A DNA stretch of 55,412 nucleotides from NCBI GenBank assembly GCA_029211065.1, contig JARGFK010000018.1, positions 1 through 55,412 of the forward strand. The letters are read 5' to 3'. This document shows positions 1 to 55,412 of this stretch, in pieces (positions within the stretch are counted from its first letter, which is position 1; each line of letters opens with the position of its first letter). The stretch comes from Desulfobacterales bacterium. GTDB lineage: Bacteria > Desulfobacterota > Desulfobacteria > Desulfobacterales > JARGFK01. The notes beneath the pieces were generated by a model. That model was given only the letters and a program-made list of their open reading frames with translations, made no database searches and was not told the DNA's origin. Position numbers and translations under genes: made by a program.

Positions 1-61
1 CCCCGAAATCACCGGGTATCATCCAGGAAATTTTATATTTGCTATAAGCCAATCGCTTAAG

Positions 62-3000
62 TTAACGACATTGACTTTGAATTGTTAAATGAAACATGTC
101 CTCTCCGGCCATACACTTAAAAAGTAAGTGCTTTGCAGTCACGCCACCAAAAAAGAGGAAACCTCCGTATTCCGTTCCTGTGAATACATATGAACCTGAA
201 GGGCAAGCGTCATTACATTCGCAAAATAAACCCGCAAAATCTGTAAAGTTGATGGAGTTGTTTTTGACGTAGACAAAAAGATTTGCCCCGCCACCCAGCC
301 CAACCGGATCCGGCGTCAAGTATCTGCCTGTAGCAGGGTTATAGTACCGATGGTAGTTATAGTAGAGGCCTGTTTCATGATCATAATACTGGCCGGGGAA
401 TCTAAACTCATTTCCCACTACATTGGCGGTAATATTCACTTCCCCGAACGGCAGATAATCCGCCTGCCAGACCACCTCGGCATTTTCATCGGTCACCACC
501 TGTGGCGTTCCCAGGTGGTCCAGGTGATAAAAGACCAGTCGGCTTGTTTTTGACGCGGTTGAAATGGAAAAAGCCGTCCGGGCTGCCGTTGCAGTGTCCT
601 GCCCCTTCCTGTTTTTTTTGCCCTTGCTGATTACCCGGATGGTGTCAACGCCGCTGATCAGAAATGCATCCGCTTCCCCTTCGACAAGCATCTCAACTCC
701 GTCGCCCGGCTGCAGCGTGCCGGATACCCGGGCGCGGTCAAACTTGGCCATCAGGTTCGGGATGCCGTCGCTGTCAAAATCTTCCACCTGTACCCTGTCC
801 GCATAAACCGTACCATTTAAGGTGAGGGTTGCCGGATCAACTTCGGCCACATCAAAATCTTCCGGCAGCTGGATGAACGCCGTGACCCAGTTGCCGTGAC
901 TGTCGAGGTTCAGGGTGTCCGGATCAATGTCAACCAAAGCTTCAACTACCTGTTTACCACTTTTTATCCCGGCCAGCAAGCGGCCGTCCAGCCAGATGTA
1001 TTCGTTGACGATGTTGCCTTTGCCGTCTGCCTCGGCCATCAGGTTGCCCTGCTGGTCATACAGATAAATGATTTGTTGGCCGACTGCCGTTTTAACCACC
1101 CGCTGGCCCAGGGCGTTATAGACATATTCTCCCAAAACAGAACCATTATCCGCAGCTCGGATCAGCCGGTTGTTCTGGTTGTAGGAAAGGCTCCTGGTTC
1201 CCATGGCGGTGGGATTACCATTGGCGTCGTAGGTATAGGGCAGGCCGCCGGCGTCGGAAAGCCTGCTGGTTCCGGGAACGTAATTATAAATATCCACCGT
1301 GCCGTTGAGGTTTTTGCTGAGGCGGTTTCCCACATTATCGTAAATGTAGCTGATGGAACCATAGATCCCTTCTGCAGTGATCAGGCGGTTTAGCGGATCA
1401 TAACCGAACGACTGGCTGCGGGCGGGATCCAGCAGGTTGTCAATGTGGATGATATTGCCGCCCGGGTCATAGGTGAGGCTGCGGTTATAAACATTTTCCG
1501 TTTGGGCGGTTGTCGGCCGGTAAAGCTGATCAAAGCTGCCTAATAAGCCAAGGCCGTTTCCAAAGCTCAAGGCGGTTATGGGACCAAACGGCAAATGGAT
1601 GATTTCATTTGCGAGAACGGTTTCCGCCTCTTCAAAGATACTGGCAGCCTCTATGACCTGACCGGCGGCATCATACCGGTAACGGACCCTGCGGTTGTTG
1701 GGATAGGTGATTTCGCGAATTCTCCCGGCCGAGCTGTGGGCATAAAGGGTCGTGTGTTCAAATCCGTTTACCGTCCGGGTCTCCCGGATCAGACGTCCTG
1801 CAAAATCGTATCCGTATGATACGGCGCCGGACGGATCCCGGATGCCGGTAAGACGCCCCATGCCGTTTTGACCCTGATCATAAGAAAAGAATACGTTCTG
1901 GTCTGGATCCGGGTAATAAATGGCGGTCAGGCGATTTAAGGCATCATAGGTGTATTGAACCGTAATGCCCCTGGCATCGGTTTTGGAAATCAGGTTGTCG
2001 GCATTGTCATAGGCATAGGTGGCGGCGTTGGTGTCCGGCGAGTCGGTTTTAAGCAACCGGCCCGGATCATCCTGCTCGTAGACGGTGCGGTGGCCTTCGG
2101 CGTCCGTAACCGCAGCAAGATTATCGTTTCCGTCATAGTCATAGACCGTTTGAACGCCCCCGGGCCGGGTGACGGCCCTCAGGCGGTTCAGGCTGTCGTG
2201 GTTATAAAAGGTGGTTTTTGCAGCCGGGTCGGTGACGGCCTGGATATTGCCGCCGGCATCATAACTGTATTCGGTATAGGTGTTGTCCGGGTTGATCTCC
2301 TTCCAGAGCTTGCCGGGGTGCTGCGGTCCCTGGTAGCTAAAACGCCTGAAATAAAGCCGCTCGCCATCAAAAGCATGGATGCTTTGCTCTGCGATGTTTC
2401 CCTGCTGATCGTATCCGTAAAACAAATAATTTCCCAGGGGATCCTGGGCATTCGTGAGCCGGCCGTATACACTATCATAGACAAAGGCTGTAGACACACC
2501 GTCAGGATCGATGGATTCATGGAGGCTTCCTGCGGTGTCATAGCTAAATTCGGCGACAGCATTGTCTGCTTCCCGGGTGATGGAGGTAATGCGTCCGCGG
2601 CCGTCATAGGTCAAAAGGGTGGTATTGCCGTTTTCATCCGTGATACGGCCGGCCTGGCCGGCGCCGTCATAATCGGAATAACTGACGGCGCCGGTCAGGG
2701 GCCGGGTCACGGCAAGGAGGTCGCCCGAGGCGGCATTGTAAGAAAAGGCGATGGTGTCCTGGCTGCCGGGCAGGGGGCCGTCAATGGTCAGGACCTGACC
2801 CTTGCTGTTATACGTATAGGCGGTGGTGCGATCAAAGAGAACCACATAGCCGGCAGCATCCCGGGTAAACCCGCGCTCGATCAGCCGGTAGACCCGGCGG
2901 GTGGGGTTTTCATTCGGTGTTTCGTCGCCGTCACTGTCATAGTCCCAGATGGTGACCTTGCTGCCGCTTCCAAGGAGGCTGGTCTCGGTCCGGCTGAGTC

Positions 3001-4870
3001 TGGCGTCGATATCCGGGTGATACGTGTAGAAAATGGTTTTTTCATCCGAATTGCCCACGGCTTTTTTGAAGATGCGGGCATTGCCGCGGCTGTCAAAATC
3101 GTCAAACTGGTCGATCCGGCCGCCGGCGTATGCCACTTCGATGGCCCGGCCCAGGTTGTCATATTCGATGCGCGTGACTTCATCGCCGCAGTCGGCGCAG
3201 CCGGAAGGACCGCTGATATCCGTGACTTTTTTGCGACCGTCGATATCCCAGATGGCGTAGGTGCGGGCAATGCCGTAGGCGTCGGTCACCCGGACTTCGT
3301 TATTGCTGACGTAATGGATGCTGACGCCCTTGCCGTCCCGGGTAAAATTGCTAACGGCCCTGTCCTGGCTGTCATAGGTCCAGGAAGACAGCAGATGCCC
3401 CAGCTTGTCTTTTTTGGCGGTGAGGTTGTGATTGCCGGGATTTACATATTCATAATTGTAGCCGGAGCCGTCGGCATAGGTGACGGATATCAGGTTGCCG
3501 CTGGCGTCATATCCATAGTGCACCCAGATGCCATTGCCTACAGCTGGGGTTGTCGGGCCGGATATGGATTCTATCCTGCCATTACCGTCGTAATTAAAGG
3601 TGAGGGTCCGCCCGCCGGCTTCATCGACAACGGATGCCAGGCGGCCTGCGGCATCATAGGTCAGCAATCGATGCTTGCCGGAAGGTTCTTCAATCCGAAT
3701 AAGATATCGGCCTGAATTCCACATAAATCGGCGCCCATCCAGCCGGTACCAGACAAAGTTGCCGTTTTCCAGCTGCACATGGGATCGTTCCTTGAAAGCG
3801 CCGCCATGATCCGTAAAGTAAACGCCGCGGCCGGTCTCATCGATAATTCTCAGGTATGAAACGCCGTTATATACAATCCCTGTATTTAAAATAGCGCGGT
3901 AGTTGTGAATCCAGCCGTAGCCGCTGCCAACCAGGGTAGTGGAGCGGCTGTTGTAATATCGTGTAAATTCAAAATGCTGGCCACCCGGGGAGGGAAAACT
4001 CAAGTCTGTCTGGGATTCAAAGTTGTTGCCGTTGTATATCGATATGGGATTGCCGACTTTTTCTTTTTCACATACAGGATATTTAGCATCAGGATCTTTG
4101 CCGAAGTCAACATTCAGGGGCGCATACTGCTTGGGCGCGTAACTTGAAAGCAACTGTTCAGGACAACAGCCCGCCGCCTTCTGTTCAGGGGTGCGCGAAT
4201 CGCCGAAGGGACCCCAATTCGTTATACAGCCGGGTTCCGATCCAGAATTAAACAAGGCTATTAACCCATCCGATTGTTGCAAACAAGTTGGGCACATAGG
4301 ACCACAACAGGCGGTACTTACATTCCAACATATTTGAGAACCAATATAAGTGCCGTCACAACGGTACTTTTGAAAACGGCGTTCTATATTAACACCAAAA
4401 CCTGCTCGCGTGCCGCAAGGATATTCTTCGCATCTGGGATAGCCGCCAAACGAAACGGCTTTTAGACGATAAGCAGGCTCAATGACTGTGAACGCGGTAA
4501 CTGATGTCGTATAGGTGTTTATGGCGATTTGAATTGAACCGGTATTGCCATAAGAATCGACCACCTGAATTGTAGGATTGTTTGCACAATTGGGATTAGA
4601 AGTCGGTGCGGTATAGGCTGTACTTTGCCCCGAGGCGACACTTAAGGTCCCCCCACCGCTTTCAATGCTCCATGTATAGGTGTTGCCGGTTTGATAGTTC
4701 ATGATGGACAGAACCTGCTGTTCACCCGGGGTCATTTTTGTTTGGCCGCTGATGATGGGTGCTTCTACGGCGATGGCGACTTGTCCAGGAAGGATTAAAA
4801 TTAAAAGGGTGGCGAACAGGAAGGAAAGCGCACGTTTGCAGAAATGTTTTTCGAGTTTAAAATGATCCAT
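62..4870 (-). CDS. RHS/YD-repeat secreted protein
   Basis: A very long protein (about 1600 residues) with an N-terminal signal peptide (hydrophobic run ending near PGQVAIA), an Ig-like segment, a Cys-rich stretch around residues 145-240, and a DUF6531-like entry domain near residue 270-345. Dozens of YD repeats (pattern YDxxGN/GRL) fill residues 400-1350. The RHS core follows near the C-terminus, with GLYYNYHRYYNP and GRYLTPDPVGL. RHS proteins form a cocoon-like shell around a variable C-terminal domain. Here the tail after the core is only about 53 residues and Cys-rich (FCECNDACPSG), and I cannot assign it. ATG at 4870 is chosen because the alternative ATG at 4882 abuts the AGGAGG Shine-Dalgarno. 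No immunity gene is visible in the 61 bases downstream. Confidence 0.9.
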   Translation of the reverse strand: MDHFKLEKHFCKRALSFLFATLLILILPGQVAIAVEAPIISGQTKMTPGEQQVLSIMNYQTGNTYTWSIESGGGTLSVASGQSTAYTAPTSNPNCANNPTIQVVDSYGNTGSIQIAINTYTTSVTAFTVIEPAYRLKAVSFGGYPRCEEYPCGTRAGFGVNIERRFQKYRCDGTYIGSQICWNVSTACCGPMCPTCLQQSDGLIALFNSGSEPGCITNWGPFGDSRTPEQKAAGCCPEQLLSSYAPKQYAPLNVDFGKDPDAKYPVCEKEKVGNPISIYNGNNFESQTDLSFPSPGGQHFEFTRYYNSRSTTLVGSGYGWIHNYRAILNTGIVYNGVSYLRIIDETGRGVYFTDHGGAFKERSHVQLENGNFVWYRLDGRRFMWNSGRYLIRIEEPSGKHRLLTYDAAGRLASVVDEAGGRTLTFNYDGNGRIESISGPTTPAVGNGIWVHYGYDASGNLISVTYADGSGYNYEYVNPGNHNLTAKKDKLGHLLSSWTYDSQDRAVSNFTRDGKGVSIHYVSNNEVRVTDAYGIARTYAIWDIDGRKKVTDISGPSGCADCGDEVTRIEYDNLGRAIEVAYAGGRIDQFDDFDSRGNARIFKKAVGNSDEKTIFYTYHPDIDARLSRTETSLLGSGSKVTIWDYDSDGDETPNENPTRRVYRLIERGFTRDAAGYVVLFDRTTAYTYNSKGQVLTIDGPLPGSQDTIAFSYNAASGDLLAVTRPLTGAVSYSDYDGAGQAGRITDENGNTTLLTYDGRGRITSITREADNAVAEFSYDTAGSLHESIDPDGVSTAFVYDSVYGRLTNAQDPLGNYLFYGYDQQGNIAEQSIHAFDGERLYFRRFSYQGPQHPGKLWKEINPDNTYTEYSYDAGGNIQAVTDPAAKTTFYNHDSLNRLRAVTRPGGVQTVYDYDGNDNLAAVTDAEGHRTVYEQDDPGRLLKTDSPDTNAATYAYDNADNLISKTDARGITVQYTYDALNRLTAIYYPDPDQNVFFSYDQGQNGMGRLTGIRDPSGAVSYGYDFAGRLIRETRTVNGFEHTTLYAHSSAGRIREITYPNNRRVRYRYDAAGQVIEAASIFEEAETVLANEIIHLPFGPITALSFGNGLGLLGSFDQLYRPTTAQTENVYNRSLTYDPGGNIIHIDNLLDPARSQSFGYDPLNRLITAEGIYGSISYIYDNVGNRLSKNLNGTVDIYNYVPGTSRLSDAGGLPYTYDANGNPTAMGTRSLSYNQNNRLIRAADNGSVLGEYVYNALGQRVVKTAVGQQIIYLYDQQGNLMAEADGKGNIVNEYIWLDGRLLAGIKSGKQVVEALVDIDPDTLNLDSHGNWVTAFIQLPEDFDVAEVDPATLTLNGTVYADRVQVEDFDSDGIPNLMAKFDRARVSGTLQPGDGVEMLVEGEADAFLISGVDTIRVISKGKKNRKGQDTATAARTAFSISTASKTSRLVFYHLDHLGTPQVVTDENAEVVWQADYLPFGEVNITANVVGNEFRFPGQYYDHETGLYYNYHRYYNPATGRYLTPDPVGLGGGANLFVYVKNNSINFTDFAGLFCECNDACPSGSYVFTGTEYGGFLFFGGVTAKHLLFKCMAGEDMFHLTIQSQCR

Positions 4871-5119
4871 GGTTCTCACCATCCTCCTTTTAAACTAAAA
4901 ATGTTAACTGCTAATTAAAAGTAATGGTGGTGAAGGAGAGGGGTACAGATACGTCCACAAATATTAGCAAGGTTCGGGCCAAAATTTGACTACCCATTAA
5001 CAATTCATCAAACAAACGATATAACTCGTTTAAAAAATAAAACATAATGTACTTTTAGAAAACGGCGGCATCCGGTTGTGATAGCTTGAATATCGGGAAA
5101 ATTGAGAATTAGGCCCATG

Positions 5120-5166
5120 TTATGCACAAAAAAATGTGCACGCCATGCACATAATTTTGTGCATAA
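5120..5166. promoter_or_regulatory. DnaA-box-like inverted cluster
   Basis: Two exact matches to the DnaA consensus TTATNCACA face each other: TTATGCACA at 5120-5128 (plus) and its reverse complement TGTGCATAA at 5158-5166. Two shorter copies lie between them (TGTGCA 5135-5140 and TGCACA 5146-5151). A weaker 7/9 match to the box, TGTGGGGAA, follows at 5227-5235. The spacing and symmetry are unlikely to be random. It could instead be the operator of another regulator recognising TGCACA. Confidence 0.45.
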
Positions 5167-5334
5167 TCATTTTTGACCGCCTGTATCAGTTTTCTGGATG
5201 TAATGATGTAATTTGGTGGGGACGTCTGTGGGGAAAAAGCTTTGTATGCTTATAACGTTTAGAATTATTAATAAAGCATATTTTAACCCGTGCGATGAAG
5301 ATTCATAAGATTCCTCTTTGGGTGAATGTTGAAA

Positions 5335-5350
5335 TGTTTCACGTGAAACA
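5335..5350. promoter_or_regulatory. parS chromosome-partition site 1
   Basis: The palindrome TGTTTCACGTGAAACA matches the universal bacterial parS 16-mer, the ParB (Spo0J) loading site, at every base. parS sites cluster around the replication origin, and a second identical site lies 4.75 kb away. Confidence 0.9.
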
Positions 5351-5441
5351 GGCAAAAGCCGAAAATGGATTGGGCAATTTTATATGGCAGGGCGCACAAT
5401 TTTTTGTGCAACTATAAAGGCGTGCTTTAAGCGGCGCTATC

Positions 5442-6479
5442 CTAAACGACCTTTAATTCATTTTCGGCCAGGGAATTGTCCGTAACCATAGCGATGGACT
5501 GCAAACCAAACTCTTTTTTAAGCGTCATAATATTCTGGTTGCGAATCCCCTGAAGACGGGACAGGCTGCGGGGGTGAATCTGTATGCTAATGGATTCGGG
5601 ACTGTTTTTTAAATTTTGCAGCAGCGACCGGGCTTTGTCCAGAAAAAAGTCGGCATATACAAGCTGGCCGAAGGCCGGGTGATAGGGGCCGGCCAGGATA
5701 TTTGTGCCGGCGTCAAGCTCTTCCGAAGACTGCAGACCCATGCGGATGACCGGAATACCGCGGGCTTCAAAAATCCGGTAGAATTTTTTGGCGAGGGAAA
5801 CAGCCGCTTCCAGTGATAGGGGTTGATATTCCCCCCTTTGGAACAGCCGGGCCAGGGGGCTGTTTTTAAGGACCACGGTGGGATAGATGCGGACAAAGTC
5901 GGGTGAGAGATCAACTGTTTTTTGTGCACTTTTGACGGCGCGGGCTTCATTGTCACCGGGAAGGCCCAACATGAGCTGCAGGCCGATTTGGTATTTTTTC
6001 TCCTTCAGCAGCTCCACCGCCTTTTGCGTGTTTTTTGCCGTGTGCCCACGGTTGGAAAGTGTCAGCACGCTGTCATCCATGGACTGGACCCCGAGCTCGA
6101 TGGCGGAGATGGGAAAAGCTTTCAGCCAGTTGAGCCGGACGGCATCAATGGTGTCCGGCCGGGTGGAAAAACGGATGCTGTCCACTTTGCCGGCCCGGAC
6201 AAATGCGGCGGCTTCTTCCAGCAACATCCGGACATTTTTTTCCGCAAGGCCCAGAAAATTTCCACCGTAAAAGGCGATTTGAACGTTTTTTCGCGTTTTG
6301 TTCTTATAGGCGACAAACGAATTCACCTGTTCGCAAAGGGATTCCGCACTCGGCAGAGATGGTTTTTCACCAGTGATGGCTGTCTGATCGCAGAACACGC
6401 AGCGGTTGGGGCAGCCGGCATGGGGCAAAAAAACAGGGATGATAAATGGTTTTTTAGTTTTGCGGCTGCCGGTATTCAT
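5442..6479 (-). CDS. radical SAM protein, Elp3/YhcC-like
   Basis: A 345-residue radical SAM enzyme. The [4Fe-4S]-binding motif CPNRCVFCD (CxxxCxxC) is at residues 23-31, followed by the SAM-binding YGGNFLGL loop and the SIRFSTRPD strand typical of the Elp3-like group (COG1243). The C-terminal acetyltransferase domain of true Elp3 is absent. The substrate is unknown; tRNA or heme-related chemistry are both possible in this superfamily. It follows rnc by about 75 bases on the same strand and probably shares its transcript. Confidence 0.75.
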   Translation of the reverse strand: MNTGSRKTKKPFIIPVFLPHAGCPNRCVFCDQTAITGEKPSLPSAESLCEQVNSFVAYKNKTRKNVQIAFYGGNFLGLAEKNVRMLLEEAAAFVRAGKVDSIRFSTRPDTIDAVRLNWLKAFPISAIELGVQSMDDSVLTLSNRGHTAKNTQKAVELLKEKKYQIGLQLMLGLPGDNEARAVKSAQKTVDLSPDFVRIYPTVVLKNSPLARLFQRGEYQPLSLEAAVSLAKKFYRIFEARGIPVIRMGLQSSEELDAGTNILAGPYHPAFGQLVYADFFLDKARSLLQNLKNSPESISIQIHPRSLSRLQGIRNQNIMTLKKEFGLQSIAMVTDNSLAENELKVV

Positions 6480-6554
6480 TTTCGTTTCTCTTGAACCCTG
6501 GACCCCTCGGCGCTTTGAATCCTTTCAGGGTCATCCACTCTTTTGGGTGTGATC

Positions 6555-7259
6555 CTAACTGGTTAACATTTCCAGGGCCAGCCGCGCGGCTTCCTGTTCG
6601 GCCGCCTTTTTGCTCTTGCCGATGCCGTCGGCCTGCAGGGAAGCAAATGCCACCCGGGCGGTGAAGGTTTTGTCATGATCCGGGCCGTTTTCATCAACCA
6701 AATGGTAGGTGGGGGTTTCGCTGTGGATTTGCTGCACCAATTCCTGGAGCCGGGTTTTAAAATCAGGAATGGCGGTCGGCCGGGCGATGGTTTCAAACAG
6801 ATCGGCGAAGCGGGCTTCAATGATTTGAAATGCGGCTGAAAATCCGCCGTCCAGGTAGATTGCGGCCAGCAGGGCCTCAAAGGCGTTGGCCAGGATCGAT
6901 TTTTTCTTGCGGCCCAGGGTCTGCAGCTCGCCCTTTCCAAGCTGAATATAATTTCCCAGGTTTATGGCAACGGCAAAGGCCGCCAGGCGGGACTCGTTGA
7001 CAATCCCGGCCCGCAGGCGCGAAAGTTCGCCTTCTTTCAGCTCCGGATTGCGCTGCATGAGGATATGCCCCACCACCAGGTTCAGAACTGCATCTCCTAA
7101 AAACTCCAGCCGTTCGTTATCGCGCAGGCCTGTATCAGGCTGTTCATTGGCATAGGAGCTGTGCCGCAGGGCCTCTTGGAGCAGATTCTTGTCCTTGAAT
7201 TCATAGGAAATTGTCTGTTCAATCAGGTGTAGATCGCTCTCTTCCATAGTACCGCACAT
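6555..7259 (-). CDS. rnc: ribonuclease III
   Basis: A double-strand-specific endoribonuclease that processes rRNA precursors and other structured RNAs. The catalytic signature NERLEFLGDAVL is at residues 48-59. The second acidic cluster is in the helix around FEALLAAIYLDGG, and a C-terminal double-stranded-RNA-binding domain (FKTRLQELVQQ to the end) is present. The length of 234 residues is normal. No clear Shine-Dalgarno precedes either ATG; a start at 7247 (MEESD) is an equally good alternative. It lies between the PHP gene and the radical SAM gene, all on the minus strand. Confidence 0.95.
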   Translation of the reverse strand: MCGTMEESDLHLIEQTISYEFKDKNLLQEALRHSSYANEQPDTGLRDNERLEFLGDAVLNLVVGHILMQRNPELKEGELSRLRAGIVNESRLAAFAVAINLGNYIQLGKGELQTLGRKKKSILANAFEALLAAIYLDGGFSAAFQIIEARFADLFETIARPTAIPDFKTRLQELVQQIHSETPTYHLVDENGPDHDKTFTARVAFASLQADGIGKSKKAAEQEAARLALEMLTS

Positions 7260-7312
7260 ACGTTTATTTTGTGAATACAGGCATCAGGGGGAAACGGTTA
7301 AATCAAAAAGCG

Positions 7313-8191
7313 TTATCGATGGAGATTTTGCTGCAGTTTTTCGTAAATCTCATAAGGTACGAAAAAATCACCCCTTCCGATGCCCATTTGAATTTCGGGT
7401 TTGAGGCTGCCATGAAAGTCCGTGCCGCCGGTCATGAGCAGACCGTGCTTTTGGGCCAGCTCCATACACTGGGCGGTATATTCCGGCGGATGGTCCGGAT
7501 AATACACTTCCAGCCCTTTGAGTCCCATGGCTTTCATCATGATCACCAGATCTTCAAGTTCTTTTTCGCTTTCGGTCTCCAGCAGATAAGGATGCGCTAA
7601 AACCGGAAGGCCGCCGGCGCTGCTTATGAGCGAGATGGCCTGGGACGTATCGACCCGGAATTTGTCTACATAAGCGGGTCTCCCTTTTCCCAGATAATTG
7701 TCAAAAGCATCGTTAATGGAGCGGGCGTATCCTTTTTTTACCATCAGGCGGGCAATATGGGGCCTTCCCAATAGTCCGTCTCCGGCGATGCGGTTCACTT
7801 CCTCAAGGGTAATATCCAGGCCGAGCTTGTTCAGGCGTTCGATGATGCGTGGATTTCGGTTGTTGCGGGCATCCTGCAATTGAAAGAGTATCTGGTTTAA
7901 AAGCGGATCCTCGGGGCGAACGCCGTAACCCAGAATATGAAAACTTCCGGGGCAACGGAATGGCGGGGGTGGGGTTGCACTGATTTCAACTCCGGTCAGG
8001 AATCGAACCGAGGGCGGAATGCCGATGCGAAACGATTCCTTGACACCGTCCAGGGTGTCATGATCGGTAATGGCGATTGCACCAAGTTCGAGTTCGTGGG
8101 CCAGTGTAAGGATTTGGGCCGGGGTCGACGTGCCATCGGATACAGTGGTGTGAATATGAAGGTCAATCCTCACACAGTGGTTACAATCCAA
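7313..8191 (-). CDS. PHP-domain phosphoesterase (YciV/TrpH type)
   Basis: A PHP metal-dependent phosphoesterase of 292 residues, resembling the YciV/TrpH group, whose characterised members hydrolyse 3',5'-nucleoside bisphosphates and short RNA 5' ends. Metal-ligand motifs seen are DLHIHTTVSDG near the N-terminus, ITDHDTL, LAHPYL and GTDFHG near the C-terminus. The start is TTG at 8191, overlapping the end of dksA by 11 bases; GTG at 8173 is an alternative that would begin just before the first metal motif. Translational coupling to dksA is likely. The specific substrate is inferred from family only. Confidence 0.85.
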   Translation of the reverse strand: MDCNHCVRIDLHIHTTVSDGTSTPAQILTLAHELELGAIAITDHDTLDGVKESFRIGIPPSVRFLTGVEISATPPPPFRCPGSFHILGYGVRPEDPLLNQILFQLQDARNNRNPRIIERLNKLGLDITLEEVNRIAGDGLLGRPHIARLMVKKGYARSINDAFDNYLGKGRPAYVDKFRVDTSQAISLISSAGGLPVLAHPYLLETESEKELEDLVIMMKAMGLKGLEVYYPDHPPEYTAQCMELAQKHGLLMTGGTDFHGSLKPEIQMGIGRGDFFVPYEIYEKLQQNLHR

Positions 8192-8543
8192 GGGCTTTCT
8201 CTAACGCCTCCTCTTTGGTTTTGCAATCAATGCACTGTGTCGTGACCGATCTGGCCTTAAGCCGCTTTACGGTAATTTCTTCACCACAGGATTCGCACAT
8301 ACCAAAGGTGCCGTCGTCAATCCGTTCAAGGGCCTTTTTGATTTTTTTGATCAACTTGCTTTCACGGTCTCTGATGCGCAGCATGAAATTGCGGTCCGCC
8401 TCGAGGGAAGCGCGATCGGTGGGATCCGGGAAATTTTCCTTGGGGGCCGTCATTCCGGAAACCGTATCATCCGCCTGACTCAATAGTTGTTCCAGCTGAT
8501 GGGTTAAAAGTTTTTTAAAGTAGTTTAAATCTTTCTTTTTCAT
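8181..8543 (-). CDS. dksA: DksA/TraR-family RNA polymerase regulator
   Basis: A 120-residue protein with an N-terminal coiled coil and a C-terminal four-cysteine zinc finger (CESC and CIDC about 17 residues apart). DksA inserts its coiled coil into the RNA polymerase secondary channel and, with ppGpp, adjusts transcription of rRNA and amino-acid genes. The conserved DPTDRAS segment contains the acidic tip. ATG at 8543 is preferred because AAAGG lies 7-8 bases upstream; an upstream TTG at 8558 would overlap that site. It is the first gene of the unit with the PHP gene. Confidence 0.85.
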   Translation of the reverse strand: MKKKDLNYFKKLLTHQLEQLLSQADDTVSGMTAPKENFPDPTDRASLEADRNFMLRIRDRESKLIKKIKKALERIDDGTFGMCESCGEEITVKRLKARSVTTQCIDCKTKEEALEKALGL

Positions 8544-8913
8544 AAGCAGCCTTTTCAAAAATGAGAATTATCTGATTGACGCGTTGGTGTCGGCATTTCT
8601 CAGCTGATGCGCCTGCCCAAAACAACCTTTAAGATACATGATGCATTTGCCGACCAAAGCATACAGCCGGGACGCCAAGATTAAATTTGAAAAAGGATCA
8701 TTACATATTAGCACCAAAAGTAAAAATTTGTAACATATGTTAAATTTTATGTAAAGGATTAAATAGCCTATCATCAAGGTCAAGGCCGATCTCAAAAATT
8801 TTCTTTTGGAAAGGATTCAAGACCCCTGCAGTCCCGTCAGGGCGAGGCAGGGTTTGCGTTCGCTGTTGCGGTTCAGGGTCTGTGTCCGGCACCGGTCCCG
8901 TCAGCCGTTAATG
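8544..8913. other. intergenic stretch with a dispersed repeat
   Basis: No supported gene. A 75-codon minus-strand frame at 8568-8795 has no Shine-Dalgarno and no recognisable features. The only structure is one copy of a GC-rich dispersed repeat (8824-8875). Confidence 0.5.
8824..8875 (+). repeat. 52-bp dispersed intergenic repeat, copy A
   Basis: This stretch aligns without gaps to 19770-19821, with about 43 of 52 bases identical. The first 13 bases (CCCTGCAGTCCCG) are identical and 19 of the last 21 match. Both copies are intergenic and GC-rich compared with their surroundings, as expected for a REP-like element. Confidence 0.7.
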
Positions 8914-9270
8914 TCAGCGGGGTTTTTCCAAATGCCCTTCTTTTCGCAGCAGATCCTGATACCAGCAGCTAAATTCGAACATTCCCACGAACCGTTCGTC
9001 GCTGTTGATGATTCCCAGACAGATCTCCAGAACACCCCGACCATATGCATTGCTGTATTGCTCAAGGGGTCGCGATTGTAAAAATTCTCTGACCAGCATT
9101 TGAGACGTTCGCTTGGTGGGGTCACGACGGATATCGATGGGGTCTTTGGGCTCCTGAAAAGGATCCCAGCGGTCATATCCCTTTTTGAGGATGTGCTGCT
9201 GGCGCCGGGGGGACATGCTGTTAAAAATGGCCTTTTTTCTCTCCTCCTCATCCGGATTGTGCGGGGTCAT
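8914..9270 (-). CDS. conserved hypothetical protein, 118 aa
   Basis: I do not recognise this small soluble protein. It is hydrophilic, starting with the acidic/basic stretch MTPHNPDEEERKK, and has a compact second half with several aromatics (FVGMFEFSCWYQDLLRK). ATG at 9270 is chosen because AAGGAGG lies just upstream; the start overlaps the end of the YkgJ-family gene by 23 bases, so the two are very probably co-translated. No signal peptide or membrane segment is seen. Confidence 0.7.
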   Translation of the reverse strand: MTPHNPDEEERKKAIFNSMSPRRQQHILKKGYDRWDPFQEPKDPIDIRRDPTKRTSQMLVREFLQSRPLEQYSNAYGRGVLEICLGIINSDERFVGMFEFSCWYQDLLRKEGHLEKPR

Positions 9271-9967
9271 TGTTTCCTCCTTTTTTCCGGCTGTTTCCAT
9301 CCGTTTCTGGTGTTTCTATCGGCGAAAGGCCTAAATAGTCCTCATCAAAAACCGTCAGCAGTGCCATGGAAACCGGCAGGAGCATGTCGGCCATTTTTAT
9401 ATGCCGGGAACCGAGCGCTTTAACCAGTGCTGCCGAGATATCAAAAAGCTTGCGGTGTATAACGTCCAGATTGACGGTCGGATACGCGGACCCCTTGACA
9501 AAGCCGGACTTGCCGCAGGTGTGACCGGTTCCCTGGATGGAAGTGGGGATGCCGTAAAGCCGGCATGTAATCGGCCGGAACGCATACAGGCCGCACCGGT
9601 TTTTTTCGTCCAGCAAGGGGCAGCGGATCCGTTCTTCAGCCACCTGGGTCAAAACGTCGGCTTCAGCCGCTCCCCTTTCCAGGGCCTGGAGCGCCCGTCG
9701 TTTGATCTGATAAACGGAGCGATCGGCCCGGTTGGCGATTTCCAGGAGGGTGTCTTTTTCCGGACCACTGAATATTCGATTAAAGTGATGATTCAGATAT
9801 AACGCCTCGATCAGCGTCAGATCAAAAAGCGCATGGCAGCAGTCGGCGCATTCTATCTTGCAGGTCACACAATCGCTGTGTTCCTTCTTGACACGGCTGA
9901 ATGTGCTGTCAGTCATTTCAACAAGGGTTTCATATTGGTTAAAAAAGGGCTGTAACGTTTTACGCAT
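9248..9967 (-). CDS. YkgJ-family cysteine-cluster protein
   Basis: A 239-residue protein with the Cys-rich metal-binding signature of the YkgJ/UPF0153 family. It has CVTCKIECADCC near residues 33-44, then RCPLLDEKNRCGLYAFRPITCRLYG in the middle, read here as CP...C...C. The family probably binds zinc or an Fe-S cluster; its role is unknown. Its 3' end overlaps the next small gene. A GAGG motif about 10 bases upstream supports the ATG at 9967. Confidence 0.8.
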   Translation of the reverse strand: MRKTLQPFFNQYETLVEMTDSTFSRVKKEHSDCVTCKIECADCCHALFDLTLIEALYLNHHFNRIFSGPEKDTLLEIANRADRSVYQIKRRALQALERGAAEADVLTQVAEERIRCPLLDEKNRCGLYAFRPITCRLYGIPTSIQGTGHTCGKSGFVKGSAYPTVNLDVIHRKLFDISAALVKALGSRHIKMADMLLPVSMALLTVFDEDYLGLSPIETPETDGNSRKKGGNNDPAQSG

Positions 9968-10099
9968 AAAAGAAAAACCTCGCTTTCTGATAATTCGCCG
10001 GAGTCGTTATCTTTATAAATATAGCTCAAGGATATCGGAATGCAAGTTCCCGGCGGGTTTTAATTGAGATAAGATGTTAGATGTAAACGGAACCCTGAA

Positions 10100-10115
10100 T
10101 GTTTCACGTGAAACA
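10100..10115. promoter_or_regulatory. parS chromosome-partition site 2
   Basis: A second perfect TGTTTCACGTGAAACA, ending exactly at the base next to the mnmE stop codon (10116). Two perfect copies of this 16-mer within 5 kb are diagnostic of an origin-proximal location. The parA and parB genes that would use it are outside the window. Confidence 0.92.
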
Positions 10116-11528
10116 TCACTTGCCGATGCAAAAACGGCTGAAAATTTGATCCAGAATGTCCTCTTTAACATTGATCCCGATTATATCGGCCAGGGCATCT
10201 GCTGCTTCCTGAAGATCAATGACAACAAGCTCCAGAGGGGTGTCTGCCTTGAGGGCTTCCAAAGCATTGCGGATCGCCAGCAGGCCTTTGTCCAGAAGCT
10301 GCTTATGACGCAGGTTGGGGATCATCTTTATTCGAAGATCCAGACGAGCGTCCCCCATGGAAACCGATGCAATCAAATCTTTAAGGCGGTCAATGCCTTG
10401 ATTGTAAAGGGCTGAAATCCGGACCCGGGGCAGGAACTGCCAGCTTTCCGGCAGGCGGGCCGGATCAGGGTCCGTAACCAGATCCTGTTTGTTTAAAACC
10501 AGAATGACATTTTTGGTTTTAACAGACTCAAATATCTGAAGGTCTTCACTTTTCAGTGGTACGCTGGCGTCGACCATAAATAGGACCAGGTCGCTCTTGC
10601 TGATATAGTCACGGGTTTTTTGAATCCCAAGCACTTCCACCGGGTCCAGGGTTTCATGCAGGCCGGCGGTATCGGCAATTATTACCGGAATGCCATGAAT
10701 GTTGAGGGTTTCTTCGATAAAATCGCGGGTTGTACCAGGAATCGGGCTGACAATAACCCGGTCTTTTTGAATCAGGCGGTTCATCAGGCTGGATTTGCCC
10801 ACATTGGGCCGGCCGGCCACCGCCAGATTCAAACCGTCCCTGAGGATATGCGCGTGGCGGTAATGTGCCACCAGTTCTGATAGCGGTTTTACAACGGCTC
10901 CCTGCAAGGTTTCAATTACAATACGGATTTCAACCGGTTCGACATCATCTGGAAAATCGATGGCCGCTTCCATCAAAGTCATGACGCCCAGCAGCGCGTT
11001 TCTTGCAGCCCCAATACATTCCTTGAATTCACCCTTAATATGGGCGGAAGCGATTTCAAGGGCATCTTCGGTACGGGCATTGATGATATCAATGACAGCT
11101 TCGGCCTGGGTCAGATCGATGCGGCCGTTAAGAAATGCCCGTCTGGTAAATTCGCCCGGCTCGGCAAGGCGGACGCCTTGGCGCAAAAGCAGTTCCATAA
11201 TAGCACGAAAAACAGTCATGCCGGAATGGGTATTGATTTCAGCCACATCCTCTCCGGTATATGAGCGGGGGGCGCGCATGACGGACAGGAGAACTTCATC
11301 CAGGGTACGCCCTGTTTCGGGATCTACAATATGGCCAAGATAGAGTCGATGGGATTCCAATATAGCCGGATTGTCAAAGGACGATCCGGCAGATCGGGCT
11401 GCATTTTTGCCAGTTTTAACAAAAATGGTCGAAGTTATGGATACAGCATCCGGTCCAGAGATTTTAATAATACCGATACCGGCGCTGCCCGGCGGGGTAG
11501 CAATGGCAGCAATGGTGGAAGGGTCCAT
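10116..11528 (-). CDS. mnmE: tRNA modification GTPase MnmE
   Basis: With MnmG, this enzyme installs the cmnm5 group on U34 of certain tRNAs. The 470-residue protein has the N-terminal tetrahydrofolate-binding domain (STIAAIATPPGSAGIGIIK), a G domain inserted in a helical domain with P-loop GRPNVGKSS, switch PGTTRDF, DTAG and NKQD, and the C-terminal catalytic CIGK. All hallmark residues are present, so it should be active. It is the last gene of the rpmH-rnpA-yidD-yidC-jag-mnmE series; the usual mnmG does not follow. Confidence 0.97.
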   Translation of the reverse strand: MDPSTIAAIATPPGSAGIGIIKISGPDAVSITSTIFVKTGKNAARSAGSSFDNPAILESHRLYLGHIVDPETGRTLDEVLLSVMRAPRSYTGEDVAEINTHSGMTVFRAIMELLLRQGVRLAEPGEFTRRAFLNGRIDLTQAEAVIDIINARTEDALEIASAHIKGEFKECIGAARNALLGVMTLMEAAIDFPDDVEPVEIRIVIETLQGAVVKPLSELVAHYRHAHILRDGLNLAVAGRPNVGKSSLMNRLIQKDRVIVSPIPGTTRDFIEETLNIHGIPVIIADTAGLHETLDPVEVLGIQKTRDYISKSDLVLFMVDASVPLKSEDLQIFESVKTKNVILVLNKQDLVTDPDPARLPESWQFLPRVRISALYNQGIDRLKDLIASVSMGDARLDLRIKMIPNLRHKQLLDKGLLAIRNALEALKADTPLELVVIDLQEAADALADIIGINVKEDILDQIFSRFCIGK

Positions 11529-11537
11529 GGTTTCGGT

Positions 11538-12365
11538 TTAGGTCGATTTTTTCTTTTGAGTGTTTTTCTTGGGAAAAATCATCAGCTTGCGATATAAGCC
11601 CTCTCCGATACTCTGGGTCCGAACCGCCATGTCGTCTTTTAGGGCCACATGGACGATTCTGCGATCATGGGCGTTCATCTGACCGGCAGAAGCGGCTTTG
11701 CCGGTGTGCTTCACTTTTTCTGCCAGGCGACCGGCCAGCTGTATCAGATTGTTTTTTCGATTTTTCAAATAGTCTTCAATATCTACCTGGACGCGAATGC
11801 GGTCATCGTTTTGCCGGTTGACGATTTTTTCAACCAGATATTGCATGGCGTCAAGTGTCTGGCCGCGTTTGCCGATCAGTATGGCTGAATTGCCGCCGCT
11901 GATATTAAACAGGGTGTGTTCGGGATCCGTTTCAATGGAAATGGAGGCCCCTGTGGTGATGGTGTCGACGATCTGCTGAAGTGCGTCCTTGCCTGCCTGC
12001 AGGGCGGCTTCATCCGGCGGCGAAGGGGTTTTATCCAGCGGCGGGGTGGTTATATCCGGTTCAATTTCGGCAGCAATTTCAATGGGTGGAGGCGCAGCCG
12101 TTATTTCAGGGTCTGGGTTATCTTTTGGAATATCCTTCTGATCCGACGGTGGCGGTGTGCGCACCTTTTTGGGTTTGTTTGGTGCGCTGTCCGGTACTGT
12201 GACGCGAATACGCGCTTTTTTGGCGCCCACCAGGCCGAAGATCCCGGTGGATCCATAGGAAATTACACTGTATTTAAGCTTATCTGCAGGGATGCTCAGA
12301 TTTTTGCTTGCATTCTTAATAGCGATTTCAAGATCTTTACCTTCAAATTCCATCTGTGAGGGCAT
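11538..12365 (-). CDS. jag: Jag/KhpB RNA-binding protein
   Basis: A 275-residue RNA-binding protein of the Jag (SpoIIIJ-associated, KhpB/EloR) family. It has an N-terminal Jag_N domain (MEFEGKDLEIAI and SVISYGSTGIFGLVG), a Pro/Asp-rich linker of about 70 residues, a KH domain (ILIGKRGQTLDAMQYLV) and a C-terminal R3H domain (HDRRIVHVALKDD). In other bacteria it affects cell elongation and membrane insertion. It starts at 12365 behind GGAGGAATAGC, 15 bases after yidC, and precedes mnmE by 9 bases. Confidence 0.93.
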   Translation of the reverse strand: MPSQMEFEGKDLEIAIKNASKNLSIPADKLKYSVISYGSTGIFGLVGAKKARIRVTVPDSAPNKPKKVRTPPPSDQKDIPKDNPDPEITAAPPPIEIAAEIEPDITTPPLDKTPSPPDEAALQAGKDALQQIVDTITTGASISIETDPEHTLFNISGGNSAILIGKRGQTLDAMQYLVEKIVNRQNDDRIRVQVDIEDYLKNRKNNLIQLAGRLAEKVKHTGKAASAGQMNAHDRRIVHVALKDDMAVRTQSIGEGLYRKLMIFPKKNTQKKKST

Positions 12366-12380
12366 GCTATTCCTCCCTGA

Positions 12381-14039
12381 TTAAGCAGTTTTTTTGGTGA
12401 TGTAATATTGCTGCGCCATTGAAAGGATGTTGTTGATAAGCCAGTACAACACCAGCCCCGATGAAAAGTTAATAAAAATAAAAGTAAAAATGACCGGCAT
12501 GAACATCATCATTTTGGCCTGCATCGGATCGCCCGGCGTGGGTGTCATTTTCTGCTGCAGCAGCATGGAGGCCCCCATTACTATGGTTAAAACCGGAATC
12601 CCGTATGGCGGCTCCATAAAAGGAATTGAAAAGCTGAAACTGAACAACCGGTCTGGTGCGGACAGATCGTTGATCCAGCCCACAAAAGGGGCATGTCGCA
12701 GTTCAATGGCCTCGTATAGCATCCGGTACAGGGCAAAAAATACCGGAATCTGGGCCACCATCGGCAAGCAGCCGCCCATGGGGTTGATCTTGTAGACCCG
12801 GTAAAGCGCCATAACCTCTTCGTTCATCTTTTTTTTGTCGTGCTTGTATTTTTCCCTGAGTTCGGTCATCAACGGTTGAAGTTTTTTCATTTCATTCATG
12901 GACTTGTAGCTTTTGGTTCCCAGGGGCCAGAGGAGGATTTTGATGAATAACGTCAGGATGATGATGTCAACGCCGTAATTGGGAATCAGTCGGTACAATT
13001 GATTCATCAGCCACAGGCAGGGTTTGGCGATAAAGTCAAACCAGCCGAAGTTAACGGCCTTGTCCAGGTCGAAACCAAACTGTCTTAAAATGCGCATGCT
13101 TTTGGGGCCCAGAAAGAGCTGGTATTCGAACCGCTGTTGGGTTCCGGATGGTATTACGCTGACCGGCTGACGGTACTGGGTTTCCAGCAGGTTATTTTCT
13201 TTTTGAATAAGATGCATACCGGCCTCAACATCGGTGATCTGGGGGATAATGCTTTCCATGAAATAGCGGTCCTGGACAGCCACCCACTTTAGCTTACCGG
13301 TATAAGTGTTTTTGTCTTTGATTTTTTTAATTGCGATATTTTCAAGCTTGTTGTTGATCAGTGCGCTGGGGCCGCTGAAGCCGTAGCGCTCTTCTTTTTC
13401 AGGCAGCAGCGTCATCAGGGAAAGCGTCAGGCTGTCTGTGATGGTCCGGGGGGAAGCGTTCTGGATCGTAACCGTCAGCCCGATGCGATAGGTCTCCGGT
13501 GAAAACAGGTAGGTCTTTTCAACAGTGATTCCCTCATCCGTTACATATACAAATGAAACGCTCTGGGGGCTGCTGGTGGCATCTATCATTTCAGCCGGGG
13601 TTTGGGCGGCAAAAATGGCGTGATCAATACCCCCCAGACTTTTTCCGGCAAACCCGGTCAGGATCGTGCCGGATTCCAGCCCGGCTGGAACCAGGTTCAT
13701 GTAGGGAGAATCTTCCTCAACCCGCTTCCGATAGTTTTTCAAAACAAAGCTTTTAAAAGCAGCCCCTTTTTCGGAAATCTCAACGGCATAGAAAGGCGAT
13801 TGAACCGTGATTGTTTTGGCTTGGGAACGGGGTGTAAGCTCGGCCGGTTTTGCCGCGGGAACCGCGGGGGTGATGATCGGCTCAACCGCTGGTGCGGCGG
13901 GTGTGGCGGGGGCGGATTGATCCGACGGAGCCGTCGTTTTCTGCTGCTGCGGTGCTTCTTTATCTACAAAAAGGGCCTGCCAGGCAAAAAAAACAAGAAA
14001 AGAAAGTGCTATGGCGATTAACAAACGTGATTGTTCCAT
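12381..14039 (-). CDS. yidC: membrane protein insertase YidC
   Basis: A 552-residue YidC of the Gram-negative type. An N-terminal membrane anchor (residues 5-25) is followed by a Pro/Ala-rich linker and the large periplasmic P1 domain. The conserved insertase core with about five membrane segments occupies residues 340-545 (YGVDIIILTLFIKILLWPLG, PVFFALYRMLYEAIEL). It inserts and folds inner-membrane proteins alone or with SecYEG. Start supported by CAGGAG. The large P1 domain is one reason to call the host a diderm. Confidence 0.96.
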   Translation of the reverse strand: MEQSRLLIAIALSFLVFFAWQALFVDKEAPQQQKTTAPSDQSAPATPAAPAVEPIITPAVPAAKPAELTPRSQAKTITVQSPFYAVEISEKGAAFKSFVLKNYRKRVEEDSPYMNLVPAGLESGTILTGFAGKSLGGIDHAIFAAQTPAEMIDATSSPQSVSFVYVTDEGITVEKTYLFSPETYRIGLTVTIQNASPRTITDSLTLSLMTLLPEKEERYGFSGPSALINNKLENIAIKKIKDKNTYTGKLKWVAVQDRYFMESIIPQITDVEAGMHLIQKENNLLETQYRQPVSVIPSGTQQRFEYQLFLGPKSMRILRQFGFDLDKAVNFGWFDFIAKPCLWLMNQLYRLIPNYGVDIIILTLFIKILLWPLGTKSYKSMNEMKKLQPLMTELREKYKHDKKKMNEEVMALYRVYKINPMGGCLPMVAQIPVFFALYRMLYEAIELRHAPFVGWINDLSAPDRLFSFSFSIPFMEPPYGIPVLTIVMGASMLLQQKMTPTPGDPMQAKMMMFMPVIFTFIFINFSSGLVLYWLINNILSMAQQYYITKKTA

Positions 14040-14232
14040 GATTTTCTCCTGCTATTCAGAAGGAATATAAAAATTACATCTGGTATATATTAAAATTAGG
14101 GCTTAGCAAAGGGGGATAATTCTTTTGCGGGGTGTAACACATCCGATTGCAGGATTTTTAAACTGCTGCAATTTTCGGCGTTGCGGTCGCACCGTTCAAA
14201 GGATATGGATTAACACCGGGCCTGGCTGCCGG

Positions 14233-14487
14233 TTAAGGAATCGGGTCGATTCCGCCGGAATGAAAAGGGTGGCACCTCAAAAGCCGTTTAAGGGCAAGGT
14301 AGCCCCCCCTGGCCAGACCATACTGCGCCAGCGCTTCGTAAGCATAATTTGAACAGGTCGGGTAAAAACGACAGGCAGGCGTCAGGACAGGCGACACGAT
14401 GTACTGATAGGCTTTTATGAGCAATAAAAACAGCCTGACGATGATTTTGTTAATTACCAAGGTTCCTCGGTATCCTGTCGAAGACAT
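14233..14487 (-). CDS. yidD: membrane protein insertion efficiency factor YidD
   Basis: A small peripheral membrane protein that helps YidC-dependent insertion. The family hallmarks [20 protein letters not shown] and [24 protein letters not shown] are all present. The ATG at 14487 overlaps the end of rnpA by 38 bases; a TTG at 14460 with GAGG nearby would shorten the protein to 75 residues, closer to the family norm. The 193-base gap to yidC holds no gene. Confidence 0.93.
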
Positions 14488-14803
14488 TCTGCAGGGACGA
14501 AACCGCCTGGCCGGAAGTTAGATCGACGGCTTCTTTTTTGGCGATAATAACGATATCCCAGCCACCTTTTAATTTATGCCTGTTTAGCCGAAAGAATGCA
14601 CGCGACATCCGTTTGATTCTGTTGCGCGTCGCAGCGTTGCCAACCTTTTTTGTTACGGTGATGCCAAGACGGGACCTGTTAGAGCGTCCGGGACCATACG
14701 AAGCAATGAAGTGATTATTCTGAATTTTCGTTCCTGTCTGCTGCAACCGAAGAAAATCGGATCGCTTTAAAATCCTGTCCGTCTTGGTAAAAAAAAAGCG
14801 CAA
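14450..14803 (-). CDS. rnpA: ribonuclease P protein component
   Basis: The 117-residue protein subunit of RNase P, which supports the catalytic RNA in 5' maturation of tRNA. It has the family signature [13 protein letters not shown] (residues 61-73) and the N-terminal [13 protein letters not shown]. The only possible start is TTG at 14803: an in-frame TAA lies three codons upstream and no ATG precedes the conserved region. No Shine-Dalgarno is evident, and a run of nine T bases encodes the Phe-Phe-Phe that follows codon 2. Confidence 0.93.
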
Positions 14804-15031
14804 AAGATTTTAGCCCGCTGTACCCCTATAGTTAAAGTTTTATCCCGCTCTGCCGCCCGGTTCAGCCACTGAATTGGGGGAAAGTCCCAAAAATTAATTT
14901 GATTGCTCAAATAAAACAGGTACCTTCTGTTTTAGTGCAAAGCAGAGTGGTATCCCACATACTCAAAATGATGATATTTCGTGTTAACGAACCGAAATAA
15001 CTAAATATTTTCGCTATAGCGACAAAGCTAT

Positions 15032-15166
15032 TTATACCGCTAACCGCATCCGGCCTTTGGCCCGGCGACGGCTAATGACCCGCCTGCCCCCTTTGGTGGA
15101 CATCCGTTTTAGGAAGCCATGGGTTCGGGCACGCTTTATTTTGCTTGGCTGATAGGTTTGTTTCAT
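15032..15166 (-). CDS. rpmH: 50S ribosomal protein L34
   Basis: A 44-residue, strongly basic protein ([18 protein letters not shown], then [20 protein letters not shown]) that is an unmistakable L34, a component of the large ribosomal subunit. It starts at the ATG ending at 15166 behind AAGGGGATTTAG. It heads the rpmH-rnpA-yidD-yidC-jag-mnmE cluster that lies next to the replication origin in many bacteria. The 228-base spacer to rnpA is longer than usual and contains a 7-bp inverted repeat (AAAACAG at 14913-14919 with CTGTTTT at 14927-14933). Confidence 0.96.
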
Positions 15167-15329
15167 ATCTAAATCCCCTTACGAGCGTATGTTTATACTT
15201 AAGTCATAAAATTTTTTATAGTGTTCTCCGGAACACCGTTTCAGTCAAACCGTGGAAATAAAGCATAAACGATTTATGATGTCAAGGAACAAATTATGGG
15301 TTCTTATGGTTTCCGGCCGGCCGTCATTA

Positions 15330-16892
15330 TTAAGAAAGGGTCATCTCCATGATATCAAATTCTTCCATATGAAACTGGGGTTCGGGAAAGATAACGATCT
15401 GTTTGCCGGTCTTTTGCTCCAGGGCCGTGATGGCATGGTTTTCTTCCCTCAGCATCAGCTCCGCAATATTGGGATTGACGCGCAGCGTCAGCCGGGCGCC
15501 GAGCGATTCCATGGCCTCGCGGCGGAGTTCCCGGTAAATATTGTAAGAAATCGATTCTTTGGAAATCAAATATCCCTCGCCTTCGCAGTAAAAACAGGGC
15601 TCGCACAGCAGCCGGTTGAGGGGCTTGCGGATCCGTTTTCGGGTCATCTGAATCAGGCCCAGCTCCGACATGGGCAGTACGTTGGTTTTGCTGCGATCCT
15701 TTTTCAATGCTTCGATCAGGGATTGAAAGACTTTTTCCTGGTTGCTTTTTTTGCTCATGTCAATGAAATCGATAATAATTATACCGCCGATATCGCGCAG
15801 ACGGATTTGATAGGCAATTTCCTTAACAGCCTCCAGATTGGTCTTTAATATGGTTTCATCGAGGTTGTGCTTGCCGACATATCTGCCGGTATTCACGTCA
15901 ATGGCCACCAGCGCCTCGGTTTGTTCAATCATGAGATACCCACCGGACTTCAGCCAGACCTTTCTTTTCAGCGCCCTGGAAATATCCCCTTCAATATTGT
16001 AAACATCAAATATCGGTTCTGTGCCTTCATATAACTCAACGGAATCTTTCAGGCTGGGGCTGAACTCATCCAGAAAGGCGAGCACGGATTCATATCCCTG
16101 CCGCGAATCTATAACCAACCGTTCGGCTTCATGTATCAGCAAATCCCTTACCGCCCGCAGAATCACATTTAGCTCTGAGTGCATAAGGGCTTGCGCCGGC
16201 GCGGTTTTATATTTTTTTTGGATGTTTTTCCACAGGTTGTTGAGAAACTCCATTTCATACGCCAGTTTTTCGGCCTGAATTCCTTCACTGGCGGTTCTGA
16301 CTATGTAGCCGAGATTATCCTTTCGCAGGGTCTGAGTCAGATCTTTTAAACGGAGCCGTTCGGTTTCATAAATAATTCGCCGGGAAATCCCGATGTGGTC
16401 CGAGTCCGGTACCAGCACCAGATAGCGACCCGGAAGCGACACATAAGACGTGACCCGGGCCCCTTTGGTTCCCAGGGGCGCCTTGGCGACTTGAACCAGG
16501 ATTTCCTGTCCCTCTTTAATCAGATCTTCAATGGAAAAATCCTTTTTATCAAAGCCGCCCGGGGAGGGCTCTGGCGAAATCTCTACAGCAGAGGAATCAT
16601 TGGCCGAAGGCGCTTCCTCCGTTGTTTCGGATGTGAATAATTGTTCCTCCATCCGGTTAAAGTGATGGCCGTTGATATCATTTACATACAGAAACGCGGC
16701 CTGATTTAGTCCGATATCCACAAAAGCGGCCTGCATTCCCGGAAGAACCCGCTGAACCCTGCCCTTATAAAAATTCCCGGCGATATTGGACTCATCTTTC
16801 CGCTCGATAAAAAGTTCCACAATCGTTCCATCCTCCAGGAGGGCAACACGGGTTTCATGCGGGGCAACATTAATTACAATTTTTTTATACAT
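15330..16892 (-). CDS. rng: ribonuclease G/E family endoribonuclease
   Basis: A 520-residue RNase E/G-type enzyme without the long C-terminal scaffold of RNase E, so closer to RNase G. An S1-like RNA-binding domain (NFYKGRVQRVLPGMQAAFVDIG, split by an acidic insertion at about residues 80-115) comes first. The catalytic aspartates are in LVAIDVNTG and IIIIDFIDM, and the zinc-link CEPC is near residue 405. It cuts single-stranded RNA in rRNA maturation and mRNA decay. The ATG at 16892 is preferred over one 13 codons upstream, because the family begins at KIVINVAPHETRVALLEDG. Confidence 0.92.
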   Translation of the reverse strand: MYKKIVINVAPHETRVALLEDGTIVELFIERKDESNIAGNFYKGRVQRVLPGMQAAFVDIGLNQAAFLYVNDINGHHFNRMEEQLFTSETTEEAPSANDSSAVEISPEPSPGGFDKKDFSIEDLIKEGQEILVQVAKAPLGTKGARVTSYVSLPGRYLVLVPDSDHIGISRRIIYETERLRLKDLTQTLRKDNLGYIVRTASEGIQAEKLAYEMEFLNNLWKNIQKKYKTAPAQALMHSELNVILRAVRDLLIHEAERLVIDSRQGYESVLAFLDEFSPSLKDSVELYEGTEPIFDVYNIEGDISRALKRKVWLKSGGYLMIEQTEALVAIDVNTGRYVGKHNLDETILKTNLEAVKEIAYQIRLRDIGGIIIIDFIDMSKKSNQEKVFQSLIEALKKDRSKTNVLPMSELGLIQMTRKRIRKPLNRLLCEPCFYCEGEGYLISKESISYNIYRELRREAMESLGARLTLRVNPNIAELMLREENHAITALEQKTGKQIVIFPEPQFHMEEFDIMEMTLS

Positions 16893-16972
16893 ACGGATCG
16901 GGTCCCTTTTGTAAAAGCCAATCGGATACATTATACGTCAAATACCCCATCGTTTGCAATTAATTTTATGAT

Positions 16973-19492
16973 CTAATTCGTGACAATCTTGACGCATCTG
17001 GCCAGTTTAATGGCTTCCGGGGTGATGGTGAAAATTTCAGAAACAGCTTCAAAGGGCCGGATTGTTTTACCGGGTTCCGATTTAAGCGTCAGCTGGAGTT
17101 TAACGTCTGAAAGGAACTCAACCTTTACAACCGTTTTTTTCAGATCGATTTGTATCCGGTTTCCTTTCCGGTTCAGCCGTTCAAGGATAACTTCGGGCTT
17201 ATCATTAAAATATTGTAATTTCGCTCTATCAAAAGAACCCTCTTTTAATGTCAGCTGATATGTGATCGATTGAATAGCGGCCCGGTCGGCTTTTGCAGGG
17301 GCCGGCCGGCAGCCCAGGGCCTCAAGCCCCTCGGGAAGATGTGAATTCAGAGCGGTTGGTATCTCATCCGGTTTTACAGGTGCTCGAACCGTTACGGACA
17401 TGATTTCTGCAAGACTTTCAAGGCCGATGGGAAGCGGGTCTTCAAAAGAAACTTTCGGCATGGGGTGAAACCCCTGGGAGTATTTCAGCGGCAGGTTGAC
17501 CCGGCGGATAGCGCGCAGAAAGATGTTGACCATCTCGAGATGTCCGAAATATCTGGCCGGTCCCTTTTTGGCGTAGGTCAACTGGAAAGTTTGAAACGCC
17601 GGCTCTTCGAAGGGGGCGGCCGGAGCAGGCAGCGCCGGGGGCGTCGGGCAGCTTGTAAAAACGATCGGGGCCACCCGGTCAAAATCGCAGACGCCGCAGC
17701 TGTTACAGGCTCCCTTGCGGCAGTCCGGGGTCGGCTCGGCTGCAAGCGCCTTTTGCCACTCCGCTTTTAAATAATCCTTTGAAGGGCCGCAATCTATATG
17801 ATCCCAGGGAAGGGGTTCGTCAATGTCCCTTGTACGGGTGGTGTAAAAATCGGCATCCACCTGGGCATCCTCAATAGCCTTCTGCCAGGAATGAAATTGA
17901 AACAAATCGCTCCAGCCGTCAAACCGACATCCCCGCCGGTAGGCGGCTGTCAACAGCCGGGAAAGTCGCCGGTCGCCCCGGGACCAGAGCCCCTCGATGG
18001 CGCTGACCTCCGGATTCTGCCATTTAAAATGGATGCCGGATAAGTGGAGCTGGTCCTTGAGCATACGGATTTTTTCGTTGGACTCCGTCAGAGAAAGCTG
18101 GGTTGACCATTGAAACGGGGTGTGGGGCTTGGGTATAAATGTGGTGATGCTGACGTTGATGGCGCCCTTCCTCAGCTTCGCGCCTGTGGGCGATTTAATT
18201 AGGCGCAGCGCCTTTACCAGTTCCACCAGTTCGCGCAGATCCCCTGGGGTTTCGGTGGGAAGCCCGATCATGAAATATAATTTAATGACCCGCCATCCCA
18301 GACCGAAGGCGTCCTTTACCGTACGGATGATTTCATCGTTTAGAATGTTCTTGTTGATGACGTCTCTGAGCCGTTGGCTGCCGGCTTCCGGCGCTATGGT
18401 AAATCCGGTTTTGCGGACCCGCTTGATCAGTTTCATCAACTCCGGCGTCAAGGTGCCTGCCCGAATCGACGGAAGGGAGACAGCCGTATGATTCTGCTCG
18501 CAGCGGTCCATCAGGTGCTGCAATAGGGCTTGGATACAGCTGTGGTCGCCGGTACTCAAGGAGAGTAGCGATAAATCCTCATACCCGGTGGCAGCCAGCG
18601 ATGCCTCGGAAAGCGCTACCAGCGTTTCGGTCTTTCTTTCGCGAACCGGGCGATAGGTCATTCCGGCCTGGCAAAAGCGGCAGCCCCGGGTGCAGCCCCG
18701 GGAAATTTCCAGCCGCAAGCGGTCATGAACCGGCCGTCCGAAGGGGAGGATCGGCTTTTGGGGAAATGCGGCGCTATCTAGGTCCGATACAATGGCGCGA
18801 CGGACTTTTGTATAGTCCGGAAACCTGGCTATCAGGGTCTGAAACCCGGATGCGTCATATACCGGTGAGAAAAAAGAAGGAATATAGACGCCTTCGATGG
18901 CAGACCACATTTTTAAAAGGGTTTGTTTGTCACCGGACCCATCTTCTTTCCATAAAAGCCAGGCCTCGGCCATTTCTAAAACAGCTTCTTCTCCATCTCC
19001 CACCAGAATGGCATCAAAAAAGTCGGCCACCGGTTCCGGGTTCACCATGCTGGGGCCGCCGGCAATAATTAACGGATAGGAAAGGTCCCGCTGGTCTGCA
19101 TTAAAGGGAATTCCGGCAAGGTCAAGCATGGCGAGCATATTGGTGTAGTTCAGCTCATAGAGAAGGCTGAAGCCGATGATATTAAACCGGCGCAGCGGCC
19201 ACCCGCTTTCAAGGGTTTGCAGCGCAGCGCCGGATGATTTTAAAAGCGCCGCCATGTCCGGGGCCGGCGCAAAAACCCGTTCAGCTGCAATCTGGGGCTG
19301 CCGGTTCAAGATGTGGTAAAGGATCTGGAGACCGAAGTGGGAGGTGCCGATTTCATACATGTCCGGAAAAGCCAGCGCAATTTTTAGCTTTATACCGGCG
19401 AGATCTTTATGGATGCTGTTTACTTCCGATCCTAAATACCGGCTGGGCCGTTCCACCAGGGGCAGAATATCTTCTATACGGTTGTTGTTCAT
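16973..19492 (-). CDS. B12-binding radical SAM protein with DUF2344 (TIGR03960/TIGR03936 fusion)
   Basis: An 839-residue fusion. An N-terminal B12-binding-like domain is followed by a radical SAM domain with CTRGCRFCQ. Then comes a Cys-rich linker (CRKGACNSCGVC) and a C-terminal DUF2344 domain (YFGHLEMVNIFLRAIRR, YSQGFHPMPK). The reaction is not known. This family is frequently next to RNase G/E, as here, and a role in RNA or tRNA modification is a common inference. ATG at 19492 is preferred over the upstream TTG at 19510. Confidence 0.88.
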   Translation of the reverse strand: MNNNRIEDILPLVERPSRYLGSEVNSIHKDLAGIKLKIALAFPDMYEIGTSHFGLQILYHILNRQPQIAAERVFAPAPDMAALLKSSGAALQTLESGWPLRRFNIIGFSLLYELNYTNMLAMLDLAGIPFNADQRDLSYPLIIAGGPSMVNPEPVADFFDAILVGDGEEAVLEMAEAWLLWKEDGSGDKQTLLKMWSAIEGVYIPSFFSPVYDASGFQTLIARFPDYTKVRRAIVSDLDSAAFPQKPILPFGRPVHDRLRLEISRGCTRGCRFCQAGMTYRPVRERKTETLVALSEASLAATGYEDLSLLSLSTGDHSCIQALLQHLMDRCEQNHTAVSLPSIRAGTLTPELMKLIKRVRKTGFTIAPEAGSQRLRDVINKNILNDEIIRTVKDAFGLGWRVIKLYFMIGLPTETPGDLRELVELVKALRLIKSPTGAKLRKGAINVSITTFIPKPHTPFQWSTQLSLTESNEKIRMLKDQLHLSGIHFKWQNPEVSAIEGLWSRGDRRLSRLLTAAYRRGCRFDGWSDLFQFHSWQKAIEDAQVDADFYTTRTRDIDEPLPWDHIDCGPSKDYLKAEWQKALAAEPTPDCRKGACNSCGVCDFDRVAPIVFTSCPTPPALPAPAAPFEEPAFQTFQLTYAKKGPARYFGHLEMVNIFLRAIRRVNLPLKYSQGFHPMPKVSFEDPLPIGLESLAEIMSVTVRAPVKPDEIPTALNSHLPEGLEALGCRPAPAKADRAAIQSITYQLTLKEGSFDRAKLQYFNDKPEVILERLNRKGNRIQIDLKKTVVKVEFLSDVKLQLTLKSEPGKTIRPFEAVSEIFTITPEAIKLARCVKIVTN

Positions 19493-19880
19493 ACTATTAT
19501 TTCTTTTCAATCTGTATTTGTTTTAAGGGGCTGCCCATTAATTCCCCCCAAAAGGGAATTGGGCGCCTTGAAACGGAATTGTCCGGCGGCTGAATCTGAA
19601 TGTAGTTTTGACAACCGCTCTAACCCGCTTCTGTTTTTATTAACTTTAGGCTCGAATAACAGGGATTCAAGTTAAAATAAAGAATTTGATATTTTTTCTG
19701 ACATTCAATTGCAGTTGCGATAATCGCTTTGATGATTTATGGTTCATAAAAGCAGCAAAAATTGAAGAACCCTGCAGTCCCGCCATGGCGGGACGGGGAA
19801 TGCGCTCGCTGCTGCGGTTCAAGTCGATATGCATCAAATACAGACGGAAACATAATGACATTAAAGAAATCGTTTATCGT
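19493..19880. other. intergenic stretch with dispersed repeat copy B
   Basis: This is a divergent promoter region between the minus-strand B12-radical SAM gene and the plus-strand protease. An open frame continues upstream of the protease start to 19686 but runs through the repeat, so it is not taken as coding. No RNA gene is recognised. Confidence 0.5.
19770..19821 (+). repeat. 52-bp dispersed intergenic repeat, copy B
   Basis: It is about 43/52 identical to 8824-8875, gap-free. This copy contains the perfect palindrome GTCCCGCCATGGCGGGAC, so it can fold into a strong hairpin. Copy A has lost the palindrome through several changes. Confidence 0.7.
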
Positions 19881-21281
19881 ATGAAATCGCAAAACATATA
19901 TACACAGATCATTTTGGCGCTGATGATCGTCATGGTGCTCTTTATGGCCAGGCCGTCCATCGGCAGCGGCACGGAATATCAGCGTGAAACCCCTGTAGTC
20001 AATGCCGTACGCAAGGTCAGCCCGGCGGTTGTAAACATAAGCTCCCGGTACGAAGTACGCAAGCGCGCCAATCCTTTTTCCGGATTCGGGATGGACCCTT
20101 TTTTTGATTCTTTTTTCAAGGATTTTTTTGATCCCGGCTTTGAGCAGCGCTACCAGCGCAGCAGCCTGGGATCGGGCGTCATCATTGACGGCAAAAGGGG
20201 TTTTATCCTGACCAATGCCCATGTCATTGAAAAAACCGGGACGATCAAGGTGGTGTTAAATGATGAACGGGAGTTTGAGGCGCAAATTATCGGTGCAGAT
20301 CCCGACTCTGATCTGGCGGTCCTGCGGATTGAGTCAAAAACGCCGCTGCCGGCCATTGAAATGGGAAACTCGGATGATTTAATGATCGGCGAGACCGTGA
20401 TTGCCATCGGCAATCCGTTTGGGTTTTCCCACACCGTCACAACAGGCGTCATCAGCGCCCTGAGTCGAAGCATCCGAACGGACGACCGCGTATTTCAGGA
20501 CTTTATCCAAACAGATGCATCCATCAATCCGGGAAACAGCGGCGGGCCCCTGCTGAACATCAACGGGGACCTAATCGGAATCAACACGGCCATCTATGCC
20601 AAGGCCCAGGGGATCGGCTTTGCCATACCCATCAACAAGGCCAGACGGATTATCTCCGACCTGATCCGGCACGGCGAAGTGATCCCGGCCTGGATCGGCA
20701 TCGTTGTCCAGGATATCGACAATAAGCTTGCAAAATACCTCAACATTCCGGTAAGCAAAGGCGTGCTTGTCAAGGAAGTGGAAAAAAACAGCCCGGCCGG
20801 GGAGGCGGGAATCCGGGAAGGTGATATTATCCTTTCGTTGGGAAACAAAAAACTCCAGAGTAGTCAGGATTTTCAGTCGGCCATGAACGATTTTGCCAGC
20901 GGCGACACCCTTCAGATAGATCTGCAGCGCGGCGGCAAGGAGCAGCGTGTTTCCGTCAAAGCGGCTGTTTTTCCCATGGGTCAGGCAAAGGCCCTGATCG
21001 GCAAGCTGCTGGGTGTGGCCGTGGAAAATATAGGCACCGGCCGTCGCCACCCAAACCGGACAACAGCTACGGAAGGGGTTGTGATTTCAGAGCTGCAGCC
21101 GCAGTCGTATCTGGCCCGGATCGGGGCCCGGCCGGGGGATGTCATTCGCCGGCTGGACGATATCCCCATCAAGGACATCAAGGACTTTGAAAAAGCGATG
21201 ATAAAATATCGGAACAAATCATCTGTTGTGATGCTGCTGCAAAGGGATAGCGAACTTTATTATATAACGGTTAAGCTGTAA
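19881..21281 (+). CDS. degP: DegP/HtrA-type periplasmic serine protease
   Basis: A 466-residue protease with an N-terminal signal anchor (residues 8-24), a trypsin-like domain and two PDZ domains. The catalytic triad is His114 (TNAHV), Asp144 (DSDLAV) and Ser220 (GNSGGP). DegP degrades or refolds misfolded envelope proteins. The start chosen is MKSQNIYTQ, because the longer open frame upstream passes through an intergenic repeat and would bury the signal peptide behind 65 extra residues. The Shine-Dalgarno is weak (AAAGAAAT). It is followed 49 bases later by asnS. Confidence 0.93.
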   Translation: MKSQNIYTQIILALMIVMVLFMARPSIGSGTEYQRETPVVNAVRKVSPAVVNISSRYEVRKRANPFSGFGMDPFFDSFFKDFFDPGFEQRYQRSSLGSGVIIDGKRGFILTNAHVIEKTGTIKVVLNDEREFEAQIIGADPDSDLAVLRIESKTPLPAIEMGNSDDLMIGETVIAIGNPFGFSHTVTTGVISALSRSIRTDDRVFQDFIQTDASINPGNSGGPLLNINGDLIGINTAIYAKAQGIGFAIPINKARRIISDLIRHGEVIPAWIGIVVQDIDNKLAKYLNIPVSKGVLVKEVEKNSPAGEAGIREGDIILSLGNKKLQSSQDFQSAMNDFASGDTLQIDLQRGGKEQRVSVKAAVFPMGQAKALIGKLLGVAVENIGTGRRHPNRTTATEGVVISELQPQSYLARIGARPGDVIRRLDDIPIKDIKDFEKAMIKYRNKSSVVMLLQRDSELYYITVKL

Positions 21282-21330
21282 TATAAAAGAGAAGGTAATA
21301 GAACACGACGTTATTTAAAAGGAGACAGGT

Positions 21331-22713
21331 ATGCAGCGAACTAAAATATCCCAATTGCTTCAGGCGAAAGACCCTGCCACAGATGTTCTGATCAAGGGCT
21401 GGGTCAGAACCCGGCGGGATTCAAAAGCGTTTTCTTTTATTGAACTCAATGACGGCTCCTGCTTGAAAAACATGCAGGTAATTGCCGGCAGCGCTCTGGA
21501 AAATTATAATGAGGTTGTTAAACTGACAACCGGCTCGGCTGTCGCGGTCAAGGGCAAACTGGTGGCGTCCCAGGGGGCAGGGCAGCGTTGGGAAATTCAA
21601 GCCGACGGGGTGGAGGTCTTGAGCCTGGCCCCGGAGTCGTTCCCGCTCCAGAAAAAGCGTCACAGTGACGAGTTTTTAAGAAATATTGCGCATTTACGCC
21701 CCCGGACCAATAAGTACGGGGCCACCTTCCGCATTCGCTCGGCCTTGTCCCATGCCATTCATCGCTTTTTTCAGGACAGAGGCTTTTCCTATATTCATAC
21801 CCCCATCCTTACCGGTTCGGACTGCGAAGGGGCCGGTGAACTGTTTAAGGTGACGACCCTGGATTTGGTCCACCCACCCCTTAAAGACGGACAAACCGAC
21901 TTTTCCCGTGATTTTTTCGGCCGGCCGGCCAATTTGACGGTTTCCGGCCAGCTGTCGGCGGAGATGTTTGCGCTGGCCCTGGGCGATGTATATACCTTTG
22001 GCCCGACGTTTCGGGCTGAAAATTCCAATACCCGGCGGCATGTGGCTGAATTTTGGATGGTGGAGCCGGAAATGGCCTTTTGCGATCTACAGGGAAACAT
22101 GGACCTGGGCGAAGAAATGATAAAAGAATTGACGGCCGCCATCCTGGAGACATGTTCAGAAGATTTGGATCTTTTTGCCAGGTTCGTTGATAAAGAGCTG
22201 ATGAAGATCCTGGAAAATATTGTTTCTTCAGAATTTGTCCGGCTGCCCTATCGTGAGGCAATCGATATTTTAACCGGCGCCAAGGAGAAATTTGAATTTG
22301 AAATATCCTATGGAAAGGACCTGCAGTCGGAGCATGAAAACTTTCTGACGGAGCGGCAGTTTAAAAAACCGGTGATCATTTATGATTATCCCAAAGAGAT
22401 CAAACCGTTTTACATGCGCCTGAACAGCGACAATGCCACTGTGGCGGCAATGGATGTGCTGGTCCCGTCTGTGGGTGAGATCATCGGCGGCAGCCAGCGT
22501 GAAGAACGTCTGGATGTTCTGGAGGCCCGCATGGATAGCGCCGGCCTTCCCAAAGCGGACTACTGGTGGTATCTGGACTCGCGTCGCTACGGGACGGTTG
22601 AACACAGCGGCTTCGGCATGGGGTTTGAACGGCTGCTGATGCTCTTGACGGGCATCCGCAATATTCGCGATGTGATACCCTTTCCCCGAACGCCCAGCAG
22701 TATCGAATTCTGA
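21331..22713 (+). CDS. asnS: asparaginyl-tRNA synthetase
   Basis: A 460-residue class IIb aminoacyl-tRNA synthetase that charges tRNA-Asn. It has an N-terminal OB-fold anticodon-binding domain ([18 protein letters not shown]), motif 2 with [20 protein letters not shown], and motif 3 [15 protein letters not shown] followed by [10 protein letters not shown], which marks AsnRS rather than AspRS. A strong AAAGGAGACAGGT ribosome-binding site precedes the ATG. The next gene starts 9 bases after its stop. Confidence 0.97.
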
Positions 22714-22722
22714 GAGGAAGTT

Positions 22723-23997
22723 ATGCCAATTCTTTTAGGCGCCATCGGCGACGATTTTACCGGGTCTACGGATCTGGCCCTGATGCTGTCCAAAAACGGC
22801 ATGCCGGCCGTTCAATACATCGGCGTGCCCGCCGATGCAATTGCGGCAGGGGATATGCCGGCAGCGGTCATCGCCTTGAAATCCCGAACCGTTCCGAAGG
22901 CGGAAGCCGTCTCCCAATCGTTGGCAGCCTGCAGCTGGCTTCTGGCGCAGGGCGCCCGGCAAATATTTTTTAAATACTGCTCGACTTTTGATTCCACTGA
23001 AAAGGGAAATATCGGACCGGTGGCCGAGGCCCTGTTAAATTTTTTAGGCGACAAAGCCACTATCGTCTGCCCCGCTTTTCCGGCCAATCACCGCACGGTT
23101 TACCAGGGCCATCTTTTTGTGGGAGATCGGCTTCTGAGCGAATCCAGCATGCGGGATCACCCCCTGACCCCCATGACGGATGCCAACCTGGTTCGATTCC
23201 TGGGCCGACAGCTGGGACGGCCGGAGTCGGCCGGGTTGATTTCCATTCAAACCGTGGAAGCGGGCCCAGCGGCCATTCAGGAGAAATTAACGGTTTTAGC
23301 TGATCAAGGAACCCGGTTTGCCGTTGCGGATGCGATATCAGAGAAACATCTGATGGATATCGGAGCGGCCTGCGCAAACTTAAAGCTGATTACCGGCGGA
23401 TCGGGTGTGGCCTTGGGACTGCCCGACAATTTCCGCAAAGCAGGACTATTAAGGGATATGCGCGGGCTGGCGGCGCTGCCCCGGATAGAAGGACCCGCGG
23501 TCGTTATCGCCGGCAGCTGTTCGTCCGCCACCCGGGGGCAGGTCCGCCGCATGGCCCGCACATGTCCTGCCTTTAAAATAGATCCCGTGAGATTGGCCCA
23601 GGGGAAACAGCGGGTGGAATCGGTGCTTGCCTGGGCCTCGGAGGCCATGGTCAAGGGACCGGTCTTGATTTATTCGTCAGCTGAACCGGATGAGGTTGCC
23701 GACGCCCAGAAACGTTTGGGAACGGAGCGGGCCGGAGAGCTTATCGAGCGGGCATTCGCGGAAATAGCCCGGCAGTTGGCGGCGGGGAGTGTTCAGAAAC
23801 TGATTGTTGCCGGCGGCGAGACCGCCGGGGCGGTGGTGGCGGCCCTGGGCATTCAAGCGCTTTATATTGGACCGGAAATCGAACCGGGTGTGCCCTGGAC
23901 TTTTTGCAAAGCACCCGAGACAATTTGTCTGGCATTAAAATCCGGCAATTTCGGCGGAGAGAATTTTTTTGAAAAGGCGCTGGGAATGCTGCCCTGA
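22723..23997 (+). CDS. four-carbon acid sugar kinase family protein (DUF1537, OtnK/DtnK-like)
   Basis: A 424-residue DUF1537 kinase. The N-terminal domain starts GAIGDDFTGSTDLALML, and the C-terminal nucleotide-binding domain has GGETAG and the closing LALKSGNFG. Characterised members phosphorylate 3-oxo-tetronates (OtnK) or D-threonate (DtnK) and act with aldolase, dehydrogenase or isomerase partners. No such partner adjoins it: it follows asnS by 9 bases. A PdxA2-type dehydrogenase, Hyi/OtnI-like and GarR/LtnD-like genes lie 22-28 kb away. Its exact substrate cannot be read from the sequence. Its stop is 3 bases from the convergent gene. Confidence 0.85.
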   Translation: MPILLGAIGDDFTGSTDLALMLSKNGMPAVQYIGVPADAIAAGDMPAAVIALKSRTVPKAEAVSQSLAACSWLLAQGARQIFFKYCSTFDSTEKGNIGPVAEALLNFLGDKATIVCPAFPANHRTVYQGHLFVGDRLLSESSMRDHPLTPMTDANLVRFLGRQLGRPESAGLISIQTVEAGPAAIQEKLTVLADQGTRFAVADAISEKHLMDIGAACANLKLITGGSGVALGLPDNFRKAGLLRDMRGLAALPRIEGPAVVIAGSCSSATRGQVRRMARTCPAFKIDPVRLAQGKQRVESVLAWASEAMVKGPVLIYSSAEPDEVADAQKRLGTERAGELIERAFAEIARQLAAGSVQKLIVAGGETAGAVVAALGIQALYIGPEIEPGVPWTFCKAPETICLALKSGNFGGENFFEKALGMLP

Positions 23998-24000
23998 ATA

Positions 24001-24603
24001 TCAGTCTGGTTCGTGGATGCCGTTGATGTCCCGGCAAAGCGTCCCTTTGGGTGTAATTACATGAATGTATCGATTGCGGGCGGTTATGAGGTTTTCTGGT
24101 CGCATCAGAAAGTTTTTGGCCGCCACGAAACTGGAAGCTTCAAAAATCTGATAAAATAGTGTGTCGGTCAGGGTTACCTCATAATACTCCTTTTTGAAGA
24201 CAACCTGATCGGCCTGTGACTGACTTTTGAACCGTTCGTAGGTTTCCGGCTTGAGTTGGTTTCGGTACTGGCCGCGATGTAGAGAGAATTTTTCCGTGGC
24301 CTCAGACCATGTCGTGTAGGTAAGCTTTTCCCCGGACAGAAAAACTTCATAACGGCCGTCTATCACCCGGTAGCATCCCATGGTGATGGGCTCGGTACAG
24401 ATCAGATGGCCCGTATCCTCGGCCTCATGAACACAGGTAACGGACAGCAGCGCCTCCATGGCTTGCAGCTGGGTATTGAAAACATAACGCAGAAAAGGTG
24501 TCGTTGGACGCCATGTTTCATAGTCGGACCAAAAGTCTTTGGCCTGACTGAGCCGGTGGATACGGACCGCCTGGTTGTCTTTTTCATAAAATGATCCGGA
24601 CAT
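24001..24603 (-). CDS. unknown partner of ParM-like actin, 200 aa
   Basis: I do not recognise this soluble protein. It has no signal peptide, membrane segment or ribbon-helix-helix motif, so it does not look like a ParR-type adaptor. It contains aromatic-rich stretches (DFWSDYETWRPTTPFLRY, then KKEYYEVTLTDTLFYQIFEASSF). The start at 24603 has AGGAATAGA just upstream and is 7 bases after the stop of the actin-like gene, so the two are co-transcribed and presumably work together. An effector, adaptor or polymer regulator of the actin-like filament is a reasonable guess only. Confidence 0.75.
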   Translation of the reverse strand: MSGSFYEKDNQAVRIHRLSQAKDFWSDYETWRPTTPFLRYVFNTQLQAMEALLSVTCVHEAEDTGHLICTEPITMGCYRVIDGRYEVFLSGEKLTYTTWSEATEKFSLHRGQYRNQLKPETYERFKSQSQADQVVFKKEYYEVTLTDTLFYQIFEASSFVAAKNFLMRPENLITARNRYIHVITPKGTLCRDINGIHEPD

Positions 24604-24610
24604 TCTATTC

Positions 24611-25654
24611 CTAGTCGATCTTATCTGATTTGGCGGGCGGGTCTATATTTCCCCACAGGTACTGCGCATATTTGAAGTAGCCCTGGACGTTGTTCAGGCG
24701 GGCATCGATATGGGTTTCTACGGGCATAATGTTGCCGGCAATCAGCGGCTGTAAAAATTTAGCCAGCTCCATGGCGCCGCCGCCGCTGATAATGATGGCA
24801 TCAATATCCCAGTCATCGGCCCATAGTCGGGAGACGTCGCTGGCAATGATGCTGGCCGCGTGGGAAAACACCGAATCTTTGAGTTTTGAGATATTATATT
24901 CCTTTCCCCGGATTTTGATGAAACCCGTTCCGATGGCATCGTAAAGGCGATACAGCTCGATGTTCACCTTGCTTTCTTCCCGGAGCTTTTTGGCGATCAC
25001 GCCAAAGCTTTTGGCAATCCCGGTATCGGTTGTGCTGCTGCCCCGTTCGACATACTGCAGACCGTCAAAAATACAAAAATCGGTGGTTCGGAACCCGATG
25101 TCGATGACGCCGATTTTTTGTTTGGCCAGTTCACGATTGGTAATCTTTCCGCTTTCGTTCATCAGCACGTTAAAAATACTGCCAAGCGGCTGGGGAATTA
25201 TCCGTAAATTGTTGATATTGAGGCGCCTGGATTCACTGGCGCCATCGTTCTTTTGATAGCTGATTTCGTGGTTCCCCTTGAGCATTTTGGCAAAACGCTG
25301 GTGATACTCGCGGTAATAACCCACCGGCAGCCCGGTAACAATGTTCACAGGGGCATAGGTATCAAACAGATAGCCCATAGCGGTCAGGGCCAGGACCTTA
25401 CAAAAGTCGGTGAGAAGCTTTTCCTGGTCCAGTGTGAATTGCCGCGTGTTGGAATGATGCTCGGCAAAATCCCCCACAAAGTAACTCTGTCCGTCCAGCA
25501 AGACATGCATGCAGGGCCCGGCCTCGCTTTTTACGATGGGCAAACTGAACTGGATATCCGTGGCCTCCCCCAGTATGGATTTGAATAGGACAAATTCCTT
25601 ACCATCCGTGGCCTTGGTAAAACCGAATCCGATATCAATCCCTGCGACTTCCAT
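24611..25654 (-). CDS. ParM/StbA-like actin-family ATPase
   Basis: A 347-residue actin-fold protein of the ParM/Alp type. Phosphate loop 1 GIDIGFGFTKA is at residues 5-15, phosphate loop 2 IGVIDIGFRTTDF at 181-193, and the adenosine-binding motif IIISGGGAMELAKF at 287-300. ParM relatives polymerise with ATP and usually segregate plasmids. This copy sits among chromosomal genes with a partner that does not look like ParR. MreB and FtsA are excluded by length and motif spacing. The start has GGGGGAAG upstream, and a TTGACA-type promoter is visible at 25768-25796. Confidence 0.85.
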   Translation of the reverse strand: MEVAGIDIGFGFTKATDGKEFVLFKSILGEATDIQFSLPIVKSEAGPCMHVLLDGQSYFVGDFAEHHSNTRQFTLDQEKLLTDFCKVLALTAMGYLFDTYAPVNIVTGLPVGYYREYHQRFAKMLKGNHEISYQKNDGASESRRLNINNLRIIPQPLGSIFNVLMNESGKITNRELAKQKIGVIDIGFRTTDFCIFDGLQYVERGSSTTDTGIAKSFGVIAKKLREESKVNIELYRLYDAIGTGFIKIRGKEYNISKLKDSVFSHAASIIASDVSRLWADDWDIDAIIISGGGAMELAKFLQPLIAGNIMPVETHIDARLNNVQGYFKYAQYLWGNIDPPAKSDKID

Positions 25655-25767
25655 TTTAAACTTCCCCCGTTAGATTTAATGGATTAGAATTTACACCCCT
25701 CACATGGTGTAATAACCAAAGACAGGCATCATATTGAGAGGCAACCGGTTACGGTGATTTTAAAGAA

Positions 25768-25796
25768 GAAATATCAAGAGTAGGGTGGAGTGTCAA
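25768..25796 (-). promoter_or_regulatory. candidate promoter of the actin-like operon
   Basis: On the minus strand TTGACA (25791-25796), a 17-base spacer, then TATTTC (25768-25773). It lies about 115 bases upstream of the actin-like start. The -35 is perfect, while the -10 matches 3-4 of 6 bases. Confidence 0.4.
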
Positions 25797-25894
25797 TCGA
25801 CATTTTCAACGGATTGTTCAGCATCCCCTCCCGATTCAACTTCTTCAATAAACAGAAATTGAAATGATTTCTATGCGCCGGACCCGGTTGGGTG

Positions 25895-27145
25895 CTAGAG
25901 CATCTCGATGGCACAGGCCATGGAGACGCCGCCGCCGCCGCAAAGTGTTGCCAGGCCCAACGACTTGTTCCTTTTTTTCAAGGCATACATCAATGTGACG
26001 ATGATGCGGGCGCCGGTTGCGCCCACCGGATGGCCCAAACCGATGCCGGACCCGTTGACATTGGTGAGGCTGCGATTTAAGCTCAGCTCCCGCTCGCAGC
26101 CGATGTACTGGGCGGCAAAGGCCTCGTTGAGCTCGATCAGTTCAAAATCGTTTATTTGAAGTTTGCCGGCGGCAAGCATCTGTTTGACGGCCGGCACCGG
26201 CGACAGCCCCATGACCGACGGGTGGCAGGCGCCCCGGCCGACAGCCTTTATTTTGGCCAGCGGTGTGATGTTCAGGTCTTTCGCTTTTTGGGCCGACAGA
26301 ATGATGAGTCCGGCTGAGCCGTCGTTGATGCCGCTGGAATTTCCGGCCGTCACCTTTCCGATTTTCGGCACAAAGGCCGGCGGCAGTTTTTCAAGCTGCT
26401 CCAGGGTGAGCCCCGGCCGGAAGTGTTCGTCTTTGTCAAACACAATCGGTTCTTTTCTTTTTTGGGGTATCATAACCGGTACAATCTCATCCTTAAAAGA
26501 TCCGTCCCGGGTCGCTCTTTCAGCTTCATTGTTGCTTCGCAGGGCGAAAAGGTCCATTTCCCGGCGGCTGATGTTCATGTACTGGGCGATAAATTCCGCC
26601 GTGTGCCCCATGAGATAGGGCTTTCCTTTAAAAAGACTCAACGGCGGCTCATTTGCATTGACCGGCCCGTCCTCGGGATGGGGAATGATGTGCGAGCCGC
26701 AGTGCAGGGCATGGATCATGGCGTCCACCAAGACCTGGTCCTGGAGCCGGCAGCCCCAGCGGGCGGCCGGCACCGTGTAAGGCGCACCGGACATATGTTC
26801 AACGCCGCCGGCCAGAATGACATCGGCCATTTCCGCCCGGATCATGGCCATGCCTGAAATGACCGCTTCCATGCCGGAGATGCATACCCGGTTGATGGTT
26901 GCCGCTGTAACCGTATCCGGAATGCCTGCCAGAAGCGCGCCGACACGGGCCACGTTCAGGGAGTCGGCCGGTTCCATGCAGCAGCCGTAGCGGACATCAT
27001 CGATCAGGGCCGGATCGATTCCTGCCCGCTCAACCGCTGCTTTCATGGTGACACTGGCCAGGGTCGCGGCGTTGCTGTCGCGCAGGGTTCCGCCAAAGGC
27101 GCCGATGGCGGTCCGGCAGGCCGATGCAATGACGATGTCTTTCAT
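25895..27145 (-). CDS. thiolase (acetyl-CoA acetyltransferase family)
   Basis: A 416-residue thiolase that condenses or cleaves 3-oxoacyl-CoA with CoA. Nucleophile Cys88 (NRVCISG), His372 (GLGHPVGATG) and Cys402 (CGGGG) are all present, so it should be active. AAGGAGTGATCC precedes the ATG. It is transcribed divergently from the FadR-type regulator and shares its operator region, so it is likely regulated together with the Fe-ADH/PanB/TRAP operon. Chain-length preference cannot be told from the sequence. Confidence 0.93.
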   Translation of the reverse strand: MKDIVIASACRTAIGAFGGTLRDSNAATLASVTMKAAVERAGIDPALIDDVRYGCCMEPADSLNVARVGALLAGIPDTVTAATINRVCISGMEAVISGMAMIRAEMADVILAGGVEHMSGAPYTVPAARWGCRLQDQVLVDAMIHALHCGSHIIPHPEDGPVNANEPPLSLFKGKPYLMGHTAEFIAQYMNISRREMDLFALRSNNEAERATRDGSFKDEIVPVMIPQKRKEPIVFDKDEHFRPGLTLEQLEKLPPAFVPKIGKVTAGNSSGINDGSAGLIILSAQKAKDLNITPLAKIKAVGRGACHPSVMGLSPVPAVKQMLAAGKLQINDFELIELNEAFAAQYIGCERELSLNRSLTNVNGSGIGLGHPVGATGARIIVTLMYALKKRNKSLGLATLCGGGGVSMACAIEML

Positions 27146-27231
27146 GGATCACTCCTTTAAAAAAGGTAAAGGGTCGTTTGGTCTTTCTCACACCAGACAG
27201 GTATTGATTATATATTCAAACACCTAAAGCG

Positions 27232-27260
27232 ATTATCAGAAAATCGGATGCAGGTGTCAA
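27232..27260 (-). promoter_or_regulatory. promoter of the thiolase gene
   Basis: On the minus strand: perfect -35 TTGACA (27255-27260), 17-base spacer, -10 GATAAT (27232-27237). It is 87 bases upstream of the thiolase start codon. Operator 1 lies about 26 bases upstream of the -35. Confidence 0.7.
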
Positions 27261-27285
27261 GCCATAAAATACTAAAATATCTTGA

Positions 27286-27303
27286 ACCAATTTGTAAATT
27301 GGT
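27286..27303. promoter_or_regulatory. palindromic operator 1 of the FadR-type regulator
   Basis: ACCAATTTGTAAATTGGT is an 18-base, near-perfect palindrome located between the two divergent promoters. A close copy occurs at 27366-27382. The adjacent FCD-type GntR gene is the obvious candidate for binding it. Confidence 0.75.
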
Positions 27304-27330
27304 ATCAAATAAATCTTGGCAAAATTTTAG

Positions 27331-27359
27331 TTGACATACGATTTATATGGAGATATCTG
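27331..27359 (+). promoter_or_regulatory. candidate promoter of fadR-like/adh/panB/TRAP operon
   Basis: TTGACA (27331-27336), 17-base spacer, TATCTG (27354-27359). The second operator begins 6 bases after the -10, that is, right over the expected transcription start, which would suit repression. Confidence 0.55.
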
Positions 27360-27365
27360 AAATGA

Positions 27366-27382
27366 ACCAATTTAAAATTGGT
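27366..27382. promoter_or_regulatory. palindromic operator 2 of the FadR-type regulator
   Basis: ACCAATTTAAAATTGGT repeats both half-sites of operator 1 with a one-base shorter centre. The centre-to-centre distance is about 80 bases, roughly 7.5 helical turns. Confidence 0.75.
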
Positions 27383-27433
27383 ATGTAAAAAACGATTGAC
27401 TTGATCTGTTGAATGAATGGTAACAGCCTTTGA

Positions 27434-28126
27434 ATGACCGGGATGACGGACATGAAAAGCAGAAATAATGAGCAGTCAGTTCAGCGTCTGCGGGAGTTGC
27501 TGCAGAGCGGGCGATACCCGCAAGAGGGCCGCCTGCCCCCGGAACGGGAGCTGTCGGTGGAGCTGGGCATTTCACGGGCTGCCTTGCGAAAAGCGTTGTC
27601 GGTTCTGGAAGCGGAAAATTTGATCTGGCGGCATGTGGGGCGGGGAACATTTGTCGGCTCCCGAACCACGGGGAAGCACGAGGCCCGGTTCATGGTCGCC
27701 GAGATTACCAACCCGGCAGAAATCATGGAAGTCAGAATGGTTTTTGAGCCCAAAACGGCTGCTATCGCAGCGCTGCGGGCGACCCCCGGCAACCTTGAAA
27801 AGATCACCAATGCGCTGATTAAGTCCGAGGCGGCAACAGACCCGCTCTCTTTTGAGGTGTGGGACGGCGCCCTGCACCGGGCGATTGCCGCATCAACCGG
27901 AAATTCGCTTTTGGTTTCACTGTTTGAAGCGATCAACAGTTTGCGCGAAGACAAACTCTGGGGGCGGCTGAAAGAAGCCAGCTTTAATCGCGAGCGGCAT
28001 CAATTCTATTGCCGGCAGCACCGCAAGATGGTGGCGGCCATTGCCGACCGCGATGCGGCTGAAGCCGAACGGATGATGCGCATGCACCTGGAAGCCGTTC
28101 AGAAAAATTTACTGGGAAACCTTTAA
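27434..28126 (+). CDS. GntR-family regulator, FadR/FCD subfamily
   Basis: A 230-residue repressor or activator. The N-terminal winged helix-turn-helix contains LPPERELSVELGISRAALRKALSVLEAENLI. The C-terminal FCD ligand domain has the metal-binding Asp and His residues (WDGALHRAI, QHRKMV, MHLEAV) seen in members that bind small carboxylates. It probably senses a substrate of the neighbouring pathway and binds the two palindromes upstream of its own gene. Start choice among ATG 27434, 27443 and 27452 is open. The Fe-ADH gene follows by 34 bases. Confidence 0.88.
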   Translation: MTGMTDMKSRNNEQSVQRLRELLQSGRYPQEGRLPPERELSVELGISRAALRKALSVLEAENLIWRHVGRGTFVGSRTTGKHEARFMVAEITNPAEIMEVRMVFEPKTAAIAALRATPGNLEKITNALIKSEAATDPLSFEVWDGALHRAIAASTGNSLLVSLFEAINSLREDKLWGRLKEASFNRERHQFYCRQHRKMVAAIADRDAAEAERMMRMHLEAVQKNLLGNL

Positions 28127-28160
28127 ACAAATTTGAGCCTATTGATAACTAAGGAGAAGC

Positions 28161-29327
28161 ATGATGTTTGAAACAATACCATTTAAAACACCGTCGACTT
28201 TTTTCGGGATGGATACGATCCATCAGATCGGCGGTGAAGCAAAAAAACTGGGCGCGGGGAAAGTCTTGATCGTTACCGGTCCGTCGGTCAAAAAAGCCGG
28301 AATTTTAGATAAAGTCCTGTCGTTTTTGAACAAAGAAAGCCTGGCGGTGGAAGTCAATATACAGGAACGCGATACACCCGAGCCGGCCACCGATGTGGTT
28401 GAAGGGACGGCTGAACTTGCTAAAAAAGGAAATTTTGACGTGATTATCGGCCTGGGCGGCGGCAGTATTCTGGATGTGGCTAAAATGGCTTCCGCATTAA
28501 TGACCAATCCGGGCAAAACCAGAGATTATTTCGGCAAGGAAAAGGTTTCGATGCGGGGAAAGCCGACGATCATGGTTCCCACAACAGCCGGAACCGGGGC
28601 CGAGATGACCAAGCACGCTATTTTTCTGGATAGGGAGAGCGACGTCAAAAAGGCGGTGGCCTCCAATAATCTGCTGCCGAATGTCGCCATTATCGACCCG
28701 ATGCTGACAGTATCCTGCCCGGCGCATGTTACCGCCAGTTCCGGCATCGACGCCTTCATCCATGCGGCCGAACCGTTCATATCCAAAAACGCCAATGCGG
28801 TTACGGAGATCATTGCCCTGGAAGCCGTCCGGATCATCACCCGGTGGCTGGGACCGGCTTACGCCGATGGAAAGGATCTTGATGCCCGCTATTACATGTC
28901 TCTGGGGAGTATGATGTCCGGCATGGTCCTTAACAACTCCGGCACCAGTCTGGTGCATGCCCTGTCCTATCCCATCGGCGGCGAATACCACAGCCCCCAC
29001 GGTGTGACCTTGAGTGCGCTGCTGGCCACCTGTTTTGAATATGCCATTGTCGCCCGGCAGGATAAAATGGTCCGGCTGGCCGAAGCCATGGGAGAAAACG
29101 TGGAAGGGCTTTCCGCGCGGGAAGCCGCAATGCTGGCCCCGGAAGCCATCCGCGAACTCGTGGCCAGTGTCCGGCTGCCCAATTCGCTGACGGAACTGGG
29201 CGTAAAGGACCGGTCCAACCTGCAGTACTGGGCCGAGGAAGCCCACAAGGAGCAGCGGCTCTTGTCGCGCTCGCCGATCAATCTGTCGGTGGAAGATATC
29301 AAGGAAATTTACGAAAAAGCTTTTTAA
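28161..29327 (+). CDS. iron-containing alcohol dehydrogenase
   Basis: A 388-residue group III (PF00465) NAD(P)-dependent dehydrogenase. The nucleotide-binding part carries GLGGGSILDVAKM, and the metal ligands lie in GIDAFIHAAE and the later LVHALSYPIGGEYHSPHG. Family members interconvert alcohols or hydroxyacids with aldehydes or oxoacids. AAGGAGAAGC precedes the ATG. It sits between the FadR-type regulator and panB (11 bases), pointing to oxidation of an imported hydroxy compound before or after a PanB-catalysed step; this role is inferred. Confidence 0.92.
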   Translation: MMFETIPFKTPSTFFGMDTIHQIGGEAKKLGAGKVLIVTGPSVKKAGILDKVLSFLNKESLAVEVNIQERDTPEPATDVVEGTAELAKKGNFDVIIGLGGGSILDVAKMASALMTNPGKTRDYFGKEKVSMRGKPTIMVPTTAGTGAEMTKHAIFLDRESDVKKAVASNNLLPNVAIIDPMLTVSCPAHVTASSGIDAFIHAAEPFISKNANAVTEIIALEAVRIITRWLGPAYADGKDLDARYYMSLGSMMSGMVLNNSGTSLVHALSYPIGGEYHSPHGVTLSALLATCFEYAIVARQDKMVRLAEAMGENVEGLSAREAAMLAPEAIRELVASVRLPNSLTELGVKDRSNLQYWAEEAHKEQRLLSRSPINLSVEDIKEIYEKAF

Positions 29328-29338
29328 AGGAGAATAAG

Positions 29339-30193
29339 ATGAGCAAGAAGAAAAAATCAGTTCATGATTTTTTAAAGATGAAACAGTCCGGAGAGAAAAT
29401 AACCTTTCTGACCGCCTATGATTACCCCACGGCCCAGTTTGCCGAAGCAGCCGGATTGGACATGCTGTTGGTGGGCGATTCCCTGGGGATGTGCGTCTAT
29501 GGCTATAAGGGAACCGTTCCGGTGGTAATGGATCAGATGGTCCGGCATGCCGATGCCGTCCGGCGCGGCGCGCCCAATACGTTTGTGATCGGCGACATGC
29601 CGTTTATGAGCTATCAGAGCTCGACGGATAAAGCCGTTGAAAATGCCGGACGTTTTTTGAAAGAGGCTGACTGCGACGCCATCAAACTGGAGGGCGGGGT
29701 TCGGATCGCCTCAAAAATCCAGGCGATTGTAGATGCCGGCATTGTGGTAATGGGTCACATCGGCCTGACGCCGCAAAGCTCCGGGCAGCTGGGGGGCCAC
29801 AAGGCCCAGGGACGCACGGCCGAGGCTGCGAAACTGGTGGTGGAGGATGCCCTGGCGGTTGAAGCGGCCGGCGCCCAGATGATCCTGCTGGAAGCCGTTC
29901 CGCCGGAACTGGGCGCGTACATTACAAAAAGGCTGAAAATCCCGGCGCTGTCCATCGGGGCCGGGCCGGACTGCGACGGCCAGCTGCTGATCGTGTCGGA
30001 CATGATCGGGCAGTTCCAGGCCTTTACACCGAAATTTGTCAAGAAATACGGCCAGGTGGCGGAGATGGTCACCGGCGCTATGAAAGTCTACTGTGAAGAG
30101 GTGCGCGCTGGAAAGTTCCCGGCCGAGGAGCACTGCTACCGCATGCTGGCGGGCGAAGATGAGAAGTTTTTTAAATTAGTGGGAAAAGAATAG
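29339..30193 (+). CDS. panB: ketopantoate hydroxymethyltransferase-family protein (PanB)
   Basis: A 284-residue PanB, which transfers a hydroxymethyl group from methylene-tetrahydrofolate to 2-oxoisovalerate, the first step of pantothenate synthesis. The catalytic and Mg-binding residues are intact: Asp47 (VGDSLG), Asp86 (GDMPF), Lys116 and Glu118 (KLEGG), His140 (GHIGLTPQ), Glu185 (LLEAVP). What is odd is the setting: no panC, panD or panE is nearby, and it lies in an operon with a regulator, Fe-ADH and a TRAP transporter. It may act in a catabolic retro-aldol direction or on another 2-oxoacid. Confidence 0.9.
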   Translation: MSKKKKSVHDFLKMKQSGEKITFLTAYDYPTAQFAEAAGLDMLLVGDSLGMCVYGYKGTVPVVMDQMVRHADAVRRGAPNTFVIGDMPFMSYQSSTDKAVENAGRFLKEADCDAIKLEGGVRIASKIQAIVDAGIVVMGHIGLTPQSSGQLGGHKAQGRTAEAAKLVVEDALAVEAAGAQMILLEAVPPELGAYITKRLKIPALSIGAGPDCDGQLLIVSDMIGQFQAFTPKFVKKYGQVAEMVTGAMKVYCEEVRAGKFPAEEHCYRMLAGEDEKFFKLVGKE

Positions 30194-30300
30194 ATAAGTA
30201 CCAACCCTTGGCGGTCATTTCACGCCGGACGGGCGTCACGTGCGGCCGGTGGATGCAAATGGCTAAACCGAAAAATCTTTATCTAAAGGAGGAAAGACAT

Positions 30301-31290
30301 ATGAAGTGGCTATCAGGCAAAAGCAAACAACACAAAGGTCTGTTGCTGGTCGCGGTTCTGGCCATGGTTCTCTTGCTGGCCGGACCGGTTGCAGCCCAGG
30401 AAAAAATGAACATTTCCTTTGGCGGATCGACCCCCGGCGGCATGATGTATTATCTTGTGGGGGGTGCCGGGACCATCATCACACGGGAGCTTCCCCAGTA
30501 CAACATTACCCAGGTTTCCACGGGCGGTTCCACCGAGAACTGTAAGCGCCTGGTGAAGGGGGAGCTGGATATGGGGATTGTCTATGGACCCCATGTCTAT
30601 ATGGCGCTGAACAATCAGGGGCCGTTTGAAAAAGATCCCAAAGGCACCATGCTGCGAGGTGTTGCCAAGATTTATGCCGGTGCATCTTATGCCGTAACAC
30701 TGCCGGGTTCCGGAATTAAAAGCATGAATGACCTCATCGGCAAGACGGTTGCACTGGGACCGCCGGGCTCCGGTACGGTTTTTAACAGCGAGAATGTCCT
30801 GCGGGCCCTGGGGTTGCTGGAAAAAATCAAGCCGCGCATGATGTCTTTTGCCGATGCCGGCCGTGCAGTTGAAAACAGACAGATTGATGCCTTCTTCCAG
30901 TCCTCGGCGCCGGCGGGCGCCGTAACGACGCTGGCGGAGACAAAGGGCGCCTATGTGATTCCGTTTACGGACGCGGAAATGGCAAAAATTATTAAGGACT
31001 ATCCGTTTTACTACACCGGCATCATGAAAAAAGGGGTCTATAAAAATGTCCCGGAAACACAGATGCCCTATCTGACCGTCTATTGGGTAGCCCATGAGCG
31101 GGTGCCGGAAAAGGCCATCTATGACATCACCAACCTGGTCTTCCAGCCGAAGATCTTTAAGGAATTGGGCGATGCCCACAAGGGCTGGAAACAGATGGAG
31201 CCGGATACCAAACTGTTCCTCAAGCTGGGTGCGCCCATGCATCCGGGTGCTGAAAAATATTACAAAGAAAAAGGTCAGTGGCAGGAATAA
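30301..31290 (+). CDS. TAXI-family TRAP transporter solute-binding protein
   Basis: A 329-residue periplasmic binding protein with a cleaved signal peptide (KGLLLVAVLAMVLLLAGPVAAQ) and the TAXI-type opening ISFGGSTPGGMMYYLVGGAG, then STGGSTENCKRLVKGELDMG. It captures an organic acid and delivers it to the fused permease encoded next. ATG at 30301 is chosen because AAAGGAGGAAAGACAT lies directly upstream; a longer frame from 30208 has no site. A stable hairpin follows the gene. Confidence 0.92.
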   Translation: MKWLSGKSKQHKGLLLVAVLAMVLLLAGPVAAQEKMNISFGGSTPGGMMYYLVGGAGTIITRELPQYNITQVSTGGSTENCKRLVKGELDMGIVYGPHVYMALNNQGPFEKDPKGTMLRGVAKIYAGASYAVTLPGSGIKSMNDLIGKTVALGPPGSGTVFNSENVLRALGLLEKIKPRMMSFADAGRAVENRQIDAFFQSSAPAGAVTTLAETKGAYVIPFTDAEMAKIIKDYPFYYTGIMKKGVYKNVPETQMPYLTVYWVAHERVPEKAIYDITNLVFQPKIFKELGDAHKGWKQMEPDTKLFLKLGAPMHPGAEKYYKEKGQWQE

Positions 31291-31310
31291 TCATAACCGC
31301 CACGAAGACG

Positions 31311-31334
31311 CTGCCGCAGCACCTGCTGCGGCAG
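31311..31334 (+). terminator. intercistronic hairpin after TAXI binding protein
   Basis: CTGCCGCAG (31311-31319) pairs with CTGCGGCAG (31326-31334), followed by TGTTTTTG. It lies between the binding-protein and permease genes, so it likely acts as a partial terminator or mRNA 3'-end stabiliser that gives more binding protein than permease. Confidence 0.7.
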
Positions 31335-31398
31335 TGTTTTTGTTACTGTTGAACAGGCCGGGGTTCTGTATCAATATCTTAGTTCTGGAGATCTATTC

Positions 31399-33318
31399 AT
31401 GTTAACGTTGGACTGGATGACTGAGGTCAGGGGAAAAAATCGAACGATCAAGGGGGTCTGGGCTGTTTTATATTCAAGCGCAGCCATATTCATGGCTGTC
31501 TGGTATATGTATACGTCCGGTTTTGGTGTGATATCTACGGAAACCAATCGGGGTTTCTATCTGCTGTTCACATCGGTACTCGTTTACCTGCTGTTTCCGG
31601 CATCCCGCTGGGCGCCGAAGAACAGACCCAGCGTTTATGATATCGTTTGTGTGATACTGGTTTCGGTTTCCATCGGCTACTGGATCGATCAGTACATGCC
31701 CTACGCCATGTTCCGGGTAACCAATCCCAGTTTCTGGGATTTAACCATGGGGGTGATTGCCATCGTCATGATCCTTGAAACGGCCCGCCGCGCCCTGGGG
31801 ATTGTCATGGTGATTCTGTCCGTTATTTTCCTGTCGCAGATCTATTTTGGCCCCTATCTTCCGGGAAAGTTGAGCCATGCCGGCATGTCCCCGGGCCGGA
31901 TCATTGAATTCACGTTCAGTACCCAGGAGGCCATGTTTGGGGTGATCACCGCGACCTTTGCAACGTTTGTGTTCCCCTTTATGATTTTCGGCGCGTTTCT
32001 GGAAAGAAGCGGCGCCGGCGGGTTCTTTATGGAACTGGCCAAGGCGCTGACCGGCAAATGGAGAGGCGGGCCAGCCAAGATCGCGACCGTCACCTCGGCT
32101 TTATTTGGTTCCATTTCCGGGTCTTCGGTGGCGAATGTAGTGGCCACCGGTACGTTTACCATTCCCATGATGAAACGGATCGGGTTTCGGCCTAAGGTGG
32201 CCGGCGCCATCGAAGCCATTGCCTCCACCGGCGGACAGTTTATGCCGCCGATCATGGGGGCCGGGGTATTTATTCTGGCCACCCTGATCGAAGTTGATTA
32301 TTTAAAAATTGCCCTGATAAATGTTATCCCGGCCCTGCTGTATTTTATTTTTGTCTTATATATGGTGGACCTGGAAGCCCTGCGTTCGGGACTGCAAGGG
32401 CTGCCGGCAAAGGAAATTCCCAAAGTGGCGGCGGTGCTAAAGGCGGGGTGGCATTTTTTTATGCCCATCGTTATTGTGCTGGGGCTTTTATTTTACGGAT
32501 TCTCACCGGAAGTCGGCGCATTCTGGGGGACCGCATCGGCCCTTATTCTCTCTTGGCGACGGAAAGACACCCGGATGGGCGCCGGCGATATTCTGCTGGC
32601 GCTCCGTTCCGGCGCTTCCGCCAATAATTCGGCCGGTGCGGCCATCGGCGCCTTGGGGATTATCATCGGCGGGATTGTGCTGTCCGGCTTGGGATTGAAA
32701 TTTTCGGCGATACTGGTTGAGGCGGCCGGAGGGAGCCTGTTGCTGTGCGTGATCATGGTGATGATTATTTCCATCATTATCGGGATGGGCAGCAGCACCA
32801 CCGGCTCTTATATCATTCTTTCGGTCGTGGCTGCGCCGGCATTGATTCAATTGGATGTACCGCCCATTGCCGCCCATCTGGTGGTTTTTTACGCAGCCTG
32901 CCTTTCCAACATCACACCGCCGGTATGTGTGTCGGCTTTTGCGGCTGCCGCACTTGCCAAAGCCGACCCCATGGAAACCGGTTTTGCCGCGTTGAAATTC
33001 GGATTTGCCCTGATTTTTCTACCCTTCGGTTTTGTGTATCTTCCCCCTCTTTTGCTGGGGGGATCCGCGTTTGATGTCGTTTATGTTTCGGTGATGCTGC
33101 TGGTGGGTTTCATGTCGCTTGCCATGGCGCTTCAGGGTGCTGATTTTATTGAATCAAAGATAAAGCCATGGCGGCGCGTGGTGTTCGGGGTCGTTGCCAT
33201 ATGCCTGCTGCTGCCGCTGCCCAAATGGGTCAATCTCGTGGGGTTGATTCTGCTGGCGGCGGCATGGTTGCCGGGGTTTAAGGTTTACCGAAAACGTTTG
33301 TCAGAAGCAAAGGTGTAG
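31399..33318 (+). CDS. TRAP transporter fused permease (DctQM type)
   Basis: A 639-residue, very hydrophobic inner-membrane protein with some 16 or more predicted membrane segments. It fuses the small (DctQ-like) and large (DctM-like) TRAP subunits, the normal arrangement with TAXI binding proteins. Motifs of the large subunit are visible: GSISGSSVANVVATGTFTIPMMKR and GMGSSTTGSYIILSVVAAP. It drives sodium- or proton-coupled import of the ligand bound by the preceding protein. GGAG lies 8 bases before the ATG. It is the last recognisable gene of this operon. Confidence 0.93.
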   Translation: MLTLDWMTEVRGKNRTIKGVWAVLYSSAAIFMAVWYMYTSGFGVISTETNRGFYLLFTSVLVYLLFPASRWAPKNRPSVYDIVCVILVSVSIGYWIDQYMPYAMFRVTNPSFWDLTMGVIAIVMILETARRALGIVMVILSVIFLSQIYFGPYLPGKLSHAGMSPGRIIEFTFSTQEAMFGVITATFATFVFPFMIFGAFLERSGAGGFFMELAKALTGKWRGGPAKIATVTSALFGSISGSSVANVVATGTFTIPMMKRIGFRPKVAGAIEAIASTGGQFMPPIMGAGVFILATLIEVDYLKIALINVIPALLYFIFVLYMVDLEALRSGLQGLPAKEIPKVAAVLKAGWHFFMPIVIVLGLLFYGFSPEVGAFWGTASALILSWRRKDTRMGAGDILLALRSGASANNSAGAAIGALGIIIGGIVLSGLGLKFSAILVEAAGGSLLLCVIMVMIISIIIGMGSSTTGSYIILSVVAAPALIQLDVPPIAAHLVVFYAACLSNITPPVCVSAFAAAALAKADPMETGFAALKFGFALIFLPFGFVYLPPLLLGGSAFDVVYVSVMLLVGFMSLAMALQGADFIESKIKPWRRVVFGVVAICLLLPLPKWVNLVGLILLAAAWLPGFKVYRKRLSEAKV

Positions 33319-33923
33319 ATTGCCGACTGAGGTGACTACCAACAGTTGTCAAAATTGCATTCGGTGGAGTTCACATCTTTATTTTTTCCAGGCAAACGGG
33401 TCTATTAAAGATCTTTGCAATGCCTTTGCCGAGACCGCGAATTTAAAGCTGATGCATCTATTTGGGGGAGATGATTTGAAACCACGATCAGTCACCTTGG
33501 TGAAACAGCCTGAATTTATGATTGAAGGCAGTAAGCGTGAATCGCGCTACTTCAACGATTTCGCGACAATATCAATGATGAAATAGTTGAAAATTCTACT
33601 GTAACCTCGACCAGGGTCTCTTTATATACAAAAGGATCTGACTGCGTTTAAAGAACCAACACATAAGATTTTACAACTATTTGAAATCATAAATTACTTG
33701 CCTGAATCGATCCCCGGTTGAAATGATTTTTTTTGATGATTTGATTCCCGCGTCAGAATTATTTGCCCAGCCGGCCTTGTCAATCCTATCCGTATTGCAG
33801 TAAGGGTTGTGTCCGTTTTTGAGTCTTCGGTCAGGGAATTTGCTTTATCCAGGACTGTTCCGTTAGGTTTCAAATATTTAATCCAACCCTTGACATGATA
33901 TCAATTTATGATACTATATAGCC
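33319..33923. other. 605-base stretch without a supported gene
   Basis: An 88-codon plus-strand frame at 33320-33586 starts with TTG, has no Shine-Dalgarno and matches nothing I know. On the minus strand about 33677-33898 is open for roughly 70 codons with protein-like composition but no start codon near its beginning; it may be a gene remnant. The last 35 bases carry the hicAB promoter and operator. Confidence 0.4.
33890..33917 (+). promoter_or_regulatory. hicAB promoter with overlapping palindrome
   Basis: TTGACA (33890-33895), a 16-base spacer and TACTAT (33912-33917). The inverted repeat TATCA-ATTTA-TGATA (33899-33913) fills the spacer and reaches into the -10, the expected place for a HicB operator. 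The expected transcription start is within a base or two of the hicA ATG at 33924. Confidence 0.65.
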
Positions 33924-34178
33924 ATGAATAAAAAACAACGGCAGACACTGGCGAAAATATTCGAAAAACCTGAACGCTCAGATATTTCTTGGAATGATAT
34001 CGAGGGATTATTCAAGGCGCTGGGAGCCGAAGTGTCCGAAGGCAGAGGTTCTCGGGTCAGGGTAGCGCTAAAGGAGATAAGAGCTATTTTCCATAGACCT
34101 CATCCGCAACGAGTGTCCAACAAATCGACTATTCGGTCTGTCCGTAGATTCCTCATAGAAACGGGGGTGAATCAATAA
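33924..34178 (+). CDS. hicA: HicA-family toxin
   Basis: An 84-residue basic protein with the double-stranded-RNA-binding-like HicA fold. The SDISWNDIEGLFKALGAEVSEGRGSRVR segment (residues 19-46) carries the family GSR loop, and IFHRPHP is near residue 55. HicA toxins cut mRNA and are neutralised by HicB. There is no Shine-Dalgarno upstream, and the -10 box ends 6 bases before the ATG, so the message may be leaderless. hicB begins within the hicA stop (TAATG). Confidence 0.88.
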   Translation: MNKKQRQTLAKIFEKPERSDISWNDIEGLFKALGAEVSEGRGSRVRVALKEIRAIFHRPHPQRVSNKSTIRSVRRFLIETGVNQ

Positions 34179-34519
34179 TGGAATATAAAGGTTATTTTGC
34201 TAAAGTGGAATTCGATGACGAAGCTAATATTTTTCACGGCGAAGTCATCAATTTAAGAGATGTTATCACTTTTGAAGGCGGAACAGTTGATGAACTGAGA
34301 AAAGCCTTTCATGATTCAGTTGATGATTATTTAGAATTTTGTGCCGAACGTGGAGAAGACCCTGATAAACCATACTCCGGTAAATTTGTGGTCCGTGTCG
34401 AACCTGAACTACACAAGTGTATTGCAATAGAAGCAAGGAGAAAAGGCGCAAGTATAAATTCATTAGTTAGTGAAGCGTTGACAAAGGCTTTAGAAGAAAC
34501 CACTCAAGATCCGCTTTAA
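34178..34519 (+). CDS. hicB: HicB-family antitoxin
   Basis: A 113-residue antitoxin. Its N-terminal partly degraded RNase H-like HicB domain (YFAKVEFDDEANIFHGEVI) binds the toxin. The C-terminal ribbon-helix-helix (FVVRVEPELHKCIAIEARRKGASINSLVSEAL, from residue 67) binds DNA and should autoregulate from the palindrome in the hicA promoter. It overlaps hicA by one base, ensuring coupled translation. Confidence 0.9.
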   Translation: MEYKGYFAKVEFDDEANIFHGEVINLRDVITFEGGTVDELRKAFHDSVDDYLEFCAERGEDPDKPYSGKFVVRVEPELHKCIAIEARRKGASINSLVSEALTKALEETTQDPL

Positions 34520-34647
34520 TATTTTCGGAACTAATATTGCGGATACAAACCGTAAGGCGTTTAAAGGGTCTGATTCAAATTAAGAATGACCAAAACAAGT
34601 ATGTCGCGGTGGAAGGGACTCACATCTCTAAGGAGATGACAACACCA

Positions 34648-35547
34648 TTAAACCTGCTCATTTGATTTGACTTCTGTTTGCGCCAGGGCTTCCAGCACGG
34701 TCATGACGCAGCAGGAATCCATATCGCCTTTTCCCTGGGTTTTGGCTGCCCGCAGGATGTCCCAGGTGATGGCCGTGGCCGGCAGCGAGACGCCGCACTC
34801 ATCCGCCAGCTTCATGACGCTGCTTAAATCCTTGTACATGTTGCTGGTTGAAAAGCCGGGGGAAAAATCCCGGCGAACCATGCGCGGACCCCTTGTTTCC
34901 ATGGCCCCGGTTCTGGCCCCGCCGACGGAGGTAATGTCAATCACCTTCTGGGGATCGATCCCGGCTTTGGCCGCCAGGACCAGGGCTTCTGAAACCGCTT
35001 CAATGGCCACCCCCAGAATCAGGTTGTTGATCAGTTTAAGCGTGGTGCCCATGCCGTTTTCCCCGGCATATACAATCTTGGCCGCCATTTTTTCAAATAT
35101 CGGCAGAGAGGCATTAAACGTTTCCATCGGCCCCCCCACCATGATTCCCAGTTTGCCGCCGGCTGCCACCTTGGGGTTGCCGGTGACCGGCGCATCCAGC
35201 ATGCGAACGCCTTTGGCGCGGGCCCGTTCGGCGATCAGGCGGGACATTTCCGGGGCGATGCTGCCCATATCAATGAGTATCAGTCCTGCATGGGCGCCTT
35301 CCAGGATGCCGTTCGGCCCACAAGAAACCGCTTCCGATGCGGCTGAATCCGTTACCATGGTAATAACGACGTCGGAATTTTGAGCCAATGCTTTGGGGGA
35401 ATCGGCCCAGGTCGCGCCGGTCGACAACAGCGCCTGCGCTTTTTCTTTTGTTCGATTCCAAACCATCAACGGATGCCCGGCCTCCAGTAAAAGCCGGGCC
35501 ATATGCTGCCCCATGAGACCGATGCCGACAAATCCGATGCGTTTCAT
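34648..35547 (-). CDS. 3-hydroxyisobutyrate dehydrogenase-family oxidoreductase
   Basis: A 299-residue beta-hydroxyacid dehydrogenase. It has an N-terminal Rossmann motif GFVGIGLMGQHMA, the substrate-binding DAPVTGNPKVA, and catalytic Lys171 (LKLINNLILG). Family members reduce or oxidise 3-hydroxyisobutyrate, tartronate semialdehyde, L-threonate or 2-(hydroxymethyl)glutarate. The Shine-Dalgarno TAAGGAG supports the start. It stands alone, convergent to hicB; proximity to the PanB/thiolase locus makes a branched C4-C5 hydroxyacid a plausible substrate, but this is inference. It is only moderately similar to the second family member at 50347-51243. Confidence 0.88.
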   Translation of the reverse strand: MKRIGFVGIGLMGQHMARLLLEAGHPLMVWNRTKEKAQALLSTGATWADSPKALAQNSDVVITMVTDSAASEAVSCGPNGILEGAHAGLILIDMGSIAPEMSRLIAERARAKGVRMLDAPVTGNPKVAAGGKLGIMVGGPMETFNASLPIFEKMAAKIVYAGENGMGTTLKLINNLILGVAIEAVSEALVLAAKAGIDPQKVIDITSVGGARTGAMETRGPRMVRRDFSPGFSTSNMYKDLSSVMKLADECGVSLPATAITWDILRAAKTQGKGDMDSCCVMTVLEALAQTEVKSNEQV

Positions 35548-35923
35548 TTTAGATTTCTCCTTAGATAAAATTGTGAAGTCAGGGGACTATAAAAAAGTGC
35601 GGGCCGCCTGTCAAGCTGCTATCTATGATTCCGCATAGAGAAACTGATTATCAGGGTCCGGTCAGAACTATACGCTTTTTCGTCCTCTATTATTTTAGAA
35701 AATACAAATTTCAAATACCAAATTTCGAACAATTCCCCAAAATTCAATCTTCAATGACCAAAACTTTCAAGGACAGACATTGTTTTGGTTTTCGAATTTT
35801 GGTCATTGGAGATTATTTGATATTTGGAATTTGGTGTTTGGAATTTCAAGAAGTGAGTGAAATACCATCAAAGCAAATCCCCTCCGGACTTATACCAAGG
35901 TCAGTCTCTTTGGGGTCGGCTAT
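35548..35923. other. gene-free stretch carrying a long inverted repeat
   Basis: No gene seen. The middle (35704-35846) is an AT-rich long inverted repeat listed separately. The rest is unremarkable. Confidence 0.5.
35704..35846. repeat. AT-rich long imperfect inverted repeat (MITE/REP-like)
   Basis: The left arm (about 35704-35765) and right arm (about 35782-35846) are imperfect reverse complements, for example AAATTTCAAATACCAAATTT pairing with AATTTGGTGTTTGGAATTTC, and CAATGACCAAAA pairing with TTTTGGTCATTG. The arms are about 60 bases with a short loop. It does not encode a protein and is far more AT-rich than the neighbouring genes, which suggests a mobile or folding element. Confidence 0.7.
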
Positions 35924-38071
35924 TTACTTGGCGGTCATCACCCAGACCCCCTGCCAGTTTTCGGGTTCGGCCGCCAGCAGTTCCTCGCATTTTTTGTAAT
36001 AGGCGGCTGCCGGGGGATCTGAATCCTGAATGGCATGAAAAACCGCGCGGGCCTCTCTAAAACGGCCCTGGTAAAAAAAATCGAGGCCCCTGGCAAATTC
36101 ATCCAATAGGGCTTTCCTGGGAGGGTATGCATCGGGAAACATGGGCTCGTAAACCGTCACAGACCCTTTACGCCCCACAACGGCAACCCGGGCAAGCTCT
36201 CTAACGGCAAAGGTATTGCCGATCAGCTCCCGGGTGGCATGGGAAATCATGGTGTACGTTCCGAATTCTTTGTTGGTTCCTTCCAGTCGTGCGGCCAGGT
36301 TGACGGCATCGCCCAGCATGGTGTAGTCAAAGCGGGTTCGTGATCCCATGTTGCCCACAACGACCTGGCCGGTGTTGATGCCGATGCGCATGTGCATATC
36401 TTTGCCGATCCGTTCTCTAAATTCCGGGCGCAGTTCCGCCAGCCGGGCCTGACAGCGAAGGGCGGTCTGGATGACGCGAACAGCGTGGTCCGGCACGTCG
36501 AGCGGCGCATTCCAGAAGGCAATGATGGCGTCGCCTTCGTACTTGTCCACCGTGCCGCCCTCTTCATGAATAATATCGGTCATGGCCGAAAGGTAGTCGT
36601 TCAGCAGCTGGGTCAGGGCTTCCGGCTCCAAGCCTTCCGAAATAGAGGTAAACCCCTGCAGGTCGGAAAAAAAGATGGACAGCCTTTTTCGCTCGCCGCC
36701 CAGTTTCAAGCGGTCAGGGTTCTGGAGCAGCTGTTCAATAACGGTCGGGCTGAGGTACTGCTGAAAAGCATTTTTTATAAACCGCTTCTGGCGTCCTTCC
36801 GTGACATAATTAAGGACCAGCGCCAGAACAATCGCCAGAATCACGGCCGTTTCCGGGGCAATTATCGGAAGCCAGAAGTCATAAGTATAAGCGCCCAGGG
36901 ATAAACCGATGGGCGCGGCCAGAAACAGGATGCCGACCGTTACCATGCCGCGCAAACTGGAGAAAGCCGATGTCAACCCCGCGCTGGATAAGGCGAGGAT
37001 GATAATAAAAATTGAAACCAGAACCGGCGAAGTTGTTCGAATAAAATCGCCGGACAGAAAGTTGTCGAGCATGGTGGCATGAATTTCCACGCCGCTATAG
37101 ACACCGCCGACGGCTGCCGAGCGAAGATCGTATAGACCGGGGGCCGTAAATCCAAAAAGGACATATTTATCCTTAAGAGCGTGCGGGTCCTGAATGGTCG
37201 GCGCTTCGCCATTTATAATTCGAATTTCGGACTGCAAAACCGCGGCGGCGCTGTAGGCCTGGTGGGTACCGGAAGGGCCGCGAAAGCGCAAAATGGCATT
37301 ACCCTTATCGTCGATGGGAATGGACTTTTTTGCAATTGTGAGGCGGCCGGGTTGAATGGATGAGGCTGTTTGGGGATTGGCTGCCAGATAGGGGCTGATT
37401 CCCAGTGCGGGGAGGATATGGTTATCGAAAATGGCGAAGGGCTTAACCCGACGGTAAATGCCGTCCGGATCGGGTTCTGACTGGATATTGCCCAATATCG
37501 CTGCGCTCTTTGCCAGTTCAGGAATCGGAAAGGATGCCCGAAAAAAAGATATTTTTTCAGGCCGGTTGGTCTTGAGCCAGTCCTGCAGTCCGTTGATATT
37601 CCAGATCGGCGCGGGAATCTCCGGCGGCCAACTGGTCATGCTCCCTGAGGATTGACCCAGAAAAACCGCGCCTGCAAACCGGCCGAACCCTTTCGCTGCA
37701 TCGCTAAAGGCGTTGTCGTCCGATACCCCGTATTTGGAAGGTTCGGTAAATTGCACATCAAATGCGACTGCTTTGGCGCCGCTGCGTCTACAGTAGTTGA
37801 CAATGGCGCTGTAGAGCTCCCGGGGCCAGGGCCACGTGAGCCCGTTTTCGCGAAAAGCCCAGTCCAGACTGTTCTGGTCCAATAAAATCAGGCGGATATC
37901 ATCGGTGGCCGTACCGGGTTCGGCCAAAAGGCGACTGCGCCAATCCCAGGTTTTGGCTTCCCAGGAGTTCAGCCAGCCAACGGCCCAAAAGGCAAGCGTT
38001 ATCATTGCGGCAACCAGGCCGACGGCCAGACTCTGCAAATGTTTGGGGCCGACGGTGATGTGTTGTGCCAT
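35924..38071 (-). CDS. CHASE2-domain class III adenylate cyclase
   Basis: A 715-residue membrane sensor. The N-terminal membrane segment is at residues 15-32. An extracytoplasmic CHASE2 domain (about 40-340) is followed by three membrane segments (350-425) and a cytoplasmic class III cyclase domain. The metal-binding Asp470 (FFSDLQGFTS) and Asp514 (DKYEGDAIIAFW) are present, with Lys510 and the later TMLGDAVNLAARLEG as in adenylate rather than guanylate cyclases. It should turn an envelope signal into cAMP. It starts 5 bases after the M48 gene, in one operon with it and the SH3 protein. Confidence 0.92.
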   Translation of the reverse strand: MAQHITVGPKHLQSLAVGLVAAMITLAFWAVGWLNSWEAKTWDWRSRLLAEPGTATDDIRLILLDQNSLDWAFRENGLTWPWPRELYSAIVNYCRRSGAKAVAFDVQFTEPSKYGVSDDNAFSDAAKGFGRFAGAVFLGQSSGSMTSWPPEIPAPIWNINGLQDWLKTNRPEKISFFRASFPIPELAKSAAILGNIQSEPDPDGIYRRVKPFAIFDNHILPALGISPYLAANPQTASSIQPGRLTIAKKSIPIDDKGNAILRFRGPSGTHQAYSAAAVLQSEIRIINGEAPTIQDPHALKDKYVLFGFTAPGLYDLRSAAVGGVYSGVEIHATMLDNFLSGDFIRTTSPVLVSIFIIILALSSAGLTSAFSSLRGMVTVGILFLAAPIGLSLGAYTYDFWLPIIAPETAVILAIVLALVLNYVTEGRQKRFIKNAFQQYLSPTVIEQLLQNPDRLKLGGERKRLSIFFSDLQGFTSISEGLEPEALTQLLNDYLSAMTDIIHEEGGTVDKYEGDAIIAFWNAPLDVPDHAVRVIQTALRCQARLAELRPEFRERIGKDMHMRIGINTGQVVVGNMGSRTRFDYTMLGDAVNLAARLEGTNKEFGTYTMISHATRELIGNTFAVRELARVAVVGRKGSVTVYEPMFPDAYPPRKALLDEFARGLDFFYQGRFREARAVFHAIQDSDPPAAAYYKKCEELLAAEPENWQGVWVMTAK

Positions 38072-38076
38072 TTATG

Positions 38077-39030
38077 TCAGATGCCTCCCAGGGATTCGGA
38101 AAAGCGCTGCTGTCTCGCACCGGAATTCGCAACCGTCCGGTAAGGTCCGATACTTTTCTGGATGTCGGCCATGCGGCTGACCGGCGAAGGATGGGTCTTG
38201 GCAAAATCTGACCCCCCTGGGCGGAGTCTGTCCTGCATGATTTTAAGCATTTCCACCAGTCCGTTGGGATCGTATCCCACCCGCTGAAGAATTGTTACCG
38301 CGGCTTGATCCGCCTGTTGTTCGAATTCGCGCGAGTAGCCGTTATTGATCAGGGTCGTGGTAATATCCGTGATGGAGCCTTCAAACGTACCGACCAGATC
38401 GGCAAGATCCTGACCACTGAAAGTTTTGGTTCCCTCAACGGCAAGGGTTGTCAGGGCGGCCGTGACCCTGGATTTTTTGATCGCCTGGAGTCCATGCCTG
38501 GATTGAACATGGCCGATTTCATGTGCCAATACCGCAGCCACCGCATCTTCATCCCGGCAGCACCTGAGCAGACCGCGCGTAATAAAAATAAAACCCCCGG
38601 AGGTTGCAAAGGCATTGATTTCATCGGAATCCAGAACTAAAAAATGATAACCGCCGAAAGTTTCCGGAAGGTCTGAAGCCCGTGCCAGGGTCTGCCCCAG
38701 CAAATTGACATAGCGGGTGGCCGCGAGATTATGATAGGGCTTGTATTTGTTGACGATAACCGCACCGACGGTCCGGCCGATATAATATTCCTGTTCCGGG
38801 GTGAAGTCCTGAAAACTGCGGGCAACGGCCTTGGCGCTTTTTTGTATGGATGCCGCCTGGGACTGGTCAATTGTGCCGGTGGCAACCCCGACGGCTGTGC
38901 CGATCTGGGCGACGGTATCCAGGCTTTCACAGCCGGCAAGCAAGAGGGCGGTTAAAACGATTATAACCAGACCGACAAGACCGATCTGGTTAATAGCGTT
39001 TAAACGCCTGGAGCTATAGATGGATTTCAT
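38077..39030 (-). CDS. M48-family metalloprotease lipoprotein
   Basis: A 317-residue zinc protease anchored as a lipoprotein: a hydrophobic leader ends in the lipobox LLAGC (Cys34). Zinc-binding HEIGH is at residues 170-174 and the third ligand Glu237 is in EQQAD. It resembles the BepA/LoiP group that maintains outer-membrane proteins. AAAGGAGGTGTCAA precedes the ATG, which overlaps the end of the SH3 gene by 4 bases. Linked translation with the SH3 protein and the CHASE2 cyclase points to a shared envelope-monitoring role. Confidence 0.92.
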   Translation of the reverse strand: MKSIYSSRRLNAINQIGLVGLVIIVLTALLLAGCESLDTVAQIGTAVGVATGTIDQSQAASIQKSAKAVARSFQDFTPEQEYYIGRTVGAVIVNKYKPYHNLAATRYVNLLGQTLARASDLPETFGGYHFLVLDSDEINAFATSGGFIFITRGLLRCCRDEDAVAAVLAHEIGHVQSRHGLQAIKKSRVTAALTTLAVEGTKTFSGQDLADLVGTFEGSITDITTTLINNGYSREFEQQADQAAVTILQRVGYDPNGLVEMLKIMQDRLRPGGSDFAKTHPSPVSRMADIQKSIGPYRTVANSGARQQRFSESLGGI

Positions 39031-39518
39031 TTGACACCTCCTTTGGGAGACAACTTGCCGTCAATAAGAAATTGTTCGATCTGGTTCTGGGAAACCACCA
39101 TTTGTTCCATCTGGTTTATCAAGGCATAATCTAATTGCGGGTTTTTGGTTTTAAATTCTCCTTCAACCTGTTCGCTGAACCCTTTACCGGCCAGGGCCAG
39201 TTCGCTGCTGCTGGCGGCCTGGGAAACATCGGCAGCGCCGGGTTTGAGGATGATTTTTTTAAACGTCAGGGCGGACGAATGCAGCCAGCCCTCAACTTTT
39301 TTTGCAGATGAACGGACTTTGATCCAGGCTTCCGTTTTTTCAAGAACGGCAACCTTCTCGGCGTAATTAAGCTCGGCTACAATTTTCCCTAAAAACGACG
39401 GCGAATTGCGTAACTGTCCTTTTTTAATCTGAATGCTCATCAGGTTGGCCGCGGTTGCAATGGCCGAAGTCAGGCAGATAACCAAAGCGACAATCCATGC
39501 GTTTTTGCATCGATTCAT
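39027..39518 (-). CDS. secreted SH3-domain protein
   Basis: A 163-residue exported protein: signal peptide (residues 1-24, ending AIATAA), then a bacterial SH3 domain (LRNSPSFLGKIVAELNYAEKVAVLE, then WIKVRSSAKKVEGWLHSSAL). Its polar C-terminal tail is helical and rich in Gln and Glu. Bacterial SH3 domains commonly bind peptidoglycan or partner proteins. It is the first gene of the minus-strand operon with the M48 protease and the adenylate cyclase, and could be a partner or regulator of the protease. Confidence 0.85.
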   Translation of the reverse strand: MNRCKNAWIVALVICLTSAIATAANLMSIQIKKGQLRNSPSFLGKIVAELNYAEKVAVLEKTEAWIKVRSSAKKVEGWLHSSALTFKKIILKPGAADVSQAASSSELALAGKGFSEQVEGEFKTKNPQLDYALINQMEQMVVSQNQIEQFLIDGKLSPKGGVK

Positions 39519-39639
39519 TTTATTTAAGACCTCCCTTTCTCATGGAATTCAGCATCAGTTTATCGTGGTTTAAGGTCATTGTCAAAGCGATGTTGCATCC
39601 CTATTCAAAGGATGAAAAATTAAATCCAGCATCGTTATA

Positions 39640-39681
39640 AAAAAGCTTGACATATTGTGTTTGGTATACAATATTCCAAAC
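39640..39681 (+). promoter_or_regulatory. promoter/operator of dctPQM, twin of 47581-47622
   Basis: This 42-base stretch is identical to the reverse complement of 47581-47622 except at one position. It contains TTGACA (39647-39652) and, 17 bases on, AATATT as a -10. The GntR-like palindrome TTGGTATACAA (centre GTATAC) lies between them. One copy precedes dctP and the other precedes gntR, so both operons are expected to be controlled by the same FCD-type regulator. Confidence 0.85.
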
Positions 39682-39772
39682 AACAATGGGTTTTATCTTG
39701 GGGTATGATATAGGGATAGATACCAATGCAAGACATGGGGTTTGACTATTAACCAAAAGGAGGTAAATCATC

Positions 39773-40744
39773 ATGAAAAAAGGTTTAATAATACTGTGTG
39801 TGGCAGTTCTGGCGTTGGGTCTGGTTCAAACCGCCAGCGCCCTGGAAATTGTTTTTGCCATCAGTGCTGCACCGGGATCGACTCAGTATATTACGGCCGA
39901 AGAGTTTACGCGTCGGGCAAATGACCTGCTCGGTGACAAGGCCAAGGTGACATTTTACGGCTCAGGCCAGCTGGGTGATGATAAAGACCTGATGCAGAAA
40001 CTGAAACTCGGTACCGTCCATCTGTCCATGCCTTCCTCGATCATGTCTTCGATTGCCGGTGAAGCAGGCCTTTTTGACATGCCGTTTCTAATCAAAGATC
40101 GTGCGCATCTGAACCGTATTGAACATAAGGTTTTCTGGCCGATGATTGCGCCGGCCATTGAAAAGAAAGGTTACAAGGTTCTCGGTTTCTGGGAAAACGG
40201 CATCCGGCACATTACCAACAATGTCAGGCCTATTGTAACGCCGGAAGACCTAAAAGGGGTAAAGATCCGAACCCCCAAAAGCACCTGGCGTGTCAAAATG
40301 TTCACGGCCTGGGGGGCAAATCCGACGCCGATGGCCTTTTCAGAAGTCTTTGTGGGGCTGCAGACCGGTGTCATCGACGGCCAGGAAAACCCGTTTACCA
40401 ATATCTATGCGGCTAAGTTTCAGGAAGTACAAAAATATCTGTCAGTCACCGCGCATGTTTACACCCCTTCTTTTTTAACAACGGGCGCCGGACCGTGGGC
40501 CAAGCTTCCGGCGAATGTGCGTACGATTCTCGAAAAAACCGCACGGGATGTCCAGGGCTGGATGTACGCCATGGGAGCCCAGGACGATCAAACCCTCCTG
40601 GAAAAACTGGGGGCCAACATGAAGGTGAACACAGCCGATCGCGCTGCCTTTGTCAAGGCCAGCATGCCCATCTATGATGAATTCGCCAAAGAGATTTCTT
40701 CCGGCAAGGCGATGATCGACCTGGCACTCAAACTGGCCGACTGA
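39773..40744 (+). CDS. dctP: TRAP transporter DctP-family solute-binding protein
   Basis: A 323-residue periplasmic binding protein with a signal peptide (GLIILCVAVLALGLVQTASA). The DctP signature is visible: GQLGDDKDLMQKLKLGTVHL, the ligand-carboxylate-binding Arg in VKIRTPKS, and VIDGQENPFTNIYAAKF. DctP proteins bind carboxylates, including sugar acids, and pass them to DctQM. AAAGGAGGTAAATCATC precedes the ATG. It is the first gene of dctPQM. Confidence 0.94.
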   Translation: MKKGLIILCVAVLALGLVQTASALEIVFAISAAPGSTQYITAEEFTRRANDLLGDKAKVTFYGSGQLGDDKDLMQKLKLGTVHLSMPSSIMSSIAGEAGLFDMPFLIKDRAHLNRIEHKVFWPMIAPAIEKKGYKVLGFWENGIRHITNNVRPIVTPEDLKGVKIRTPKSTWRVKMFTAWGANPTPMAFSEVFVGLQTGVIDGQENPFTNIYAAKFQEVQKYLSVTAHVYTPSFLTTGAGPWAKLPANVRTILEKTARDVQGWMYAMGAQDDQTLLEKLGANMKVNTADRAAFVKASMPIYDEFAKEISSGKAMIDLALKLAD

Positions 40745-40764
40745 TTAAGAATCCCCATTAGCCG

Positions 40765-40788
40765 CCGGCCTCCGATCCCGGAGGCCGG
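40765..40788 (+). terminator. intercistronic hairpin after dctP
   Basis: CCGGCCTCC (40765-40773) pairs perfectly with GGAGGCCGG (40780-40788) around a 6-base loop, without a T run. It probably stabilises the dctP end of the message, raising binding-protein yield over the permease. It is the second such hairpin in the window; the other follows the TAXI gene. Confidence 0.7.
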
Positions 40789-40810
40789 TAAACTCACAGG
40801 GATGTAGGGT

Positions 40811-41344
40811 ATGTTTAACAAGCTGAACCGATGGTTTGGGCGGCTCCTGGAGGCTGTGTCAATCACTATACTGATCAGCCTTGCGTTTATTGTGGTGCTG
40901 GCCGTAGTGTTCCGATACAGCGGTTCTTCGCTGGTCTGGTACGACGAAGTCGCCTCGGTTCAGTTGGCCTGGCTGACGTATTACGGGGCGGCCCTGGCAG
41001 CTCTTAAACGCGGACACCTGGGCTTTTCTGGCTTGTTCCTGAAACTGCCGGTAGGAATCAGGTCCATCTGTTTTGTAATTGCCGAGATGTTCGTCATCGG
41101 TTTTTTTTGTGTAATCGGCTGGGCAGGATGGCATCTGCTGGGAGTCTTTGGAGAAGAAACCCTGGTCAGTATTGCATGGGTTCCCTTGAAATTTACCCAA
41201 TCCGTCATCCCCATTGGTGCGGCTCTGTTTATCCTGGCTGAACTTTTCAGCATCCCGGATGCCTGGCGAAATGCCATGGCCGGCACCGATTATGAGCAGC
41301 GGGCGATCGAAACGGCTGTTAAAGAAGCGGAGAATGCATCATGA
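40811..41344 (+). CDS. dctQ: TRAP transporter small permease DctQ
   Basis: A 177-residue inner-membrane protein with four hydrophobic segments, the usual size and topology of DctQ. The conserved WYDEVASVQLAWLTYYGAALAALKRGHLGF covers the second segment and its loop. It forms the membrane complex with DctM, whose start codon overlaps its stop (ATGA). Confidence 0.93.
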   Translation: MFNKLNRWFGRLLEAVSITILISLAFIVVLAVVFRYSGSSLVWYDEVASVQLAWLTYYGAALAALKRGHLGFSGLFLKLPVGIRSICFVIAEMFVIGFFCVIGWAGWHLLGVFGEETLVSIAWVPLKFTQSVIPIGAALFILAELFSIPDAWRNAMAGTDYEQRAIETAVKEAENAS

Positions 41345-42624
41345 TCGTTACGCTGTTGATTATTGGCATGTTGTTTCTCGTGATGATCAATGTGCCCATT
41401 GCGGTCGCTCTCGGAATCACGGCAATAGCCGGCATGGTAATTTCTAAAGGGTTTGACAGCATCTTCAACGCCGGCCTGACGATGTTTGCCGGGGCCACCA
41501 ATTTTCCCCTGCTGGCTATACCCTTGTTTATTCTGGCCGGTGCGCTCATGAATACCACCAGCATCTCGCGGCGGCTTATCAACCTGACGTCTGCACTGAT
41601 CGGTTTTGTCCGGGGCGGTCTGGCAATGGTCAATGTCGGCGTATCCATGTTCTTTGCGGAAATTTCAGGATCGGCCGTTGCCGACGTTGCCGCTCTGGGG
41701 TCGGTGTTGATTCCCGCGATGAAACGACGGGGATACACCGCAAAATTTTCAGCAGCGGTAACCTCATCGTCGGCATCCATAGCTATTATTATCCCGCCGT
41801 CGATTGCCATGATTATATACGGCGCCCTGTCAGACACGTCCATCGTTCAGCTGTTTGTTGCCGGCATCATTCCCGGAGTCATCGGCGGTTTTTCAATGAT
41901 GGGATATTGCTACTGGTATGCGCTGCGCCACGATCTCCCCCGTGAAGAAGCGTTTAGTCTTGCCCGCTTGTGGAAAGCATTTAAAGAGGCCGGATGGGCT
42001 CTGATGCTGCCGGTTATTATCCTCGGCGGGATCTTCGGCGGCATCGTAACGGCCACTGAAGGTGCCGGTCTGGCGGTGATTGCGGCGCTTTTCATTGGGG
42101 GGGTGCTTTACCGGGAGCTTAACCTGGAGCATCTATGGAAAGCCATGATAGAAGGGGTCATGCAGACAGCAGTAGTGATGCTCCTAGTGGCCACATCGGC
42201 CGTGCTCGGCCTTTATCTAACGGAAGCCCAGGTTCCTCAAGCATTTGCCCGGTGGGTGATCAGTATCAGCGGTAATAAATATGCCGTGCTGGCATTGCTA
42301 AACTGCATGCTCTTTGTGGTCGGAATGTTTTTACACGGTGCTGCGGCGATTATTCTGGTGGTTCCGATTGTGATGCCGCTGATTAACCAGATCGGGGTCG
42401 ATCCGGTTCAATTCGGACTGATCATGACGCTCAATATTGCTATTGGACAGCAGACGCCGCCGGTGGCCAGTGTTCTGGTAACCGCATGTTCCATCGCCAA
42501 GACCGACATCTGGAAGACGACCAAAGTCAATATCCCCTTTATCGGTGTTCTGCTGATTGTTCTGCTGCTCGTAACCTATGTGCCGGCCGTACCGCTGACG
42601 CTGGTTGAGTTCTTTTATCGCTGA
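41341..42624 (+). CDS. dctM: TRAP transporter large permease DctM
   Basis: A 427-residue protein with about 12 membrane segments. It shows the DctM hallmarks ATNFPLLAIPLFILAGALM, FAEISGSAVADVAALGSVLIPAMKRRGY and FLHGAAAIILVVPIVMPL. It carries out ion-coupled import of the DctP ligand. It overlaps dctQ by 4 bases and ends 77 bases before the convergent FGGY kinase gene. Confidence 0.95.
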   Translation: MIVTLLIIGMLFLVMINVPIAVALGITAIAGMVISKGFDSIFNAGLTMFAGATNFPLLAIPLFILAGALMNTTSISRRLINLTSALIGFVRGGLAMVNVGVSMFFAEISGSAVADVAALGSVLIPAMKRRGYTAKFSAAVTSSSASIAIIIPPSIAMIIYGALSDTSIVQLFVAGIIPGVIGGFSMMGYCYWYALRHDLPREEAFSLARLWKAFKEAGWALMLPVIILGGIFGGIVTATEGAGLAVIAALFIGGVLYRELNLEHLWKAMIEGVMQTAVVMLLVATSAVLGLYLTEAQVPQAFARWVISISGNKYAVLALLNCMLFVVGMFLHGAAAIILVVPIVMPLINQIGVDPVQFGLIMTLNIAIGQQTPPVASVLVTACSIAKTDIWKTTKVNIPFIGVLLIVLLLVTYVPAVPLTLVEFFYR

Positions 42625-42701
42625 CACCTGGTACATGATCCAAAAGGGGCAGGCGCAAGCATTGCTAAAAGGACATGTTGGATCTACCGGCCGAGTCGGA
42701 T

Positions 42702-44255
42702 TTAACCCCCCTTGTTTATCCATACCTGGGGCAGGTCCATCCTGGCAAGCTCCGCAAAATGATGCTGCACTTCGGTGTAGAGTTTTTTGTACATTGGAAA
42801 CAGGCGGCTGTATGCATCGTGAGCTTTGGGATTCGGGCGGAACTCATTTCCCGGCACCACTGTTTTATTGATGGCCGTTTTAAAATCCGAATAAACATTG
42901 ATACTGATTCCAGCCAACACAGCCGCACCCAGAACTTCGGTGTGGCTTTGGGTCAGGCTGACCACATGTTTTCCCAGCACATCCGCAATAATCTGATTCC
43001 AGACACCGCTGGTGGCCGCAGCGCCGCCAATCCGCAGCGTCTGGATATCAAGCCCGCAATCGGTTTCAAGGATTTCAATCACGTGCCGGATCGCAAAAGC
43101 CGGTCCTTCCAGTACGGAGCGTAAAAAGTCATTGCGGTTATGGCCTAACGTAATGCCGAAGAAAACCCCACGGGCGTATGGGTCCCAAATAGGGGTCCGC
43201 TCTCCGGATATATATGGCAAAAACAACAGGCCCTTACTTCCCGGCGGCGACAAGGCGGCCTGGGCCGTCAGCAAATCGTATACATCCCGGCCGGAGGCGG
43301 CAGCGGCGGCCTGCTCCATCTGTCCAAATGTATCCCTGACCCATCGCAGCGATGAACCCACACCGTTAATGGCGCCGATGGAAAGCCAGCGCTGTGGAAG
43401 GACATGGGCGCAGTTCATGAAACGGTTGTCAAAACGGGGTTCTCCCAGAGGTGATGATACCCGGGCAGCGGTTCCCATGATGACAAAACAGTCACCGGGC
43501 TGCATTACACCGGAACCGATAGAGGCGCCGATGGTATCCATGCATCCCGCCGTAACGGGGGTACCAGGCCTCAAGCCGGTCAGGGCGGCGGCGGCACTTA
43601 CGTTGCCGGCGATTTCCTGGGACGGCAGGGGGGTGGGGAGCTTATCGACTGATATTTCCAGTGCTTCTAAAAAAGGTTCATGCCATTTCATCTTGCGGAT
43701 GTCAAAAAGAAGGGTCGTGCAGGCCCGGGAGTAGTCTATGGTGAATTCACCGGTTAATCGCGCCACCAGATACCCCCCCGGCACCATGAGTTTATGGGCC
43801 TTTTCAAATGTTTCAGGCTCATGGTGCTTTAACCACAAAATGGTCGGCAGCGAGTAGGCGCCCGGCGCCACAGGGTTGCCGGTAACGCTGAACACCTGAT
43901 CAGGGTCAAGTGTCTGGCGAATCCGTTCCACTTCAGGCAGAGCGCGTTGATCCCACAGCATGATGGCCGATCGCAGCGGCCGACCGATACGGTCAACCGC
44001 AATCAGGCCGTTGGTGCAGCCGACACCCACCGCAAGGATATCATCGGCTGAAATGCCACTGATGGCCTTGCGAATTGCCTGGATCGTTGCCTGCCACCAG
44101 GCTTCAGCATCTTGTTCAGCCTGTCCCGGCAGGGTGTTGATCATTTTATATTCACTATATCCCGTTCCCACCAGTTTTCCATCAAGGGTAAACACTCCTG
44201 CTTTGGATCCGGTTCCGCCGATATCGATCCCCAGTAAGAACGGTCCTTGTATCAT
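42702..44255 (-). CDS. FGGY-family carbohydrate kinase (xylulokinase-like)
   Basis: A 517-residue FGGY kinase with two actin-like domains. The N-terminal phosphate motif is LLGIDIGGTGSKAGVF, the substrate-region VLWDQRA-type segment reads IMLWDQRALPEVE, and the FGGY C-terminal signature ends with GGAAATSGVWNQIIADVLG. It phosphorylates a sugar, polyol or sugar acid at a terminal hydroxyl. It is the last gene of the gntR operon; with PdxA2 and an epimerase upstream, the substrate is likely a short-chain polyhydroxy acid or ketose, but this cannot be fixed from sequence. Confidence 0.9.
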   Translation of the reverse strand: MIQGPFLLGIDIGGTGSKAGVFTLDGKLVGTGYSEYKMINTLPGQAEQDAEAWWQATIQAIRKAISGISADDILAVGVGCTNGLIAVDRIGRPLRSAIMLWDQRALPEVERIRQTLDPDQVFSVTGNPVAPGAYSLPTILWLKHHEPETFEKAHKLMVPGGYLVARLTGEFTIDYSRACTTLLFDIRKMKWHEPFLEALEISVDKLPTPLPSQEIAGNVSAAAALTGLRPGTPVTAGCMDTIGASIGSGVMQPGDCFVIMGTAARVSSPLGEPRFDNRFMNCAHVLPQRWLSIGAINGVGSSLRWVRDTFGQMEQAAAAASGRDVYDLLTAQAALSPPGSKGLLFLPYISGERTPIWDPYARGVFFGITLGHNRNDFLRSVLEGPAFAIRHVIEILETDCGLDIQTLRIGGAAATSGVWNQIIADVLGKHVVSLTQSHTEVLGAAVLAGISINVYSDFKTAINKTVVPGNEFRPNPKAHDAYSRLFPMYKKLYTEVQHHFAELARMDLPQVWINKGG

Positions 44256-44314
44256 AAATGCGTCATTCCTCAGTTTATAAAAGGATCAAAACATTGCAGC
44301 AATAAAGCGCTTCA

Positions 44315-44974
44315 TCATGAGTGGTTTAAAATTTGGTTTATTTTAGGGGCAATAAAATCCAGGCTGGAAAAGACGCGGTTTTTAACGGACTCTTCCATAC
44401 GCTCCCTGACCCGCAGAATGGAAATCTGAGCCAGCAAGACCCCATCCGTTTCGATCAAGAGTTTTTTGACCGTATTCACCACTTCGGTATCATGACCCTG
44501 AATATCGCCCCTATCGAGCTTTTTAAAAGCATCCGGACACAGGCGGGGAATCAGGGTGACGTTCCTGCCCAGCTTTTGGCAGACTTCTTCAAACAGGAGC
44601 CTGGAGGGCTTTTCGGTGGTGGGATTGGTCATGAGCAGGCCGATACGTTTATAATTTTTTACGGCATATGCCATCATGGGCTCATCGATTTTCAAGACCG
44701 GAATATGCACCTTTTTGCGCACGTCGTTGACGCCAGGCGAAAGGGATGAACAACTTACCACCGCCAGAGAGGCGCCGGCTTTTTCGGTGGAAAGCACCAT
44801 GGCTGTCAGCCAGTCGAGAATTTCCGGGCTTATCTTGCCGGCAGCGGTCAGTTCACGCAGAATGCCTTCGTCCAGCACATGGACAATTTCGGCATCCGGG
44901 CATTGCGTGGCAACTACTGTCTGAATGGCATCAATCACCAGGCGGGTCGAATGGACAAGTCCTACCAGGGGCAT
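44315..44974 (-). CDS. Asp/Glu racemase-superfamily protein with one catalytic Cys
   Basis: A 219-residue protein of the Asp/Glu/hydantoin racemase superfamily. The first nucleophile is present as Cys75 (VVSCSSLSPG), but the place of the second is occupied by Gln183 (LLAQISI), so a classical two-base racemisation is unlikely. Single-Cys members include decarboxylases and isomerases (arylmalonate decarboxylase type). It lies between pdxA2 and the FGGY kinase gene and presumably acts on a pathway intermediate. Confidence 0.8.
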   Translation of the reverse strand: MPLVGLVHSTRLVIDAIQTVVATQCPDAEIVHVLDEGILRELTAAGKISPEILDWLTAMVLSTEKAGASLAVVSCSSLSPGVNDVRKKVHIPVLKIDEPMMAYAVKNYKRIGLLMTNPTTEKPSRLLFEEVCQKLGRNVTLIPRLCPDAFKKLDRGDIQGHDTEVVNTVKKLLIETDGVLLAQISILRVRERMEESVKNRVFSSLDFIAPKINQILNHS

Positions 44975-44992
44975 CGTTTAGCCTCGCTCATA

Positions 44993-45991
44993 TTATTGTT
45001 TTTCTGCCAGCTGACAAGCAATTTTAAAGGCCCTGATCATTGCCTCCGGGTTGGCCCTACCCTCACCGGCTCTGCCGAAAGCCGTACCGTGCGCCGGGGT
45101 GGTAATCGGCACCGGCATCCCCCCATGAAGCGTCACGCCCTTATCAAAACCCAGCAGTTTCGTGGCGATTTGGCCCTGGTCGTGATACATTGAAACAACA
45201 CCGCGAAAACCCTCCCGTTTAACCCTTAAAAAAATCGTATCCGCCGGAAACGGTCCCGCAACATCCATTCCGTTTTCACGGGCCGTTTGAATGGCCGGAA
45301 CAATGATCTCGATCTCTTCCCTTCCGCACTTTCCATTTTCGCCGGCATGGGGGTTTAACGCCGTTACGGCAATGCGCGGGGCTTCGATCCCGAACCGCTT
45401 CAACTGATCATTCAGCAAACTGATGGTTTCAATAATACGCTTGCCGGTGATCAGAGAGCTGACATCTTTCAGCGGCACGTGGGACGTCACCCGAGTCGTC
45501 CACATGTCTTCCAAGACATTGATCTCCCCATGGATATGAGGCCGGTTAAAGCGGTCTTTGAACAGCTCGATTTCAGCGTGATAAGGACAGCCCCCCAACC
45601 CCATGGCTTCCTTGTGAAACGGCCCAAAGACAAATCCATCAATTTTTTTGTCCCGAGCGAGTTTTAAGGTAAAATCGAGGGTCTCATAAACAGATTTGCC
45701 GGCGGTGGCGCTTATTTTTTTGTAAGTGACCGCTTCCGGTGAAATGGTGGGAAAGTCCAGGACGACCGGCTGTTCTCTATCCCTGGGCAAATCGTCTATC
45801 TGTTTGATGATAGGAAATGTAAATTCAGCACCGATTACCTGTTGACCCATTTTGAAAATCCGCTGATCTCCGATGAGCACAATCCGGGCCAATCCATACA
45901 ATTGCTTTTCAGAGAGAAGTTTTGCAACAATTTCAGGGCCAATGCCGGTCGGATCTCCCAGCAGCAGGCCGATAACAGGTTTTTGTTTCAT
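44993..45991 (-). CDS. pdxA2: PdxA2-like 4-phosphohydroxyacid dehydrogenase
   Basis: A 332-residue PdxA-family, metal- and NAD-dependent oxidative decarboxylase. It opens with GLLLGDPTGIGPEIV. Metal ligands His171 (TSHVPL), His215 (NPHAGE) and His270 (YHDQG) are present. The Thr in GDPTGIGPE and the catabolic context favour the PdxA2 branch (D-threonate 4-phosphate dehydrogenase and relatives) over vitamin B6 synthesis. AAGGAG precedes the ATG. PdxA2 usually pairs with a DUF1537 kinase, whereas here the kinase in the operon is FGGY-type. Confidence 0.85.
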   Translation of the reverse strand: MKQKPVIGLLLGDPTGIGPEIVAKLLSEKQLYGLARIVLIGDQRIFKMGQQVIGAEFTFPIIKQIDDLPRDREQPVVLDFPTISPEAVTYKKISATAGKSVYETLDFTLKLARDKKIDGFVFGPFHKEAMGLGGCPYHAEIELFKDRFNRPHIHGEINVLEDMWTTRVTSHVPLKDVSSLITGKRIIETISLLNDQLKRFGIEAPRIAVTALNPHAGENGKCGREEIEIIVPAIQTARENGMDVAGPFPADTIFLRVKREGFRGVVSMYHDQGQIATKLLGFDKGVTLHGGMPVPITTPAHGTAFGRAGEGRANPEAMIRAFKIACQLAEKQ

Positions 45992-46032
45992 GAATATTCT
46001 CCTTGTGCAGATGGTATTGAAATATTAGCAAT

Positions 46033-46857
46033 TCAGTTGAAATTATATTTTTCGATTAGCGGCAGGATATAATCCGCAGCTTGCCTGGCAGCGGTATCGG
46101 CATCCGGCAGGGGGAGGATTTCAATGGCGGCCCAGCCTTTGAATCCGGCTTTTTTCAGGCCGTCAAAAACATTATCAAAATCCAGATGCCCCTGGCCGGG
46201 TGCGTGGCGGTTGGAATCGGCCAGGTGGACATATTTTATCTGGGAGCCAAGCCGGGCGAGGGTAGCCCCGATTTTTGCGTCCTCGATATTCATGTGAAAA
46301 ACGTCGGGCATCAGCCCTGTGTTTGGTCGTTTCACTTTTTTGATTAATTCAGCGCCATCCTCCGACGAATTAATAAAATTAATTTCGTATCGATTCACCG
46401 GTTCAACAACAATTGTGACTGCATCTTTAGCCGCGATATCACATAACTGCTGCATGGTTTCGAGAAAAAGTATTTCCGCTTCAGCAGCCTTTTGTCCCGC
46501 GCCGATAAACCCCCTCGCTCTTCCCACATTAATCAGTCGACCGAAATTTTTGGCCAGATAGATCAGCCCGGTAAATACCTCAATGACCCGCCGGCGGGCG
46601 GCAGGGTCCGGGTGGGTAAAATAAAGGTTCGATTCGGCAAAGACAAGGCCGGTACTGATAGCGCTGACCTCCATCCGGTTTGCTGAAAGCCAGCGAGATA
46701 ATTTTTCCGGATCGATATCGTCAGCAGATTTTAATGCCAGCTCAACACCGTGATATCCGAAATCTGAGGCCTTTTGAATCGATTCCTCGAAGCCACGCCA
46801 TACGACAAATGCCGAGGGCGGGGCGTCCGCCCCGGCAATGACTACGGAAAGTTTCAC
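46033..46857 (-). CDS. xylose-isomerase-like TIM-barrel epimerase
   Basis: A 274-residue TIM-barrel sugar isomerase/epimerase. Metal ligands appear as Glu152 (VVEPVNR), Asp185 (MPDVFHMN), His211 (VHLADSNR) and Glu246 (AIEIL). By my reading it resembles the ketose 3-epimerase/5-keto-L-gluconate epimerase type (DSNRHAPGQGHLDF). The start is GTG at 46857, overlapping the gntR stop (GTGA). It probably reshapes a keto-sugar acid in the island's pathway. Confidence 0.82.
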   Translation of the reverse strand: MKLSVVIAGADAPPSAFVVWRGFEESIQKASDFGYHGVELALKSADDIDPEKLSRWLSANRMEVSAISTGLVFAESNLYFTHPDPAARRRVIEVFTGLIYLAKNFGRLINVGRARGFIGAGQKAAEAEILFLETMQQLCDIAAKDAVTIVVEPVNRYEINFINSSEDGAELIKKVKRPNTGLMPDVFHMNIEDAKIGATLARLGSQIKYVHLADSNRHAPGQGHLDFDNVFDGLKKAGFKGWAAIEILPLPDADTAARQAADYILPLIEKYNFN

Positions 46858-47522
46858 GAACGCCCGACCTTTTCGTAATCATCCAGCTGGTTTAAAATAT
46901 GTTTTTTCATCAGTGTTTCGGCTAAAGCTTTATCTCTGGTTTTCATGGTATTGATAATTTCAGCATGCTGGCCGACGTAGGACTTCAGCTTGTTCAGCGG
47001 CAGACGTAAAATCAGACGCAGGAGTTGAACTTTCGCATCAAGTTTTTCGACAATTTCATATAAATGACGGTTGCCGGTCCGCCGGGCAATTTCAAGGTGG
47101 AGCAGGCTGTCTTTTTCAAACAAAGCACCCACGTCGCCGGCGCCGATCAATTCATCACATTCGACAGCCAAGGCTTCCAGTTCCTTAAAATCAGCTTCGG
47201 TTGCGCGTTCTGTCAAAAGGCTCACCGCGAGTATTTCCAGCTGTGCGCGGATACATGCGATTTGTTCGGCCTCTTGCGGTTCAAGGGCAACAACCGTTGC
47301 ATAGCTTCTCGGTTTTATACGGATAAGACCGTATTCCTCTAATCGTTTCAGAGCTTCCCGGATGGGTGTTCGGCTGACACCAAATTGCTGGGCAACCTTT
47401 TCTTCCGGGATTTTTTCGCCGCCGCGAATTTCACCCGATAAAATCAGACGTTTAATATACTGATAAACCTGTTCCGACAGGCTTTGACGCTGGATCGCAT
47501 AGATGGTTTTATCGATCTTCAT
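46854..47522 (-). CDS. GntR-family regulator with FCD domain (island regulator)
   Basis: A 222-residue regulator. The winged helix-turn-helix is at residues 15-70 (EEKVAQQFGVSRTPIREALKRL). The C-terminal FCD domain has its metal ligands intact: Asp138, His142, His186, His208. It is first in its operon and sits directly behind a promoter/operator nearly identical to that of dctPQM, so it very likely regulates itself and the transporter in response to the imported compound. Confidence 0.93.
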   Translation of the reverse strand: MKIDKTIYAIQRQSLSEQVYQYIKRLILSGEIRGGEKIPEEKVAQQFGVSRTPIREALKRLEEYGLIRIKPRSYATVVALEPQEAEQIACIRAQLEILAVSLLTERATEADFKELEALAVECDELIGAGDVGALFEKDSLLHLEIARRTGNRHLYEIVEKLDAKVQLLRLILRLPLNKLKSYVGQHAEIINTMKTRDKALAETLMKKHILNQLDDYEKVGRS

Positions 47523-47580
47523 GTTGTTTTAAGTCCTCATCCATGATCGGGAACACAAATAGCTTTAATAAAAAAATATC

Positions 47581-47622
47581 GTTTAGAATATTGTATACCA
47601 AACACAATATGTCAAGCTTTTT
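47581..47622 (-). promoter_or_regulatory. promoter/operator of gntR operon, twin of 39640-39681
   Basis: The reverse complement of this stretch equals 39640-39681 with one mismatch in 42 bases. It carries TTGACA and the GTATAC-centred palindrome 59 bases upstream of gntR. Confidence 0.85.
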
Positions 47623-47806
47623 AAATCAATTTACATGCTTTTAAAAGATATAATTTAAGTTTTCAATCAATATGCAGGGCTAAGCTGCGCTCAAGGATAT
47701 GTTTAGGCAAAAAGAAATTGCGGGTGCGTTGCGGTTCCGGGAGACCACCGGTACATTTAAGCCTGGACGCTATCTCCGGCGCCTTAAAGGATATCAGCGA
47801 AACTGT

Positions 47807-48193
47807 TTACTCGGAAAAGGCATCTTCTTCATAGATAACATAAGAGTCGGGACCAGTCGGTTTTGAAAAAATGGATGCCGTTACCAAATCCGTTTCACCG
47901 GTGTTTCGGACCTGGTGCTTGGAATTTGCCGGGAACAGGACGGCATCCCCCTTTTTAAATGTTGTCGAATGTCCATCAACCCAGGCCTCGCCTTGACCAT
48001 CAAGGATTAGTATCACTTCTTCAATATCTTTATGGCTGTGAAGCGGTTTTACAACAGATTTAGGAAAGCAGTTCATTATCGCGATACTCAACGATTCAGC
48101 CCCGATGGTTTCCGGGGTGACGATCCAGCGGAGATCGCGACCGCTTAAATGCATGGGTTCGATGTCATCCAGACTGGCTTTTCTTACGGCCAT
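47807..48193 (-). CDS. cupin-domain protein
   Basis: A 128-residue single-domain cupin. The metal-binding motifs are KPLHSHKDIEEVILILDGQGE (His-x-His, Glu) and the second motif FPANSKHQVRN with its His. The ATG at 48193 follows GGAGGGAAATGTG; the earlier GTG is less likely. Small cupins of this type act as isomerases, dioxygenases or sensor domains, and no substrate can be named. It is separated from gntR by 284 bases and may or may not belong to the island. Confidence 0.85.
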   Translation of the reverse strand: MAVRKASLDDIEPMHLSGRDLRWIVTPETIGAESLSIAIMNCFPKSVVKPLHSHKDIEEVILILDGQGEAWVDGHSTTFKKGDAVLFPANSKHQVRNTGETDLVTASIFSKPTGPDSYVIYEEDAFSE

Positions 48194-48468
48194 CACATTT
48201 CCCTCCTATCAGATTTAACGGATATAGGTCCTTTAGCGTTTGTGAAAAGTTTAAACAAAATGGACGTATTTCTTAAAAGGCCGAGCATTCTGAAATGGTT
48301 CAACCTGATGTTTCAGTAAAACTATCTGCAGCAAACTTTTTTTTCAACATTAAATTGAAAAGATCGTTAGCCCGGCTATGGGAATGATTTCATCTGTACA
48401 TTTCAGATCCACTGTGTTAATTTTTTTATAATTTACTTTGTTTGGGTATAGACAACAAAGGACACAGA

Positions 48469-49266
48469 ATGAACAAATATCAAAACCTGCAAAAGCTGTT
48501 GAAGGATATGGGGCGGGTCATGATCGCTTATTCCGGCGGCGTGGACAGCACCCTGCTTTTAAGGGTCGCCAAAGACGTATTGGGTGAAAATGTTTTGGCC
48601 GTAACGGCGCTGTCGGCAACCACTCCGGAAATAGAACGCAAAGACGCTGTCCGGCTTGCCCGGTTCATGGGGGTGGAGCACATTTTGCTGGAATCAAAGG
48701 AGCTGGATATTTCTGATTTTAAGAAAAATCCGCTGGACAAGTGTTATATCTGCAAAAATCACCGTTTCGGCGCCTTGGTTACTTTGGCCAGGAAAAGAAA
48801 AATTAACTATGTCCTGGACGGGGCCAATCTGGATGACCACAAAGATTTTCGTCCCGGCATGCGGGCGACCCGGGAACTGGGGATCCGGAGCCCTTTAAGC
48901 GAGGTCAAGCTTACCAAGGCGGAAATCCGCCGAATCTCAAAAAAATTAAAACTTCCCACCTGGGATAAACCCTCGCTGGCGTGTCTGGCGTCCCGGATTC
49001 CCTATGGCCAGCCCATTAGCGCTGAGAAGCTCAAGCAGGTGGATGCCGGGGAAAACTATATACGCAAACTGGGGCTGTCCAGAGAGGTAAGGGTGCGACA
49101 CGAAGGTGAAACCGCCCGGATCGAGGTGGCAGCGGGAGACATTGCCCGAATTGCAACCCCCGGCGTAAGAAAGCGCGTGGGGGTCTATTTTAAAAAGCTG
49201 GGGTTTAAATTTGTTGCCCTGGACCTTAGCGGCTATCGTATGGGAAGCCTGAATCCCAAAAAATAG
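48469..49266 (+). CDS. larE: LarE-family ATP-dependent sulfur transferase
   Basis: A 265-residue PP-loop enzyme. The ATP-binding loop SGGVDST is at residues 22-28 and the LarE motif KPSLACLASRIPYG is near residue 168, including the Cys that LarE sacrifices or uses for an Fe-S cluster. LarE inserts sulfur into the pyridinium precursor of the nickel-pincer cofactor of lactate racemase. No larA, larB or larC is in the window. ATG at 48469 is preferred because AAAGGACACAG lies upstream. Confidence 0.9.
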   Translation: MNKYQNLQKLLKDMGRVMIAYSGGVDSTLLLRVAKDVLGENVLAVTALSATTPEIERKDAVRLARFMGVEHILLESKELDISDFKKNPLDKCYICKNHRFGALVTLARKRKINYVLDGANLDDHKDFRPGMRATRELGIRSPLSEVKLTKAEIRRISKKLKLPTWDKPSLACLASRIPYGQPISAEKLKQVDAGENYIRKLGLSREVRVRHEGETARIEVAAGDIARIATPGVRKRVGVYFKKLGFKFVALDLSGYRMGSLNPKK

Positions 49267-49558
49267 ATGTATGATTTGCCGGCAATCCCTTCGGCCCGGC
49301 GCTTTATGCTGAAGGGCTCAAATGGAGCTGTTGATGAGTCGTCCCGGGGAGGGTTCACTTGCCGTAGATGTGAATTGTTCTTTTAAGCACGGATTGAATC
49401 CGTTTACCCCTTACCCGAAAAACGTATCCGACTTTCAGCCATGTTTCAATGTCGGCTTGTGCTTTGACAAATAAAAGCGTTTCACATATAGAGAAAACAT
49501 CGAGCAAAAAGTCCAGCACTTCATCTTTTCAATTCTTGTCCCTTTGGAGGACGTTTCA

Positions 49559-50332
49559 ATGCCCCGATTCAGCGCAAATTTGAGCATGCTGTTCACGGAA
49601 GTTGATTTTATGGATCGCTTTAAATTGGCTGCCAAAGCCGGTTTTAAAGCCGTGGAATATTTGTTTCCTTATGCCTGGCCGTCCGAACAGCTGGCGGATG
49701 CGTTAAAGCAAAATGGGTTAAAACAGGTGCTTTACAATCTGCCCGCCGGTAAGTGGGAGGCCGGCGAGCGGGGGATTGCGGGCTTTCCGGATCGGATTGA
49801 TGAATTCAAATCCGGCGTTGAGCAGGCAATCCCTTATGCCAAGGCGCTCGGATGCCCACGGCTGAATTGTCTGGTCGGCATTGTTCCTTCCGGGGTTCGC
49901 CCGGAGGTATTTCGTGAGACGCTGGTTAAGAACTTAAGGTTTGCCGCAGCAGCACTTGAAAAGGAGAAGATTCAGCTGCTGGTGGAGATGCTCAATACTA
50001 AGGACGTGCCCGGTTTTTATCTGTCTCGGACAGCAGATGCGCTGGCATTGGTGGACGAGGTCGATCATCCCAATCTCTGGCTGCAGTATGATATCTATCA
50101 CATGCAAATCATGGAGGGCAACCTGACCCAAACGATCAAGTCGCATCTTGAGCGGATTGCGCACATGCAGCTGGCAGATGTTCCGGGGCGACATGAACCC
50201 GGCACCGGCGAAATTAATTTTACAAAGCTGTTTCTGTCGATTGATCAGGCCGGTTATGCGGGCTGGATCGGGTGTGAATATATCCCCAGTCGGCAAACAG
50301 AGGAGACGCTCACATTTATAAAAAATAGGTAG
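49559..50332 (+). CDS. hyi: hydroxypyruvate isomerase-family protein (Hyi/OtnI)
   Basis: A 257-residue TIM-barrel protein very like E. coli Hyi in length and motifs (PRFSANLSMLFTEVDF, FLFPYAWP-type EYLFPYAW, GRHEPGTGEINF, GWIGCEYIPS). It interconverts hydroxypyruvate and tartronate semialdehyde, or in the OtnI branch isomerises 2-oxo- and 3-oxo-tetronate. GGAGG 9 bases before ATG 49559 decides the start. The adjacent garR-like gene (14 bases) acts on tartronate semialdehyde or threonate, matching either pathway. Glyoxylate carboligase is not in the window. Confidence 0.9.
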   Translation: MPRFSANLSMLFTEVDFMDRFKLAAKAGFKAVEYLFPYAWPSEQLADALKQNGLKQVLYNLPAGKWEAGERGIAGFPDRIDEFKSGVEQAIPYAKALGCPRLNCLVGIVPSGVRPEVFRETLVKNLRFAAAALEKEKIQLLVEMLNTKDVPGFYLSRTADALALVDEVDHPNLWLQYDIYHMQIMEGNLTQTIKSHLERIAHMQLADVPGRHEPGTGEINFTKLFLSIDQAGYAGWIGCEYIPSRQTEETLTFIKNR

Positions 50333-50346
50333 CAAAGGAGGAAAAA

Positions 50347-51243
50347 ATGGCGGATATCGGATTTATTGGACTGGGAATAATGGGAAAACCGATGGCAGGA
50401 CATCTGGTTGCGGCCGGCCATACGGTTCGGGTTTATGATCATCATAATCCACCGGTTAAGGAGCTGTCTGGAAAAGGTGCGGTGGCTTGCGGCAGTTCCG
50501 CTGAAGTTGCGGAAAAAGCGGATATCATCATTATCATCGTCCCGGACACCCCCGATGTGGAGGCGGTTCTGTTCGGACCCAAGGGTGTGGCTGAGACGGT
50601 CAGAAAAGGTTCAATCGTTGTGGATATGAGCTCCATTTCGCCGATTGCCACAAAGGAGTTTGCCGAAAAGCTTGCAGCCAAAGGCGTTGAAATGCTGGAT
50701 GCGCCGGTGTCCGGAGGACAGGTCGGCGCTGAAAATGCGACCCTGTCCATTATGGTCGGCGGGAAAGCGGACGTGTTTGCCAAAATTAAACCATACTTTG
50801 AACTGATGGGTAAAAATATTGTTCACATCGGCCCCAGCGGCGACGGTCAGACCTGTAAAGTGGCCAATCAGATCGTGGTGGCTTTGACCATTGAGGCCGT
50901 GGGTGAAGCGCTGCTCCTGGCGGCTAAAGCCGGGGCCGACCCGGCCAAAGTAAGGGAAGCGCTTTTAGGGGGGTTTGCCCAAAGCCGCATCCTTGACCTG
51001 CATGGTCAGCGTATGATCGCGCGCACGTTTAAACCGGGATTCAGGATCCGTTTGCACCAGAAAGATTTAAACCTGGCGCTGCAGACGGCACGAAGCCTGG
51101 GACTGAGCCTGCCGAATACCGCCACGGCCCAGGAGCTGTTTAATGCCGTGGCTGCGCAGGAGAAGGGCGCAGACTTGGATCATTCCGCCATGGTGCTGGC
51201 GCTGGAAAAGCTTGCCAACTATGCGGTTGACGGTTCGAAGTGA
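50347..51243 (+). CDS. garR: 2-hydroxy-3-oxopropionate reductase-like (GarR/LtnD)
   Basis: A 298-residue beta-hydroxyacid dehydrogenase with Rossmann motif GFIGLGIMGKPMA, DAPVSGGQVGAENATLSIMV and catalytic Lys171 (CKVANQ). The C-terminal FKPGFRIRLHQKDLNLAL is typical of GarR. It reduces tartronate semialdehyde to glycerate, or could be an L-threonate dehydrogenase. Pairing with hyi supports a two-step route from hydroxypyruvate or 2-oxo-tetronate. AAAGGAGG precedes the ATG. Confidence 0.9.
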   Translation: MADIGFIGLGIMGKPMAGHLVAAGHTVRVYDHHNPPVKELSGKGAVACGSSAEVAEKADIIIIIVPDTPDVEAVLFGPKGVAETVRKGSIVVDMSSISPIATKEFAEKLAAKGVEMLDAPVSGGQVGAENATLSIMVGGKADVFAKIKPYFELMGKNIVHIGPSGDGQTCKVANQIVVALTIEAVGEALLLAAKAGADPAKVREALLGGFAQSRILDLHGQRMIARTFKPGFRIRLHQKDLNLALQTARSLGLSLPNTATAQELFNAVAAQEKGADLDHSAMVLALEKLANYAVDGSK

Positions 51244-51310
51244 CTGGATCTGTAACTTTTTAAAATTTTCGGGTTCTATATATCAATAAACAGTGACAAG
51301 GAGCGTTCCA

Positions 51311-51376
51311 ATACCGATATATGAATATCAGTGTGGATCCTGTCAGCATTCTTTTGAAAAAAGGAGTCTGCGATGA
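51311..51376 (+). pseudogene. FmdB-type zinc-ribbon remnant (22 codons)
   Basis: Codons 51311-51373 read [20 protein letters not shown] after an initial ATA, then TGA. PIYEYxCxxCxHxFE is the start of FmdB-family zinc ribbons, normally MPIYEY and 60-110 residues. A good Shine-Dalgarno AAGGAG (51298-51303) sits 7 bases before the ATA, so the start codon appears mutated from ATG. The frame also ends before the second CxxC. It is either a decayed gene or a tiny ATA-started peptide. Its stop overlaps the DUF2892 start. Confidence 0.6.
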
Positions 51377-51579
51377 TGACGATAGATCGTTTGGTAATGA
51401 TGGTTGCGGGTATCTTTATACTGATCAGCTTACTGCTGTCTCTAATTCACAGCCATAACTGGCTGTGGTTTACGGCGTTTGTCGGCGCAAATCTGATTCA
51501 GGCGTCTATTACCGGGTTTTGTCCGATGGCCAAAATTTTAAAGGCGCTGGGCGTAAAAACCGGTACAGCTTTCAACTAA
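51373..51579 (+). CDS. DUF2892-type small membrane protein (YgaP-like TM domain)
   Basis: A 68-residue protein of two membrane segments ([18 protein letters not shown] and [20 protein letters not shown]), ending [13 protein letters not shown]. This is the inner-membrane domain found alone or fused to rhodanese in YgaP. The Cys after the second helix is the conserved one. AAAAGGAGTCTGCG precedes the ATG. Its role is unknown; sulfur transfer links are reported for relatives. Confidence 0.82.
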
Positions 51580-51678
51580 AATTTGAGACCTTTGCAAAAC
51601 GCCCTCATTTCCTCAATTTCGGAGCCTTCCTTGTGGAATGCAAAACCTACTATTCCAAAGGGTAAAACTCAAATTTTA
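51577..51678. repeat. 102-bp element with 11-bp terminal inverted repeats
   Basis: TAAAATTTGAG (51577-51587) and CTCAAATTTTA (51668-51678) are perfect reverse complements bordering about 80 bases. An inner pair (GGAAT at 51635-51639 with ATTCC at 51652-51656) also pairs. The left end supplies the stop codon of the DUF2892 gene. It looks like a small MITE/REP-type element between two convergent genes, or a bidirectional RNA-end structure. Confidence 0.6.
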
Positions 51679-51681
51679 ATC

Positions 51682-52023
51682 CTATTTGGCAATATCAAAG
51701 GTTTTCCGATTGTTAAACTCTGCCTGCTTTCCTTCATTCCATTGCGAAACCGGCCTTAAATAACCGACTACCCGGCTGTAGACCTCACATTTTTGATAAT
51801 TTGTCAAAATGGGATTTTTTTCATGGCAGGCATCGCACTTGGTAAAATACTGCTCCGGTTGGGGTTCGTATACTGCGCCGCCTAAAACCATAAAACCTTC
51901 CGGCACCAGGGATACGTCAACTTTTACATCACGACTGCAATCGTGGCATTTACCCTCAAAACCGATAACGGACTTGTCGGGATTTTCGTCAAACAGTTTG
52001 TGTAATTTTTCTGCATCAATCAT
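51682..52023 (-). CDS. stand-alone NrdD C-terminal-like zinc/glycyl-radical-motif protein
   Basis: A 113-residue protein. Two CxxC pairs (Cys26/29 and Cys63/66) suggest a bound zinc. The end (residues 79-108, CEVYSRVVGYLRPVSQWN then GKQAEF) closely matches the C-terminus of class III anaerobic ribonucleotide reductase, where RVxGY holds the glycyl radical; Gly87 would be that residue. The catalytic barrel is missing altogether. It may be a zinc-ribbon protein that kept the motif, or a spare-part analogue like GrcA for pyruvate formate-lyase. GGAGGGG precedes the ATG. Confidence 0.75.
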   Translation of the reverse strand: MIDAEKLHKLFDENPDKSVIGFEGKCHDCSRDVKVDVSLVPEGFMVLGGAVYEPQPEQYFTKCDACHEKNPILTNYQKCEVYSRVVGYLRPVSQWNEGKQAEFNNRKTFDIAK

Positions 52024-52434
52024 AACTTTTCCCCTCCTTCAGCTAATGGCAACGCAAGCTTTCTGATGATGAAGTTGAATGGGTTGCACGGTGCAATTGC
52101 GATCTGATCCAAATTAGAACGACCTGTCTTTTGGGCAAAACGCCTCACAAAATTTTCGATAAGACTAAAAAAATGAATATAAGAAACAACCAAGTTATAT
52201 ATAAGTAATACAACATATCCTACTCGTCAAGAATAAAAATACAATATATAGTACTTAAGGCCGACATCCAGCGGTTTCAGGGAGGCATTCCAATGGGAAA
52301 AAATGAATCGGAAAATATTTATAAAAACGGCGATAATCTATTGGGAAGGGAGTGATGGTATCCGGGAGGGAACTCTGGCAGCCGCCGCTTAAAACTCCCA
52401 GCGACGACTGCCAGAGCGTGTTGTTCATAACAAA
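52024..52434. other. gene-free stretch with a long-loop hairpin
   Basis: No gene seen in these 411 bases. CTCTGGCAG (52373-52381) is complementary to CTGCCAGAG (52408-52416) with a 26-base loop, just downstream of the dodecin stop on the minus strand; it may mark that transcript's end. A small palindrome TTGCA-CGG-TGCAA lies near 52083-52095. Confidence 0.45.
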
Positions 52435-52650
52435 CTATTTATCTGATCCATACTTAAACGACAGTTTTACTCTGGCGCGGTAGGCAATAACCTTACCCTT
52501 TTCGACTTTCATATCCAACTTGGTGACTTCAGCAATCCGCAATTCTCTCAAACTTTTTGACGCTGTTTCGACAGCATTCTTTGCGGCGTCCTCCCACGAT
52601 TTTGCGCTCGTTCCTACCAGATCGACAATCTTGTATACACTGTCAGTCAT
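52435..52650 (-). CDS. dodecin (flavin-binding dodecamer)
   Basis: A 71-residue protein with the dodecin pattern VYKIVDLVGTSAKSWEDAAKNAV and a final GKVIAYRARVKLSFKY strand. Dodecins form hollow twelve-subunit shells that store or buffer flavins (FMN, riboflavin or FAD) in the cytoplasm. The Trp19 that stacks on the flavin is present. AAGGAGGATAAC before the ATG is an excellent start. Confidence 0.93.
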   Translation of the reverse strand: MTDSVYKIVDLVGTSAKSWEDAAKNAVETASKSLRELRIAEVTKLDMKVEKGKVIAYRARVKLSFKYGSDK

Positions 52651-53277
52651 GTTATCCTCCTTTCATTCTGGGTTATCATAAGAATCTTCCGGTTATATGG
52701 GCCTGATCCCCACTTTATGTATGATGGCACTATAGGTGCGCATTCAGTGCCGGTGTTAATGGGTGGCGTCTATATATACCAACCCAAAATTTTTAGGATA
52801 TGGGAAACGATTCTAAATCAGCCGGTCATTTTTTCAGTTAAAAATAGAAAAAAACCGATATCCAGAAACAAGTGTGGAGTGGCAGTTGAAACAGAAACTG
52901 ATAATTATACAGCTTGAACCCAAAATGAACGCGAATAGAAGACATCAAAAGGATATACAAAACTATAACGGAACAGCCCCTAAAGTCAAGTTCCAACTTC
53001 TGGTCCGATTTATTCCCCTGCGTTAAGAATTGCCCGGCAAAAGAAAGCACCCGGTGCGTTCAAGTTCAAGGTTTGATTTGTAAATTACTTTCGAAAAATC
53101 GGGGCAAAGACACCCGGCTCCGTAAAAGGTGTTGAAGCGCATTTTTTCTTTATATTGTTGTGTCAGCCTGTTGGGTATGCTATATATTGTGCATAATTCT
53201 TTTTAGCGATATGTACAGATTAGGCCAGCATCCTTTTGTCCATGCTCTACTAATAAAGAAAGGAATGTTATAGGGCG
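52651..53277. other. 627-base stretch without a supported gene
   Basis: Short frames on both strands (for example 52717-52917 and 52838-53050) have no ribosome-binding site and low-complexity, AT-rich translation. One isolated DnaA-box match (TGTGCATAA at 53188-53196) occurs. The end must contain the promoter of the PilZ gene, but I see no clear consensus. Confidence 0.45.
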
Positions 53278-55329
53278 ATGGAGAATGTTCATCAATTTCC
53301 ACCTCTAATAGACCGTATTACCCAAAGAGAAGACCTTTGCGACGGGAAAAAGGTCAAAAAAAAACGCCTGATCAACAAGCTGAACGCCATTAATTTTAAA
53401 GGCGGCACTCTCCTGGTTAATCTGCGCCATATAAAGTACAACCACACGATAATCCGAATTGCCATGCCGCTGCCATGTCTGGGAGATGAACTGGTATGTG
53501 CCTGGGCGGAAACAGCTGGAAACGAACATGATTCGGGGTCCTATCAACTTTTGGACATTCTTGTGCCGGACGGTCCCAAAGTAATACTGGTAAAATCAGA
53601 ATCGGCAAGTATTAATAATGAAGGCGTCCGGATGCTTCTGCCGGATACCAGCCGCTCAATCGGTTTGCGAAAAGTGAAACGACACCCGTGCATAGATGTC
53701 AAAGCGCAGCTGATACAGAACAGTGCCTGCTTCACCGGGGAATTGCTTGAATTCAGCCCGATGTCCTTTAACGTCGAAATCGATACCTCGCCGCTTCAAA
53801 CGTTTCAGTGGATTAACCCGGAACTGCCGCTAAATGTGATGTTTTTTGACGAATGCCAAACCTTTTATACCGGCAGTTGCCGTATTATCAATCAGATCGA
53901 TGGGCGTACAACTAAAAGTTTTATACTGGAACCGACTGAAAATGAAATCCGTCGATTCAAGCCGAAAGAATTTCGCAGCACCCGTCAGCAATTAGTCCCT
54001 TTGCCGAATATGATATTCCGGCACCCCATGACCCAAAAGCTGGAAAACCTGAAAGTCTTTGATATTTCCGGTTCCGGCTTTGCCGTTGAAGAAAACAGAG
54101 ACCATTCGGTTCTGCTGCCGGGGATGATTATAACCGAAGCAAAACTGGATTTTGCCGGCAGTTTTACGATCACCTGTAAAGCCCAGGTTGTTTACCGAAA
54201 GAAAAATGAAGAAGCGAAAGAAAAAGACCATCTTCTGAGATGCGGTCTGGCCCTTCTGGATATGGATATTGAAGAACACCGCAAACTTCTATCGCTTTTG
54301 CACCAGGCGGCCGACAGACGTTCTTATCTGAGCGGCTTCATCGACATGGATGCTCTCTGGGATTTCTTTTTTGAATCAGGTTTTATTTATCCCCAAAAAT
54401 ATAACTTTTTTAAGGAAAATAGAGACAACATAAAGGAAACCTACCAAAGGCTGTATACGTCCAATCCTACGATTGCCCGGCATTTCACCTATCAGGATAA
54501 AGGACGTATTATGGGGCATATGGCGATGCTCCGGTTCTATAACAAGTCCTGGTTGATTCAGCACCATGCCGCCAGTGTTTCAGCCTCCCCCAGGGCAGGG
54601 CTTTCAGTATTAAACCAGATCGGTCGTTTTATAAATGATTCTCATCGGCTATGCTCAGCAAATATGAATTTTGTATTCTGTTACTTCAGACCTGAAAACA
54701 AGTTTCCGGAAAGAATTTTCGGAGGGGTCAGCAGGGGCATCAACGATCCCAAAGGGTGTTCAGTGGATACGTTTGCCTATTTTCATTACCGCAATACGGA
54801 AAATCATGGCTTTGAAGAAGGCGATGGATGGACCCTGACAAGAACCGAACCCGGCGATTTAAAGGAACTGGCGCATTATTATGAATTTACATCCGGCGGC
54901 CTGATGCTGGCGGGATTGGAACTTGAAGCCAACCTGGTGGACATGGGTGAGCTTAGCGAGGAATACAGAAAGCTGGGGTTTAAAAGGGAGCGGGTTCTTT
55001 ATTCTTTAAAAAAAGGGAGCAGTCTCAAAGCGGTTATCATGGTCAATATTTCCGATATCGGTCTGAATCTTTCTGATTTGACACGCTGTATCCAGGTGTT
55101 TGTCATCGATTCGGATCAACTTCCCAGAGATATTTTCTACCGGGTATTATCCGAACTTTCCTCAAATTTTGGGACGGAAGAAATACCCGTGCTGGTCTAT
55201 CCGGTTTCTTATGCTGAAAATCAGTCCATTCTTTTTGAAAAACGCTATAATCTCTGGGTTTTGAATATGAAAAATACGGATGATTATTTTAGGCAATTAA
55301 AAAAAATATTTAGTAACATTCAGTGTTAA
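53278..55329 (+). CDS. large PilZ-domain protein
   Basis: A 683-residue soluble protein. A degenerate PilZ-like unit is seen at about residues 130-215 (RKVKRHPCIDVKA, then LLEFSPMSF). A canonical one follows at about 233-345 (FRSTRQQL, then DISGSGFAV with Asp262, Ser264, Gly267), the arrangement that binds cyclic di-GMP. The C-terminal half (360-683) has no motif I can name; its alternating strands and helices could be an acyltransferase-like domain. No membrane segments are seen. It should report c-di-GMP levels to an unknown process. Confidence 0.8.
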   Translation: MENVHQFPPLIDRITQREDLCDGKKVKKKRLINKLNAINFKGGTLLVNLRHIKYNHTIIRIAMPLPCLGDELVCAWAETAGNEHDSGSYQLLDILVPDGPKVILVKSESASINNEGVRMLLPDTSRSIGLRKVKRHPCIDVKAQLIQNSACFTGELLEFSPMSFNVEIDTSPLQTFQWINPELPLNVMFFDECQTFYTGSCRIINQIDGRTTKSFILEPTENEIRRFKPKEFRSTRQQLVPLPNMIFRHPMTQKLENLKVFDISGSGFAVEENRDHSVLLPGMIITEAKLDFAGSFTITCKAQVVYRKKNEEAKEKDHLLRCGLALLDMDIEEHRKLLSLLHQAADRRSYLSGFIDMDALWDFFFESGFIYPQKYNFFKENRDNIKETYQRLYTSNPTIARHFTYQDKGRIMGHMAMLRFYNKSWLIQHHAASVSASPRAGLSVLNQIGRFINDSHRLCSANMNFVFCYFRPENKFPERIFGGVSRGINDPKGCSVDTFAYFHYRNTENHGFEEGDGWTLTRTEPGDLKELAHYYEFTSGGLMLAGLELEANLVDMGELSEEYRKLGFKRERVLYSLKKGSSLKAVIMVNISDIGLNLSDLTRCIQVFVIDSDQLPRDIFYRVLSELSSNFGTEEIPVLVYPVSYAENQSILFEKRYNLWVLNMKNTDDYFRQLKKIFSNIQC

Positions 55330-55412
55330 AAAAGAGAAGGGTTGATGTGAAACCGGCTTAATTATTCTGTGATATTATTAGCTGTTTGATTGAAAACTAA
55401 ATGGGTATTTTT

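Follow-up and report, generated by a model that had tools for sequence, protein, structure and literature searches.

A convergent gene island with two copies of a 42-nt element in a Desulfobacterales bacterium points to a possible sugar-acid catabolic route

The island analyzed here comes from a Desulfobacterales bacterium and lies in a stretch of 55,412 nucleotides (contig JARGFK010000018.1), which is called the window in its full length below. It consists of two convergent operons, whose last genes end at 42624 (dctM) and 42702 (FGGY kinase) with 77 nt between them. As the earlier note on this DNA had described, one copy of a 42-nt inverted repeat stands ahead of dctPQM and the other ahead of the operon that begins with gntR. 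Gene families were assigned by Pfam and NCBIfam profiles, and equivalog cut-offs were used for named functions. The features are as follows.

39640..39681, plus strand: candidate operator/promoter, copy 1, 5' of dctP; TTGACA at 39647
39773..40744, plus strand: dctP, TRAP solute-binding protein (PF03480, 291.6 bits)
40811..41344, plus strand: dctQ, TRAP small permease (PF04290, 70 bits)
41341..42624, plus strand: dctM, TRAP large permease (PF06808, 387 bits)
42702..44255, minus strand: FGGY carbohydrate kinase, XylB-like (PF00370/PF02782)
44315..44974, minus strand: Asp/Glu-racemase-fold protein with a single conserved Cys, C75 (PF01177)
44993..45991, minus strand: PdxA-like dehydrogenase, E-type subfamily with exchanged phosphate-binding residues (PF04166, 293.8 bits)
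46033..46857, minus strand: IolO-like TIM barrel of the 5-keto-L-gluconate epimerase / ketose 3-epimerase family (NF041099, 238.2 bits)
46854..47522, minus strand: GntR/FCD transcription regulator, whose gene opens the minus-strand operon (PF00392 and PF07729)
47581..47622, minus strand: candidate operator/promoter, copy 2, 5' of gntR
47807..48196, minus strand: small cupin protein (PF07883)

The regulator carries a winged-helix GntR domain and an FCD domain, both above cut-off, and the solved structures closest to DctP are 4nq8, 4ovs, 4pdh and 4p9k. At the level of Pfam families, the gene assignments made earlier from the sequence were right. However, no catabolic enzyme of the minus-strand operon reaches a named function, because the scores for XylB, IolO and PdxA are all below cut-off, and the functional label PdxA2 is not supported. 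Elsewhere, the window encodes OtnK, an OtnI/Hyi-like isomerase and a GarR-like reductase; OtnK is the sole DUF1537 protein of the genome and lies 21 kb from the operon, which itself contains no DUF1537 kinase.

Read as reverse complements, the two copies of the repeat agree in 41 of 42 bases, as originally described. Their 29-nt core, identical in both, occurs twice in the window where 0 occurrences are expected (100 shuffles), and a search for the 21-nt core with up to 3 mismatches allowed found no third copy in the whole 4.94-Mb assembly. Each copy is built as TTGACA, 17 nt and AATATT, a promoter match of 10/12, and the distance from its end to the start of the gene is 91 nt for dctP (copy 1) and 58 nt for gntR (copy 2). 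The 17-nt spacer contains the dyad ATATTGT...ACAATAT and a GTATAC core; this GT-N2-AC core is of the kind bound by FCD-type GntR proteins, and in several genomes the core site and a GntR/FCD regulator were found together. Ahead of the orthologous operon of Syntrophaceae bacterium CG2_30_58_14, the element is conserved as TTGACATATTGTGTTTGGTGTACAATAT; this site (TTGACATATTGTGTTTGGTGTACAATATCCCAAAC, 33/35 identical) lies on the same contig as the GntR and PdxA-like genes. Weaker versions with 4-5 mismatches stand ahead of tctC in three further loci (L137, L139 and L140). The prediction of a shared regulator site is thus supported by its conservation across genera with orthologous genes and by its travelling with the same GntR protein (78% identical).

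The PdxA-like protein was compared residue by residue with E. coli PdxA, with 6e85 and with PdxA proteins from 80 loci in GTDB. E. coli PdxA binds its substrate, including the phosphate group, through H136, T137, N283 and R292. In the window protein these four residues are replaced (H136>E, T137>I, N283>T and R292>I, E. coli numbering), while the metal ligands H166, H211 and H266 and also K274 are retained. The four residues are likewise replaced in nearly all of the 80 relatives, none of which keeps H136 or R292, and all seven FGGY-linked proteins carry E136, L or I137, T283 and I292. In contrast, H, T, N and R are all present in 6e85, which is a D-threonate-4-phosphate dehydrogenase, and in L020, a Rhodococcus PdxA linked to a DUF1537 kinase. 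The label PdxA2, or D-threonate-4-phosphate dehydrogenase, was rejected for this loss of the substrate-phosphate residues. Other invariants of the subfamily include E140, E156, R167 and T287 (window numbering). The closest Syntrophaceae PdxA-like protein (L034) does not have the metal ligand H211 (NPHAGE to IPLAGE), which the other five retain. The AlphaFold model of the window protein (pLDDT 88.9) superposes on PdxA (1yxo/1ps6) with Z 38 and an rmsd of 2.1 over 320 residues, and on terephthalate dihydrodiol dehydrogenase/decarboxylase (8zhy/8zj7) with Z 32-33. The large sister group to which the protein belongs appears to act on acids without phosphate.

The gene neighborhoods of the 80 relatives support the view that a DUF1537 kinase is not the partner here: such a kinase is near only four of them, and most have neither a DUF1537 nor an FGGY kinase nearby. 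No FGGY gene was found in the examined flanks of these relatives, which in one case is because the operon is split over two contigs. Frequent neighbors resemble TctA/TctC, enolase-superfamily and amidohydrolase proteins and GntR regulators by sequence reading rather than by profiles. Members of the sister group are usually annotated as the B6 enzyme 4-hydroxythreonine-4-phosphate dehydrogenase.

The FGGY kinase has both FGGY_N and FGGY_C domains and the catalytic Asp (GCMDT). Its best model is XylB (350.9 bits, cut-off 380.25; 354.5 bits for the L126 ortholog); the gluconokinase model gives 277 bits and glycerol kinase 184.6 bits. Since the XylB score is under the cut-off and the sugar-binding QMHG of XylB reads CTNG here, the specificity of the kinase is not readable from sequence. 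Orthologs with 76-77% identity were found in six genomes of the Syntrophia class, whereas the 388 other genomes searched from the window's own order contained no ortholog; this absence suggests horizontal transfer. Among plasmids, no match exceeded 37%.

The remaining proteins of the island were examined in the same way. In the racemase-fold protein, C75, A182, Q183 and S185 are invariant and Ala182 occupies the position of the second catalytic Cys, as expected from its earlier description as single-Cys. Its model shows the superfamily fold (Z 22.1 against 1jfl, 211 residues, rmsd 2.6), but with C75 as the lone catalytic-type Cys it does not qualify as a two-Cys Asp/Glu racemase. As a key for finding the system the protein was abandoned: among 291 genomes of the class, there were just two distant matches (28-35%), and its matches in plasmids are close to OtnK/DUF1537 or unrelated genes. 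The IolO-like protein scores 238.2 against a cut-off of 300, and it matches TM0416 over its full length (164 bits) with metal and catalytic residues retained. The cupin is 78% identical over 127 aa to a cupin (6154-6534) inside a PdxA-racemase-IolO cluster of another genome (L033), which makes it a probable member of the system.

The genome searches also showed which parts of the set stay together. In CG2_30_58_14, a genome of a different class from the window's, one contig carries the GntR gene (78% identical to the window), the site and the PdxA-like gene (56%), and a second carries the racemase (64%), FGGY (77%) and another TIM barrel. These two contigs overlap by 194 exact nt, and joining them gives the order site-tctC-tctB-tctA-gntR-pdxA-racemase-FGGY-TIM, in which the transporter is of the TTT type and not TRAP. 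When 155 Syntrophia-class genomes were searched, five further FGGY orthologs (76-77%) were found. In all five, FGGY adjoins a PdxA-like gene directly or via the racemase, and the PdxA-like protein has the same four residue changes; three of these operons have tct genes, gntR and a weaker site, and the remaining two lie on short contigs. The PdxA-like and FGGY genes are present in 7/7 operons. In contrast, the racemase occurs in 3/7, with short remnants between PdxA and FGGY in L137 and L139, and the IolO-like gene only in the window, a different TIM barrel being found in L126 and L141. A small protein resembling VOC (glyoxalase) proteins by sequence reading follows FGGY in L137-L139. Because racemase and epimerase are missing from some orthologous operons, these isomerases look accessory rather than core, and the PdxA-like and FGGY pair looks like the engine. 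There are also clusters without the kinase (L033, L036, L037 and L097), with PdxA-like, racemase, IolO, VOC or cupin and TctABC genes; three of the four contain a split transketolase, and in one such genome an FGGY gene (40%) adjoins TRAP genes and both transketolase halves.

Our preferred reading, to which we give roughly an even chance, is that the island is a substrate-induced regulon for sugar-acid catabolism, in which the steps run in the reverse order of the D-threonate route. The GntR/FCD protein would bind the two 42-nt elements, both of which overlap promoters, and would keep dctPQM and its own operon repressed until it is released by the acid or by an early intermediate. A sugar acid would be taken up by DctPQM, and the PdxA-like enzyme would oxidize the C3 hydroxyl of the free aldonate with NAD, so that the resulting beta-keto acid loses CO2 and gives a ketose one carbon shorter. 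The IolO-like protein and the single-Cys racemase-fold protein may adjust stereochemistry before or after this step. Finally, the FGGY kinase would phosphorylate the free ketose, most likely a pentulose derived from a hexonate, to yield a pentose-phosphate intermediate. The order of import, oxidation/decarboxylation, optional 3-epimerization and phosphorylation seems the likeliest because phosphate binding by the PdxA-like protein is lost and a kinase of free-ketose type is adjacent. The reading is further favored by the terephthalate dihydrodiol enzyme, which shows that the PdxA fold can carry out oxidative decarboxylation of an unphosphorylated acid, and by the related kinase-less clusters, which have a split transketolase instead. 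The H211 change in L034 and the altered QMHG motif of the kinase count against it. While the repeat, its conservation with the operon, the gene families, the loss of phosphate-binding residues and the constant PdxA-like and FGGY pair are observed, we infer the repression, the step order, the substrate and the product.

The main rival on chain length is a C4 route, in which the PdxA-like enzyme turns a tetronate (threonate or erythronate) into free dihydroxyacetone and the FGGY kinase converts this to DHAP. A C4 acid of this kind would also fit operons with just two enzymes: the shortest operons seem to need only the PdxA-like and FGGY proteins, and a central metabolite would be reached in two steps. 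The same window carries OtnK, the OtnI/Hyi-like isomerase and the GarR-like reductase, and TRAP binding proteins for pantoate and D-erythronate are known (PMC5812351). However, the kinase is closer to XylB than to glycerol kinase, dihydroxyacetone offers no C3 stereocenter to a ketose 3-epimerase, and the kinase-less relatives encode a split transketolase, for which dihydroxyacetone is not an expected donor. We consider the C4 route unlikely.

A conventional order is also conceivable, with FGGY in place of the DUF1537 kinase phosphorylating the acid and the PdxA-like enzyme oxidizing the phosphorylated acid. In the D-threonate pathway, the DUF1537 kinase acts first and PdxA2 follows (Zhang et al. 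2016, cited in PMC9997740); moreover, some FGGY kinases use sugar acids, and the gluconokinase model gives 277 bits here. A PdxA-like protein with a rearranged pocket could still accept a phosphorylated acid. Against this, every FGGY-linked member has the four phosphate residues replaced, with E in the former phosphate site, and nearly all of the 80 relatives, most of which have neither type of kinase nearby, are changed likewise. This order is thus rather improbable in our judgement.

For the regulatory part, the 42-nt repeat could be a constitutive promoter that was recently copied and binds no regulator. A good TTGACA box and nearly identical copies are what such a promoter would show, but the flanking 60 nt on either side match at only 13/60 and 16/60 positions, which is chance level, so the copies share nothing beyond the element and are not a recent segmental duplication. 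In addition, the spacer between the hexamers is palindromic and as conserved as the hexamers themselves, and the element accompanies the same GntR in a genome of a different class, so we regard this explanation as very doubtful. Finally, it is scarcely credible that the PdxA-like protein, although the genome's single PdxA-family protein, is an ordinary B6 PdxA located in a sugar operon by chance, since it has lost the phosphate residues and scores 269.5 against the PdxA equivalog cut-off of 290.35, and since the genome has one clear PdxS and no PdxJ, which argues that B6 synthesis is not its role.

A broader proposal goes with the sugar-acid regulon, and we hold it with somewhat less than even confidence. 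The widespread PdxA sister group may consist of decarboxylating dehydrogenases of free sugar acids, which together with FGGY would form a two-enzyme route that converts the acid to a ketose and the ketose to its phosphate, controlled through a single conserved GntR operator, in the lineage of the window and in the Syntrophia class. If true, this would add a further route of sugar-acid degradation in anaerobic bacteria of the sulfate-reducer type and in syntrophic bacteria. It would also correct a common misannotation, that of PdxA-family proteins whose active-site residues make B6 and PdxA2 roles unlikely. For experiments, the island would offer a compact test set: a transporter, a regulator with a single type of site, and the two core enzymes.

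Compared with known systems, the island shares several features with the pathways for D-threonate, L-threonate and D-erythronate that use DUF1537 kinases and PdxA2 (Zhang et al. 2016), namely the uptake of an acid sugar, a kinase and a decarboxylating dehydrogenase of the PdxA family that lead to central metabolism. It differs from them in having FGGY instead of DUF1537, a GntR/FCD regulator and the accessory IolO-like and single-Cys racemase-fold proteins, and the steps are probably reversed relative to D-threonate use because its PdxA-like protein is without the phosphate-binding residues. The earlier note had stated that membership in the D-threonate pathway would undo its claim of novelty; residues H136, T137, N283 and R292 and an adjacent DUF1537 kinase are both absent. 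The yiaKLMNO-lyxK-sgbHUE operon of E. coli serves the catabolism of 2,3-diketo-L-gulonate and 3-keto-L-gulonate. With this operon the island shares a TRAP transporter, an FGGY kinase, decarboxylation of a 3-keto hexonate to the pentulose stage and a TIM-barrel 3-epimerase; however, in the proposed model decarboxylation is carried out by the PdxA-family dehydrogenase and epimerization acts on a free ketose (IolO type), and the island operon has no SgbH or SgbE gene. TphB (terephthalate 1,2-cis-dihydrodiol dehydrogenase/decarboxylase) is likewise a PdxA-fold NAD enzyme and both oxidizes and decarboxylates an unphosphorylated acid, but its substrate is an aromatic dihydrodiol, and the window protein is 25% identical to it and closer to PdxA and PdxA2 (30-37%). 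For the kinase, XylB is the best-scoring FGGY subfamily and shares the catalytic Asp, whereas the window protein stays under the equivalog cut-off and has CTNG for QMHG. Similarly, metal and catalytic residues are shared with IolO (TM0416), but the window protein is under the cut-off and the operon has no inositol pathway genes. In the open-licence literature searched, we found no described pathway with a pair of FGGY and PdxA-family enzymes or with a PdxA-like enzyme for a free acid, in line with the earlier view that the enzyme set fits no nameable pathway, and the island points to an as yet undescribed catabolic route. Sugar-acid pathways that combine a PdxA-family enzyme with a kinase are already on record; what would be new in this variant is that the steps are reversed, that the partner is an FGGY kinase and that the PdxA subfamily is phosphate-less.

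In the related operons of two Syntrophia-class loci, L137 and L139, the racemase appears to have been lost: gene remnants lie between the PdxA-like and FGGY genes (L137 10057-10378 and L139 6503-6687). In both operons, a VOC-like protein is encoded 3' of the FGGY gene, and the lost racemase has perhaps been functionally replaced. The PdxA-like protein of a third locus, from Syntrophaceae (L034 9992-10999), carries IPLAGE in place of NPHAGE and is thus missing one metal ligand, which is retained in all five sister operons. In a Clostridium locus (L127 5653-12782), TRAP genes, a relative of the FGGY kinase (40%) and both halves of a split transketolase form a cluster of mutually adjacent genes, which possibly ties the FGGY group of the window kinase to transketolase.

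Elsewhere in the window, the following features were found:
22723-23997: OtnK (3-oxo-tetronate kinase, DUF1537)
27434-31290: second GntR/FCD regulator, then iron alcohol dehydrogenase, ketopantoate hydroxymethyltransferase (PanB) and a binding protein of the NMT1_3 family (TAXI type)
49559-51243: OtnI/hydroxypyruvate-isomerase-like gene, then GarR-type tartronate semialdehyde reductase

The cluster of the second regulator looks like a further uptake-catabolism cluster. An ATPase resembling ParM/archaeal actin is encoded at 24611-25654, in surroundings that appear chromosomal. OtnK is the sole OtnK/DUF1537 protein of the genome; asnS lies immediately 5' of its gene, and no further pathway genes adjoin it. 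The OtnI-like and GarR-type products both exceed their NCBIfam cut-offs, the 42-nt inverted-repeat site is absent upstream of this pair, and together with OtnK the two genes may constitute a distinct tetronate or glyoxylate route.

Distant relatives of the window's single-Cys racemase-fold protein in rhizobia, haloarchaea and Rhodococcus (L018, L019, L020 and L022) are encoded adjacent or near to OtnK/DUF1537 kinases and class II aldolases, and because of these neighbours, the family may serve four-carbon acid-sugar pathways in general.
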